Shown piece after piece: positions 1 to 43,025 of a stretch of DNA of 43,025 bases. Within the stretch, counting starts at the first letter, position 1, and every line of letters begins with the position of its first letter. The notes beneath the pieces were generated by a model, which worked only from the letters and a program-made list of their open reading frames with translations, searched no databases and was not told where the DNA came from. The translations under genes were made by a program, and so were the position numbers. The DNA lies in contig JAGOLA010000004.1 of NCBI GenBank assembly GCA_017994375.1, forward strand, positions 1-43,025, written 5' to 3'. The stretch comes from Candidatus Omnitrophota bacterium. Its GTDB lineage: Bacteria > Omnitrophota > Gorgyraeia > Duberdicusellales > 4484-171.

Positions 1-937
1 GGGTTCCCCAATGATAAAAAGGGAAAACAAGAACAAAAATATCCTTACCAATTCCTATGCCGGTAAAAGGCCTATCTTTTGCCATATTCCATGCAGCCTC
101 CCATGATCTAATTCTATTCATTGCTGTCTCATCCGCTTGATGATTCTTAATAGTTTCGATACGCGCTTTATAGTCTGCGGGAATAAAGGTCAAAAAAAAG
201 ACTGTAACGAATGCCAAAATGGTAAACCCTAATAGTTTTCGCTTTGATTTTAAAACAAGAACGATTACTACTGCACAAAGTCCAAGGAATCCTCCTCTTG
301 AATAAGTAAAAATAATGGCTATTGCGGTTAAAAGGAATAAAACGTATGCCAAATACCTTTTCAATTTAGAAGTTTCACTTGCGCCTAGATAAATGAAAAA
401 AGGTAAAACCATATTAAGGGCCATAGCAAAATCATTATTATCAGCAATCATACTGTTTAAAGGGCCCTGTAAACGCCAACCAAAAAAAAGACCCTTCAAT
501 GCGCCTTTTGTAGAAAAAAACGCAAAAGATATGGCGATCACCCATGCTAATTGCCTAAAGCGTTGACGCGAATTTGTCAAGCTAGACGTGATAACGGCTA
601 TAAAAATTATTTTAGTCATTTCTTCAAGTTTTATCCATGAGTTAGTGGGGAAAAAAGAGAATATAGCGGAAATCAGAAATAAAAAAAGCAAAATGAACAG
701 CAAAACGTTTTCTCGAGCCTTAATATAAAACTTTTCTTTTTCTACGTTAAAAAACAAACCAATTATTAAAGCGATAGCGATCAAATAGGAAAATCGAAAA
801 TTTGATGTTGCCGCCCATGCTAGATTCTGTGGACGCATATATGCAAGCCAAGAAAAAATTAAAAGCCCGAAATATGGTCTAACCAAAGAAATTATGGTAC
901 ATACGCCAATAAATCCTATAAATAACGATAGTCTCAT
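1..937 (-). CDS. O-antigen ligase-like / putative O-glycosylation ligase, exosortase-system type (partial)
   Basis: An open frame runs from an ATG at 935-937 to the window edge, giving 312 codons without a stop, so the C-terminus is missing. The protein is polytopic: I read about eight hydrophobic segments separated by short basic loops. Near the N-terminus it has YMRPQNLAWA (about residues 33-42), which resembles the conserved start of the putative O-glycosylation ligases found with XrtA/PEP-CTERM systems (TIGR03097, from memory). Further in, RGGFLGL followed by a basic loop is typical of Wzy_C/WaaL proteins. The expected role is transfer or polymerisation of undecaprenyl-linked glycan at the periplasmic face. 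It starts 3 bp after the preceding gene's stop, so it is probably the operon's next member. A Wzy polymerase rather than a ligase remains possible. Confidence 0.8.
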   Translation of the reverse strand, partial: MRLSLFIGFIGVCTIISLVRPYFGLLIFSWLAYMRPQNLAWAATSNFRFSYLIAIALIIGLFFNVEKEKFYIKARENVLLFILLFLFLISAIFSFFPTNSWIKLEEMTKIIFIAVITSSLTNSRQRFRQLAWVIAISFAFFSTKGALKGLFFGWRLQGPLNSMIADNNDFAMALNMVLPFFIYLGASETSKLKRYLAYVLFLLTAIAIIFTYSRGGFLGLCAVVIVLVLKSKRKLLGFTILAFVTVFFLTFIPADYKARIETIKNHQADETAMNRIRSWEAAWNMAKDRPFTGIGIGKDIFVLVFPFYHWGT

Positions 938-940
938 AGT

Positions 941-2026
941 TTAAATAAATTTGTTTATATACTTACTTAATTTATCAATCTGTACTTCCCAAGTATAATG
1001 ATTCTCTATTAAAGACCTACCATTTTTAGCAAGTTTCTCTGCTAATACCCGATCTTTGAACAACTCAATTACTTTGTCCGCAAATTCAGAAGTAGTATTA
1101 GCAATGCAAGTATTAACATTATTTTTAGCTGCCAACCCTTCGCAGCTAATCGGTGATGCAACAACAGGCTTTTGCATAGCCCAGGCCTCTAAAATTTTAT
1201 TTTTCATTCCCGCCCCCCAACGCAAAGGACTTACAAAAACAGCGGCTTTATTAAAATAAGGTCTGGCATCATCAACATAACCAGTAACTTCAATGTCTAA
1301 ATATGACTTTGCTAATTTTAATAATTTAGTAGAAGGATTTTTCCCAACTATAGTAAAACTCACTTCAGGAGTATCCTTCTTAATCTTAGAAAATATTGAA
1401 GTGATAAAATAACGGGCAGCGTCATCATTAGGCGGATAGTTCATAACTCCGGTAAAAAGAATATTAAAACTATTAGTATTTCTGCTATCTAAAGGTTTAA
1501 AAAAATCGGCATCAACACCATTCGGTAAGACAAAAGTATTAGTATTTTTACTATATTTACTGAATGTAGAAGCATCTTTTTCGGAAATAAAAACGAAATT
1601 TTTAAAAACTTTGGATAAATCCTTTAGCTCATTATTCAGATCAAAAACCCATTTTAATTTGCGAATCTTGGTAATGAAATTATTTTCAAATTTTATAGAT
1701 CTTTTCATGAATAAAACAGGATTATCTACAAAATCAGCTAAAATTGGCTTACCATTCATAAGATATTTCTGCCTAATAACTGATATTCCTGAAAGATATA
1801 TGAGATCTGCATCTGGAAACTTCTTTAAATTTATATTAAATTCTTCTTCAGAAAGTTTAAAATTAAAATTATTTATAATTTTATTTACTCTCAAATGGGT
1901 ATTATCTAAACAGACTAATTTAACAATATTGTCTTTGGCAAGATTATTCAAAATATTGAACTCTCGGATTTTCACACCATCTCGTAACGGATAAGGAAAA
2001 GTTTTTGTTATAAATAAAATGTTCAT
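941..2026 (-). CDS. Exosortase/EpsH1-associated sugar transferase (GT4, stp1-like)
   Basis: 361 residues, GT-B fold. The N-terminus MNILFITKTFPYPLRDGVKI is the signature opening of the PEP-CTERM/EpsH1-associated sugar transferase family (TIGR03087, recalled). The C-terminal half carries FTGVMNYPPNDDAA, then VTGYVDDARPYF and SPLRWGAGMKNKILEAWAM, the usual nucleotide-sugar-binding half with its EAWAMQKPVVAS loop (family 4). It should add a sugar to the lipid-linked EPS repeat unit on the cytoplasmic face. It starts 1 bp past the upstream stop and ends 3 bp before the O-ligase-like gene, so translation is probably coupled. Donor and acceptor cannot be read from sequence. Confidence 0.85.
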   Translation of the reverse strand: MNILFITKTFPYPLRDGVKIREFNILNNLAKDNIVKLVCLDNTHLRVNKIINNFNFKLSEEEFNINLKKFPDADLIYLSGISVIRQKYLMNGKPILADFVDNPVLFMKRSIKFENNFITKIRKLKWVFDLNNELKDLSKVFKNFVFISEKDASTFSKYSKNTNTFVLPNGVDADFFKPLDSRNTNSFNILFTGVMNYPPNDDAARYFITSIFSKIKKDTPEVSFTIVGKNPSTKLLKLAKSYLDIEVTGYVDDARPYFNKAAVFVSPLRWGAGMKNKILEAWAMQKPVVASPISCEGLAAKNNVNTCIANTTSEFADKVIELFKDRVLAEKLAKNGRSLIENHYTWEVQIDKLSKYINKFI

Positions 2027-2027
2027 A

Positions 2028-4130
2028 CTATTTAGATATTAAAGTTTCACAATGTTCATTGATTTTGGAAATATTCTTATCTAAATCAAAGAACTTTTGT
2101 ACATATTCTTTTGCTTTAGAAGCCATAGAGTCTGCCTCATCCTTGTTATTTAAAGAGTGGATTATGGCATCGGCTAAAGCTTGATAGTTACCTGATTCAA
2201 CCAATATGCCTGTTTCTTTATCTTTAATAATCTCCCGCGGCCCTTCAGTATTGCTGGCAATAACCGGTTTGCCCGCAACCATAGCTTCAATAATAACCAT
2301 TCCGAAGGGTTCTTTTAAAGAAGTATGAACAAAAATATCTATGGAGTTTAAAATAGCCGGGGTGTCATTTCGAAATCCAGTAAAGATAACTGTATCTTCA
2401 AGCCCTAATTGTTTAGTTAACTTAAAAAGTGTTTGCTTATAATCTGCTGAATAAGTAAGAACGTCATCACCTACAATAAGTGCTCTAATATTAGGTATCT
2501 TATGCTTTACTAATACTAAGGCTTTAAGAAAAATATCCTGACCTTTCTGAGGAACTAGTCTGCCAATAATACCTATCAGAGGTATGTTATTAGGAATATT
2601 GAACTCTTCTCTAATCTTAACTCTATTTATTACGCTAGAATATTTGGAAGGATCAACTCCTAGAGAGATAACTGAGATTTTATCCTCATCGATACCTGTA
2701 TCAATTAAGCGCTTTTTATCGTATCTAGTAGTAGTAAAAACGTAAGTTACAATCTTATTGATAAATCCTAAGGTTAATTTTTTAAACCAAAGTTGTTTTG
2801 TCGCTAAATAAGGTACTATTTCGCCTTGTGAGCGCCACACAAGAGGTATCTTTGTAATTTTTGTAACAACTCCAGAAAGCAGTAAGTCATTAAATGTGTA
2901 TGAAATTACTAAACTTATTTTTTGAGATTTAATTATGAATAGCATTTTGCAAAAACCGCATATAGCGCTAAGTAGTCTTTGTAATCGGTTATTATTCCTC
3001 CATTGCATATCAAATACTTTTACTCCCGTTTCCCGTAATACTTTCTTAAACTTCCCATCGGATAATAAAAATGTAAAAATGTTAAAACCTTTTAGTTTAA
3101 TTCTCTTTATATGTTCTAATAAAGCTATCTCCCCACCACCAATTTCTGCATGTTCGTTAGTAAATAATATATTTTTATCCGATTTTTTATTATTCATATT
3201 AGATTTATAATTACGTAAAACAGTAATTAGTTTATTTGGTAGAAAAGAAGATAAGATATAAAAATATGGTTTTAGCATTGTGGGACTTCCCATAATAGCT
3301 TGTTTTAAGAAATACCTCGCATCTTTATATTTATTAGAACTAAATAGATGGTATCCAAATCTAAAATTTAATTCATAAAGTCTCTTCTTAACTAATGAAT
3401 TTCCTATTTCATTGGAAATTTCTGGATATATTGATAATATTTTTTTTACAACTTTCAGTTCGTCTTCATACATCATGCTAATTTGTTTACTAAGATTATT
3501 TTCGTGCTTCCTATATCTAACCAAAATCTTATCTATATAGCCAAATTTATAACGCCGAGCCAATCTTAAAAATAGATCATAGTCGTCACTGCCCTTGAAA
3601 GACTCATCCAAATAACCTACTTTATCTAAACAATTCCTAGGAATCATGACAGCACTAGGTAGCAATCGCGAAAATCTGCCCATAAATAATTCCTTAAAAC
3701 AATTGCCTTCGGGAATGTACGAACGTTGAATTGGTATTCGATGATTTATTGAACCAGAATTATTGAAGTATTCTATATCACAATGTACTAAACCAGCATC
3801 AGGATTTTTCTTCAGAAACTCTAGCTGGTGTTTTATCTTTTCCGGCAACCATATATCATCTGCATCAAGAAAAGCAATAAAAGATCCTTTTGCCTCTAAA
3901 ATGCCTCTGTTTCTAGCGCTAGCAACACCTTTGTTTGTTTGATATACATATTTTATATTGGTAAATTTTTTTAAATATTTTTGGATAATATATTTAGTAT
4001 TATCGGTTGAACCGTCATCAACTATGATTATTTCGTAATCAGAATAAGTGTTTTTCAAAACACTTCTGATGGAGTCTTCTATAAACATAGATGAATTATA
4101 TAACGGTAATATTACACTTACTTTTGGCAT
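2028..4130 (-). CDS. Bifunctional glycosyltransferase, GT2-GT4 fusion
   Basis: 700 residues with two catalytic modules. Residues 1 to about 240 are GT-A family 2: VSVILPLYNSSMFIEDSI, IIIVDDGSTDNT and the FLDADDIW metal-binding motif. A stretch with basic helices (about 240-315) follows. Residues from about 320 to 700 form a GT-B family 4 module that opens with HAEIGGGEIAL and ends with the EPFGMVIIEAM donor-binding loop. Two consecutive additions to the EPS repeat by one polypeptide is the simple reading. The gene overlaps the flippase stop by 13 bp and ends 1 bp before the next transferase. No frameshift or internal stop is seen at the junction, so it is a true in-frame fusion in this sequence. 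Confidence 0.88.
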   Translation of the reverse strand: MPKVSVILPLYNSSMFIEDSIRSVLKNTYSDYEIIIVDDGSTDNTKYIIQKYLKKFTNIKYVYQTNKGVASARNRGILEAKGSFIAFLDADDIWLPEKIKHQLEFLKKNPDAGLVHCDIEYFNNSGSINHRIPIQRSYIPEGNCFKELFMGRFSRLLPSAVMIPRNCLDKVGYLDESFKGSDDYDLFLRLARRYKFGYIDKILVRYRKHENNLSKQISMMYEDELKVVKKILSIYPEISNEIGNSLVKKRLYELNFRFGYHLFSSNKYKDARYFLKQAIMGSPTMLKPYFYILSSFLPNKLITVLRNYKSNMNNKKSDKNILFTNEHAEIGGGEIALLEHIKRIKLKGFNIFTFLLSDGKFKKVLRETGVKVFDMQWRNNNRLQRLLSAICGFCKMLFIIKSQKISLVISYTFNDLLLSGVVTKITKIPLVWRSQGEIVPYLATKQLWFKKLTLGFINKIVTYVFTTTRYDKKRLIDTGIDEDKISVISLGVDPSKYSSVINRVKIREEFNIPNNIPLIGIIGRLVPQKGQDIFLKALVLVKHKIPNIRALIVGDDVLTYSADYKQTLFKLTKQLGLEDTVIFTGFRNDTPAILNSIDIFVHTSLKEPFGMVIIEAMVAGKPVIASNTEGPREIIKDKETGILVESGNYQALADAIIHSLNNKDEADSMASKAKEYVQKFFDLDKNISKINEHCETLISK

Positions 4131-5674
4131 ATTATTTTTAATCGCTTGAAAATATACATCCTCTTAAATCCTAAATTAAATATTGTAGAAAGCTTATTTC
4201 TTTGATTGCTATTAAAACAAACAAAGAAAGCTATCGCATAAAAAAACAATAGCGTAAGTATCCCTTCTATGAATAATAGCTTCCAACTAATAATTAAATT
4301 AACTTTACGAAATATTATGTAAATAGTTACAACTATAATTGAACATAGTAAAGGTTCTATAAAAGAATTTTTTATATAAATAAAAAAACTTAACCCTATT
4401 TTTTTACAAACATAGAGAGGTACAACAAAAATGCTGGTAACAAGTAAAGGTATAGCTGTTCCCCAAGCTACTCCTATCAACCCAATCTTTTTTACTAAAA
4501 TTATGCTAATAATTAAATTAGCTATGGCTTCACCAATAACAAGATAAGCGAGTATCTTGTGTTTAGCCATACCAAACAGTATTGTCCCTGAAATATATTG
4601 AGATACTGCGCTAAATTGGGGTAATGTTAGAATAATTAGAACCGCTGAGCTTAAAACTGCATACTCATAGCCCATCCAAAGTGTTATAAATTGCTTTCCA
4701 AAGAAAATAAGAAACAAGCCGATTGGTAATATCAACAATAAAGAGAACTTTGTGCCGGTTATTAAGAGTTTTTGTAAACCAATAATATTTTTATGGGCAT
4801 CTAATTTTGCTGAGACTGGTTGAAATACTCCTATAGCCGTAGCAACGAAATTCCTAACATATTCGATTAGATTAGCGGCAATCGCATAATAAGTTATCAT
4901 GCCCATTGATAAAAACTTACCTATTACAATTGAATCTGTATAAAAAATTATATTTACAGCCACAACAGATATAAAACTATAAATACCATAAGAAAGATTC
5001 TCTTTAAATGTTTTATAATTAATAAAATAATGAGATAATTTAATATCCGGGTACATACGGAAAGCAAAAAATGTTCTCAAAGAATTATCAACTAAATTAA
5101 TAGCTAAAGTAATTACTCCTACTGCTATTAATCCTTTGCCAATCTTAATAAATATAACTATTAAAACTGCTCTAAGTAAATTTGAACAAATAGTAATTAT
5201 GTTAATGGTGTCATAACGCTCGAGTGCAGCTAAAACGCTATTAAATAATCCTAATGATAAAGTTATAGAAATACTCAACCCTATTAATATTATTAGAATC
5301 TTAGCGATAGAAATAAATTCTTTATCTATATTAAAAAAATTAATAAAATATTTTGATATTAAAATACTTATCATAAAGGTAACTAATGCTGCTAACAAAA
5401 GGATAAATAAATTAGTATTAATAACTCGATTTATATTAGTTTTATCTCCTAATGCTAAATATCTTGCTACAAATCTTCCAACAGCTGAACGCATACCGAT
5501 ATCTAAAATACCAAAATAACCGGTTATAGAAATAATTAATGTTAATAATCCATAACCAGAATTACCTAAATTGTGTACTAGAAAAGGCGATAAAAAGAAG
5601 GCTATCAAAGCTGATATAAAAAATCCTGACCAGTTCGAAAATATATTACGTGCTATAATTCTTTTTTTAAACAT
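4118..5674 (-). CDS. Polysaccharide flippase (Wzx/MATE-like oligosaccharide transporter)
   Basis: 518 residues from the ATG at 5672-5674; a TTG 18 bp upstream is in frame but less likely. The protein is strongly hydrophobic with about 12-14 membrane spans, opening with a short basic segment (FKKRIIARNIFSNW) followed by FFISALIAFFLSPFLVHNLG, the usual start of the polysaccharide_synt family. Polar motifs lie between helices (GMRSAVGRFVARYLALGD). It is expected to flip undecaprenyl-diphosphate-linked repeat units to the periplasm. It overlaps wecB by 8 bp upstream and the GT2-GT4 fusion by 13 bp downstream, so it is operonic. No ribosome binding site is evident, consistent with translational coupling. 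Confidence 0.85.
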   Translation of the reverse strand: MFKKRIIARNIFSNWSGFFISALIAFFLSPFLVHNLGNSGYGLLTLIISITGYFGILDIGMRSAVGRFVARYLALGDKTNINRVINTNLFILLLAALVTFMISILISKYFINFFNIDKEFISIAKILIILIGLSISITLSLGLFNSVLAALERYDTINIITICSNLLRAVLIVIFIKIGKGLIAVGVITLAINLVDNSLRTFFAFRMYPDIKLSHYFINYKTFKENLSYGIYSFISVVAVNIIFYTDSIVIGKFLSMGMITYYAIAANLIEYVRNFVATAIGVFQPVSAKLDAHKNIIGLQKLLITGTKFSLLLILPIGLFLIFFGKQFITLWMGYEYAVLSSAVLIILTLPQFSAVSQYISGTILFGMAKHKILAYLVIGEAIANLIISIILVKKIGLIGVAWGTAIPLLVTSIFVVPLYVCKKIGLSFFIYIKNSFIEPLLCSIIVVTIYIIFRKVNLIISWKLLFIEGILTLLFFYAIAFFVCFNSNQRNKLSTIFNLGFKRMYIFKRLKIICQK

Positions 5675-6791
5675 AAACACTTTTTTTGGCAAAACTATCT
5701 ACCAATATTTCTATTATTCTCGTTGCAGCTATACCATCCCAAAGTTGTGGCGTTTGGCTATTTTTATATTTATCCTCTAAAATATTATTGAATTCTTTAA
5801 TAACTCTTGTTAAATCATCCCCGATTAGGATGTTTGTTCCCATATCAATAGTAACTGGACGTTCAGTATTTTCTCTAATAGTAAGACAAGGGACTTTAAG
5901 TATTGTTGTTTCTTCCTGCATTCCACCAGAATCTGTTAAAACAACTCTTGCTTCGCTCATTAGCTTTAGAAAGTCGAGATAACCTAGCGGCTCAATTAAC
6001 TGTAAAGAGCAATTAGCGGTTAGTGGATAGCGGATAGAAAGATTATCTAAAGCTTTACGAGTGCGGGGATGGACAGGAAAAATTACAGGTAGTTTAATAG
6101 AAATTTCGCATAAAGTTTTGTATATTCCTTGTAATTGCTTGGGGTCGTCAACATTTGAAGGCCGGTGTAAAGTGACTAACGCGTAGCTTTTAGCTTTAAG
6201 TTCCAACTTTTCTAAAATATCTGACTTGTCAGCTTTTGATTTATTTTTCAATAAAGTATCAATCATAACATTTCCAACAAAATATATTTTTTCTTTTGCA
6301 ATACCTTCGTTTAGCAAGTTTCTCATTGCACTTTCTTCGGTAATGAATAAATAATTAGAAATTGCATCAGTCAGAATCCGGTTAATTTCTTCAGGCATTG
6401 TTCTATCAAAACTGCGTAATCCAGCCTCTACATGGGCGATTTTAATATTAAGTTTTGCTGCCGTTAAAGCACAAGCGATAGTTGAATTAACATCGCCTAC
6501 AACTATCACTAAATCTGGTTTTTTTTCAATGAGGACTTTTTCGAATAAAATCATAATTTTGGCAGTTTGTTCAGCATGGCTACCTGAACCAACGCCTAAA
6601 TAAATATTCGGTTCAGGAATTTCTAAATCTTGAAAAAAAAGCTTAGACATTTTTTCATCGTAGTGCTGTCCGGTATGTACAAGGGTAGTCTCAAAATGCT
6701 CTGGATACTTACTCATCTCTTCCATAATCGGAGCTATCTTCATAAAATTTGGCCGAGCACCTGCTACTAAAATAACTTTTATTTTTTCCAT
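5667..6791 (-). CDS. wecB: UDP-N-acetylglucosamine 2-epimerase (non-hydrolysing)
   Basis: 374 residues from the ATG at 6789-6791, which overlaps the previous gene's TGA (TGATG); the in-frame TTG one codon earlier is unnecessary. Family motifs are all present: VAGARPNFMKIAP at the N-terminus, HTGQHYDEKMS, HVEAGLRSFDRTMPEEINR, VTLHRPSNVDD, and LTDSGGMQEE followed by RENTERPVT. The enzyme interconverts UDP-GlcNAc and UDP-ManNAc in the cytoplasm. With the UDP-HexNAc dehydrogenase two genes upstream, the likely product is UDP-ManNAc uronic acid for the EPS repeat, although the pair could also act on separate branches. Length is normal for the family. Confidence 0.93.
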   Translation of the reverse strand: MEKIKVILVAGARPNFMKIAPIMEEMSKYPEHFETTLVHTGQHYDEKMSKLFFQDLEIPEPNIYLGVGSGSHAEQTAKIMILFEKVLIEKKPDLVIVVGDVNSTIACALTAAKLNIKIAHVEAGLRSFDRTMPEEINRILTDAISNYLFITEESAMRNLLNEGIAKEKIYFVGNVMIDTLLKNKSKADKSDILEKLELKAKSYALVTLHRPSNVDDPKQLQGIYKTLCEISIKLPVIFPVHPRTRKALDNLSIRYPLTANCSLQLIEPLGYLDFLKLMSEARVVLTDSGGMQEETTILKVPCLTIRENTERPVTIDMGTNILIGDDLTRVIKEFNNILEDKYKNSQTPQLWDGIAATRIIEILVDSFAKKSVYV

Positions 6792-8005
6792 CAATTTAAT
6801 AAATTTTTATAAACTTCAAAGTGTTTTTCAATTATCTTATTCCAATGACGGGTTCTACTTACATAGTCAAAACCTTTTATCGATAATTCTTCTCTTCTAG
6901 GTATATGGTTAATAAGTTGATTACATTTATCCGCTAAATCTTCTGGATGGGATGGTTCAAATAATAATCCATTTGTATTATCACCAATGATTTCTCGTAT
7001 TCCTCCGATATCACTACCAATAACTGCTTTTTGCATTGCCATAGCTTCTAGGGGCTTTAAAGGAGTAACTAGTTCGGTAAGCCTTATGCTTATACGAGGA
7101 TACACCAACAAATCCATAATAGAATAATATTTGACTATTTCGCTATGAGGCACTTTTCCAGGAAAAATAAAATGATTATCAAGACAAGAGTATTTTACAA
7201 AATCTTTGAGAAATTTATCCTGGGGTCCAGCTCCCACTAGCATAAAAACAACATTTTCATTATTCTTTATTATTTTAGGAGCGGCCTTAATAAGTAAATC
7301 TAAGCCCTCATATTTATAAAAAGAACCAATAAAACCAATGATAGTTTTACCGGTTAAATTATACTTTTTTATCAGTTCAACATTTTTATCCTGTGGTTTG
7401 AAAAAAGATAAATCTACTCCATTAGGAACTACCCAAATTTTTTTGCTATCTACTCCTCGTCCTATCATATCTTGCTTTAAACCTTCACAAATAGTAACTA
7501 TCCTATCAGCTTTTTTAAGAATATTAGTCTCAAGATATTTAGTTATTCTGTAACGTAAACTTTTTTCTTTGGTTTTACCTAAATCAACCGCAGCATCTTC
7601 CCAGAAAGCTCTTACTTCATATACAAAAGGCATAGAAAGCTTGCGGGCTACAGAATAAGCCGGTAAAGCATTTAAAATCGGTGAATGAGCATGAATAATA
7701 CCTTTAGGCTTATCTTTAAGAATGCGGTGAATGTCTTTTTTGAAATGTTCCATTGTAATCAACTGGTTAACAAAAGGAATTTTAGAAAATAAAACATTCC
7801 CATTGGGTAAGGAACGGTAAAATTCAATTCCCTCAATTTTTTCTTCTTTAAGTAACCCTTTTGAGTAAAGAGGAGAAATAATTCCAGTGGGATTTATGCC
7901 AAGAGATTTTTGAGTATTTAATATCGACCTGGAACGAAAAGTATATCCACTATATTCGGGAATAAAATGATCTAAGATATGATATATTTTTAAATTTGAA
8001 GCCAT
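6791..8005 (-). CDS. Exosortase-associated glycosyltransferase (GT4, Daro_2409-like)
   Basis: 404 residues. The N-terminal IYHILDHFIPEYSGYTFRSR matches the characteristic opening of the PEP-CTERM/exosortase A-associated glycosyltransferase of the Daro_2409 type (TIGR04063, recalled). The Rossmann-like second half has IGFIGSFYKYEGLDLLI, FPGKVPHSEIVKYY and the acidic donor loop LVTPLKPLEAMAM, which sits slightly differently from the classic EGFGLVxLEA form but keeps the E. It adds a sugar to the growing lipid-linked unit. It ends in a one-base overlap with the wecB start and starts 5 bp after the dehydrogenase gene. Confidence 0.86.
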   Translation of the reverse strand: MASNLKIYHILDHFIPEYSGYTFRSRSILNTQKSLGINPTGIISPLYSKGLLKEEKIEGIEFYRSLPNGNVLFSKIPFVNQLITMEHFKKDIHRILKDKPKGIIHAHSPILNALPAYSVARKLSMPFVYEVRAFWEDAAVDLGKTKEKSLRYRITKYLETNILKKADRIVTICEGLKQDMIGRGVDSKKIWVVPNGVDLSFFKPQDKNVELIKKYNLTGKTIIGFIGSFYKYEGLDLLIKAAPKIIKNNENVVFMLVGAGPQDKFLKDFVKYSCLDNHFIFPGKVPHSEIVKYYSIMDLLVYPRISIRLTELVTPLKPLEAMAMQKAVIGSDIGGIREIIGDNTNGLLFEPSHPEDLADKCNQLINHIPRREELSIKGFDYVSRTRHWNKIIEKHFEVYKNLLN

Positions 8006-8010
8006 ATTTT

Positions 8011-9333
8011 TTACAGTTTCCAGTAAACAATATCTTTATTAGAAAAATCTTTCCTTTCAAACATACCTTTAGCATCGACAACAACACCCTTAGCCCCATT
8101 GATAGAAAAATGGTTTTTCAAAGAATCTATAGTTAATTTATTTATAAAGTAATCATGTTTTACTGCAATAACTACAGCGCTGACTTTAAAATTTTTATCA
8201 TAATCTACTAAATCAAAGCCATATTCTTTTTTAACTTCCTCCTTATTAGCTAAAGGATCACACACTACTGTATCTAGACCATATTCTTTTAATTCATTAA
8301 TAATATCGACCACCCGAGAATTTCTAATATCACTAACATTTTCTTTAAAAGTTATACCCATTATTAAAACTTTTGAGCCTTTAACCGGCTTCCCAGCTTC
8401 AATTAAAGCCTTTATGGTATTTTCAGCAATATATTTACCCATATCGTCATTTATCTTTCTTCCGGCAAGAATCACTTGAGGATGATGACCTAATTCTTCG
8501 GCTTTATAAGTTAAATAGTAAGGGTCTACTCCTATACAGTGCCCGCCAACCAGACCTGGTTTCATATTGATAAAATTCCATTTTGTTCCAGCTGCTTTAA
8601 GAACTGATGAGGTATCTATCTTCATCTTATTAAAAATAATGGCTAATTCATTCATCAAAGCTATATTTAAATCTCTTTGAGTATTTTCAATAACCTTAGC
8701 TGCTTCGGCCACTTTTATAGACTCTGCTTTGTACACACCAGCTTTGACTACTAAACTATACATTTTTGCTATTCTTTCTAAAGACTCTTCATCACATCCA
8801 GATACCACTTTAATAATATTTTCTAAAGTGTGTTTCTTATCTCCGGGATTAATTCTTTCGGGTGAATAACCAACTTTAAAATCTTTTTTATAAACCAGTT
8901 TTGAATTCTTTTCTATTATAGGCACACAGATATCTTCGGTTACACCCGGATACACAGTAGATTCAAAAACTACTATGGCTCCTTTTTGTAGATTCTTTCC
9001 AACTATTTCGGAAGCACTCTTAAGACAGTAAAGATCCGGCTGTTTATTCTTTGTAATCGGTGTAGGTACAGCAACAATAATAAAATTAGCTTCTTTAAGC
9101 TTTTCGGCTTTATTGGTAAATTCTATGTGAGTTGCTTGCTTAAAATCTTCCTTGGGTGTTTCATCATTGCTATCAATACCGTTTTTCAAATTTGTTATTC
9201 GTCTATTGTTTAAATCAAATCCAATGGTGCTTATAACTTTACCAAACCCTAAGGCAAGCGGTAAACCAACATAACCTAAACCAACCACTGCGCATTTATC
9301 TTGTTTAGAAATAGTTTCTTTTGTAACTTTCAT
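8011..9333 (-). CDS. UDP-N-acetylhexosamine dehydrogenase (TviB/WbpO/WecC-type)
   Basis: 440 residues. The N-terminal NAD domain has CAVVGLGYVGLPLALGFG and VAVPTP. The SPERINPGDKKHTLENI segment and the catalytic-cysteine loop GGHCIGVDPYYLTYKAEELG follow, and a C-terminal UDP-binding domain includes GITFKENVSDIRNSRVVDI. It performs NAD-dependent two-step oxidation of a UDP-N-acetylhexosamine to the uronic acid. The YYLTYKA and ILAGRKIND motifs resemble TviB/WbpO more than WecC, so UDP-GlcNAc or UDP-GalNAc are plausible substrates. The nearby wecB argues instead for UDP-ManNAc. It begins the AT-rich assembly module after a 146-bp gap; no clear Shine-Dalgarno is seen. Confidence 0.9.
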   Translation of the reverse strand: MKVTKETISKQDKCAVVGLGYVGLPLALGFGKVISTIGFDLNNRRITNLKNGIDSNDETPKEDFKQATHIEFTNKAEKLKEANFIIVAVPTPITKNKQPDLYCLKSASEIVGKNLQKGAIVVFESTVYPGVTEDICVPIIEKNSKLVYKKDFKVGYSPERINPGDKKHTLENIIKVVSGCDEESLERIAKMYSLVVKAGVYKAESIKVAEAAKVIENTQRDLNIALMNELAIIFNKMKIDTSSVLKAAGTKWNFINMKPGLVGGHCIGVDPYYLTYKAEELGHHPQVILAGRKINDDMGKYIAENTIKALIEAGKPVKGSKVLIMGITFKENVSDIRNSRVVDIINELKEYGLDTVVCDPLANKEEVKKEYGFDLVDYDKNFKVSAVVIAVKHDYFINKLTIDSLKNHFSINGAKGVVVDAKGMFERKDFSNKDIVYWKL

Positions 9334-9479
9334 ATATATCTAATATTAATAAATAAATTTTTGTTATTAATTACTTGATAGACCTTTTTTACCTAGTCCT
9401 CTACATCCCTGTAACTTCTTACCTTAAATTACACTTACAAAAGTCTTATAATTAAACTATTGTTCTAATTATAAGTGTC
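9334..9479. other. Intergenic gap between PEP-CTERM gene and dehydrogenase
   Basis: The 146 bp are AT-rich with no open reading frame I trust. The only structure seen is the 10-bp inverted repeat listed separately at 9445-9475. I found no convincing -35/-10 pair or sigma-54 element for the dehydrogenase gene, so that gene may rely on readthrough or on a promoter I cannot recognise. Confidence 0.5.
9445..9475 (-). terminator. AT-rich inverted repeat after the PEP-CTERM gene (possible weak terminator)
   Basis: CTTATAATTA at 9445-9454 pairs perfectly with TAATTATAAG at 9466-9475 across an 11-nt loop, starting 5 bp beyond the PEP-CTERM stop codon. The stem is nearly all A-T and no U-tract follows on the minus strand, so a transcript-end stabiliser or processing site is as likely as a terminator. 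Confidence 0.35.
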
Positions 9480-9734
9480 CTATTTTCTTTTCTTTCTTCC
9501 TTTAATAGCTGCGAGGGCTAGGCCGCTTAAACCAATACCAAACATAGCTAAGGTAGCTGGTTCGGGATTGTGGCCTAAAGTAGTACTGCTACTACTGGAA
9601 CTGCTAGATGAGCTGACAAATGCTCCTCCTCCGCTTGAGCCGGAATAGGAATCGCCGGAGCCGCCTCCGCCGCCACCCATTTTGCAGCTAGCAACCACCA
9701 AAGATGCGAATAGAATTACGAGTAACTTTTTCAT
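9480..9734 (-). CDS. Small PEP-CTERM protein with lipobox-like signal peptide
   Basis: 84 residues from the ATG at 9732-9734, chosen because AAAGGAGGT lies 6 nt upstream; a longer frame begins 13 codons earlier without such a site. The layout is: basic start and hydrophobic segment ending in VVASC (residues about 13-17, a plausible lipobox with the Cys as +1), a Gly-run, a Ser-run of ten, then NPEPATL and a single transmembrane helix (about 62-77) closed by GRKKRK. The tail is the PEP-CTERM sorting signal that exosortase cleaves; Ser-rich stretches are common glycosylation targets in such proteins. It probably ends up cell-surface or EPS-associated. Carrying both a lipobox and a PEP-CTERM tail is unusual. 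It has its own candidate promoter. Confidence 0.9.
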   Translation of the reverse strand: MKKLLVILFASLVVASCKMGGGGGGSGDSYSGSSGGGAFVSSSSSSSSSSTTLGHNPEPATLAMFGIGLSGLALAAIKGRKKRK

Positions 9735-9759
9735 ACCTGTACCTCCTTTAATGAGACTT

Positions 9760-9787
9760 ATCTTTAACATCAACAGATGTCAAAGAT
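9760..9787 (-). promoter_or_regulatory. 5'-UTR stem-loop of the PEP-CTERM gene
   Basis: In the minus-strand transcript ATCTTTGACATC and GATGTTAAAGAT form a continuous 12-bp stem with one G-U pair and a 4-nt TGTT loop. It would start about 2 nt after the predicted transcription start (near 9789) and ends 25 nt before the start codon, leaving the Shine-Dalgarno free. That geometry suits a 5' mRNA-stabilising hairpin. The arm sequence repeats the palindrome further upstream, so protein binding is also possible. Confidence 0.5.
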
Positions 9788-9795
9788 GTAGTCGA

Positions 9796-9823
9796 ATTAG
9801 ATCCTTGACATCTTTGATGTCAA
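9796..9823 (-). promoter_or_regulatory. Candidate sigma-70 promoter for the PEP-CTERM gene
   Basis: On the minus strand TTGACA (9823-9818) is followed after 16 nt by TCTAAT (9801-9796), a perfect -35 and a 5/6 match to the -10. Predicted start is near 9789, about 55 nt before the ATG. The promoter lies inside the last codons of the upstream epimerase gene and is overlapped by the 9801-9827 palindrome. Confidence 0.55.
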
Positions 9824-10774
9824 GGATTTCTCCACCTGAAAATAATCTATAGTCTGTTTCAGTCCTTCCTTAAAACTCACCTTTGGTTTATAGCCGAGAA
9901 GTTTTTCGGACTTGGATAAATCAGCCAAAGTGCGATAGACATCACCGACTCTTTTAGCTAAAAACTTAGGTTTTATGGACTTTGCCATAATCTCATTTAA
10001 ATTATCTACTAAATCTATGATTGTCTGTTCTTTACCGCCGGCGACATTAAAGACTTGCCCCGCGACACCCGTGGCTTTTATAGCTAAAAAGTTAGCTTCT
10101 ACTACATTATCAATGTAGGCAAAGTCGCGGGACTGTTTACCATCTCCAAAAATCGGAGGGTTTTCGTCATTTAAAATACAACTGATAAACTTAGGTATTA
10201 CTACGGCGTATTCATCATCTAAAGCTTGCCGGGGACCAAAAACATTAAAATAACGTAAAGCCACAGTTTCTAAACCGTAATTTTGGCTAAAAATCCGGCA
10301 ATAAAACTCACCGGTCAATTTCGATAAAGCATAAGGTGAAATCAGTAACGGATATTGATCTTCCTTTTGAGGAAAGTTATCAGTATCACCGTAAATAGAA
10401 CTGGATGAAGCAAAAACCAATCTTTTTACTTTAGATTCTTTAGCGGCTTTTAGCATATTTAAAGTGCCGTTGATATTAACGTCATTGTAATCATGAGGAT
10501 TTTTCATAGATTGAGGCACACTGCGTAAAGCCGCCTGGTGAAAGACGACATCAATGCCTTGGCAAGCGCTAAGACAAGTGTCGTAGCTGCGAATATCACC
10601 TTTAATTAGCGTATAGCGGTTAGCGGATAGCGAATAGTTGTTAACAAAAGAAAGGTTTTGTTCTTTGCCGGAAAAGAAGTTATCTAAAACTACTACAGAG
10701 TGGCCTTCTTTTAAGAGCCGTTCTGTTATATGCGACCCAATAAATCCTGCTCCACCGGTGACTAGTGCCTTCAT
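9797..10774 (-). CDS. UDP-sugar 4-epimerase (SDR family, WbpP/GalE-like)
   Basis: 325 residues from the ATG at 10772-10774, chosen because GAAAGGAGAA precedes it and the NAD-binding start MKALVTGGAGFIGSH follows directly; an upstream extension of 30 codons overlaps the previous gene and looks spurious. Motifs: GGAGFIGSH (Rossmann), ASSSSIYGD, catalytic YALSK, RYFNVFGPRQ and DFAYIDNVVEA. The sequence around these resembles UDP-GlcNAc 4-epimerases of the WbpP type, giving UDP-GalNAc, but plain UDP-glucose 4-epimerase activity cannot be excluded. It follows the nucleotidyltransferase gene by 13 bp. Its last codons carry the promoter and palindrome of the next gene. Confidence 0.85.
   Translation of the reverse strand: MKALVTGGAGFIGSHITERLLKEGHSVVVLDNFFSGKEQNLSFVNNYSLSANRYTLIKGDIRSYDTCLSACQGIDVVFHQAALRSVPQSMKNPHDYNDVNINGTLNMLKAAKESKVKRLVFASSSSIYGDTDNFPQKEDQYPLLISPYALSKLTGEFYCRIFSQNYGLETVALRYFNVFGPRQALDDEYAVVIPKFISCILNDENPPIFGDGKQSRDFAYIDNVVEANFLAIKATGVAGQVFNVAGGKEQTIIDLVDNLNEIMAKSIKPKFLAKRVGDVYRTLADLSKSEKLLGYKPKVSFKEGLKQTIDYFQVEKSLTSKMSRI
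9801..9827. repeat. Perfect 12-bp palindrome overlapping the promoter (operator candidate)
   Basis: ATCCTTGACATC (9801-9812) and GATGTCAAGGAT (9816-9827) are perfect inverted repeats around TTT. The palindrome encodes the last residues of the epimerase and covers the -35 and most of the spacer of the candidate PEP-CTERM promoter. The inner GACATC/GATGTC arms recur in the 9760-9787 stem. A repressor or activator site is one reading; no U-tract follows, so an intrinsic terminator is less likely. Confidence 0.5.
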
Positions 10775-10787
10775 TGTTTTCTCCTTT

Positions 10788-11522
10788 CTAAAATAAACAT
10801 ACGGCCTCCGCATAGCTATCGACATCATCCATATCAAACCAATCACCTTGAAAGTTAAAGCCAAAGACTTGGCTTTTTTTAACTAACCACTTGATATAAT
10901 TACCAATGGAACCATTATTGCCAAAAGCGCTTAGATACTCTTTGATTAAATAAAGGGTCTCTTTAGGAAAGTAATAAATACATAAAGAAATAGGATAGGA
11001 GCTGTCGTGTTGAGGCGGTTTTTCGTAGAAATCAATCACCCTACTCTCTGAATCTAAGATAACAACCCCAAATCTTTTAGGTTTTACTCTGCCATTTTGC
11101 CGATAAATCCCGATTAAAGGGTTAGGCGATAATCTTAAAGAGTTACTTATAAACTCATCTAAGCTAAAGGAAAACAAGTTATCTCCACCGATTACCAATA
11201 AATCATCAGCTACTTGGCAAGAGTTAATCACAAAATCTAAAGTTTTAACTGCACCAAGACTATCTTTACCATTAAAAGTGCCATCACTTATTATTTTAGT
11301 AGCAATAGTAGCCGGAAAGTTATCCAGCCACTCTTTAAATTGACTAAAAAAACGCTGGTTACTAACAATAAAAGCTTCGTTAATGCATTCGGTTGATTGT
11401 ACTTTGCTTAAGATATGTGAAATTACCGGCCGGCCCCTTATCGGAAGAAGGGCTTTGGGCATCTCGCTAGTTACCGGATAAATGCGGCTTTTAGAATCCG
11501 AAGCTAAAATTACACACTTCAT
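10788..11522 (-). CDS. Sugar-1-phosphate nucleotidyltransferase (RmlA/GlmU-N-like)
   Basis: 244 residues, one NTP_transferase domain. MKCVILASDSKSRIYPVTSE is followed by MPKALLPIRGRPVI, and LLVIGGDNLFSF gives the metal-binding region; IGIYRQNGRVKPKRFGVV and IDFYEKPP match RmlA-type uridylyl/thymidylyltransferases. The nucleotide loop is odd: the usual GGxGTRL reads SDSKSRI, lacking the glycines while the Arg and the PKALLPI segment remain. Activity towards an unusual donor, or loss of catalysis, should be considered. It overlaps the lipid kinase gene by 4 bp (ATGA) and precedes the epimerase, so it probably supplies an activated sugar for EPS. Confidence 0.75.
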   Translation of the reverse strand: MKCVILASDSKSRIYPVTSEMPKALLPIRGRPVISHILSKVQSTECINEAFIVSNQRFFSQFKEWLDNFPATIATKIISDGTFNGKDSLGAVKTLDFVINSCQVADDLLVIGGDNLFSFSLDEFISNSLRLSPNPLIGIYRQNGRVKPKRFGVVILDSESRVIDFYEKPPQHDSSYPISLCIYYFPKETLYLIKEYLSAFGNNGSIGNYIKWLVKKSQVFGFNFQGDWFDMDDVDSYAEAVCLF

Positions 11523-12022
11523 AAGAGTTTAATAAAATATTTAGAAAAAATAATTACGCCTACTATGACGGCATTAATAGAAGTTAAAAGCACTGCCGCC
11601 GCAGTCATATCTTTGACTATTTTTACCAAAGGATTATATTTACTACCGTTTATCCAATCTAAGCTAATCTCAAGAGCGGTATTCATAAGCTCGGCAAAGA
11701 TAACCGAGGTAATTACCAAAGATAAAACTACCAATTCGAAGCTGTTAAGCTTAAAAATTATTCCTAAGATAACTACTAAAGTGCCTAAAAGAATATGAAT
11801 ACGTAAGTTAGTTTGAGTACGAAAAGCAAAGACTAATCCTTGATAAGCAAATTTAAAGCTTTTAAATACTGGACGTCTGGGCCGATAAGCAATTTTGTGG
11901 TGAAAGCCCAAATTAGCTTCTTTAGCTAAAATTAACTGGCTAATGATATTCTTACGGCTGTAAACTTCTTTTTCGGCAAACCGCGCTACTTTTTTTTCTA
12001 AAAGTTCCTGATTTATGCTCAT
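11519..12022 (-). CDS. Undecaprenol/diacylglycerol kinase (DgkA family)
   Basis: 167 residues. After a basic N-terminal extension of about 50 residues the DgkA-type membrane core begins (SFKFAYQGLVFAFRTQTNLR), with three or four membrane helices and the signature AELMNTALEISLDW (ExxNTAxE...D). The family phosphorylates diacylglycerol or undecaprenol in the inner membrane. In an EPS operon, undecaprenol kinase feeding the lipid carrier pool is the more useful role, but the substrate is inferred. Overlaps of 4 bp on both sides (ATGA junctions) tie it into the operon. The N-terminal extension is longer than in E. coli DgkA. Confidence 0.85.
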   Translation of the reverse strand: MSINQELLEKKVARFAEKEVYSRKNIISQLILAKEANLGFHHKIAYRPRRPVFKSFKFAYQGLVFAFRTQTNLRIHILLGTLVVILGIIFKLNSFELVVLSLVITSVIFAELMNTALEISLDWINGSKYNPLVKIVKDMTAAAVLLTSINAVIVGVIIFSKYFIKLL

Positions 12023-13404
12023 GCGTAAGTATTTTGGGTTTTTAAGCCTATCTCTTTATCGATTAATAAAGAAAGGCAGTTAGCGATACCGCTGGCTAAA
12101 ACTTCGGTCTTAGCCTCTACTTTAAGCCGGATTACATCTTCGGTGCGGGAGTAACGTAAAAAAATCCGGCCCTCATTTTTTAAGGAAGAGTTGAATTCTT
12201 TTAGTTTATCTCTTAAGGAAGCAATATTTTCTAATTCGATCCGTTCTCTGACCGGAATATTTAAAATTACTTGGGGTATTTTGGTAATAACTTGGGATAA
12301 TTGGCATAAGGTAAGGTTGGTTTCTTTAACGATTTTTAAAAGCTCTAAAGCGCATAATAAGCCATCGGGAGTAGGAAGCTTATCTAATAAGATAACGTGG
12401 CCAGTAGGTTCAGCGCCTAAATTAAGCTTATGGATAAGAATAGTCTCTAAGACATTTCTATCACCGACATCGCTTAAGATAACTTTAATACCGAACTTTT
12501 CTAAAGAATGCTTTAAGCCAAAGTTACTCATAGTAGTAGTAACGATACTATTATTAGAAAGTAGGCCTTTATCGAAGTAGTATTTAGCAATAATAGCTAA
12601 GATAGTATCGCCGTCTAAGATGTTAGCTTCTTCATCAATGGCAATTACTCTATCGCCATCGCCATCAAAAGAAAAACCTATAGAATTAGTCTCTCTTACT
12701 TTATCTTTTAATTGAGAGTAGTCATTAAAACCAAAATTATTGGTATTTTCTTGGGCTCTGTCGTTTAAAGAGTAAGTAATAAAGCCTAAACTTTTAAATA
12801 ACTCTTTGGCAAAATAAGAAGTTGCTCCCCAGTTAGAATCAAGACAAACTTTAAAGCCTTTGAAGTTAAAATTATTGAGATTGGACTTTAAAAAATTTAA
12901 GTAATAAAGGCGTTCTTTATCCAGAGTACGGGTTTTACCTTTTAATTTAGAGTGGAAATCTTCTTTAGACTTAATTAAATTACTAAATATTATATCTTCG
13001 ATCCACTCTTCATCTTGCAATGATATCTTACGCGCTCCGGGGATAAAAAGTTTTATACCGTTATCTTGAGGTTTATTGTGCGAGGCTGAAATCATAATTC
13101 CTAAATTAGCCTCTAATTTATCTACTAAATAAGCTAAGCCTCCGGTAGGCATTATGCCGGCTAATAAGACTTCAATACCAGCTGAAGTAAAAGCATTCGC
13201 TAAGATAGTCTCGATGCGGCTTCCGCTTAAGCGGGTATCTTTGGCAATTAAGACTTTTAAGTTTTTATTATTAGCGTTCTTATAATATAGGTAACGGCAT
13301 AAGCTTACGCCGATTTTATAAATCATGCCGTCGGTTAAGGGGTATTTTCCGGGAGTGCCGCGGATGCCATCGGTGCCAAATAACTTTTCGCTCTTATTTT
13401 GCAT
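12019..13404 (-). CDS. Phosphohexomutase, GlmM-like with altered specificity loops
   Basis: 461 residues. LFGTDGIRGTPGKYPLTD opens the protein, the phosphoserine loop is SASHN (Ser108), and the metal loop DGDGDR is at 247-252, so the catalytic core is intact. Two substrate-recognition regions deviate: the sugar loop reads GAEPTGH (330-336) rather than GGEQSGH, and the phosphate loop reads RYSRTEDVIR (417-426) rather than the usual RxSGTEPxxR. It is best called an alpha-D-phosphohexomutase: phosphoglucosamine mutase is likely, but another hexose or hexosamine phosphate is possible. The product would feed the neighbouring nucleotidyltransferase. It starts 8 bp after the tyrosine kinase stop. 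Confidence 0.8.
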   Translation of the reverse strand: MQNKSEKLFGTDGIRGTPGKYPLTDGMIYKIGVSLCRYLYYKNANNKNLKVLIAKDTRLSGSRIETILANAFTSAGIEVLLAGIMPTGGLAYLVDKLEANLGIMISASHNKPQDNGIKLFIPGARKISLQDEEWIEDIIFSNLIKSKEDFHSKLKGKTRTLDKERLYYLNFLKSNLNNFNFKGFKVCLDSNWGATSYFAKELFKSLGFITYSLNDRAQENTNNFGFNDYSQLKDKVRETNSIGFSFDGDGDRVIAIDEEANILDGDTILAIIAKYYFDKGLLSNNSIVTTTMSNFGLKHSLEKFGIKVILSDVGDRNVLETILIHKLNLGAEPTGHVILLDKLPTPDGLLCALELLKIVKETNLTLCQLSQVITKIPQVILNIPVRERIELENIASLRDKLKEFNSSLKNEGRIFLRYSRTEDVIRLKVEAKTEVLASGIANCLSLLIDKEIGLKTQNTYA

Positions 13405-13412
13405 AAATTAGA

Positions 13413-14396
13413 TTAATTTTTACTCTTATTTTTGTAATAGTAATAGTAGTTATAGCCGTAAGAATTAAAAGCATAGGAGTCAACCTGGGTTAAGATAAAG
13501 CCTAAAAGTTTACTATGGCCTTGTTCTAAAACTACTTTGGCTTTTTCAATTACCGGAATTTGGGTGCGGTTGGCCTGAACCACCATAAATACTCCTTGGC
13601 TTTGGGCTCCTAAGAGAGCACCGTCGGTAAAAGGTAACAGCGGTGGAGTGTCTAAAATAATATGGGTAAAAGGTTGGACCTTTAAGCGTTCGATTACTAA
13701 GCGCATCTTTTTAGAACCTAAAAGCTCGGAAGGATTAAGCGGTGATTTACCGCTGGGCATAACGAATAAATTACTGATTTTAGTAGGTACTATTACGCTA
13801 CAAGGATCAATTTCTGAAGTTAAAACATCGGACAAACCAGGGCTTAATTCGACATTTAGCATCCTATGAACTGAACTCTTTCTTAAGTCACAGTCAACTA
13901 AGAGGACTTTTCCTTCTAAGTCATGAGCTAAAGCCACGGCTAAATTAGTGGCAGTCAAAGTTTTTCCTTCATTGTGCAAAGCACTGGTGATAGTAAAAAT
14001 GCAAGGAGAACTGGTATTTTTAAAGCCGTTATCTTTAGATGAAGTTTTAAGTTTGTTTAAAGTGGTTTTAATGCTGGTCCGCAGCAAGCGGTACTGTTCG
14101 GAGACAAGTGAGAAATAATCATAATAGGTAACTACCCGCGGATCTATGCCCGATGAATCTTTTTCGCCCACTACAAAGAGCTTTTCTTTTAAGCCTAACC
14201 TTTCAGTTAAAGTTAAAGGCTCGATTTTCGGCGGCTCTTTAGTAGCGATATTAGGCGTAAGATCTCTTTTGGTATCAAAGATCATCTTAGCGAAATTACT
14301 ATAAGTATTAGAGTCACTTCTTTGCGGCTCTTGGACTTTTCTTTGCTCTTCGCGAATTTTAGCTATTTTCTTTAAAGCATCACTTATTTTTCCCAC
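13413..14396 (-). CDS. Exopolysaccharide-locus BY-kinase (tyrosine autokinase)
   Basis: 327 residues starting at a GTG (14394-14396), chosen because AGGAGG lies 7 nt upstream and the preceding frame merely overlaps the ATPase gene. About 115 N-terminal residues form a linker. The P-loop ALHNEGKTLTATNLA, Walker A' VLLVDCDLRKSS and Walker B HIILDTPP follow. The C-terminus is a tyrosine cluster (YGYNYYYYYKNKSKN) that would be trans-phosphorylated. This is the cytosolic CapB-like partner of the Wzz protein two genes upstream and matches the PEP-CTERM locus kinase family (TIGR03018, recalled). Phosphorylation state of the Tyr tail normally tunes EPS polymerisation and export. Confidence 0.9.
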   Translation of the reverse strand: MGKISDALKKIAKIREEQRKVQEPQRSDSNTYSNFAKMIFDTKRDLTPNIATKEPPKIEPLTLTERLGLKEKLFVVGEKDSSGIDPRVVTYYDYFSLVSEQYRLLRTSIKTTLNKLKTSSKDNGFKNTSSPCIFTITSALHNEGKTLTATNLAVALAHDLEGKVLLVDCDLRKSSVHRMLNVELSPGLSDVLTSEIDPCSVIVPTKISNLFVMPSGKSPLNPSELLGSKKMRLVIERLKVQPFTHIILDTPPLLPFTDGALLGAQSQGVFMVVQANRTQIPVIEKAKVVLEQGHSKLLGFILTQVDSYAFNSYGYNYYYYYKNKSKN

Positions 14397-14407
14397 TTTC
14401 AAACCTC

Positions 14408-15259
14408 CTACATCTCTACCACAGCCCCCTCTTTTAAGGCGGCTAATTTTTCTATGCCTAATTCTTTGGCTACTTCTTCTACAATCTCTCCGGAAATTTG
14501 TTCTTTTTCTCTTATGAAGCCGGTCAGTAAGCATCGGTCACAGATAGTATTGACTATTCGTGGCACACCAGCAGAGTAGTCATAAATCTTAAAAAGAGAA
14601 AAAGGATCGAAAACAACCCGACTATCACTTAAGCCAGCTACCTTTAGGCGGTGATTTATATAATCCTTGGCTTCCTTAAGACTCAAAGGATCGATATGAT
14701 AATAAACACTTATCCTTTGTTTTAATTGTTGGAATTTTTCTAATTTTAATTTTTCTTTTAACTGGGGCTGGCCCATCAGCACGATTTGCAAGAGTTTCTC
14801 GCGCTCGGTCTCTAAGTTAGATAACATTCTTACTTCTTCTAAGACATCAAATTTTAAATTCTGGGCCTCATCGATTAAGACCACGACGTTAAAGCCTAAT
14901 GAAGCCTGCTCTAATAAATACTTATTCAATACCACCAATAGCCTTACTTTAGTCCAGCTATCTTTAAAATGAACTTCTAAATCATCTAAAATGCTTATTA
15001 ATATTTGTTTAGCAGTAAGGTTAGTGTTAGTTATGATGGCGATTTTAGTTCCGGCATCTAACTTATTGATAAGAGCATGCCAAACCGTAGTCTTTCCGCA
15101 GCCGACTTCTCCGGTTACGGCCACAAAGCCTTTACGGTCATTGATAGCATAGATTAAGCTATCCAAAGCTTCGGTGTGTTTTTCGCTGGGAAAGAAAAAC
15201 CGCGAATCTGGGGTAACACTAAAAGGCTTTTCTCTTAATCCGTAGAAGGTCTCGTACAT
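14408..15259 (-). CDS. ExeA/GspA-like AAA ATPase of exosortase-type EPS loci
   Basis: 283 residues. MYETFYGLREKPFSVTPD is the typical start of ExeA-like ATPases; Walker A GEVGCGKTT and Walker B VVLIDEAQNL are intact, and a sensor region has LSNLETEREKLLQIVLMGQP. The subfamily between a Wzz-like protein and a BY-kinase is a regular component of XrtA/PEP-CTERM EPS loci (TIGR03015, recalled) and is thought to drive or gate envelope secretion. The C-terminal peptidoglycan-binding domain found in full ExeA is absent. It starts directly after the chain-length gene's TAA with no separate ribosome site, so translation is coupled. Confidence 0.88.
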   Translation of the reverse strand: MYETFYGLREKPFSVTPDSRFFFPSEKHTEALDSLIYAINDRKGFVAVTGEVGCGKTTVWHALINKLDAGTKIAIITNTNLTAKQILISILDDLEVHFKDSWTKVRLLVVLNKYLLEQASLGFNVVVLIDEAQNLKFDVLEEVRMLSNLETEREKLLQIVLMGQPQLKEKLKLEKFQQLKQRISVYYHIDPLSLKEAKDYINHRLKVAGLSDSRVVFDPFSLFKIYDYSAGVPRIVNTICDRCLLTGFIREKEQISGEIVEEVAKELGIEKLAALKEGAVVEM

Positions 15260-15261
15260 AA

Positions 15262-16563
15262 TTAAACTGCTATTTTAATGACGATGAAAGTTAATATTAT
15301 TAACGACAAAATAGATATAGAAGTAACCCAATACATTCGTTTTCTAAAAATTAGTTTTTCTTGTAAGTCTTGAGGAGTAATTATCTTAGAGATATTGCCG
15401 AAAACCGGTAGATTAAAAGATTTTTTCAGCTGTTCGGCGCTTTTAAAAGAGGAATCTAAATATTCGGTAAGATAAACAAATCCAAAACCTACGGCCGTAG
15501 CTAAAAATAAACCTAAGATATTTACTTTTGTCTTATTGGGTTTAACCGGCACTAAAGGAAGTCGGGCCGGTTCGATGAGCTTAAATTGAGTCCGGTTCTC
15601 GGAGCTATCTAAGCTTTCGGTTATCTTGGCTGACTCTAAGCGCTCTAGAAACATAGCATAAAGTTTTTCGTTTATGGCTTTGTCTCTACTTAAACGGGCA
15701 AGTTCCTCTTGTTGACGGGGTAAAGAATCAGCGACATTAGCATAGGCGGCCGGCTGTACACCAGCATTGCTAGCTGCGCTTTTGATATATTGGTTACGTT
15801 CATCTTTAAGGGTTTCTATACGGCGTTTTAAATCTTTTATCCGGGGGTGTTCATCAGTGCAATCAATAGAAGCCATGACTAATTCAGCTTCCAGCTGTGA
15901 TAATTCATCGTTAATTTGCGATAAGGTTACTCCTACCGAAGTTGAACCTTCTTCTTTAGTTATCGGTGAACCGTAAACTTCTTTAAACTGGCGTAAAGCG
16001 GCATCGGATTCTTCTAACTTCTTCTTATAAATAGTTAACTGGTCATTTACAAAGTCAATAGCTGATTCGGTATCTTCCAGCTGCGATAAAACACTGCGCT
16101 GACCTAAGACATCACAAAGAGTATTAACTAACCTTTGGGTATCTTTGGGATTTTTACTGCGATAAGAGATAGTCATAATATCTTTGGACTTCATATTAAG
16201 AGAGATATCGTTGCGGATATTAACAATCAGCCGCTCTAAAGCTAAAGGGTCTTTAGTATTTTTATTTAAGCCTAAGCGTTCTACTAATTGGAATAGCCTT
16301 GGCCAGGCTAAAATCTCTTCTTTTAAAGTGTTTAATCTCTCGGTAACGGTAGTAGAAGCCGAAAGATTTTTAAGTAGAGGGTTATCGGCCTTTTTTTCTT
16401 CGATTACGATTATGGCTTTAGCTTCGTAAATCTTCGGTAAAAAGAAACTACTTACCAAAAAGGAGACATAAATCACCACAAAGGGTATGGCGAAGAATAA
16501 CCGCCGGCGCAAAAACATTGATAAGTAGTCGTGGATATTAATCTTTTGTTTTCCTTCTTCCAT
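15262..16563 (-). CDS. Polysaccharide chain-length determinant (Wzz-like, PCP family)
   Basis: 433 residues. A transmembrane helix lies near residues 20-42, followed by a long periplasmic region rich in coiled coil (about 135-310). PVKPNKTKVNILG leads into a second helix near 345-362, with a final helix at about 405-432. The proline/lysine motif before the second helix is typical for PCP co-polymerases. It lacks a kinase domain, which is supplied by the separate BY-kinase downstream. It sets EPS chain length and contacts the Wza-like exporter. GGGAGGT precedes the ATG by about 8 nt. It fits the PEP-CTERM locus subfamily (TIGR03007, recalled). The third C-terminal membrane segment is an addition to the usual two. 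Confidence 0.88.
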   Translation of the reverse strand: MEEGKQKINIHDYLSMFLRRRLFFAIPFVVIYVSFLVSSFFLPKIYEAKAIIVIEEKKADNPLLKNLSASTTVTERLNTLKEEILAWPRLFQLVERLGLNKNTKDPLALERLIVNIRNDISLNMKSKDIMTISYRSKNPKDTQRLVNTLCDVLGQRSVLSQLEDTESAIDFVNDQLTIYKKKLEESDAALRQFKEVYGSPITKEEGSTSVGVTLSQINDELSQLEAELVMASIDCTDEHPRIKDLKRRIETLKDERNQYIKSAASNAGVQPAAYANVADSLPRQQEELARLSRDKAINEKLYAMFLERLESAKITESLDSSENRTQFKLIEPARLPLVPVKPNKTKVNILGLFLATAVGFGFVYLTEYLDSSFKSAEQLKKSFNLPVFGNISKIITPQDLQEKLIFRKRMYWVTSISILSLIILTFIVIKIAV

Positions 16564-16603
16564 TATAAAACCTCCCAGAGAATTAAAACTAAACTATAAA
16601 TAC

Positions 16604-17323
16604 TTAATCAGTAAGCTGATCGTAAAGCGCTGCTGATTCAGCTGCCTTGGAAAATGGTGAAAGTAAGGTAGTTAAAGCTCGGTTGATTTCACTAGGAACG
16701 GTAGAAGGAACTACTACTAAATCACCGGGACGTAAAATCATATTGTCCTTTAAAATTCCCTTATAAAGAAGGCTATAAATATCTATCTTTTTATGCTTTG
16801 GCCGTTTTATATCCGGCGTAATAACGAAGGTCCGGCGTAAAGCAGCAGCCGGCGTAGGAAGCCCGGCAGCAACTAAAGTTTCTCTTAAGTTAACGGTGTC
16901 GCCTTTCATCGGATACTTTCCGGGATTACCCACTTCACCTAAAACATAAACGAATTTACTACGATAAGCGGCAATAATTACGCTTACCTCGGGAATTTTT
17001 ACGAATTGACTTAATTTCTCCATTAAAACTTCTTTTAGACCTTCTTTAGTAAGGCCCTCGGCTTTAACATCACCGAGAAAGTTATATTGGATATTGCCAT
17101 CCGGACCAACTACAAATTGGCCGCTAAACTCCGGCTGGTTACGAACTTGGATTTCTACCACATCGTCTTTTCCTAAAGTGTAGACTTCTCCCTCTCCGAT
17201 AGCTTTGGTTTCTACTACTTCTTTAGAAGGCGCGGCAGTAGTTTGGGCTTCTTGAGAAAATACTGGTGAACAAGAAAAAACTACGATTAAAACTAAACTT
17301 AAACTTAACCACTTACTTAACAT
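16604..17323 (-). CDS. Polysaccharide export protein (Wza-like, SLBB)
   Basis: 239 residues from the second of two close ATGs (17321-17323), which lies 8 nt after GGAGG; the first ATG is only 2 nt from it. A signal sequence (about 1-24) ends at VFSQ or at a weak lipobox-like FSC. The Poly_export domain starts at YTLGKDDVVEIQVRNQPEFS; an SLBB-like domain follows with VYVLGEVGNPGKYPM, and NMILRPGDLVVVPS closes it. It should form the outer-membrane or periplasmic export channel with the Wzz protein. The protein is shorter than E. coli Wza and lacks its C-terminal amphipathic barrel helix domain, as is usual for PEP-CTERM locus exporters (TIGR03027, recalled). Lipidation is uncertain. Confidence 0.9.
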   Translation of the reverse strand: MLSKWLSLSLVLIVVFSCSPVFSQEAQTTAAPSKEVVETKAIGEGEVYTLGKDDVVEIQVRNQPEFSGQFVVGPDGNIQYNFLGDVKAEGLTKEGLKEVLMEKLSQFVKIPEVSVIIAAYRSKFVYVLGEVGNPGKYPMKGDTVNLRETLVAAGLPTPAAALRRTFVITPDIKRPKHKKIDIYSLLYKGILKDNMILRPGDLVVVPSTVPSEINRALTTLLSPFSKAAESAALYDQLTD

Positions 17324-17343
17324 ACTCATACCCTCCTTACAAT

Positions 17344-17523
17344 TTAATAAAGTGCGTTGATGAAACTTTTTATTTCTTCGAATTCACTGCGGGAATAGAC
17401 TCTCCAGCCTCGCCAGTCCCGCTTAACTTTTTTAATCTTTCCGGCTTTCTCCCAGCGGATAATAGTCTTAGGAACTACTCCTATTTTTTTAGCCACCTGG
17501 GTAATAGTTAAAGTACCATTCAT
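17344..17523 (-). CDS. Small MerR-like helix-turn-helix regulator
   Basis: 59 residues. LTITQVAKKIGVVPKTIIRW is a clear MerR/excisionase-type helix-turn-helix, followed by a basic wing (KAGKIKKVKRDWRGWRVYSR). There is no effector-binding or dimerisation coiled coil beyond residue 59, so it is a minimal DNA-binding module. AAGGAG lies 6 nt before the ATG. It is the first gene behind the sigma-54-type promoter and precedes the Wza-like gene by 20 bp, so it may autoregulate or tune the EPS operon. Function beyond DNA binding is inference. Confidence 0.85.
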   Translation of the reverse strand: MNGTLTITQVAKKIGVVPKTIIRWEKAGKIKKVKRDWRGWRVYSRSEFEEIKSFINALY

Positions 17524-17556
17524 GTTATCTCCTTAACTCATTTTTATGTCCGGGTA

Positions 17557-17567
17557 TGTCCTAGACA
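17557..17567. repeat. TGTC-N3-GACA palindrome near the EPS transcription start
   Basis: TGTCCTAGACA reads as TGTC/GACA arms around CTA. It sits about 10-20 bp downstream of the -12 element, over the expected +1, and on the minus strand reads TGTCTAGGACA, sharing TGTCTA with the palindrome at 17808-17825. A repressor site or chance are both possible. Confidence 0.3.
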
Positions 17568-17576
17568 ATTAATAAA

Positions 17577-17592
17577 GCATATTCTGTGCCAA
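17577..17592 (-). promoter_or_regulatory. Candidate sigma-54 (-24/-12) promoter of the EPS operon
   Basis: The minus strand reads TTGGCACAGAATATGC: a full TTGGCAC -24 box, GG-N10-GC spacing exactly as sigma-54 requires, and ATGC at -12 in place of TTGC. Predicted start is near 17566, leaving a leader of about 43 nt to the MerR-like gene. Known PEP-CTERM EPS loci are often controlled by RpoN with the PrsK/PrsR two-component pair; neither is in this window. Confidence 0.65.
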
Positions 17593-17807
17593 TTGTTATT
17601 AAAAAGAAGAGTTTTTATATAACTCTTTGGCTATCAAGGAGAAATCAATAAGTATTTTTATGATATTTTTTGGGCAAGAAATACCGCTTAAGAATCTTAC
17701 AGAAAGCGTCTACAAAATAAAACACCTTTAGGGTTAAAGTCTAACTTTAATCTTTTAAAAAGACTAAAAATATCTTAAAAGTATTGATTTTATTAGCTAA
17801 AATTAGA

Positions 17808-17825
17808 TGTCTAAAAAATTAGACA
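17808..17825. promoter_or_regulatory. TGTCTAA-N4-TTAGACA palindrome, enhancer-site or weak terminator candidate
   Basis: A perfect 7-bp inverted repeat around AAAA, about 240 bp upstream of the predicted sigma-54 start and 22 bp beyond the thioredoxin-reductase-like stop. As an upstream activator site it would suit a bacterial enhancer-binding protein. As a terminator it is weak: only two G-C pairs and no clean U-tract. Confidence 0.4.
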
Positions 17826-17846
17826 CTTATCTTGGGGTTTAAACAC

Positions 17847-18752
17847 TTAAAGGCGGCTTAAATATTTAAAGGCTGAAAGGCAGGCTTTGGAACCCTCTCC
17901 GCAGGCAATAATAATCTGTTTTTCCGGGACATTGGTTACATCTCCGGCGGCAAAGATACCGGGGATATTAGTCTGATTATAGCAATCTACGATTATTTCA
18001 TCGTGTTCGTTTTTCTCTAAAATATCGGTAAACCTAGAATTAGGATTAAGTCCGATTTCAACTAATACTCCTTCTACCTTTAAAGTTTGAATTTTATTAT
18101 TTTGTTCTACTTGGATAGATTTTACAAAAACTTCACCTTCGATTTTTTTCACTTTGGCATTATTTAAGATAGTAACTAAAGGATTTTTAGTTATTTTTTC
18201 CACCATTACCGGGTCACCGGATAATTTAGGCGCAATATCAATAATGTAAACTTTAGGTGAAATTCTAACCATCTGTAAAGCTGCCTCCAGAGCCGAATTA
18301 CCTCCGCCGATTATTGCTACGTCCTTACCTTTATATAAGGGACCATCGCAAGTGGCGCAATAGGTAACGCCTTTGTTTTTATATTCGATTTCGCCGGGGA
18401 CTTTCAAGAGCCGCGGGCTTTTACCGGTTGAAACAATCAGGGCTTTAGATAAATATTCGGACTTATCAGTAACGGTCTTAAATAAATCTTTTTCTTTTTT
18501 AATACTATTTACATCTTCCGGCATATTGATACTGATTCCGAACGAATCCATATGCTCTTGGAATTTTAAGGTAAGTTCGGCACCGGTAATAAATTGGTAA
18601 CCGGTATAATTTTCGATGTCACCACTCCAAGCAGTCTGGCCACCGATATCTTTGGTAATAACTAAAAAATCTAATCTTTTTCTTACGGCATAAACCGCTG
18701 CGGTTATCCCGGCCGGGCCGGCTCCTAAAATTAATAAGTCATATACTTTCAT
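17847..18752 (-). CDS. Thioredoxin reductase-like flavoprotein
   Basis: 301 residues. FAD site GAGPAG (10-15), redox pair CATC (Cys132 and Cys135), pyridine-nucleotide site GGGNSALEAA (149-158) and C-terminal FAD motif GIFAAGDV. The HRRxxxR motif that holds the NADPH phosphate in classical TrxB is absent; the region reads YIIDIAPKLSGD, closer to AhpF-type NADH-dependent enzymes. It may therefore use NADH, or another donor. Partners are probably the CPYC glutaredoxin two genes upstream, and possibly the thiol peroxidase. It is the last gene of the redox run; it follows the zinc-ribbon gene by 3 bp. Confidence 0.88.
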   Translation of the reverse strand: MKVYDLLILGAGPAGITAAVYAVRKRLDFLVITKDIGGQTAWSGDIENYTGYQFITGAELTLKFQEHMDSFGISINMPEDVNSIKKEKDLFKTVTDKSEYLSKALIVSTGKSPRLLKVPGEIEYKNKGVTYCATCDGPLYKGKDVAIIGGGNSALEAALQMVRISPKVYIIDIAPKLSGDPVMVEKITKNPLVTILNNAKVKKIEGEVFVKSIQVEQNNKIQTLKVEGVLVEIGLNPNSRFTDILEKNEHDEIIVDCYNQTNIPGIFAAGDVTNVPEKQIIIACGEGSKACLSAFKYLSRL

Positions 18753-18755
18753 ACC

Positions 18756-18959
18756 TTATGAGCAACTGGAACAATCGCCACCAGAGCAAGAACTACACTT
18801 AGAAGAACCGGCTATAGAAAAAGCAGCTAATGTTTTTTCTAAATCTTTGCTGCCGCAATGGGGGCATTTTAACTTTTGAGCATCCTTATCCTGATTTACA
18901 CCGCTAAGAAAATCGCTCTTCTTTAAGCATTTTTTACAAAGATAAGTGTGAATGGGCAT
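18756..18959 (-). CDS. FmdB-type zinc-ribbon protein
   Basis: 67 residues. MPIHTYLCKKCLKKSDFL with a second CPHCGSKDLEK knuckle gives the four Cys of the FmdB/CxxC regulatory zinc ribbon. The tail is a Ser/Cys cluster (SSKCSSCSGGDCSSCS) with four further Cys. Family function is unresolved; regulatory or metal-handling roles have been proposed. It sits 2 bp after glutaredoxin and 3 bp before the thioredoxin-reductase-like gene, so co-translation is likely. Confidence 0.85.
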   Translation of the reverse strand: MPIHTYLCKKCLKKSDFLSGVNQDKDAQKLKCPHCGSKDLEKTLAAFSIAGSSKCSSCSGGDCSSCS

Positions 18960-18961
18960 GT

Positions 18962-19192
18962 TTATTTAGCAAGAAGCTCATCGATTTGGGACTTATCAAA
19001 GCCGACGATAGCATTTCCATCGATGACTATTACCGGAACGCCCATTTGGCCGGAAACTTTTACCATCTCTTCGGCAAGAGCGCTATCGCTAGAAACATCC
19101 AGATTCTGATAGCTTATGCCTTTGGAAGAAAGGTACTCTTTGGCCATTTTACAATAAGGGCAAGTTGGTGTGGAGTAGACTTTAACTACCAT
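18962..19192 (-). CDS. Glutaredoxin-like protein (YruB/NrdH type)
   Basis: 76 residues, complete thioredoxin fold. TPTCPYCKMAKEYL gives the CPYC active site (Cys11, Cys14), and GVPVIVIDG carries the cis-proline. Without an obvious glutathione system in the window, electrons most likely come from the flavoprotein two genes downstream. It would reduce disulfides in the cytoplasm. It follows the ferritin-like gene by 10 bp. Confidence 0.9.
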   Translation of the reverse strand: MVVKVYSTPTCPYCKMAKEYLSSKGISYQNLDVSSDSALAEEMVKVSGQMGVPVIVIDGNAIVGFDKSQIDELLAK

Positions 19193-19202
19193 TTAAATCT
19201 CC

Positions 19203-19682
19203 TTACTTGAAAGAATCTTTCAAAACTGATAGCTTAACTAGATGCCATTTTTCTTCGTCAATAATCTTATCTAGAACGCTTTGCTTGTCAGTAGTTATAT
19301 ATTCTTTAAGGGCAGTATAAGTAAGTATCGATTCTTTCTCTATGAAAATACCGAATTTTAAAGCTTCGCTATCGCTACCAAAGCCTTCCTTTATCTTGCG
19401 TTCCACCAGCTCTTGGGTAAAGATATATTCCGAAGCAATAGCCCTTAAATAAGCTTGATATTCGCCGGGATTAAATTCGTAAATGACGTAATCTTTTATA
19501 TTATCGAGCATCTCTTGAAAAGTCTGGCGGTGGATTTTCTCTTGTTCTTTGAGGTAACGCCAAAGAGCTTTGAGCTCATCTTTTTTAGCTTTATCTTCTA
19601 AAGACTGGTATAAATTTTTGCCGTTTTCTTCTACTCTAATGGCAATTTTTAAAATTTCCTGAGGGCTAAAATCTTTTGACAT
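19203..19682 (-). CDS. Short ferritin-like diiron protein (rubrerythrin domain only)
   Basis: 159 residues, four-helix bundle. Candidate diiron ligands are complete: Glu in RVEENGKNLY, ExxH in KEQEKIHRQ, Glu in FIEKESILTY and ExxH in IIDEEKWHL. No C-terminal rubredoxin knuckle is present, so it depends on an external electron donor such as the rubredoxin just upstream of fprA. Likely a peroxidase or iron-binding protein. It follows the flavodiiron gene by 9 bp. It resembles the two short bundles encoded at 24027-25050 in layout. Confidence 0.83.
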   Translation of the reverse strand: MSKDFSPQEILKIAIRVEENGKNLYQSLEDKAKKDELKALWRYLKEQEKIHRQTFQEMLDNIKDYVIYEFNPGEYQAYLRAIASEYIFTQELVERKIKEGFGSDSEALKFGIFIEKESILTYTALKEYITTDKQSVLDKIIDEEKWHLVKLSVLKDSFK

Positions 19683-19691
19683 AATTATATT

Positions 19692-20870
19692 TTAGGGTTT
19701 TAATATTTTTTTAATTTTTCCTACTACTTCCGATAAGCCTCTTAAATCTTTCTCGGTCGGCAGATACTGGAAATACTTTCCGGAATCTAAGAGTTCTATT
19801 CCGGCTTCTTTGAGATAACTTTCGAACTCTTTAAAGCCAAAGACCGACCAGCCGTAAGAACCAAAAGTCAAGCCGTACCTATTTTTTGGCTTTAATCCTC
19901 TAAGATAGGTAAGCAAAGCGCCCATGCGGGGTAAAACTCTGCTGTTAAGAATAGGGCTGCCAAAAATCACTACTTTAGAGTTTAGAATATCGGTTACTAC
20001 ATCGGAAAGATCGGTAATGCTAAGATTGCATAATTTTACTGAAATATTTTCGCTATCTATCAAACTATACAACTTTAAGGCAATTTTCTCGGTAGAATGC
20101 CACATGGTATCGTAGATAATTAAGGCTTTATTGTCGGATAAGTAATTGGACCATTTATTGTAAAGGCTTATTATAGTATCGACATCAGTTTTATTGCGCC
20201 AAATCAAACCGTGGGAAGGATAAATCCGCTCTATCTCTATTTTTACTAATGCTGCCAATACTTCCTGGACCTGGTTGCCATAAGGCATGACGATATTAGC
20301 ATAATATTTGGTGGCTTCACGAAAAACGATATCTAGCCCAGCCTCTTCGGCAAACCTTTCGCTGCTGGCATAATGCTGGCCGAAAGCATCGTTAGAAAAT
20401 AAAATTTTGTCATTTTCTAAGTAAGTTACCATCGAATCCGGCCAGTGGACCATCGGCGTTAAGAAAAATTTTAATTTGCGCTGCCCGATGTTTAAAACCT
20501 CACCGTTATTTACTACCTTAAAATCCCATTTTTTTTGATAATACCTCTCAAGCGTTTCTTTGCCTTTGGGCGAACAAACTACTTTGGCCTGCGGACAAAA
20601 TTCTAAAAGTTCGCCAATGGCTCCGGAATGGTCCATTTCAGCGTGATTGGAAATAATATATTCTATTCTTAAAGGATCAACTACTTCTTTAATTCTGGAG
20701 AGCATATCAGCGAAGCCGTAATTTTTGACCGTATCTATTAAGGTAACTTTTTCATCTATAATAAGGTAAGAATTGTACGTGGTCCCGGAAGGAGTAGAAT
20801 AGCCGTGAAAGTTCCTTAAATTCCAATCGATATAGCCGGTCCAATATATTTTATCAGCTACTGAAACCAT
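19692..20870 (-). CDS. fprA: Flavodiiron protein (O2/NO reductase, FprA type)
   Basis: 392 residues. A metallo-beta-lactamase-like half carries all diiron ligands: His76-x-Glu78-x-Asp80-His81 (HAEMDH), His142, Asp161 and His220. The C-terminal flavodoxin half (about 249-392) starts at IIYDTMWHST and binds FMN. The family reduces O2 to water and/or NO to N2O with rubredoxin as donor. The rubredoxin gene sits directly upstream, separated by 2 bp, which supports that partner. Both probably come off the internal promoter at 21086-21113. Confidence 0.95.
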   Translation of the reverse strand: MVSVADKIYWTGYIDWNLRNFHGYSTPSGTTYNSYLIIDEKVTLIDTVKNYGFADMLSRIKEVVDPLRIEYIISNHAEMDHSGAIGELLEFCPQAKVVCSPKGKETLERYYQKKWDFKVVNNGEVLNIGQRKLKFFLTPMVHWPDSMVTYLENDKILFSNDAFGQHYASSERFAEEAGLDIVFREATKYYANIVMPYGNQVQEVLAALVKIEIERIYPSHGLIWRNKTDVDTIISLYNKWSNYLSDNKALIIYDTMWHSTEKIALKLYSLIDSENISVKLCNLSITDLSDVVTDILNSKVVIFGSPILNSRVLPRMGALLTYLRGLKPKNRYGLTFGSYGWSVFGFKEFESYLKEAGIELLDSGKYFQYLPTEKDLRGLSEVVGKIKKILKP

Positions 20871-20872
20871 AT

Positions 20873-21037
20873 TTATCCCTCTACTTTTTCAAATTCTTCT
20901 TTGCCTACGCCGCATTCCGGGCAAACCCAGGTAGCGGGAAGCTGCGAAAAAGGAGTCCCCGCTTCGATACCGTTGTCAGGATCACCAACTGCAGGATCAT
21001 AAATATAACCACAGACTTTGCATTGGTACTTATCCAT
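20873..21037 (-). CDS. Rubredoxin
   Basis: 54 residues. Two iron knuckles, CKVCGY (Cys6, Cys9) and CPECGV (Cys39, Cys42), with the [14 protein letters not shown] and PATWVCP segments of ordinary rubredoxins. GGGGAGG lies shortly before the ATG at 21035-21037. It is a cytoplasmic one-electron carrier; the flavodiiron protein next door is the obvious partner, with superoxide reductase and the rubrerythrin-type proteins of the island as further acceptors. Confidence 0.96.
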
Positions 21038-21085
21038 TATCTTCCTCCCCTTGCAAATTGCATTTTAATTTTTAATTTATAGATT

Positions 21086-21113
21086 ATTTTACCATGCCTT
21101 TAGCGCTTGTAAA
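21086..21113 (-). promoter_or_regulatory. Candidate sigma-70 promoter for rubredoxin-fprA
   Basis: Minus strand: TTTACA (21113-21108), 16-nt spacer, TGG directly before TAAAAT (21091-21086), i.e. 5/6 matches to both boxes with an extended -10 TGn. Predicted start near 21079, 42 nt before the rubredoxin ATG. It overlaps the arsC stop codon and a 7-bp stem (GCCTTTA/TAAAGGC, 21096-21116). Confidence 0.5.
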
Positions 21114-21558
21114 GGCTATCAGAGTTTAAAAGACAGCTCTTCTTGGCGAACTCTGTTATCAAGATTTTTAACTTATCGCGAGTTTGACAAAAAGCGCTAA
21201 ATACCTCTTCGGAACTACCTTTAATATTAGCCGGGTCTTTTAAAGGCCAGTGAATTCTCTTGGCTTTTCCGGGGAAAACCGGACAGGTTTGATTGGCCTG
21301 GTCACAAACAGTAATTATATAGTCAAACTCTTTATCTAAAAACTCCTTTAAACTTTTGGAACGTTGTTCAGAGATATTTATACCTATTTGGGCCATGGCT
21401 TTGATAGCATCGGGATTAACCTGGCCAGGATGGCTACCGGCACTTTGGACTTGGAAATAATCAGGATACAGGTTTTTTAAAAGGCCCTCTGCCATCTGGG
21501 AACGGGCTGAATTATGGGTGCAGAGAAAAAGAACCTTTAGCTTTTTGTTATCATTCAT
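21100..21558 (-). CDS. arsC: Arsenate reductase, thioredoxin-coupled (LMW phosphatase-like ArsC)
   Basis: 152 residues. The phosphatase loop CTHNSARS (Cys13 to Arg19, CX5R) and the redox pair Cys85 and Cys92 (CDQANQTC) match the Cys-triad mechanism of B. subtilis-type ArsC; KRIHWPLKDPANI holds the catalytic Asp. It reduces arsenate to arsenite using thioredoxin or a similar thiol carrier. No ars efflux pump or ArsR is nearby. It overlaps the hcp stop by 4 bp, so its regulation is that of the redox run. A protein tyrosine phosphatase side activity is possible. Confidence 0.9.
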   Translation of the reverse strand: MNDNKKLKVLFLCTHNSARSQMAEGLLKNLYPDYFQVQSAGSHPGQVNPDAIKAMAQIGINISEQRSKSLKEFLDKEFDYIITVCDQANQTCPVFPGKAKRIHWPLKDPANIKGSSEEVFSAFCQTRDKLKILITEFAKKSCLLNSDSLYKR

Positions 21559-23225
21559 TTTTTAGCTAATATCTCTTCTAAATCTTTATCGGCGGTAGTT
21601 GTTGGTTTTAAATTAAACTTATCTATCAGCACTTTTAAGATATTTTCCGAAATAAAAGGCGGTAAAGTCGGGCCTAGCCGGATATTTTTTACGCCTAAGG
21701 AAAGTAAAGTCAGTAAGATACAAACCGCTTTTTGTTCATACCAAGAAAGTATTAAAGAAAGCGGCAAATCATTGATGCTGCAGCCTAAAGCTCCGGACAA
21801 AGCCGAAGCAATGGTTATTGCCGAATAAGCATCATTACATTGCCCGCAATCAAGAAGGCGCGGGATACCGCCAATTTCGCCAAAATCAAGTTTGTTAAAA
21901 CGAAACTTTCCGCAGGCTAAGGTAAGAATTAAACAATCATGAGGAACTTTTTGAGCAAATTCAGTATAGTAATTTCTTCCGGGCTTGGCGCCGTCGCAGC
22001 CACCAATAAGAAAAATATGTTTGATAGCGCCTAATTTAACAGCCGCGATTACTTTATCGGCTAAACTTAATACTGTAGTGTGGCCAAAGCCTACTAAAAT
22101 TTCTTTTTCGATGGCTCTTTCTTTAAAACCATCTAACTCTAAGGCTTTATTGATTAGAGAGCTAAAATCTTTTTTATCGTCTAATTTTTCGATATGTTCG
22201 ATTTCAGGATAAGCTACTAAACCGGTAGTGAAAATCCTGTCTTTATAAGATTCTCTTGGCTTTTGGAGGCAATTGGTGGTCATTAAAATAGCTGCTGGTA
22301 TTTTATCGAATTCCTTCTGCTGCTCCTGCCAAGCACCGCCAAAGTGGCCTTTTAGGTGAGGGTACTTCTTCAATCCCGGATAGCCATGGGCCGGCAGCAT
22401 TTCACCGTGAGTATAAATATTTATGCCACGGTCTTCGGTTTGTTTTAAAAGCTCTTCTAAATCCAGTAAATCATGGCCAGAAACGATAATAGCCGGGCCT
22501 TTCTCTACTCCTAAAGCTACTTTAGTAGGAACCGGATCGCCAAAATGGTTTCTATGGGCAGAATCCAATATCTCCATACAACGTAAGTTAACTTTACCAA
22601 ACTCCATAATTAACTCTAACCAACCTTCAGCTCCTAAAGAATTATCGGCTAAAGCCGTTAAAGCTTTATAGAAAAAAGAATTAACTTCTTCACTCTCAAA
22701 ACCCAAGATAAAAGCATGGTCAGCATAAGCAGCCATTCCTTTTAAACCGTAAAGAAGAATTTCCTGTAAACTTCTTATATCTTCGCTTAAACTGGTATCA
22801 GATAATAATCCTACTCTTTTACCTTGTTCCACTAAAGCTTCCAGAGTATTGGCCGGACGCCAATTAACAAGGTTGGGTAAAGAGCCAAAGAAATCTTTTT
22901 TATGCTTATTAGAATAGGCGTGCAAAAAGATAATTTTTATCTTTTGTTTGATGCCATAAGAATCATCGATCATTTTTCTTAATCTTTTGGAGTCAAAATT
23001 AACGTTAGTTACGGTGGTAAAAAGGGCTTCTATTATAAAGCTGTCAACTTCTCGGTTACGAACGCCTAATTGACGGGCGAGTTTACCATATATGGCAATT
23101 CCTTTAAGGCTGTGAATGAGTAAATCCTGCAAAGCCGAAGTATCGGAATCTTTGCCACAGACTCCTTGGGCTGTGCATCCCTTACCTCCGATAGCCTGCT
23201 CACATTGACGACAAAACATATTCAT
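21555..23225 (-). CDS. hcp: Hybrid cluster protein (hydroxylamine/NO reductase)
   Basis: 556 residues, normal length. N-terminal cluster Cys5, Cys8, Cys17 and Cys23 (FCRQCEQAIGGKGCTAQGVC) follow the spacing of anaerobe Hcp. The hybrid-cluster region has GHTTVLS, LIGGCDGAKPGR, LTLACGKFRF and LLDCGQCNDA. Hcp reduces NO to N2O and/or hydroxylamine and protects anaerobes from nitrosative stress. TAGGAGG lies 5-6 nt before the ATG. Its usual NADH reductase Hcr is not adjacent; the FNR-like flavoprotein at 28448 could serve. arsC follows with a 4-bp overlap. Confidence 0.95.
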   Translation of the reverse strand: MNMFCRQCEQAIGGKGCTAQGVCGKDSDTSALQDLLIHSLKGIAIYGKLARQLGVRNREVDSFIIEALFTTVTNVNFDSKRLRKMIDDSYGIKQKIKIIFLHAYSNKHKKDFFGSLPNLVNWRPANTLEALVEQGKRVGLLSDTSLSEDIRSLQEILLYGLKGMAAYADHAFILGFESEEVNSFFYKALTALADNSLGAEGWLELIMEFGKVNLRCMEILDSAHRNHFGDPVPTKVALGVEKGPAIIVSGHDLLDLEELLKQTEDRGINIYTHGEMLPAHGYPGLKKYPHLKGHFGGAWQEQQKEFDKIPAAILMTTNCLQKPRESYKDRIFTTGLVAYPEIEHIEKLDDKKDFSSLINKALELDGFKERAIEKEILVGFGHTTVLSLADKVIAAVKLGAIKHIFLIGGCDGAKPGRNYYTEFAQKVPHDCLILTLACGKFRFNKLDFGEIGGIPRLLDCGQCNDAYSAITIASALSGALGCSINDLPLSLILSWYEQKAVCILLTLLSLGVKNIRLGPTLPPFISENILKVLIDKFNLKPTTTADKDLEEILAKK

Positions 23226-23265
23226 AGTATCCTCCTAAAGTTTAACTGGTTGAAATTTAAAACTT

Positions 23266-23991
23266 TTAACTAAAAACCTTTCTTTTATAAGGTACTTCTT
23301 TTATTTTCCTTCTTATTACTTCCAAATAATACAATAACCTTTTACGTGGGTCATCTAAATCATCTAGAAATCTAGATTCATCTTTAAGATAATTAATTTC
23401 TACCGGGACTTCTCGAAAAGGAGTTTTAGTTCTTATAATTTCCAGTAAAATTTCCAGGCACCCTCCATAGTTTTTCTCGCGAAGATGCAGCTTTCGTAAA
23501 AAAGAATTGCGATAAGCCCGCAACATACAAAAGGTATCCGAAAATTCTATAGAATAAAGTTGTTTTATGAGCTTTGAAAGGTAACGATTTATAGTAAAAG
23601 AAAATATAGGAATATCGGTATAATTTATAATCCTAATATAGCGGGAACCTAGAATTACTTCCCGTTTATCAAGCTCTCCTAAAAAATCTAAAATATTCTC
23701 GGATTTGTACTGAAGGTCGGCATCGATAGTAACTATTTTTTTATACTTATTATCTAAAGCAAATTTAAATCCGGTAGCTAAAGCCGCGGTATAACCGTTC
23801 TTTTGCGGATGCCGAATCAAAAAGTTATTCTTGTTTTTAATACCAAAAAGAAAATCTCTACTTTTATCCGTAGAGCCGTCATCAACAAAAAAGACATCGC
23901 CTTTATAGCTTTTGCGTAAAAGGCGGTAAAATTCTTCGATTACGCTCTCTTGATTATAAACCGGGCAAATAACTAAAGAATCTCTATTCAT
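23266..23991 (-). CDS. Family 2 glycosyltransferase (polyprenyl-phosphate sugar synthase-like)
   Basis: 241 residues, GT-A fold only. LVICPVYNQESVIEEFY, VFFVDDGSTDKSRDF, a TIDADLQY metal site and ILGSRYIR match dolichyl/undecaprenyl-phosphate mannose or glucose synthases; no C-terminal membrane helices are present. Such enzymes make polyprenyl-phosphate-linked sugar at the membrane. It lies between a ferritin-like gene and hcp, 35-40 bp from each, on the same strand, which is an unexpected place for a glycosyltransferase. It may simply be a passenger. Confidence 0.82.
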   Translation of the reverse strand: MNRDSLVICPVYNQESVIEEFYRLLRKSYKGDVFFVDDGSTDKSRDFLFGIKNKNNFLIRHPQKNGYTAALATGFKFALDNKYKKIVTIDADLQYKSENILDFLGELDKREVILGSRYIRIINYTDIPIFSFTINRYLSKLIKQLYSIEFSDTFCMLRAYRNSFLRKLHLREKNYGGCLEILLEIIRTKTPFREVPVEINYLKDESRFLDDLDDPRKRLLYYLEVIRRKIKEVPYKRKVFS

Positions 23992-24026
23992 TGGTTTCTA
24001 TACTAAATCTTTAACTCTGGCTTATT

Positions 24027-24548
24027 TTAGAAGAATTTACCGTATTTTATTCCAGCGTATAGTTGATCTATTTCTAACCTTGAATTTTTTAAATCTATTA
24101 AATGCTTCTCCTCTTCTTTTATTATCTTACCCAAAATTTCTTTTACTGGGGTAGGTCTTATCAATTCTCTTATTCTTTGATAGAAAATAATAGTATTTAG
24201 CTCAATTTCCATGGCAATTTTTATTATTGTAATAAGATTATTTTTATCTTTTTTAAAAAGGCTGTCTCTTACTTCAGAAATGTCAGGAAAAACAAGCTCT
24301 CTTAAGAAAGTATCCATTAATTCTTCGAAACGCTCATCAGCCGAAAAAGTAGATTCCTTTTTTGAATATACTTGGTATAGCTTAAAAAAAGTTTTGGCAT
24401 GTTTTACTTCGGCTTTGGCAAGATTAGAAAAAATATCTTTAATAGTTTTTTTATCGGCATAATCAGCTGATGCTTCGTAAAATTTTTGACCTCGCTCTTC
24501 TAAATTAATTGCCAATTTAAAGATTTCTTCAATCTTATAAATCTTCAT
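24027..24548 (-). CDS. Short ferritin-like diiron protein, copy B
   Basis: 173 residues, four-helix bundle. Ligands: Glu in INLEERGQKFY, ExxH in LAKAEVKHAKTF, Glu in AMEIELNTIIFY and ExxH in IIKEEEKHLIDL. No rubredoxin domain. It begins 1 bp after its neighbour's stop; the two look like a diverged tandem pair. Peroxide scavenging or iron handling is likely from the fold, but no activity is assigned to such short stand-alone bundles. Confidence 0.82.
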   Translation of the reverse strand: MKIYKIEEIFKLAINLEERGQKFYEASADYADKKTIKDIFSNLAKAEVKHAKTFFKLYQVYSKKESTFSADERFEELMDTFLRELVFPDISEVRDSLFKKDKNNLITIIKIAMEIELNTIIFYQRIRELIRPTPVKEILGKIIKEEEKHLIDLKNSRLEIDQLYAGIKYGKFF

Positions 24549-24549
24549 A

Positions 24550-25050
24550 TTATTTTACTCCTCCAAGCAAAGATTCCAGTAAAGCTTTGTGTTTCTTTTC
24601 TTCCTCAATTATATTATCTAATTCTAACCTTATCTCTTCAGTAGCGATATTATCACGGCAGGCTTGATAGAAATTTATCGATTTATCTTCGATAGCTATA
24701 CCGAGCTTAAAAGCTTTTCTATTATCGCTAAGTTTACTTTCTAAATCTTTTATGTTCTGGTAAGGCCAAAAAATTCCAAAATCCATAGAGCCTAATAAAT
24801 CGTCCTCTTCGAAATCATCTTTGCTAGTTTCTTTTATCTCGTATAAGCAATCTTTAAAAAACTTAAGGTGTTTATCTTCCTCTTTAAGAAGAAGCTTTAG
24901 AACTTCTTTGGTTTTAGAATCCTTGACCTTATTTAGCAGTTTTTGGTAAAAAGTTATCCCGTCTTTTTCGACTCGAGAGGCAATCTTGTAAGCATCAAGG
25001 GCATTAAAACTACTGATAATAAACTTTCCGGCCTTTTCTTCGATTTTCAT
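24550..25050 (-). CDS. Short ferritin-like diiron protein, copy A
   Basis: 166 residues. A 17-residue lead precedes the bundle. Ligands: Glu in IASRVEKDGITFY, ExxH in LLKEEDKHLKFF, Glu in GIAIEDKSINFY and ExxH in IIEEEKKHKALL. An insertion with DDFEEDDLLG is acidic. It overlaps the DJ-1 gene stop by 4 bp and is followed after 1 bp by copy B. Co-expression of two dissimilar bundles raises the possibility of a heteromeric assembly. Confidence 0.82.
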   Translation of the reverse strand: MKIEEKAGKFIISSFNALDAYKIASRVEKDGITFYQKLLNKVKDSKTKEVLKLLLKEEDKHLKFFKDCLYEIKETSKDDFEEDDLLGSMDFGIFWPYQNIKDLESKLSDNRKAFKLGIAIEDKSINFYQACRDNIATEEIRLELDNIIEEEKKHKALLESLLGGVK

Positions 25051-25562
25051 GCTTTACTCCTTTTTAGAAATTTTATTATTTCTTTACAAAATAAAGATAA
25101 ATCATAAGGGTTACGGGAGGTAATTAGATTCCCATCTACTACTACCTCTTTATCTAAAAATTTAGCTCCGGCATTAATTAAATCATCTTTTATAGCGTAA
25201 AAAGAGGTGGCCCGTTTACCTTTAAGAATACCGGAAGAAACCAGCACCCAACCGCCGTGGCAAATTGATGCTACTAACTTACCTTGCTTATATAAATCAC
25301 TGACAAATTTATTAATTTCCCGATAACGCCTTAAGATATCCGGCGCAAATCCTCCGGGAATAATTACTCCCGAGAAATCAGTGGCTTTGACTTTCTTAAT
25401 TAAGATATCGGCTTTGACCGGATAACCCTCTTTACTGCTATATTGTTCTTTAGTGGTGCCTAAGAAAACTACCGGAATTTTTTCTTCACGTAAACGTAAG
25501 TAAGGATACCAAACCTCAAGAACTTGGTAATAATCTTCTACTAATATTGCTACCTTCTTCAT
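25047..25562 (-). CDS. DJ-1/PfpI family protein (glyoxalase III/deglycase-like)
   Basis: 171 residues. The nucleophile elbow is SICHGGW with Cys101 and His102, and the family's strand-helix pattern surrounds it (GVIIPGGFAPD, TSFYAIKDDLINAGAKF, VVVDGNLITSR). Members act as methylglyoxal/glyoxal detoxifiers, chaperones or redox sensors through the oxidisable Cys. Position between the Tpx fusion (2 bp) and a ferritin-like gene (4-bp overlap) points to oxidative or carbonyl stress. Exact activity cannot be chosen. Confidence 0.88.
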   Translation of the reverse strand: MKKVAILVEDYYQVLEVWYPYLRLREEKIPVVFLGTTKEQYSSKEGYPVKADILIKKVKATDFSGVIIPGGFAPDILRRYREINKFVSDLYKQGKLVASICHGGWVLVSSGILKGKRATSFYAIKDDLINAGAKFLDKEVVVDGNLITSRNPYDLSLFCKEIIKFLKRSKA

Positions 25563-25564
25563 TA

Positions 25565-26416
25565 TTAACCTCCTAACTGGTCAATAATTTTTGCCATAAT
25601 AAAATCATTTTCGGTAAGACCGGATGCAGCATGGGTTGTAAGAATTACTTTTACTTTATTGTAGGTTAGAGTTAACATCGGATGGTGCCCTTGTTCTTGG
25701 GCAATATTAGCGATTAAATCTAAAAAATATTTCGCTGCCGAAAAATCGGAAAATTTAAATTCTTTTTTTAGTTTTTTATCATCTAAAACTTCCCAGCCTT
25801 GATATTGAGCCATCAAAGCTGCGATTTTTTCTTTGGAAAAAGAAGGCATACCACCTTCACAAGGTTTACATTTTGAAGACGAATCTTGGTCGATAATTTT
25901 AGATGGGCTTTTTAAAACTTCCTTTAAGTTTTTAAAGGTATCTTCGTAATCTATGGAATTAGTCAGCTCTTTAACTATCTGGATGTAGCGGACGATATTA
26001 TTCTTATCTAAAATCACTACTGCTCTGGCTAAGAGATTTAATTCTTTTATCAAAAGGCCGTAGTTAATACCGAAAGAAGAAGTTTTATAATCGGAAAGAA
26101 TTACCAAGTTATCGATACCATGAGCTTCGCAGAATCTCTTTTGAGCAAAAGGTAAATCCTTGCTTATCCCTAAAATAACGATATCGTCCGATAATTGAAT
26201 GGCTCTTTTATTAAATTCTTTTACTTGTAAATCGCATACCGGCGTATCTAAAGAAGGGAAAGAAGAAACTACCTTTATTTTTCCCGCAAAATTAGAAAGT
26301 CCGACTTCATCCATATTATTGGCAATAACCCGAAAATCAAAGCCAGTTTGCCCTAGCTTTAAGTCTCTTCCTACAATTGTTAAAGGTTTTCCTTTAAAAA
26401 GTATTTCTTTAGGCAT
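25565..26416 (-). CDS. Thiol peroxidase (Tpx) fused to pterin-4a-carbinolamine dehydratase
   Basis: 283 residues with two domains in one frame. Residues 1-170 are an atypical 2-Cys peroxiredoxin of the Tpx type: GRDLKLGQTGFDF, peroxidatic Cys61 in TPVCD and resolving Cys96 in QKRFCEAHGI. A short linker (about 171-181) leads to CKPCEGG (Cys183, Cys186), the regular start of pterin-4a-carbinolamine dehydratases, then GHHP (His244, His245), Tyr252, His262 and Asp271 at family spacing. Tpx removes H2O2 and organic peroxides with thioredoxin-like donors; the PCD half would dehydrate 4a-hydroxypterins or act on a molybdopterin-like pterin. The combination is unusual. It lies between the Cys/Lys miniprotein and DJ-1. 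Confidence 0.9.
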   Translation of the reverse strand: MPKEILFKGKPLTIVGRDLKLGQTGFDFRVIANNMDEVGLSNFAGKIKVVSSFPSLDTPVCDLQVKEFNKRAIQLSDDIVILGISKDLPFAQKRFCEAHGIDNLVILSDYKTSSFGINYGLLIKELNLLARAVVILDKNNIVRYIQIVKELTNSIDYEDTFKNLKEVLKSPSKIIDQDSSSKCKPCEGGMPSFSKEKIAALMAQYQGWEVLDDKKLKKEFKFSDFSAAKYFLDLIANIAQEQGHHPMLTLTYNKVKVILTTHAASGLTENDFIMAKIIDQLGG

Positions 26417-26437
26417 AATCTTTTTAAGGTAAATATC

Positions 26438-26584
26438 TTAAATATTCCAGCTGCCTTTATCTTCGGATAACATTGCCGAATCACAACAACTCTTTTTCTT
26501 TTGGGTTTTTTTATCTCCTTTACAAACTACACAGACTAAAGATTTTGCTTTCTTTTTAGATTTTGGTTTCTTTTTGCAAACCAT
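26438..26584 (-). CDS. Cys/Lys-rich miniprotein (possible metal-binding)
   Basis: 48 residues, ATG at 26582-26584 preceded by GAGGAG. It contains 16 Lys and 5 Cys: Cys3, a CVVC knuckle (Cys18, Cys21) and the pair CC at 33-34, with DSAMLSEDKGSWNI at the end. The Cys pattern could bind Zn, Fe or an Fe-S cluster; the Lys load suggests nucleic acid or polyanion contact. I recognise no family. It sits between ferritin (34 bp) and the Tpx fusion (21 bp), on the same strand, which makes a role in iron or redox handling plausible. Confidence 0.7.
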   Translation of the reverse strand: MVCKKKPKSKKKAKSLVCVVCKGDKKTQKKKSCCDSAMLSEDKGSWNI

Positions 26585-26618
26585 AATTATACTCCTCTGG
26601 TTTAACTAAGTTAATAAT

Positions 26619-27104
26619 CTAGCCTCGAGCACCAAGCTCTTTATCTAACATCAGTATGCCGGCCGGCTGCTCATCGATATATTTTAATTTACTTAAAATT
26701 TCGGTAACACTCTTTTCTTCCTCTACCTGTTCATTAATAAACCACTGCAAAAATACTTTGGTAGCATTATCTTCAACTTTTTGGGCTATAGTATAAAGAT
26801 TGTTGATGCTGGCAGTAACTTTTTGCTCATGCTGCAAGGATTTCTTAAAAACATCTTCTGCCGATGAAAATTGGACCGGCGGTTTATCTATAGCTTCTAA
26901 GATTACCCGCAAACCGCGTTCGTTTAAATAACTGAAAAACTTCATAGCATGTGAGGTCTCTTCTTTAGCTTGGATTTGCATCCAGTGACTAAAGCCGCTT
27001 AAGTTTTCGGCTTCAAAGTAAGCAGCCATAGCAAGATACAAATAGGCGGAATATAATTCTTTGTTGAGTTGTTGGTTTAATTCTTTTTCTAACTTTTTAT
27101 CCAT
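26619..27104 (-). CDS. ftn: Ferritin (iron storage)
   Basis: 161 residues from the ATG at 27102-27104; AAGGAG lies 6 nt upstream, whereas the earlier in-frame ATG would put this site inside the gene. Ferritin ligands are seen: Glu in LNKELYSAYLYLA, the QAKEETSHAMKF ExxH, and Glu/Gln positions in QHEQKVTASINNLY and FINEQVEEEKSV. This is the bacterial non-haem ferritin type, which oxidises Fe(II) and stores it in a 24-mer. Coupling with superoxide reductase (upstream, adjoining) limits Fenton chemistry. Confidence 0.94.
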   Translation of the reverse strand: MDKKLEKELNQQLNKELYSAYLYLAMAAYFEAENLSGFSHWMQIQAKEETSHAMKFFSYLNERGLRVILEAIDKPPVQFSSAEDVFKKSLQHEQKVTASINNLYTIAQKVEDNATKVFLQWFINEQVEEEKSVTEILSKLKYIDEQPAGILMLDKELGARG

Positions 27105-27115
27105 AATTTTCTCCT

Positions 27116-27511
27116 TCATTCAATAGATAATTCCTGGTTTGATTCCCATAAGCCATGAATATTACAATAACTACTGGCAATAATTACCCCCGGCTTATCG
27201 CTCTTAAAATTTATTACTACCTTTGGTTCGGTATAAACCGTGCTGGTATTAGGACCCTGGGTAGAAGAGCCATGGGCAGTAAATTCAAATCTTCCTAATT
27301 GGTAAGGAAATTTATCATCTTGAGGTTTAAAATAAACTTCTATCCAGGCAATATGGTGTTCGGTAGTATTAGGGTGAGCGATTTCCTTACCGACACTAAC
27401 CGTAATCTGGATAATCTGGCCTTTTTTAACTTTCCCCGGAGCTTCGATTACCGGAACGTGTTTTTCTTTTTTCCAATCAGCACTTTGGTATAAATCTTTA
27501 ATACTTGCCAT
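27116..27511 (-). CDS. Superoxide reductase (neelaredoxin, 1Fe type)
   Basis: 131 residues from the ATG at 27509-27511, 9 nt after GGGGAGG; a GTG two codons upstream is only 3 nt from it. Catalytic-iron ligands are present: His18 in the EKHVP motif, His46 in AHPNTTEHH, His52, then Cys116 and His119 in YCNIHGLW. The Lys of EKH is the residue known to assist superoxide binding. There is no N-terminal desulforedoxin domain, so this is a class II enzyme. It reduces superoxide to H2O2 with electrons from rubredoxin; rubrerythrin and Tpx could remove the peroxide. Confidence 0.95.
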   Translation of the reverse strand: MASIKDLYQSADWKKEKHVPVIEAPGKVKKGQIIQITVSVGKEIAHPNTTEHHIAWIEVYFKPQDDKFPYQLGRFEFTAHGSSTQGPNTSTVYTEPKVVINFKSDKPGVIIASSYCNIHGLWESNQELSIE

Positions 27512-27554
27512 TGCCACTGCCCTCCCCTTTTAATCCATTATTAATTTTAATAAG

Positions 27555-27782
27555 CTAATAAACTTGTTCAACGCTTTTTATTTCGGGTATTTTTTCTTTT
27601 AACTTCTCTTCTATGCCCAGCTTTAAAGTATAGGTACTCATCGGACAATGCCCGCAAGCACCGGTAAGGCGGACTTTAACCACTCCCTTATCGGTTACTT
27701 CGACTAATTCTACATTTCCGCCGTCAGCTTGTAAAGCCGGCCTTAACTCTGCCAAAACTTTTTCTACTTTTTCTTTTAACAT
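27555..27782 (-). CDS. NifU C-terminal-like Fe-S scaffold protein
   Basis: 75 residues from the ATG at 27780-27782, which follows AGGAGGT by 5 nt; an earlier in-frame start seven codons upstream lacks such a site. [21 protein letters not shown] and the CxxC of GACGHCPMS define the NifU-C/Nfu fold that binds a transient 4Fe-4S cluster. Likely role is supply or repair of clusters, for example in Hcp. It is preceded by the structured 139-bp gap that holds two hairpins. Confidence 0.92.
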
Positions 27783-27799
27783 GTTATACCTCCTAATGA

Positions 27800-27847
27800 G
27801 CACAATATTTTTTCAAGCTTAACAGAGCGAAGAAAAAATATTAGTGC
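27800..27847. repeat. Long imperfect hairpin 1 between rubrerythrin and nifU-like genes
   Basis: GCACAATATTTTTTC (27800-27814) pairs with GAAAAAATATTAGTGC (27832-27847) with a one-base bulge, leaving a 17-nt loop. It lies 18 bp before the nifU-like ATG. In minus-strand RNA it would fold just ahead of the ribosome site, so it could act as an RNA-processing or stability element, or be part of a small repeat element. Confidence 0.6.
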
Positions 27848-27852
27848 GAATT

Positions 27853-27913
27853 ATCCCGCCGAGTTCTGCAAAATTATTGAAAAGAATTTTGCAGTATATA
27901 GACGAGGCGGGAT
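27853..27913. repeat. Nested inverted repeats (hairpin 2) between rubrerythrin and nifU-like genes
   Basis: Outer arms ATCCCGCC (27853-27860) and GGCGGGAT (27906-27913) are perfect, and inside them CTGCAAAATT (27866-27875) and AATTTTGCAG (27885-27894) form a second perfect 10-bp stem. The GC-rich outer arms contrast with the AT-rich surroundings. It could be an attenuator, an mRNA segment divider, or a REP/MITE-like repeat; copies elsewhere in the genome would decide. Confidence 0.6.
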
Positions 27914-27921
27914 TTCTTACC

Positions 27922-28422
27922 TCAGAATTCTTTAAACACCTCTTTTTTAGCTGCGCAAACCGGACAATAATCCGGTAATTTTGTAGCCGTATAGCCGCAA
28001 ACCGGACAAATATATATGCTTTCTAGTTTGATGTCTTTATCTTTTGAAGCTGCTTCTTTGGCATCATTATACATCTTAGCGTGAATTTTTTCGGCCTCTA
28101 AAGCATAGTGAGTAGACTTTTCAGCTTCTTTTTCATTTTGAAACTTGGCATCGTTATTATAAACCGGATACATTTCCTCAACCTCAAAAGTCTCGCCTCC
28201 AATGGCAGTATCCAAATTATCCGGGGTTTTGCCAATGCCTTTTAAAACTTTAAGATGATTAGTGGCATGAACTTTTTCAGCATAAGCAATAGCCTGAAAT
28301 AGCCGGGCGATATTAGGCTTTTTCTCTTTTTCGGCTATCTCCGAAAAAATTAAATATTTCATATGGGCTTGAGACTCTCCAGAAAAAGCGTTTTGTAAAT
28401 TTTGTTGGGTCATTTTGTGCAT
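27922..28422 (-). CDS. rbr: Rubrerythrin
   Basis: 166 residues from an ATG preceded by GAGGAGG. The N-terminal diiron bundle (FSGESQAHMKYL, AIAYAEKVHATNHL, ALEAEKIHAKMY) is followed by a C-terminal rubredoxin-like domain, CPVCGYTATKLPDYCPVC. It reduces H2O2 with electrons from rubredoxin or NAD(P)H reductases and is a standard anaerobe peroxidase. It follows the FNR-like gene by 25 bp. It differs from the three short bundles downstream by keeping its own iron knuckle. Confidence 0.96.
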   Translation of the reverse strand: MHKMTQQNLQNAFSGESQAHMKYLIFSEIAEKEKKPNIARLFQAIAYAEKVHATNHLKVLKGIGKTPDNLDTAIGGETFEVEEMYPVYNNDAKFQNEKEAEKSTHYALEAEKIHAKMYNDAKEAASKDKDIKLESIYICPVCGYTATKLPDYCPVCAAKKEVFKEF

Positions 28423-28447
28423 ATCTTTACCTCCTCTAAATGGATAA

Positions 28448-29158
28448 CTAATATCCTACAAAAACTTCGGTTTTGATATTACTTTCTTCGCAGCCAACAT
28501 TAAAGCATAGTTTTTTCATAGAATTAATCATACTTTGCGGTCCAAAGACAAAAAAAACTCTTTGAGGCCAATCTTTAATCTTTTGCAGCAACAATTCTTG
28601 ATTTATTAAGCCGGCTATACACTTATTGTCGGTAGGTTTACAATCGGTTACGGTATAATATACCTTTATATTATTAGTTGTCTGCCAAAAATCTAACTCC
28701 TTTTTGAAGGCGATCTCTTCGGTACGGTTAGAATAAAGCAAAACAACATCATTATCCAATTTTTTATCATAAATATACTCTATAATGGATATTGCCGGCG
28801 TTATGCCTATACCGCCAATAAGAAAAGCTATCTTTTTATATTCGGCTTTAAAAATACAATTGCCTAGTGGTCCTTGAAAATAAACTTTATCTCCCGTTTC
28901 TAAGGCATTTAATCTTTCTGAAAAAGCACTACCAGTTAATTTTTTAGTCACTTCGATATAATCTTTGGTCGGCGAAGAAGAAAAAGAAAGGTATTTATTA
29001 AGCTCTTTATTATTAGAGTTCTTGGTATCAAAAAGAACCTTTAAGAATTGGCCGGGGAGAAAGTTTATTTTTTCAGAAACAGAAAAACGAAAACTCTCTA
29101 TATCAGAAGTGCGCTTTAGGCGTTGGATTAAATTAGCGGATATCGATATGGCGTTCAT
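28448..29158 (-). CDS. FAD/NAD(P)H oxidoreductase (ferredoxin-NADP reductase module)
   Basis: 236 residues, a stand-alone FNR module with no Fe-S or haem domain. The FAD-binding half has FLPGQFLKVLF and YLSFSSSPT; the nucleotide half has AFLIGGIGITPAISII, VLLYSNRTEEIAF and a C-terminal FVFGPQSM and EVFVGY. It should pass electrons from NADH or NADPH to a small carrier; rubredoxin, rubrerythrin, superoxide reductase or Hcp are candidate acceptors in the same island. It overlaps the regulator gene by 4 bp, so both are made from one message. Confidence 0.88.
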   Translation of the reverse strand: MNAISISANLIQRLKRTSDIESFRFSVSEKINFLPGQFLKVLFDTKNSNNKELNKYLSFSSSPTKDYIEVTKKLTGSAFSERLNALETGDKVYFQGPLGNCIFKAEYKKIAFLIGGIGITPAISIIEYIYDKKLDNDVVLLYSNRTEEIAFKKELDFWQTTNNIKVYYTVTDCKPTDNKCIAGLINQELLLQKIKDWPQRVFFVFGPQSMINSMKKLCFNVGCEESNIKTEVFVGY

Positions 29159-29565
29159 TCTTTATCTAAACAATTTTTGCATGTTCCGTAAAAATAGCCT
29201 TGAAGTTTCTCGATTACATGACCATCTATTCTACCGCGTTCTAATTCTGGGCAAGGCGGCTTATCAACATCAAATATTTTATGGCACTTTTTGCACAAAA
29301 AATGGTGATGAAAAGTAGTTTTAGTCTCAAAACGAGACCGGTCAAACTCTATTCTTATCTCGCCAATTAAACCTTTTTCTTTAAAAAGATCCAGTATCGT
29401 ATACACCGTTGCCAACGAAACTGCCGGAATGGTATTCTTAATCTTTTCATAAACCTCTTCGGCCGTCAAGTGCCTATTTTCTCCCCAAATAGCCTGATAA
29501 ACCCCTAACCTTTGGGGGGTAATCCTAATCTTTTTTTCTTTTAAAGAAGCAATAACATTCTTCAT
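29155..29565 (-). CDS. Fur-family regulator, PerR-like
   Basis: 136 residues. N-terminal winged helix (RITPQRLGVYQAIW, VSLATVYTILDLFKEKGLI) and C-terminal metal domain. The structural zinc site is complete: Cys91/Cys94 and Cys129/Cys132. Regulatory-site equivalents of B. subtilis PerR are His32, Glu80 (Asp in PerR), His86, His88 and Asp99 (Asp104 in PerR). The Asp at this last position is linked in the literature to peroxide sensitivity; the Glu80 is Fur-like. So peroxide sensing is likely but not certain. It heads the redox run and probably represses it, including itself, through the box at 29612-29631. Its start codon is almost at the predicted transcription start. Confidence 0.9.
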   Translation of the reverse strand: MKNVIASLKEKKIRITPQRLGVYQAIWGENRHLTAEEVYEKIKNTIPAVSLATVYTILDLFKEKGLIGEIRIEFDRSRFETKTTFHHHFLCKKCHKIFDVDKPPCPELERGRIDGHVIEKLQGYFYGTCKNCLDKE

Positions 29566-29574
29566 TCCATAAGA

Positions 29575-29602
29575 AGTATAATATCTTTTGCTATTTTGTC
29601 AA
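29575..29602 (-). promoter_or_regulatory. Sigma-70 promoter of the redox island
   Basis: Minus strand TTGACA (29602-29597), 16-nt spacer, TATACT (29580-29575): a perfect -35 and a near-perfect -10. The start is expected near 29568, only a few bases before the regulator's ATG (29563-29565), so the message would be leaderless or have almost no leader. No Shine-Dalgarno is possible there. Confidence 0.72.
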
Positions 29603-29611
29603 GAATTATTT

Positions 29612-29631
29612 TTACATAATAATCATTATCG
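29612..29631. promoter_or_regulatory. Fur/PerR-like box upstream of the regulator
   Basis: The plus strand reads TTACATAATAATCATTATC at 29612-29630. It matches the 19-bp Fur consensus at 14 positions, including the whole right half ATAATCATTATC, and at 29617-29631 it matches the PerR box TTATAATnATTATAA at 11 of 14 positions. It sits 10 bp upstream of the -35 box, and about 110 bp before the possible promoter of the divergent gene. Confidence 0.6.
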
Positions 29632-29741
29632 GTAAATGCCAATTATCCTTGATATTACTAAGATTTTAATGATTTCATTTGGAGATAGCTGATAAATTAC
29701 CAAAATATTTTATTTATAACGGGCTTTAAAGGAAACACCGC

Positions 29742-29769
29742 TTGCTGTATGTTTTTTTTAAGATAGAAT
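29742..29769 (+). promoter_or_regulatory. Weak candidate promoter for the divergent kinase-fold gene
   Basis: TTGCTG (29742-29747), 16-nt spacer, TAGAAT (29764-29769). Predicted start near 29776, 17 nt before the ATG, with no Shine-Dalgarno seen. Matches are 4/6 and 5/6. Confidence 0.4.
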
Positions 29770-29792
29770 AGTGGTGCTTAACAAAAACTAAT

Positions 29793-30395
29793 ATGGATAT
29801 CATTCATAAGCCAAGGCATAAGTGGTCTTTCGAAGTTTTACAAAAAAGTAGCGCTACCGGCAAAGCTTGTATCATAAAAAGAATCCCAACAGCAGTAAGT
29901 CCTCTTTTCCGCCCACTTTTAAAATGGTTTCTAAAAAGAGAAGCTTGCATTTTAAAAGAAATTGGGGCTAAAATGCGCGGAATAACTCCAGATTTATATT
30001 ATGTAGGTAAAGATGAGTTTGTTATGGAAAAACTAACTGGCCCAAATCTTTGGCAAGTTCGCCATACACTTAAAAAACGCCAAGACATATTCAACAAATT
30101 AGAGCATGTTATACAGAAATTACACGGTTGCGGTTTCAGCCACGGAGAAATACGCCTGGGTAACATAGTTTTTAACGCTAATGCTATTGTTTTGGTAGAC
30201 TTAGCAATGGCATCTCGACAGAATAGCTTTTTCTTTAAACTCATAAAAAAATTAGATTTACTTTCTTTACTGTGGATTAAAAAAAACACTTTTGCCTTAC
30301 CGCTTACCGACAATGAATCCAATCTGTTAAAACGCTATTGCTTCATAAGATTATTTTTTGACTGGGCAATCGCTAGAGACATTATGTATCCTTAA
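29793..30395 (+). CDS. Small kinase-fold protein (lipopolysaccharide kinase/WaaP-like)
   Basis: 200 residues with the protein-kinase-like skeleton: Lys29 (CIIKR) as the possible ATP-binding lysine, a helix Glu50, hinge-like FVMEKLTGPNLW, catalytic-loop HGEIRLGN (117-124) and LVDLAMA (Asp136) in place of the metal DFG. The usual catalytic Asp of HGD is Glu119, so activity may be altered or lost. Kdo/WaaP kinases phosphorylate inner-core LPS sugars at the membrane; that role suits the glycan genes downstream but is inferred. It starts a three-gene plus-strand run. Confidence 0.65.
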   Translation: MDIIHKPRHKWSFEVLQKSSATGKACIIKRIPTAVSPLFRPLLKWFLKREACILKEIGAKMRGITPDLYYVGKDEFVMEKLTGPNLWQVRHTLKKRQDIFNKLEHVIQKLHGCGFSHGEIRLGNIVFNANAIVLVDLAMASRQNSFFFKLIKKLDLLSLLWIKKNTFALPLTDNESNLLKRYCFIRLFFDWAIARDIMYP

Positions 30396-30405
30396 TTAAG
30401 AAGGA

Positions 30406-31365
30406 ATGCACTTAGCAATCGAACACAATTCGGTCAGTAAAGATACCAAAGAGTTATTTAGCCTTTGTTTTAGCCAAGACCGAAGAGATGTCGAATGGTC
30501 CTGGAAATATCAAAAAAGCCCCCAAGGTTTTAGCGCTGCTCGCTGTTATGATAACGAAAAACTAATCTGCCAATACGGTGGAATAAAATATTCCTGCTTT
30601 ATTAATAATAAAGAATATAAAATCTTTCAAATTATCGATGTTATGACCCATCCTAAATATCGGAATGGCTGGATTATGATAAAGACTGTTCAAAAATTCT
30701 TTGAATATTGTTGCCAAAAAGTAGGCTCACCCTTTATCTATGGTTTTAACACTGCTGTTGCCCGAAAGCTTGGCATGAAAAGACTAAATTATTACTCTGA
30801 AACACCAATAAGTTATCTACAAAAAAAAGTTAATTCTAAAAAGAATCTTTCTTTAAATTCCTCGGTATTTAAAATAGAGAGGGTAAATAGTTTTAAAGAA
30901 GAAACCAGTGATATCTATAAAGAGCAATTAAATTATTATTCTATAGTTTTAAAGAAAGATAAAAATTATTTGGATTGGCGTTACTTAAACACTCCTTTTA
31001 AATACAGTATTTTTTCTTGTAATCAAAAAGTGCAAAATAACTTTTATGGCTATATAATTATAAAGGAAGAATTCGATAAAGCTTATTTAGTGGATATCTT
31101 GTTAAAAAGAGAGGCCCAGGATAAACTAGATATTTTTCTAACTATTTTAGAAAAAGAATATCTACATACCCAAAAGATAATAACCTTGGAAAGCTGGTGT
31201 TCTAAGAAAGACCCTTATTATCAAAAATTAATGAATTTTAAGTTTAAACCTTTAAATGAGCCGCGTAATCTTTACTTTACCTGCCGTCCTTTTTCTGGAG
31301 TTAGCGACGGCTTTTTTATAGATGAGCATTTCTTTTATACTATGGGAGACTCTGATCTATTCTGA
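30406..31365 (+). CDS. GNAT-like N-acyltransferase
   Basis: 319 residues. Two GNAT-like halves can be traced. The first has VEWSWKYQKSPQGFSAA, a central IIDVMTHPKYRNGW resembling the acetyl-CoA-binding turn, and FIYGFNTAVARKLGMKRL. The second has YLDWRYLNTPFKY and a central strand AYLVDILLKRE. No close family name is certain. AAGGA abuts the ATG with no spacer, and no other start exists because a stop lies three codons upstream. It is followed 3 bp later by a PIG-L deacetylase, suggesting a deacetylate/re-acylate pair acting on a sugar or glycolipid. Confidence 0.65.
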   Translation: MHLAIEHNSVSKDTKELFSLCFSQDRRDVEWSWKYQKSPQGFSAARCYDNEKLICQYGGIKYSCFINNKEYKIFQIIDVMTHPKYRNGWIMIKTVQKFFEYCCQKVGSPFIYGFNTAVARKLGMKRLNYYSETPISYLQKKVNSKKNLSLNSSVFKIERVNSFKEETSDIYKEQLNYYSIVLKKDKNYLDWRYLNTPFKYSIFSCNQKVQNNFYGYIIIKEEFDKAYLVDILLKREAQDKLDIFLTILEKEYLHTQKIITLESWCSKKDPYYQKLMNFKFKPLNEPRNLYFTCRPFSGVSDGFFIDEHFFYTMGDSDLF

Positions 31366-31368
31366 AAA

Positions 31369-32007
31369 ATGAAAGAAAAAATTCCTTATCAAGTAACGGA
31401 CTTAACTAATAACAAAGTGCTCATTTTAGCGGCCCACGCTGACGATGAAATATTGGGTTGTGGTGGCACGTTAATAAAACACCTTAGGGCTAAAGACCAG
31501 GTAAGAATAATTATTCTTACTGATGACATAATAAGTATAAATCAAACGCGAAGGAAAAAAGAAGCTCAAAGAGTTTTTGATTTACTTAAGATAAAAGATG
31601 TGCGCTGGCTAGGATTTAAAGACGGCCAATTAAGCAGTGAACTTAGTGCCGGTTACCTTCAAAAAGAAATCAAAGTATTTTTGCCTACTCTAATTTATAC
31701 ACCTGGCGAACAAGAAATTCATCCTGACCATGTTGCTTTAGCTAAAGCTACTCAAGAAGCTTTTATTATGCTAAAAAAAGAACTTCCCTTGATATTGGCT
31801 AGCTATGAGATAAGTTCTCCACTCTTACCTAATACCTTGGTAGATATTACCAAAGAGGCAAATTTAAAATTTAAAGCTCTAAAATATTATTCTTCTCAAC
31901 TAGCCCAAAATGATTATTTAACAAAAATAAAAGGCTTAAATCGCTATCGAACTTATACCTTGCCGAAAAACATAAAGTACGCCGAAGCTTTTCAGATTAT
32001 AAAGTAA
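31369..32007 (+). CDS. PIG-L/LmbE-family deacetylase
   Basis: 212 residues. AAHADDEILGCGG is the zinc motif of the PIG-L family (AHPDDE with Ala for Pro), and EIHPDHVALAKAT supplies the second HPDH motif. Members remove N-acetyl groups from GlcNAc-containing lipids or other small glycans. It begins 3 bp past the GNAT-like gene. It ends 11 bp before the convergent methionine synthase stop. Confidence 0.88.
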   Translation: MKEKIPYQVTDLTNNKVLILAAHADDEILGCGGTLIKHLRAKDQVRIIILTDDIISINQTRRKKEAQRVFDLLKIKDVRWLGFKDGQLSSELSAGYLQKEIKVFLPTLIYTPGEQEIHPDHVALAKATQEAFIMLKKELPLILASYEISSPLLPNTLVDITKEANLKFKALKYYSSQLAQNDYLTKIKGLNRYRTYTLPKNIKYAEAFQIIK

Positions 32008-32018
32008 GGACGGTTGGT

Positions 32019-34403
32019 TTAACCGGCAGTGCTAATTCTTTTAACTACCCTAACGGCGTCTACACCGTCGCGGGCATAGCTAGCGCCCAAAGAATGGGCA
32101 TAAGATTTACTCACTACTGCTCCGCCGACTATAAAACGACAATATAGCTTTTGGGCTTTAGCCATACCGACTATTTCTTTCATATTAACCATAGTCGTAG
32201 TCATAAGAGCAGAAAGGCCAACAATAGGCGATTGATGGCGCTTAATCTCCCGGATAATCCTTTCGCTGGAGACGTCTTTACCTAAATCTATTACCGGGAA
32301 ACCGTGATTTTGCAGAATAAGGCTAACTATATTTTTACCGATATCATGGATATCCCCTTTAACCGTGGCTAAAATAACTACTGTTTTTTTAGAGCCTGGT
32401 ATTTGGTCTTTTTTAAAATAAGGCTTAAGGTATTGAAAAGCTAATTTCATAGTTTCGGCGCTGGCTATAAGCTGCGGCAAAAAATATTTTTTCTTGTCAA
32501 ATAAATCACCGACCTTATTAATTGCCGGAACCATAATCTTTTGAATGATATCTTCGGCGGATAAATCTTTTTTAAGGGCCTCTTTTATAAATAGCTTAAT
32601 CTCCTGCCGGTTGCCTTCTAAAACAGCATTAAAAATCTTCTCCTTAAGCGATAAAGAAGACCTTTTTTTCTCTAAAGCCTTAAGGCTATAGTTAAGGAAC
32701 CTGGCAGCATCTTTATCTTTTTGTAGCAATAAGTCTGCGGCTTGCCTGATATTTCTAAGTTCTTTATTTAAAGGATTAGCTATAACAGTAGTCAGCCCTT
32801 TACTTTGAGCCATAGCTAAATAGGCAGCATTAATCCAAGAACGCCTTGGCAAACCAAAAGAAATATTGGATAAGCCAATGACGCTATGGCTATTAAAAAT
32901 ATTTTTTAACCAGGATATGGTTTCTAAAGTATCTTGTGCCGAATTAGGGTTAGAAGAAATGGCCATAGCCATAGCATCAACGATGATATCATCTTTAGTA
33001 AAAGCAAAATTTTGAGCCTCCTGGAATATTGACCTGATTATCGTTATTCTTTCTCTTAAATCTTTAGGCATACCTTTTTCATCCAAAGGAAGAATTATAA
33101 ACATAGCTCCGTATTTAGCGGCAATCTTAAGCAGTTTTTTAGTCTTTTTCTTCTCGCCGGATATAGAATTAATGAGCGCTCTTCCGGGATAAACTCTTAA
33201 AGCCGCTTCTATAGCTTCAGGCTTAGAAGAATCAATAGCTAAAGGAATATCGGTGTTGGAAGATAAGAAATTAATAATTTTAGGAAAAGTTTTTACTTCG
33301 TCTATGCCGGATAAGCCGATATTAACATCCAGCAAATCAGCTCCTTGAACTTGTTGTTCTTTAGCTAAACTGTAAATAAGGTTAGTCTTCTCTTGGCGTA
33401 ACTGTTGAGCTAAATCTTTCCTTCCGGTAGGATTAAGGCATTCTCCTATCAACAACAAAGTCTTATCTTTTTCGATAAAAAGGTGCTTATGAGAAGAACT
33501 TAAAGCCGAAATTGATTGCCTTACAGGTAATATCGGTTTAATGGCCTTTAACTGATTAGTTAGCTCTTTTATATGGGCGGGAGTACTTCCGCAACAACCG
33601 CCGATAATATTAGTTCCTTTCAAAGCTAGCTCTCGACCAAATTTAGCAAACTCCTTCTCTTTCATGGTAAAGAGAGTTTCGCTTTTTACAAATTTAGGTA
33701 CCCCGGCGTTAGGTTTTGCGACTAAAGGCACTTTAGCGTAAGGTTTAATAGTTTCAATAATTTTTAACATGTCTTGCGGGCCGCTAGAACAATTACAACC
33801 AAAAGCATCGGCGCCTAAACTCTGTAAGGTAATTAAAGCTGTCAAAGGGTCTGTTCCGTTAAGAGTCCGGCCATTGGCCTCGAAGGTCATAGTAACAATA
33901 GTAAATTTATCCGAAATTTCTTTTACGGCAATAAGAGCAGCTCGGGCTTCTTGGATATCCATCATGGTTTCGATAACAAAAATATCTACTCCGCCGCTAA
34001 GCAGCCCCCGGGCCTGTTCTTTAAAAATTTTAACTGCTTCTTCAAACTTAAGAGGCCCGAAAGGTTCGATAAAAGTTCCGGTGGGTCCAATATCGCCGGC
34101 GATGATGCTACGGCTTCCTAAACAATTTCTGGCTAATTGAGCCAATTTTCTATTAATTCCATAAACATCAGCGATACGGTATTGTTTGAGCTTAAGGCGG
34201 TTGGCGCCAAAAGTACAAGTATAGATTACATCCGAACCGGCATTCTGATAAGATAAGTGCAATTCGGAAAGTATCCGAGGGTTTTTCAAAGCCCACTCTT
34301 CTAAAGAGCCGGCTTTGGTCATACCCCGCTTCTGTAACTCCGTTCCGGTAGCTCCGTCTAAAAATAGAAGGCGCTTTTTTAAAATATCGTCAATCTTTTT
34401 CAT
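32019..34403 (-). CDS. metH: Cobalamin-dependent methionine synthase without reactivation domain
   Basis: 794 residues in three modules. 1-290 is the homocysteine domain with zinc ligands in GCNCSSG and GGCCGSTP. About 310-575 is the methyltetrahydrofolate-binding TIM barrel (LLIGECLNPTGRKDL). About 590-794 holds the helical cap and the B12 domain with GDIHDIGKN. It transfers methyl groups from methyl-THF through cobalamin to homocysteine. The C-terminal AdoMet-dependent reactivation domain of full MetH (about 1,200 residues) is missing, so another reductase or a separate activator must restore oxidised cobalamin. Many anaerobes have this form. No cobalamin riboswitch fits in the 76 bp upstream. 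Confidence 0.92.
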   Translation of the reverse strand: MKKIDDILKKRLLFLDGATGTELQKRGMTKAGSLEEWALKNPRILSELHLSYQNAGSDVIYTCTFGANRLKLKQYRIADVYGINRKLAQLARNCLGSRSIIAGDIGPTGTFIEPFGPLKFEEAVKIFKEQARGLLSGGVDIFVIETMMDIQEARAALIAVKEISDKFTIVTMTFEANGRTLNGTDPLTALITLQSLGADAFGCNCSSGPQDMLKIIETIKPYAKVPLVAKPNAGVPKFVKSETLFTMKEKEFAKFGRELALKGTNIIGGCCGSTPAHIKELTNQLKAIKPILPVRQSISALSSSHKHLFIEKDKTLLLIGECLNPTGRKDLAQQLRQEKTNLIYSLAKEQQVQGADLLDVNIGLSGIDEVKTFPKIINFLSSNTDIPLAIDSSKPEAIEAALRVYPGRALINSISGEKKKTKKLLKIAAKYGAMFIILPLDEKGMPKDLRERITIIRSIFQEAQNFAFTKDDIIVDAMAMAISSNPNSAQDTLETISWLKNIFNSHSVIGLSNISFGLPRRSWINAAYLAMAQSKGLTTVIANPLNKELRNIRQAADLLLQKDKDAARFLNYSLKALEKKRSSLSLKEKIFNAVLEGNRQEIKLFIKEALKKDLSAEDIIQKIMVPAINKVGDLFDKKKYFLPQLIASAETMKLAFQYLKPYFKKDQIPGSKKTVVILATVKGDIHDIGKNIVSLILQNHGFPVIDLGKDVSSERIIREIKRHQSPIVGLSALMTTTMVNMKEIVGMAKAQKLYCRFIVGGAVVSKSYAHSLGASYARDGVDAVRVVKRISTAG

Positions 34404-34479
34404 CTTTACAACTTTTAAGCTATTTTGATAGAATGTGTATAATGCTTTCGGGGATAGTATATCATAATAACAGTAATTT

Positions 34480-35631
34480 ATGAATATAGTTTATGACTTA
34501 CGGGAAGTTCTTTTCCAAAATCGGGGCTGGGAAAGCTACGGTACTAATTTAATAAAAGAGATACTTAAAAATAACGGGCTAAAATGTTCTTACATCTTGG
34601 AAAATAAAAGACTGGCCCAAAAGAATTACCCTTTTTTATTTACTAAAAACCCTAAAGTTTTAGAGCTAAAGATAAACAAACTGCCTCGGGAAAAAGCCAA
34701 ATTCGATAAAACCGCTCAAGATTTTATCGAAAGCAACGATATTTTTCATAGCCTCACCGATTATCCTGAATTTCTGCCCAAAAAAGCTAAGCTTATCGTA
34801 TCGATACACGATTTATCATTCTTTATACTGCCAAAATATAGGCCAAAGAAATTCGTAAGATTAATGTTAAGCAATTTAAAGTATGTGCTAAGCAATGCTA
34901 AGGCAGTGATCTGCTTCTCGAAGGCAACCCGAAAGCTTCTAGCGGAATACATAAAAAGTAGCGGTATCAACTATCATAATGATATTTTCACCATACCGCA
35001 TGGAATTGATAAAGGTTTTTTCTCTCAGCCGGCTAAAAGTATAAAGCCGGTTTTAAATAGCTTGCGTATCTTTAAACCTTACCTATTATATGTAGGCGGG
35101 TTGGAAAAAGACAAAAATATCGAAAATCTTATTGCTGCCTTTTTAAAACTTAGCGAATATAAAAATAAACTGGAGCTTATTTTAGTCGGTCCACCTAATA
35201 AAGAAAGCAAAAGTTTGATAAAAAATACCAAAACAAAAATAAATCCTGGCATTCGTTATCTTGGCTATGTAGACAAAGAAAGCCTAAGGTGCCTATATTC
35301 GGGCGCAGAGCTTTTCGTATCACCCTCTTTAGATGAAGGCTTTGGCCTTCCTCCTTTAGAAGCGGTAAGTTGCCAAACGGCAGTAGCCTGCTCAAAGATA
35401 CCGGCTTTTTATGAGAATTTAGGCCGAGGCGCTTTTTATTTTAATCCTAATAATATAGAAAATATCTATAAAGTACTTTGTTATGTTCTTAAGCATCCTA
35501 AAGAAAAAAGGAAAGTTTTGGCTGTAGCCCAAAAAAAGATAAATAAATTATCGTGGGAAAAGGCTGCTAAGAGTACCATTTTGGCTTATCGTAAAACCTT
35601 TAATAAATATGACAAAAATACTGCTTATTAA
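34480..35631 (+). CDS. Family 4 glycosyltransferase
   Basis: 383 residues, GT-B. IYD-like start MNIVYDLREVLFQNRGWESY, mid-protein SIHDLSFFILPKY, and C-terminal LLYVGGLEKDKNIENLI, YLGYVDKESLRCLY and SPSLDEGFGLPPLEA, the mannosyl/rhamnosyl-type GT4 signature. It should extend an envelope glycan. It opens a plus-strand glycan cluster divergent from metH, and the next frame overlaps its end by 23 bp. Confidence 0.88.
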   Translation: MNIVYDLREVLFQNRGWESYGTNLIKEILKNNGLKCSYILENKRLAQKNYPFLFTKNPKVLELKINKLPREKAKFDKTAQDFIESNDIFHSLTDYPEFLPKKAKLIVSIHDLSFFILPKYRPKKFVRLMLSNLKYVLSNAKAVICFSKATRKLLAEYIKSSGINYHNDIFTIPHGIDKGFFSQPAKSIKPVLNSLRIFKPYLLYVGGLEKDKNIENLIAAFLKLSEYKNKLELILVGPPNKESKSLIKNTKTKINPGIRYLGYVDKESLRCLYSGAELFVSPSLDEGFGLPPLEAVSCQTAVACSKIPAFYENLGRGAFYFNPNNIENIYKVLCYVLKHPKEKRKVLAVAQKKINKLSWEKAAKSTILAYRKTFNKYDKNTAY

Positions 35632-36073
35632 GACCACTCCTAATAAAATATCTAAAACCAAAACTCTGATAAAAAAAGAAAAAGATATCCTTATCATCTC
35701 TTTAACAAAATACCTACAATGGAAGCTTAAACAAAACGGCATAGAGAGCCGGCTTTTTAATGCTTTGGCTAAAACTAAAGATATCGAATCTTTACATAGC
35801 TTACTTTCCAAGCAATACGGCCGTTTATGCACCCCTTTTGACCGAAAACAAAAACTTAACTATTCCGACCTTCTAAAAAACCATCTTTGCTGGGAAATAC
35901 AAAACGCTTATTATTTTATTGCTACTCTCGAAAAATGGCTTAGAAAATACGCCATAAGAAAAGTATATTTCGAGAGTTTGCCGCTTATTAAGAAAAAAAA
36001 GTATGCCGAAGACATAAATTATTTAATACGAAAATATCATGCTGATAAAAAAATTACCTTTGAAGAAATTTGA
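35609..36073 (+). CDS. N-terminal part of a probable frameshifted GT-B-like protein
   Basis: 154 residues with no recognised domain: MTKILLIKTTPNKISKTKTL, mostly Lys/Leu-rich helices. It overlaps the GT4 gene by 23 bp and its own 3' end overlaps the next frame by 35 bp. At 36047-36053 there is a run of seven A; removing one A joins this frame (through Lys148) to the next frame and gives a protein of about 539 residues. I therefore regard it as the 5' half of one gene, split by a real frameshift, a phase-variable tract or an assembly error. Confidence 0.55.
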   Translation: MTKILLIKTTPNKISKTKTLIKKEKDILIISLTKYLQWKLKQNGIESRLFNALAKTKDIESLHSLLSKQYGRLCTPFDRKQKLNYSDLLKNHLCWEIQNAYYFIATLEKWLRKYAIRKVYFESLPLIKKKKYAEDINYLIRKYHADKKITFEEI

Positions 36074-37229
36074 TAAGAAAACGATTTGTTTTGTTTTATA
36101 CGAAAAAGTCGATCAATGGATATACCGGCCGTACTTTAAAAAACTTAGCCGGTTAAAAAAATTGCGGTTAAAAACATTCGACGGTTTCAGTTACGATACT
36201 TATATTAAAAAGCATAAAATAAACAGCCGTTTGTTTCCGGCTTCACTAGCCGACAGTAAAATCGATTTTTTGCCCCCTAAAAGCAAGAATGAACTTTTAT
36301 TTAGTTATCTTATCAAAGAAAAGTTCTATTCTCTGGAAACCAGAGTATTGCTTAAACAAATCAATACTACCGAAAAAACTCTTAAAGAAACTGTTCGAAA
36401 ATACCAGCCAAAGCTGCTAGTTATCCCCGAAGATACCGATGGTGTCCGAGGCCGTTTAGCAGCAACTATCGCTAAGATAAATAATATTAAAACTTTGGTT
36501 ATCCTGCCCCTATATTATGAGTGGATTACTAACTATCCTCTCATGGCAAAGCGGATTGCCGACTATTGGCTTACGGTAGGAAAAAATTACGAAAAACGCC
36601 TCTTAAAAAACAGGATAAAACCAAAACATATCTTAAAGCAAAATCTTCCCTTTAAAAGTAATGGAGTATCAAAAAGCAGTCAAAAAGAATTAAATCTTTA
36701 CGAAACAGAGATAAAAAAAGGAAAGTATTATTTAGCGGCTTTACAGAATAACGACTGCCAAGATGTTTTTATCCAAATGCTAATAGATTCATTCAGGCTG
36801 TTGCCTTGTAAGACTTTAGTATTTAAATTTCATCCGGCAACTTCCGAAAAAGAAAAAAAGAGGCTAAAAAATAAATATAATTTAAATAATGTTTATTTTC
36901 TGGATAAAATAGATTTAAATAAATTAATACGTCGTTCTTTAGGGTTTTTTACTATATCCTCAAGCTGTATATTTACTGCCGTAAAATCAAAAAAGCCGGT
37001 GGTAATTATCGACGTAGATTATTTTTTTCTTGAGCTTCTACCCTTAATCAGGCAAACCGGCTGCTTTAAAATTGCCTCTACACCCTCAGAATTAATAGCT
37101 ATTATTTCCGATTTAAACAATATTAAACAAAAAAGAAGATACCTTGCTAAACAAACATCTATGATAAATTACTACTTATCTAGACAATGCTGTCCGATTA
37201 AGCTAATCAAAAAACTAGCGGGTTTATAG
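36039..37229 (+). CDS. C-terminal part of a probable frameshifted GT-B-like glycosyltransferase
   Basis: 396 residues from the first ATG; no ribosome binding site precedes it. Residues about 225-385 resemble the donor-binding half of capsule or CDP-glycerol-type GT-B enzymes: KTLVFKFHPATSEKEK, YFLDKIDLNKLI, FTISSSCIFTAVKSKKPVVI. The larger protein encoded at 38338-40194 has the same segment order. Activity depends on fusion with the preceding frame. Function in surface glycan assembly is inferred from context. Confidence 0.6.
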   Translation: MLIKKLPLKKFDKKTICFVLYEKVDQWIYRPYFKKLSRLKKLRLKTFDGFSYDTYIKKHKINSRLFPASLADSKIDFLPPKSKNELLFSYLIKEKFYSLETRVLLKQINTTEKTLKETVRKYQPKLLVIPEDTDGVRGRLAATIAKINNIKTLVILPLYYEWITNYPLMAKRIADYWLTVGKNYEKRLLKNRIKPKHILKQNLPFKSNGVSKSSQKELNLYETEIKKGKYYLAALQNNDCQDVFIQMLIDSFRLLPCKTLVFKFHPATSEKEKKRLKNKYNLNNVYFLDKIDLNKLIRRSLGFFTISSSCIFTAVKSKKPVVIIDVDYFFLELLPLIRQTGCFKIASTPSELIAIISDLNNIKQKRRYLAKQTSMINYYLSRQCCPIKLIKKLAGL

Positions 37230-37236
37230 AAATAAA

Positions 37237-37265
37237 CTGACAGCGATTTTGGGGCTAAATATAAT
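37237..37265 (+). promoter_or_regulatory. Sigma-70 promoter upstream of the heptosyltransferase
   Basis: CTGACA (37237-37242), 17-nt spacer, TATAAT (37260-37265): 5/6 and 6/6 matches at optimal spacing. Predicted start near 37272, 32 nt before the ATG. It lies in the only sizeable gap (74 bp) of this cluster. Confidence 0.65.
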
Positions 37266-37303
37266 AGAAACACAATTTTTCAAAATCTGCTATACTTCTA
37301 TTA

Positions 37304-38347
37304 ATGCCGATAAATAAAATTCTTATCTTTGGGCCTAATTGGATAGGCGATACCATGATGTCAACTCCTCTGGTTAGGACCCTTAAGGAATCTTTGCCGA
37401 AAGCGCATATTACTATAGCTATAAAACCATATCTTTCTCCCCTATGGAAAAATAATCCTTATATAAACGAAATTTGGGAAGTTAAAATGGTCCAAAGATA
37501 CCGGCTTTTAACTTATTGGGGATTATTTAAAAGAATTAAAAAGCAAAAATTCGATTTAGTAATAGTATTGCCTCACTGTCTACGCTATGTTTTAATCTCC
37601 TTTTTAGCCCGCATTCCTAACCGCATTGGATATGATATCAGCTGGTTACGGAAGCAATTCCTTAACTCTAGCCTTGCTTATACTCAAGACTTAAAGAAAG
37701 AACATATGGTTAAAAATTATCTAGGTATCCTTAAGCTTATCGGTATTAAGCCTAAAGAAAAAGAATTAATTTTAGATATCGATTATGACAGTCAAAAGGC
37801 GGCCGAAAATACTCTAAAAGATAAGGGTATAAAACCTGATGATTTAATAATCGGTATAGCACCAGGAGCAACCTACGGAAAAGCAAAACGTTGGCCGGAA
37901 TATAAGTTTGCCGAACTGACCAATAGTATAGCTAAAAGATACTTAGCAAAAATTATGGTATTTATCGGTCCGGATGAAAATAAGCTTAGTCATAAAATAA
38001 AAAATTTGCTAAATAAACAATCGATAATATTGGACAATAATAGTTCTCTGCTCGAAGTTGCTTCCCTAATAAAACGCTGCCGGTTACTCATTAGTAATGA
38101 CTCAGGGCTAATGCATATTGCCTCCGCTTTAGGAGTAAAAGTTATAGCTATTTTTGGCTCCAGCAGCCCCTTATGGACTGCTCCTTACGGAAACGGCCAC
38201 ACTGTTATTAAAAAAGAACTTAGCTGCAGCCCTTGTTTTAAAAAGAAATGCCCTTACAGCAATTATAAATGTTTGGAATCAGTCGAAATTGAAGAGGTAT
38301 TAACCCAAATAGATAAGCACCTAAAAAGACGAATTTTATGCCAATAA
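37304..38347 (+). CDS. waaF: ADP-heptose:LPS heptosyltransferase II (GT9)
   Basis: 347 residues. ILIFGPNWIGDTMMSTPLVR opens the GT9 fold; the donor half has IGIAPGATYGKAKRWP, LISNDSGLMHIASALG and IFGSSSPLWTAP, followed by the Cys-rich CSPCFKKKCPY typical of WaaF. It adds heptose to the inner core of LPS at the inner membrane, evidence for an outer membrane with LPS. The next gene starts inside its last codons (10-bp overlap). Confidence 0.9.
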   Translation: MPINKILIFGPNWIGDTMMSTPLVRTLKESLPKAHITIAIKPYLSPLWKNNPYINEIWEVKMVQRYRLLTYWGLFKRIKKQKFDLVIVLPHCLRYVLISFLARIPNRIGYDISWLRKQFLNSSLAYTQDLKKEHMVKNYLGILKLIGIKPKEKELILDIDYDSQKAAENTLKDKGIKPDDLIIGIAPGATYGKAKRWPEYKFAELTNSIAKRYLAKIMVFIGPDENKLSHKIKNLLNKQSIILDNNSSLLEVASLIKRCRLLISNDSGLMHIASALGVKVIAIFGSSSPLWTAPYGNGHTVIKKELSCSPCFKKKCPYSNYKCLESVEIEEVLTQIDKHLKRRILCQ

Positions 38348-40194
38348 GAACCATTGTCTTTCTTAGCGGCCGCTGCCAGCTAAAAAGGTTAGCTTCTTAT
38401 CCTAAGGATCAAATTATATTTTTTCCTCTCGATTTTACTTCAAGCTATGAATTATTAAAAGAAAAAATCCCTTATAAAGCCTTTAATGTTATTCTTGATG
38501 AATCTGTTGTAAATTCCCAGATAAAACATTATTTTAATAAACTTATTAGTGAAATACACTATTCTTATGGAGAAAACTCTAAGGAAGCTCAATATTTAAC
38601 AATTATTAAAGAAACTCTGGCAAAAACATTGTTAACTCTTTTATCAACTCAATCCACAGTCGACAAAATACTTAATGATTATAAAGATTCTGAAGTTATA
38701 CTTAGCTGTCCGAATAATCCTAAATATTTAAATACTCTAGAGCGAATCATTATCGCTACGACTAGAGTTAAGAGTCAAAAACTACATCTTTTAAAAGTCA
38801 GTACTCTTACTCTTTTTAAGGAAAAAGTTATCGATTTTTTAGTCAAATCACAATTTAATTTTTCTGATTTCCTCTTAACCCTCTTAAGAGGATATCTTCC
38901 TTTTCTTTTCCGAATATTACAAAGAATACACTATTATTTTTATAAACATAAAAAGATAATTTTTAAAAATGGGGATAAAAAAAGGATCTTGGTATTACCA
39001 GGAGTATATGCTACCTATCTAGGCAAGTTACTACCGCTAGTTAAAGAATTAAACCAAATGTATCATATTATTCCTGTAATTTTTGACGATTTATTTAATA
39101 AAATGTCTTGGCCTTTAAGAAAAAATAAAATAGCCTTTAATAATTACGCCTCCTATTTGGATAAAGAAGCTGAAAAAGAAATTAACCGGCTTAAGAAATA
39201 TTGCGAAAATGCTAAAAAGAATATATTAGGAATTCTTAAGAATAACCTTCAAGGACATCTTCCTATAAGTTGGGAAATTTTGAGTAATTCTTTAGAAAAA
39301 ATGTTGATAAAATCCGTATTTCGCAACATTCCTTTCTTAAAAATAGCAACGTTAAAAGTTATTAACCAGGAAAAACCAAACCTAATTATCTTGCCCGATG
39401 ATACTAGCATAATATCAAGAATAGCTCTTTTAGAAGCAAAAAAAGAAAATATCAAAGCGTTAATTACGCCTACTAAATCAAAACTACTATTGGAAGAAGA
39501 ACCTCTTTGGGATACAAAATTAATTATCGGTAATTATCAACTGTCAAAAATATCTTACGATAGCCCGGTGATTGAAAAAATTATAGCGGTCGGAAATCCT
39601 TATTTTGATAATTTACTAAAAAGAAAACCTTTGATGAAAAAAGAAGAAATATGCCAAAGAATTAAAGTGCCGGAAGGTAAAAAAATCTTATTATTTACCT
39701 TGCAGGCTTTTCGGGACAATGACGGCCTTATCAAAATTTTGTGCAAAGTTATGCAAAGACTACCGGATTGCCATCTGGTAATAAGGCCTCATCCTACTCA
39801 AAGCGATATCGTTTATAAATATATCGTTAAAAAATTTAAAATAAAGAATATAACTGTTAGTAAATTATTCGATTCCTATGATATAATTAACATAGTGGAT
39901 TTAGTAATAAGTATTTCTTCGGCAACGATTTTTGAGGCAGTTCTTCTTAATAAACCGATAATTGTATTAGGCTCTCCTTCGGCTGAATTACCTATCCAAG
40001 ATAATAGGGTTGAATTTATAGATAATATCGCTAAGCTTTACGAAAAAGCTAAAGAAATGATTCTGGAATCTGATAAAAAGGAAAAGCTTTACGATAACCG
40101 TCTAAAACTTATATTTGAATTGGTACCACCTGGCCAATCAATGCTAAAAATCGTAAAGATAGTAAATAGGCTGTTGAATATTAATTCTTTATGA
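38338..40194 (+). CDS. Large GT-B-like envelope-glycan protein of unknown specificity
   Basis: 618 residues. The first 180 residues have no recognised fold and are followed by a basic hydrophobic stretch (about 175-215). A GT-B-like body follows: KRILVLPGVYATYLGKLLPL, IITPTKSKLLLEEEPLW, then KILLFTLQAFRDNDGLI, HLVIRPHPTQSD and VDLVISISSATIFEAVLLNK. The last segments resemble UDP-GlcNAc 2-epimerase-like or capsule-type GT-B donor sites. It overlaps waaF by 10 bp and the GT2 gene by 4 bp, so it is operonic. A transferase or a polyprenyl-glycan modifying enzyme is possible; no close family is recognised. Confidence 0.6.
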   Translation: MPIRTIVFLSGRCQLKRLASYPKDQIIFFPLDFTSSYELLKEKIPYKAFNVILDESVVNSQIKHYFNKLISEIHYSYGENSKEAQYLTIIKETLAKTLLTLLSTQSTVDKILNDYKDSEVILSCPNNPKYLNTLERIIIATTRVKSQKLHLLKVSTLTLFKEKVIDFLVKSQFNFSDFLLTLLRGYLPFLFRILQRIHYYFYKHKKIIFKNGDKKRILVLPGVYATYLGKLLPLVKELNQMYHIIPVIFDDLFNKMSWPLRKNKIAFNNYASYLDKEAEKEINRLKKYCENAKKNILGILKNNLQGHLPISWEILSNSLEKMLIKSVFRNIPFLKIATLKVINQEKPNLIILPDDTSIISRIALLEAKKENIKALITPTKSKLLLEEEPLWDTKLIIGNYQLSKISYDSPVIEKIIAVGNPYFDNLLKRKPLMKKEEICQRIKVPEGKKILLFTLQAFRDNDGLIKILCKVMQRLPDCHLVIRPHPTQSDIVYKYIVKKFKIKNITVSKLFDSYDIINIVDLVISISSATIFEAVLLNKPIIVLGSPSAELPIQDNRVEFIDNIAKLYEKAKEMILESDKKEKLYDNRLKLIFELVPPGQSMLKIVKIVNRLLNINSL

Positions 40195-41069
40195 TAAAAC
40201 CTCTGGTGTCAATAATTATCCTTTCAGCTTTACGTAAAGCCTGCACCCAAAGATGCTTAAAAAGTATAGATAAATTCACTATGGTTAGCCATGAAATTAT
40301 CATCGTTGACATGGGTGGCGATAAAAATATAAAAAAATGGCTGATTGGCGAAGAGAAAAAACGTAATAATTTAAAAGTTATTTTTAATGCTGGTAATGTT
40401 GGGACATCCCGGGGCAGAAACCAAGGAATAAAAATAGCGCAAGGTAAATACATTGTTTTTTTAGATAACGATATAGTAGTAAGCAAATATTGGCTCTTTG
40501 CTCTTATAGAGACATTTAGAAGATGGCCTAAAATTGCCTCGGCCGGCTCTAAAATAATTTGCCCTAATAACTATGTGTATATTGGCGATAAATATATATA
40601 TGACACTAACGATAAAGGTATAAGAAAAATAGGATTAAAGGTAATAAAACCTTATCTAAGCAGTGATTCTAAAATAAATATAGAGAAAGAAGTACCTTGG
40701 TATTCTACCGGTTGCCTTATGGTTTATAGTAGTATTCTAAAAAATATAGGAGCATTTGATGAAAATTTATTCTCTATCGAGGAAGATAAAGATTTATGTT
40801 TAAAAATCAAAAAAATAGGTAAAAAAATTATTTATTGCCCTAAATCTTATGTAATCCATGACCGTATCCGTGATAGTTTCTATGAAAACCATATCCGCTA
40901 TAAAGATATCGGGCGCTTAAAAAAAGATATTTCTTATTTCGAGGCTAAGTGGGACCGTAAAGTCGAATTAATCTATTCTAAAAAAGCCCTAAAAGATATC
41001 GGCTATTCAGAAATATTAATAAAACAGATGACTATTGGCAGATTAAAAGATTTTTTTAGTGTCGCCTGA
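40191..41069 (+). CDS. Family 2 glycosyltransferase (rhamnosyltransferase-like)
   Basis: 292 residues, GT-A. VSIIILSALRKACTQRCL, HEIIIVDMGGDKN, NAGNVGTSRGRNQGIKIA, metal site FLDNDIVV, and the acceptor-side signature WYSTGCLMVYSSILKNIGAF with EEDKDLCLKIKKIG. The VDMGGDK segment is at the place where VDNGSTD is usual. It transfers a deoxyhexose or hexose to an envelope glycan. It overlaps the upstream gene by 4 bp and precedes the radical SAM gene by 10 bp. Confidence 0.87.
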   Translation: MIKPLVSIIILSALRKACTQRCLKSIDKFTMVSHEIIIVDMGGDKNIKKWLIGEEKKRNNLKVIFNAGNVGTSRGRNQGIKIAQGKYIVFLDNDIVVSKYWLFALIETFRRWPKIASAGSKIICPNNYVYIGDKYIYDTNDKGIRKIGLKVIKPYLSSDSKINIEKEVPWYSTGCLMVYSSILKNIGAFDENLFSIEEDKDLCLKIKKIGKKIIYCPKSYVIHDRIRDSFYENHIRYKDIGRLKKDISYFEAKWDRKVELIYSKKALKDIGYSEILIKQMTIGRLKDFFSVA

Positions 41070-41079
41070 TAAAACTAGT

Positions 41080-42453
41080 ATGTATAAAAAAGTATACCTT
41101 GTTTCTCCTTCTCTTTCCCCTTTCTCCGAAAAACTTAAGGCCCAAACACCACCCGTAGGCTTAGGTTATATCGCTTCAATGTTAGATACAAACAATATCG
41201 AATATCAAGTATGCGATATGAATTTAGGTTATCCTCTCCCTTGGCTTATTAAGCAAATAAACTATTTTAAACCGGATTTAGTTGCTTTTACTACTCACTC
41301 ACTCCTACAACATAAAGTAATATATAGTTTAATAAATAAAATTTCCGGCTGTGGTTTCGATACTGTTATCGGTGGCCCTCTTGTATCTAGCTTAGGTACT
41401 AATGTGCTTAAGGAAAGTAACGTAACCTATGCTATAAAATACGAAGGGGAATATGCCATATTAGAATTATGTAAGGGCAACCAGCCTAAAGATATAAAAA
41501 ATTTGATCTATAGAGAAAACGGCAATATTATTGAGAATGAAGATAGACCTAGAATAAAAAGCCTCGATGAAATACCTTTCCCCAGATATAAAAAATTTGA
41601 ATTAGAGAAGTATCTCGATAAAAGAATTCATATTTTATCCTCAAGAGGTTGCCCTAATAATTGTAGCTTTTGCCAATTTAAAGTGCTTTCTGGAAATGAA
41701 TTTAGACCGAGGGGATTAGAAAATGTATTAGAAGAAATCAAATATTGGTATGCCAAAGGTTATAGAGAAATCGAATTTTGCGACGACAACTTAAACATTG
41801 ATAAAAATAGAATTTATAAATTATGCGAACTCATCAAAAAAAATAATCTAAAGAATTTAGAGTTAATCGCTGGGTATGTATCTGTTAATAATCTGGATAA
41901 AGATTTATTAGCTTTAATGAAAAGTTCCGGATTTAAGAAACTTTCTTTGGGAGTAGAAAGCGGAAGCGATAAAGTACTAAAAACAATAGGTAAACCCCAA
42001 ACTGTGTTGCAAATCAAAAAAGCTATAAAAGAATCTTGTAAAATCGGCCTAGCAGTAAATCTAGATATGACTATAGGTCATCCCAAAGAAAAAGTAACGG
42101 ATGTTTTTAAAAGCATATTACTTTCGCTTACTTACCCTATCGCGAATGCCTATTTCTGGAACCTAATACCTTTGCCAAACACAAAGCTATATAACTGGGT
42201 AAAACGTAATAATTACTTTGTCATACCAATTGAAAAGTATGCTAATTTCGACATAAAAAAGATTAATGAAACTCCGGTATTTGAAACTTCCGAATTTAAG
42301 GCCGGGCAACGAAAAATAATGCTTTTGCTGTCACATAAAGTTACGGGTTACATAAAAATAAAAAATAAATGTAGGTTATTTCTTAGGAAGCTTTTTTTAG
42401 ATATGCGAATATGCCTTCTCCCAAGGTATAAGCTCAATATTTTTCTGTCTTAA
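41080..42453 (+). CDS. B12-binding-domain radical SAM protein
   Basis: 457 residues from the ATG at 41080; an in-frame GTG at 41059 would overlap the GT2 stop. The N-terminal cobalamin-binding-like half (TPPVGLGYIASMLD, VIGGPLVSSLGT, IKYEGEYAILEL) lacks a DxHxxG. The radical SAM Cys triad is Cys191, Cys195 and Cys198 in SSRGCPNNCSFC; the rest of the barrel includes EFCDDNLNIDKNR, SLGVESGSDKVLKTIG and DMTIGHPKE. Members carry out methylations, cyclisations or rearrangements; the substrate is unknown, though the context suggests an envelope sugar or lipid. The last 57 bp overlap the convergent YdjC gene. Confidence 0.87.
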   Translation: MYKKVYLVSPSLSPFSEKLKAQTPPVGLGYIASMLDTNNIEYQVCDMNLGYPLPWLIKQINYFKPDLVAFTTHSLLQHKVIYSLINKISGCGFDTVIGGPLVSSLGTNVLKESNVTYAIKYEGEYAILELCKGNQPKDIKNLIYRENGNIIENEDRPRIKSLDEIPFPRYKKFELEKYLDKRIHILSSRGCPNNCSFCQFKVLSGNEFRPRGLENVLEEIKYWYAKGYREIEFCDDNLNIDKNRIYKLCELIKKNNLKNLELIAGYVSVNNLDKDLLALMKSSGFKKLSLGVESGSDKVLKTIGKPQTVLQIKKAIKESCKIGLAVNLDMTIGHPKEKVTDVFKSILLSLTYPIANAYFWNLIPLPNTKLYNWVKRNNYFVIPIEKYANFDIKKINETPVFETSEFKAGQRKIMLLLSHKVTGYIKIKNKCRLFLRKLFLDMRICLLPRYKLNIFLS

Positions 42454-43025
42454 TAAACTTTTAGTATCGTTAGAGACTGCATAATCGAAATCGCATTGTC
42501 GACGTAAACTCTTTTTGGTTATAGTTCTTAATTCAAAATCATTATAACCGCAATGCAAGATAAGCTCGGATACGCCATAAGGAAGCCTTTTTAACCAATT
42601 ATCATACCTTAGTTTCTTTTTTCTGGCCGGTATATCGTAAGATTCTTTAAAAGATTTAAAAAGAACTTTGGTGTTATTTTTTTCTAAAAAAGCTTTTTCT
42701 TTTAGAAATGGTGAGCGAAAGGGTAGGTCGAATTTACGGCAAAGATAAAGAATCACCGGTAAAAAATCAGTTCTTCCTGTGACTTCGAAGTGAAGCGCAA
42801 ACATATGGCAATCTAAATGTGTGGGTATTAAGTTGCACTTGATAACTTTTTTTATCTGATTTTCTAATTCTATTTTTACCTCTTCTTGCTTAGCATATTT
42901 CGATAAAGAACGAATAGTCTTGTGAAAATATCCTTTCTTATTAATAAGAGAAGGGACGTCTTTTATAGAACTTATGGGACCATAATGTAACTTAGAGAAT
43001 TCGCTGGTGAGGGTAAGATGAACAC
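42397..43025 (-). CDS. ChbG/YdjC-type carbohydrate deacetylase (5'-truncated)
   Basis: The minus-strand frame is open from the right window edge to the stop at 42397, giving 208 residues without the N-terminus; a Met inside it (about 42804) is not the true start. It carries HLTLTSEFSKLHYGPISS and THLDCHMFALH, the metal-binding HLDxH motif of YdjC-type deacetylases, which remove acetyl from N-acetylated oligosaccharides. It converges on the radical SAM gene and overlaps it by 57 bp. Likely a glycan-processing enzyme belonging to a minus-strand unit that continues beyond the window. Confidence 0.82.
   Translation of the reverse strand, partial: VHLTLTSEFSKLHYGPISSIKDVPSLINKKGYFHKTIRSLSKYAKQEEVKIELENQIKKVIKCNLIPTHLDCHMFALHFEVTGRTDFLPVILYLCRKFDLPFRSPFLKEKAFLEKNNTKVLFKSFKESYDIPARKKKLRYDNWLKRLPYGVSELILHCGYNDFELRTITKKSLRRQCDFDYAVSNDTKSLLRQKNIELIPWEKAYSHI

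Follow-up and report, generated by a model that had tools for sequence, protein, structure and literature searches.

The window analysed here, a stretch of 43,025 nucleotides from a Candidatus Omnitrophota bacterium (assembly GCA_017994375.1, contig JAGOLA010000004.1), encodes a single polypeptide which, by its sequence, is a complete thiol peroxidase (Tpx) followed by a complete pterin-4a-carbinolamine dehydratase (PCD). It is a genuine and conserved fusion, found as a full-length, one-frame gene in 49 of 384 Omnitrophota genomes (about one in eight), distributed over 11 families at 34–66 % identity. We put at roughly one half the probability that the protein is a bifunctional enzyme, which would remove peroxides and would also dehydrate 4a-hydroxy-tetrahydropterins derived from oxidised folate-type pterins. 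Neither domain is itself new; what is new is the architecture and the link between PCD and oxygen defence.

Domain architecture and active sites

The fusion gene occupies positions 25565..26416 of the window and is read as a single open frame of 283 aa. These coordinates were already given in an earlier note on this DNA, which left out the strand; the gene is on the minus strand, as are all of the window genes and features described below. The Tpx domain covers residues 4–165 (25922..26407), as judged from the NCBIfam model PRK00522, from Tpx relatives in the PDB and from invariant columns. Pfam places a Redoxin match at residues 27–156 (E=8e-22), and against PRK00522, named 'thiol peroxidase', this half scores 184 bits where the equivalog cut-off is 123. 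The peroxidatic Cys61 (codon 26234-26236) lies in a TxxC motif and the resolving Cys96 (codon 26129-26131) is on the next helix, as is usual in the Tpx family; Thr58 and Arg131 are further residues of note in the domain. Residues 166–192 (25841..25921) form a linker, the low-confidence part of the AlphaFold model (pLDDT 67–72), and it is here that Cys183 and Cys186 (25859-25870) are located, these being the N-terminal CxxC that belongs to the PCD family itself. The PCD domain follows at residues 193–281 (25574..25840), where the match to Pterin_4a (PF01329) has an E value of 7e-28 and 97 bits against a gathering cut-off of 26 (97–100 bits in the feature annotation). Its predicted catalytic residues are His244/His245 (25682-25687), His262 (25631-25633) and Asp271 (25604-25606).

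An alignment of 32 fusion proteins sharing 55–66 % identity reveals that Cys61, Cys96, Cys183, Cys186, His244, His245 and Asp271 are invariant and that His262 is at least 90 % conserved. The earlier note had described a one-frame Tpx–PCD protein with a short linker and had named all of these residues, and it was right on both points, with both halves above the Pfam and NCBIfam cut-offs. One position, on which the earlier note did not remark, counts against a bifunctional reading: residue 240, four before the first catalytic histidine, is Gln in the window in place of the usual Glu, which is found in most relatives, with Gln, Lys or Arg in several others. The PCD motif has an acidic residue four positions before the His pair, and Lys and His are also allowed there.

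With a mean pLDDT of 89.5 and a pTM of 0.86, the AlphaFold model is of high confidence outside the linker, and the top PDB matches of its Tpx half are Tpx crystal structures. This half resembles the known Tpx proteins, which are atypical 2-Cys peroxiredoxins (PRK00522; PDB 3p7x, 2jsy, 1qxh), in its full-length domain, its Cys61/Cys96 pair and the neighbouring motif, and Foldseek gives 45 % identity and a TM-score of 0.93 by target length to 3p7x. Known Tpx proteins, however, end at about 165 residues, where the fusion continues into its PCD domain. The second half is similarly close to PCD/PhhB/DCoH proteins (PF01329; PDB 2ebb, 2v6u) in having the full domain with the catalytic histidines and aspartate, and its N-terminal CxxC is as found in the solo PCDs of Omnitrophota, but it differs from them in standing behind a Tpx, in an oxygen-defence context and in a hydroxylase-less genome. 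A sequence comparison with the PDB found no chain spanning both halves. Fusion of a peroxidase to another domain in one polypeptide is familiar from the peroxiredoxin–glutaredoxin hybrids, although in these the partner is the electron donor of the peroxidase, whereas in Tpx–PCD it is a predicted pterin dehydratase.

Evolutionary history and variant architectures

A Tpx tree with 88 rows, solo Tpx proteins among them, unites every intact fused Tpx domain in one clade, separate from the ordinary Omnitrophota Tpx (SH-aLRT 99), and in the PCD tree the fused PCDs form a single clade with support of 98. As the fused forms are one clade in both domain trees, one origin is likely, and the simplest reading of these trees is probably a single fusion event followed by repeated loss or release of the PCD. 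Nested within the fused Tpx clade are solo Tpx proteins (nine rows forming one clade, one pair, and L150), while L149 and L054 are placed at its open base. Twelve genomes encode a solo Tpx that is a near relative of the fused form and lack a PCD altogether, G334 has released its PCD as a separate gene, and the free PCD of L189, which is nested inside the fused PCD clade, is intact. In G010 (L161:4924-5775) the Tpx half is without Thr58, Cys61 and Cys96 and the PCD half is intact.

These variants bear on the rather unlikely possibility that the PCD half serves in structure or oligomerisation and that its catalysis is not what matters. PCD is the same protein as DCoH, a dimerisation cofactor, and the PCD-like RAF2 proteins are assembly factors, so that members of the family are known in such roles. 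RAF2 is also among the subjects treated in PMC5972614. The PCD domain has moreover been lost several times with the Tpx kept, which would be compatible with an accessory part. Against this stands the alignment of 32 fusions, in which, at 55–66 % identity, His244, His245 and Asp271 never vary and His262 is almost always kept. The PCD has also stayed intact both in G010, after decay of the Tpx active site, and as the free protein of L189. The conservation of the catalytic residues also favours the bifunctional enzyme, in which the PCD half would be catalytic.

Further domains have been added to the fusion on two occasions. Rhodanese–Tpx–PCD proteins are present in three Gammaproteobacteria genomes (L051, 7645-8841; L052, 7593-8837; and L192), with a Fe/Mn superoxide dismutase gene adjoining the one in L052. 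Of these, L051 and L052 were included in the trees and nest within the fusion clade, which looks like horizontal transfer; a distinct architecture that recurs in this way makes misbinning unlikely. A rubrerythrin–Tpx–PCD protein occurs in one Omnitrophota genome (G020, L160:6944-8335). The rubrerythrin and rhodanese additions are two independent extra fusions, each of which adds a redox domain. A separate observation concerns L054:4312-5058, whose Tpx belongs to the fusion clade and is followed by an 85-residue tail, perhaps a PCD in decay; an hhalign comparison gave a probability of 2 % and P=0.024, with 0.13–0.37 for shuffled controls, and the match is not significant.

The oxygen-defence cassette

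The genes around the fusion are of the same kinds as those of the oxygen-defence clusters of anaerobes, with their superoxide reductase, rubrerythrin and flavodiiron protein, and to our knowledge PCD domains have not been counted among the members of such clusters. Upstream are a ferritin (26619..27119; Pfam Ferritin), a superoxide reductase with a neelaredoxin/desulfoferrodoxin iron domain (27116..27517; Pfam, NCBIfam), a rubrerythrin with C-terminal rubredoxin-like cysteines (27922..28422; assigned from its sequence and from homologues in other cassettes), an FAD/NAD-binding ferredoxin-reductase-like protein which recurs beside the fusion (28448..29158; Pfam) and a Fur/PerR-family regulator (29155..29565; Pfam), and the co-directional run on this side also contains a NifU gene. 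Directly downstream, after a gap of 2 bp, is a PfpI/DJ-1 family protein (25047..25562; Pfam, NCBIfam), which is the same neighbour in many fusion loci. It is followed by two rubrerythrin/ferritin-like proteins (24550-25050 and 24027-24548; Pfam), a hybrid-cluster protein (Hcp, 21555..23225; NCBIfam, 815 bits), a flavodiiron protein (19692-20870) and a rubrerythrin-like protein (19203-19682), the last two recognised by both Pfam and NCBIfam. Two candidate reductants of the Tpx complete this side, namely a glutaredoxin-like protein (18962-19192; Pfam Glutaredoxin) and a thioredoxin reductase-like protein (17847-18752; NCBIfam TRX_reduct, 296 bits, below cut-off), and an ArsC-like protein is encoded in the same run.

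Two other genes of the run may be mentioned. Between the fusion and the ferritin, directly upstream of the former, is a small Lys/Cys-rich ORF of 48 aa (26438..26584; MVCKKKPKSKKKAKSLVCVVCKGDKK...), which may encode a small protein for metal binding or redox chemistry, or may be no gene. A family-2 glycosyltransferase gene (23266-23991) also lies within the run, and a 55 % identical glycosyltransferase is found near the fusion in L050.

When 12 window genes are taken as cassette markers, at least two of them lie within 4 kb at 20 of 30 fusion loci and at 2 of 22 solo-PCD loci (Fisher p=4e-5, with shared ancestry ignored), a count that favours relatives of the window since the markers are drawn from it. 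Fewer than two recognised defence genes are nearby in the other 10 of the 30 fusion loci. More informative than this count, a similar defence cassette, with no adjacent Tpx, surrounds the solo PCDs of L169, L171 and L189, the order in L171 being Rrf2, ferredoxin, PCD, flavin reductase and flavodiiron protein; PCD is thus linked to oxygen defence in its own right. Solo PCDs are also seen in suf operons, at 7 of about 20 solo-PCD loci (L177, L179, L180, L181, L184, L185 and L186, at about 3300-8500 in each), in the order Nfu-like, PCD, Rrf2 regulator and then SufB, SufC and/or SufD, and the seven group together as a single clade in the PCD tree.

The reductant of the peroxidase

The Tpx half is expected to reduce H2O2 or organic hydroperoxides by means of Cys61 and Cys96, and the glutaredoxin and thioredoxin reductase encoded in the cassette would probably recharge it. 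It had been suggested in the earlier note that the CxxC of the PCD might instead reduce the peroxidase, and Cys183 and Cys186, which never vary in the alignment of 32 fusions and are situated in the linker beside the Tpx, could be imagined as a built-in reductant or electron relay. This now appears improbable. Among 22 distinct solo PCDs from Omnitrophota, 21 share this CxxC, which is thus a trait of the PCD family rather than a device of the fusion; furthermore, it is missing from the otherwise intact fusion L163 and is kept in G010, whose Tpx has no catalytic cysteines. With both present in the cassette, glutaredoxin and thioredoxin reductase are the likelier, and more ordinary, electron donors of the Tpx.

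Pterin partners and substrate pool

Many bacteria carry a PCD and yet have no pterin-dependent hydroxylase, and the organisms considered here belong with them. A search for the hydroxylase domain (Biopterin_H, PF00351) found none in 50 related genomes, so that its absence from the neighbourhood, as remarked earlier from the sequence, extends to the genome of the window itself and to all 50 tested, and a classical PhhA/PhhB partnership with a hydroxylase is rejected. GTP cyclohydrolase I, on the other hand, is encoded in all 50 of these genomes, and the window encodes a B12-dependent methionine synthase-like protein of 794 aa (32019-34403) with homocysteine, pterin and B12 domains, which makes folate-type pterins the likely pool. 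This methionine synthase-like protein stops after its B12 domain, and no match to a reactivation domain was obtained. A tie to the folate pathway of Wood-Ljungdahl metabolism was also considered by way of FTHFS, which does not track the fusion (11 of 22 fusion genomes against 9 of 28; p=0.25, no significant association).

A role of the PCD half in molybdenum-cofactor (Moco) metabolism would follow an earlier idea, as Naponelli et al. in 2008 reportedly proposed such a role for the PCDs of organisms without hydroxylases, and the Moco gene product MoaC is present in 6 of 22 fusion genomes. It is absent from the remaining 16, that of the window included, by a search that found it in 11 of 14 control genomes, and no Moco gene is recognised in the cassette. 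This role is consequently very improbable for the fusion and is mostly refuted already.

Distribution and authenticity of the fusion

In addition to the 49 genomes there are two further fusion relatives, in G001 and G022. The fused PCD is the sole PCD of every fusion genome in the set of 49, and the closest named relatives, among the matches listed, are metagenome-assembled genomes of Candidatus Omnitrophota. These matches come from a scan of genome contigs with two Tpx-based peptide patterns, which could miss fusions with a distant Tpx in other phyla. The earlier note had proposed a search for single proteins of this architecture, which the genomes above supply, and had named as possible refutations a base error in the linker and relatives in which the frames are always separate. 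Separate Tpx and PCD frames do occur, as a minority within the fusion clade. There is practically no chance that neighbouring genes were merged through an erroneous base or a faulty assembly, an origin which frame breaks in the fusion genes of G139 (where the linker is frameshifted at a run of GGGGG) and G269 (within the Tpx part) might bring to mind, as the same join recurs across 49 of 384 genomes and their relatives, single-contig assemblies (G001, G004 and G109) included, with the CxxC of the linker conserved. The note knew of no description of such a fusion, and our literature search likewise found, in the library covered, no paper that joins Tpx and PCD in one protein.

Proposed function and implications

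In the bifunctional enzyme proposed here, which would help to defend anaerobic Omnitrophota against oxygen and peroxide, the PCD half would dehydrate 4a-hydroxy-tetrahydropterins (carbinolamines) to quinonoid dihydropterins, which can be reduced again. In the absence of a hydroxylase these carbinolamines would arise when O2 or peroxide oxidises the tetrahydropterins of the cell itself, most likely its tetrahydrofolates. The Tpx would thus remove the oxidant and the PCD would repair the cofactor that it damages, with the fusion coupling the two. An earlier suggestion that the PCD clears pterins oxidised under peroxide stress fits the gene neighbourhood, the activity itself being a prediction. 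Tetrahydropterins are readily oxidised by O2. The PCD reaction normally converts 4a-hydroxytetrahydropterin to quinonoid dihydropterin, and without the enzyme non-enzymatic dehydration yields side products (PMC9737128). It is also described that H4-biopterin autoxidises with O2 and that electrophiles attack at C4a-N5, although O2 and radicals oxidise H4-biopterin mainly via C8a and the pterin peroxide equilibrium lies to the left (PMC9737128), so the amount of 4a-hydroxypterin formed under stress is uncertain.

Strict coupling of the two activities is opposed by the 12 solo-Tpx genomes without a PCD, by the released PCD of G334 and by the dead Tpx of G010; the two halves can part, and strict coupling is therefore not required. 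A more elaborate and rather speculative version, which we regard as unlikely, is a two-step repair in which the Tpx would reduce pterin 4a-hydroperoxides to 4a-hydroxypterins that are then passed to the PCD, with hydroxylase-less PCDs more widely, including those of suf operons, making up a branch of cofactor repair under oxidative stress.

If the repair function proposed for the bifunctional enzyme is true, it would give a concrete and testable answer to what PCDs do in bacteria that have no hydroxylase, and would show how anaerobes shield their one-carbon cofactors during brief exposure to oxygen.
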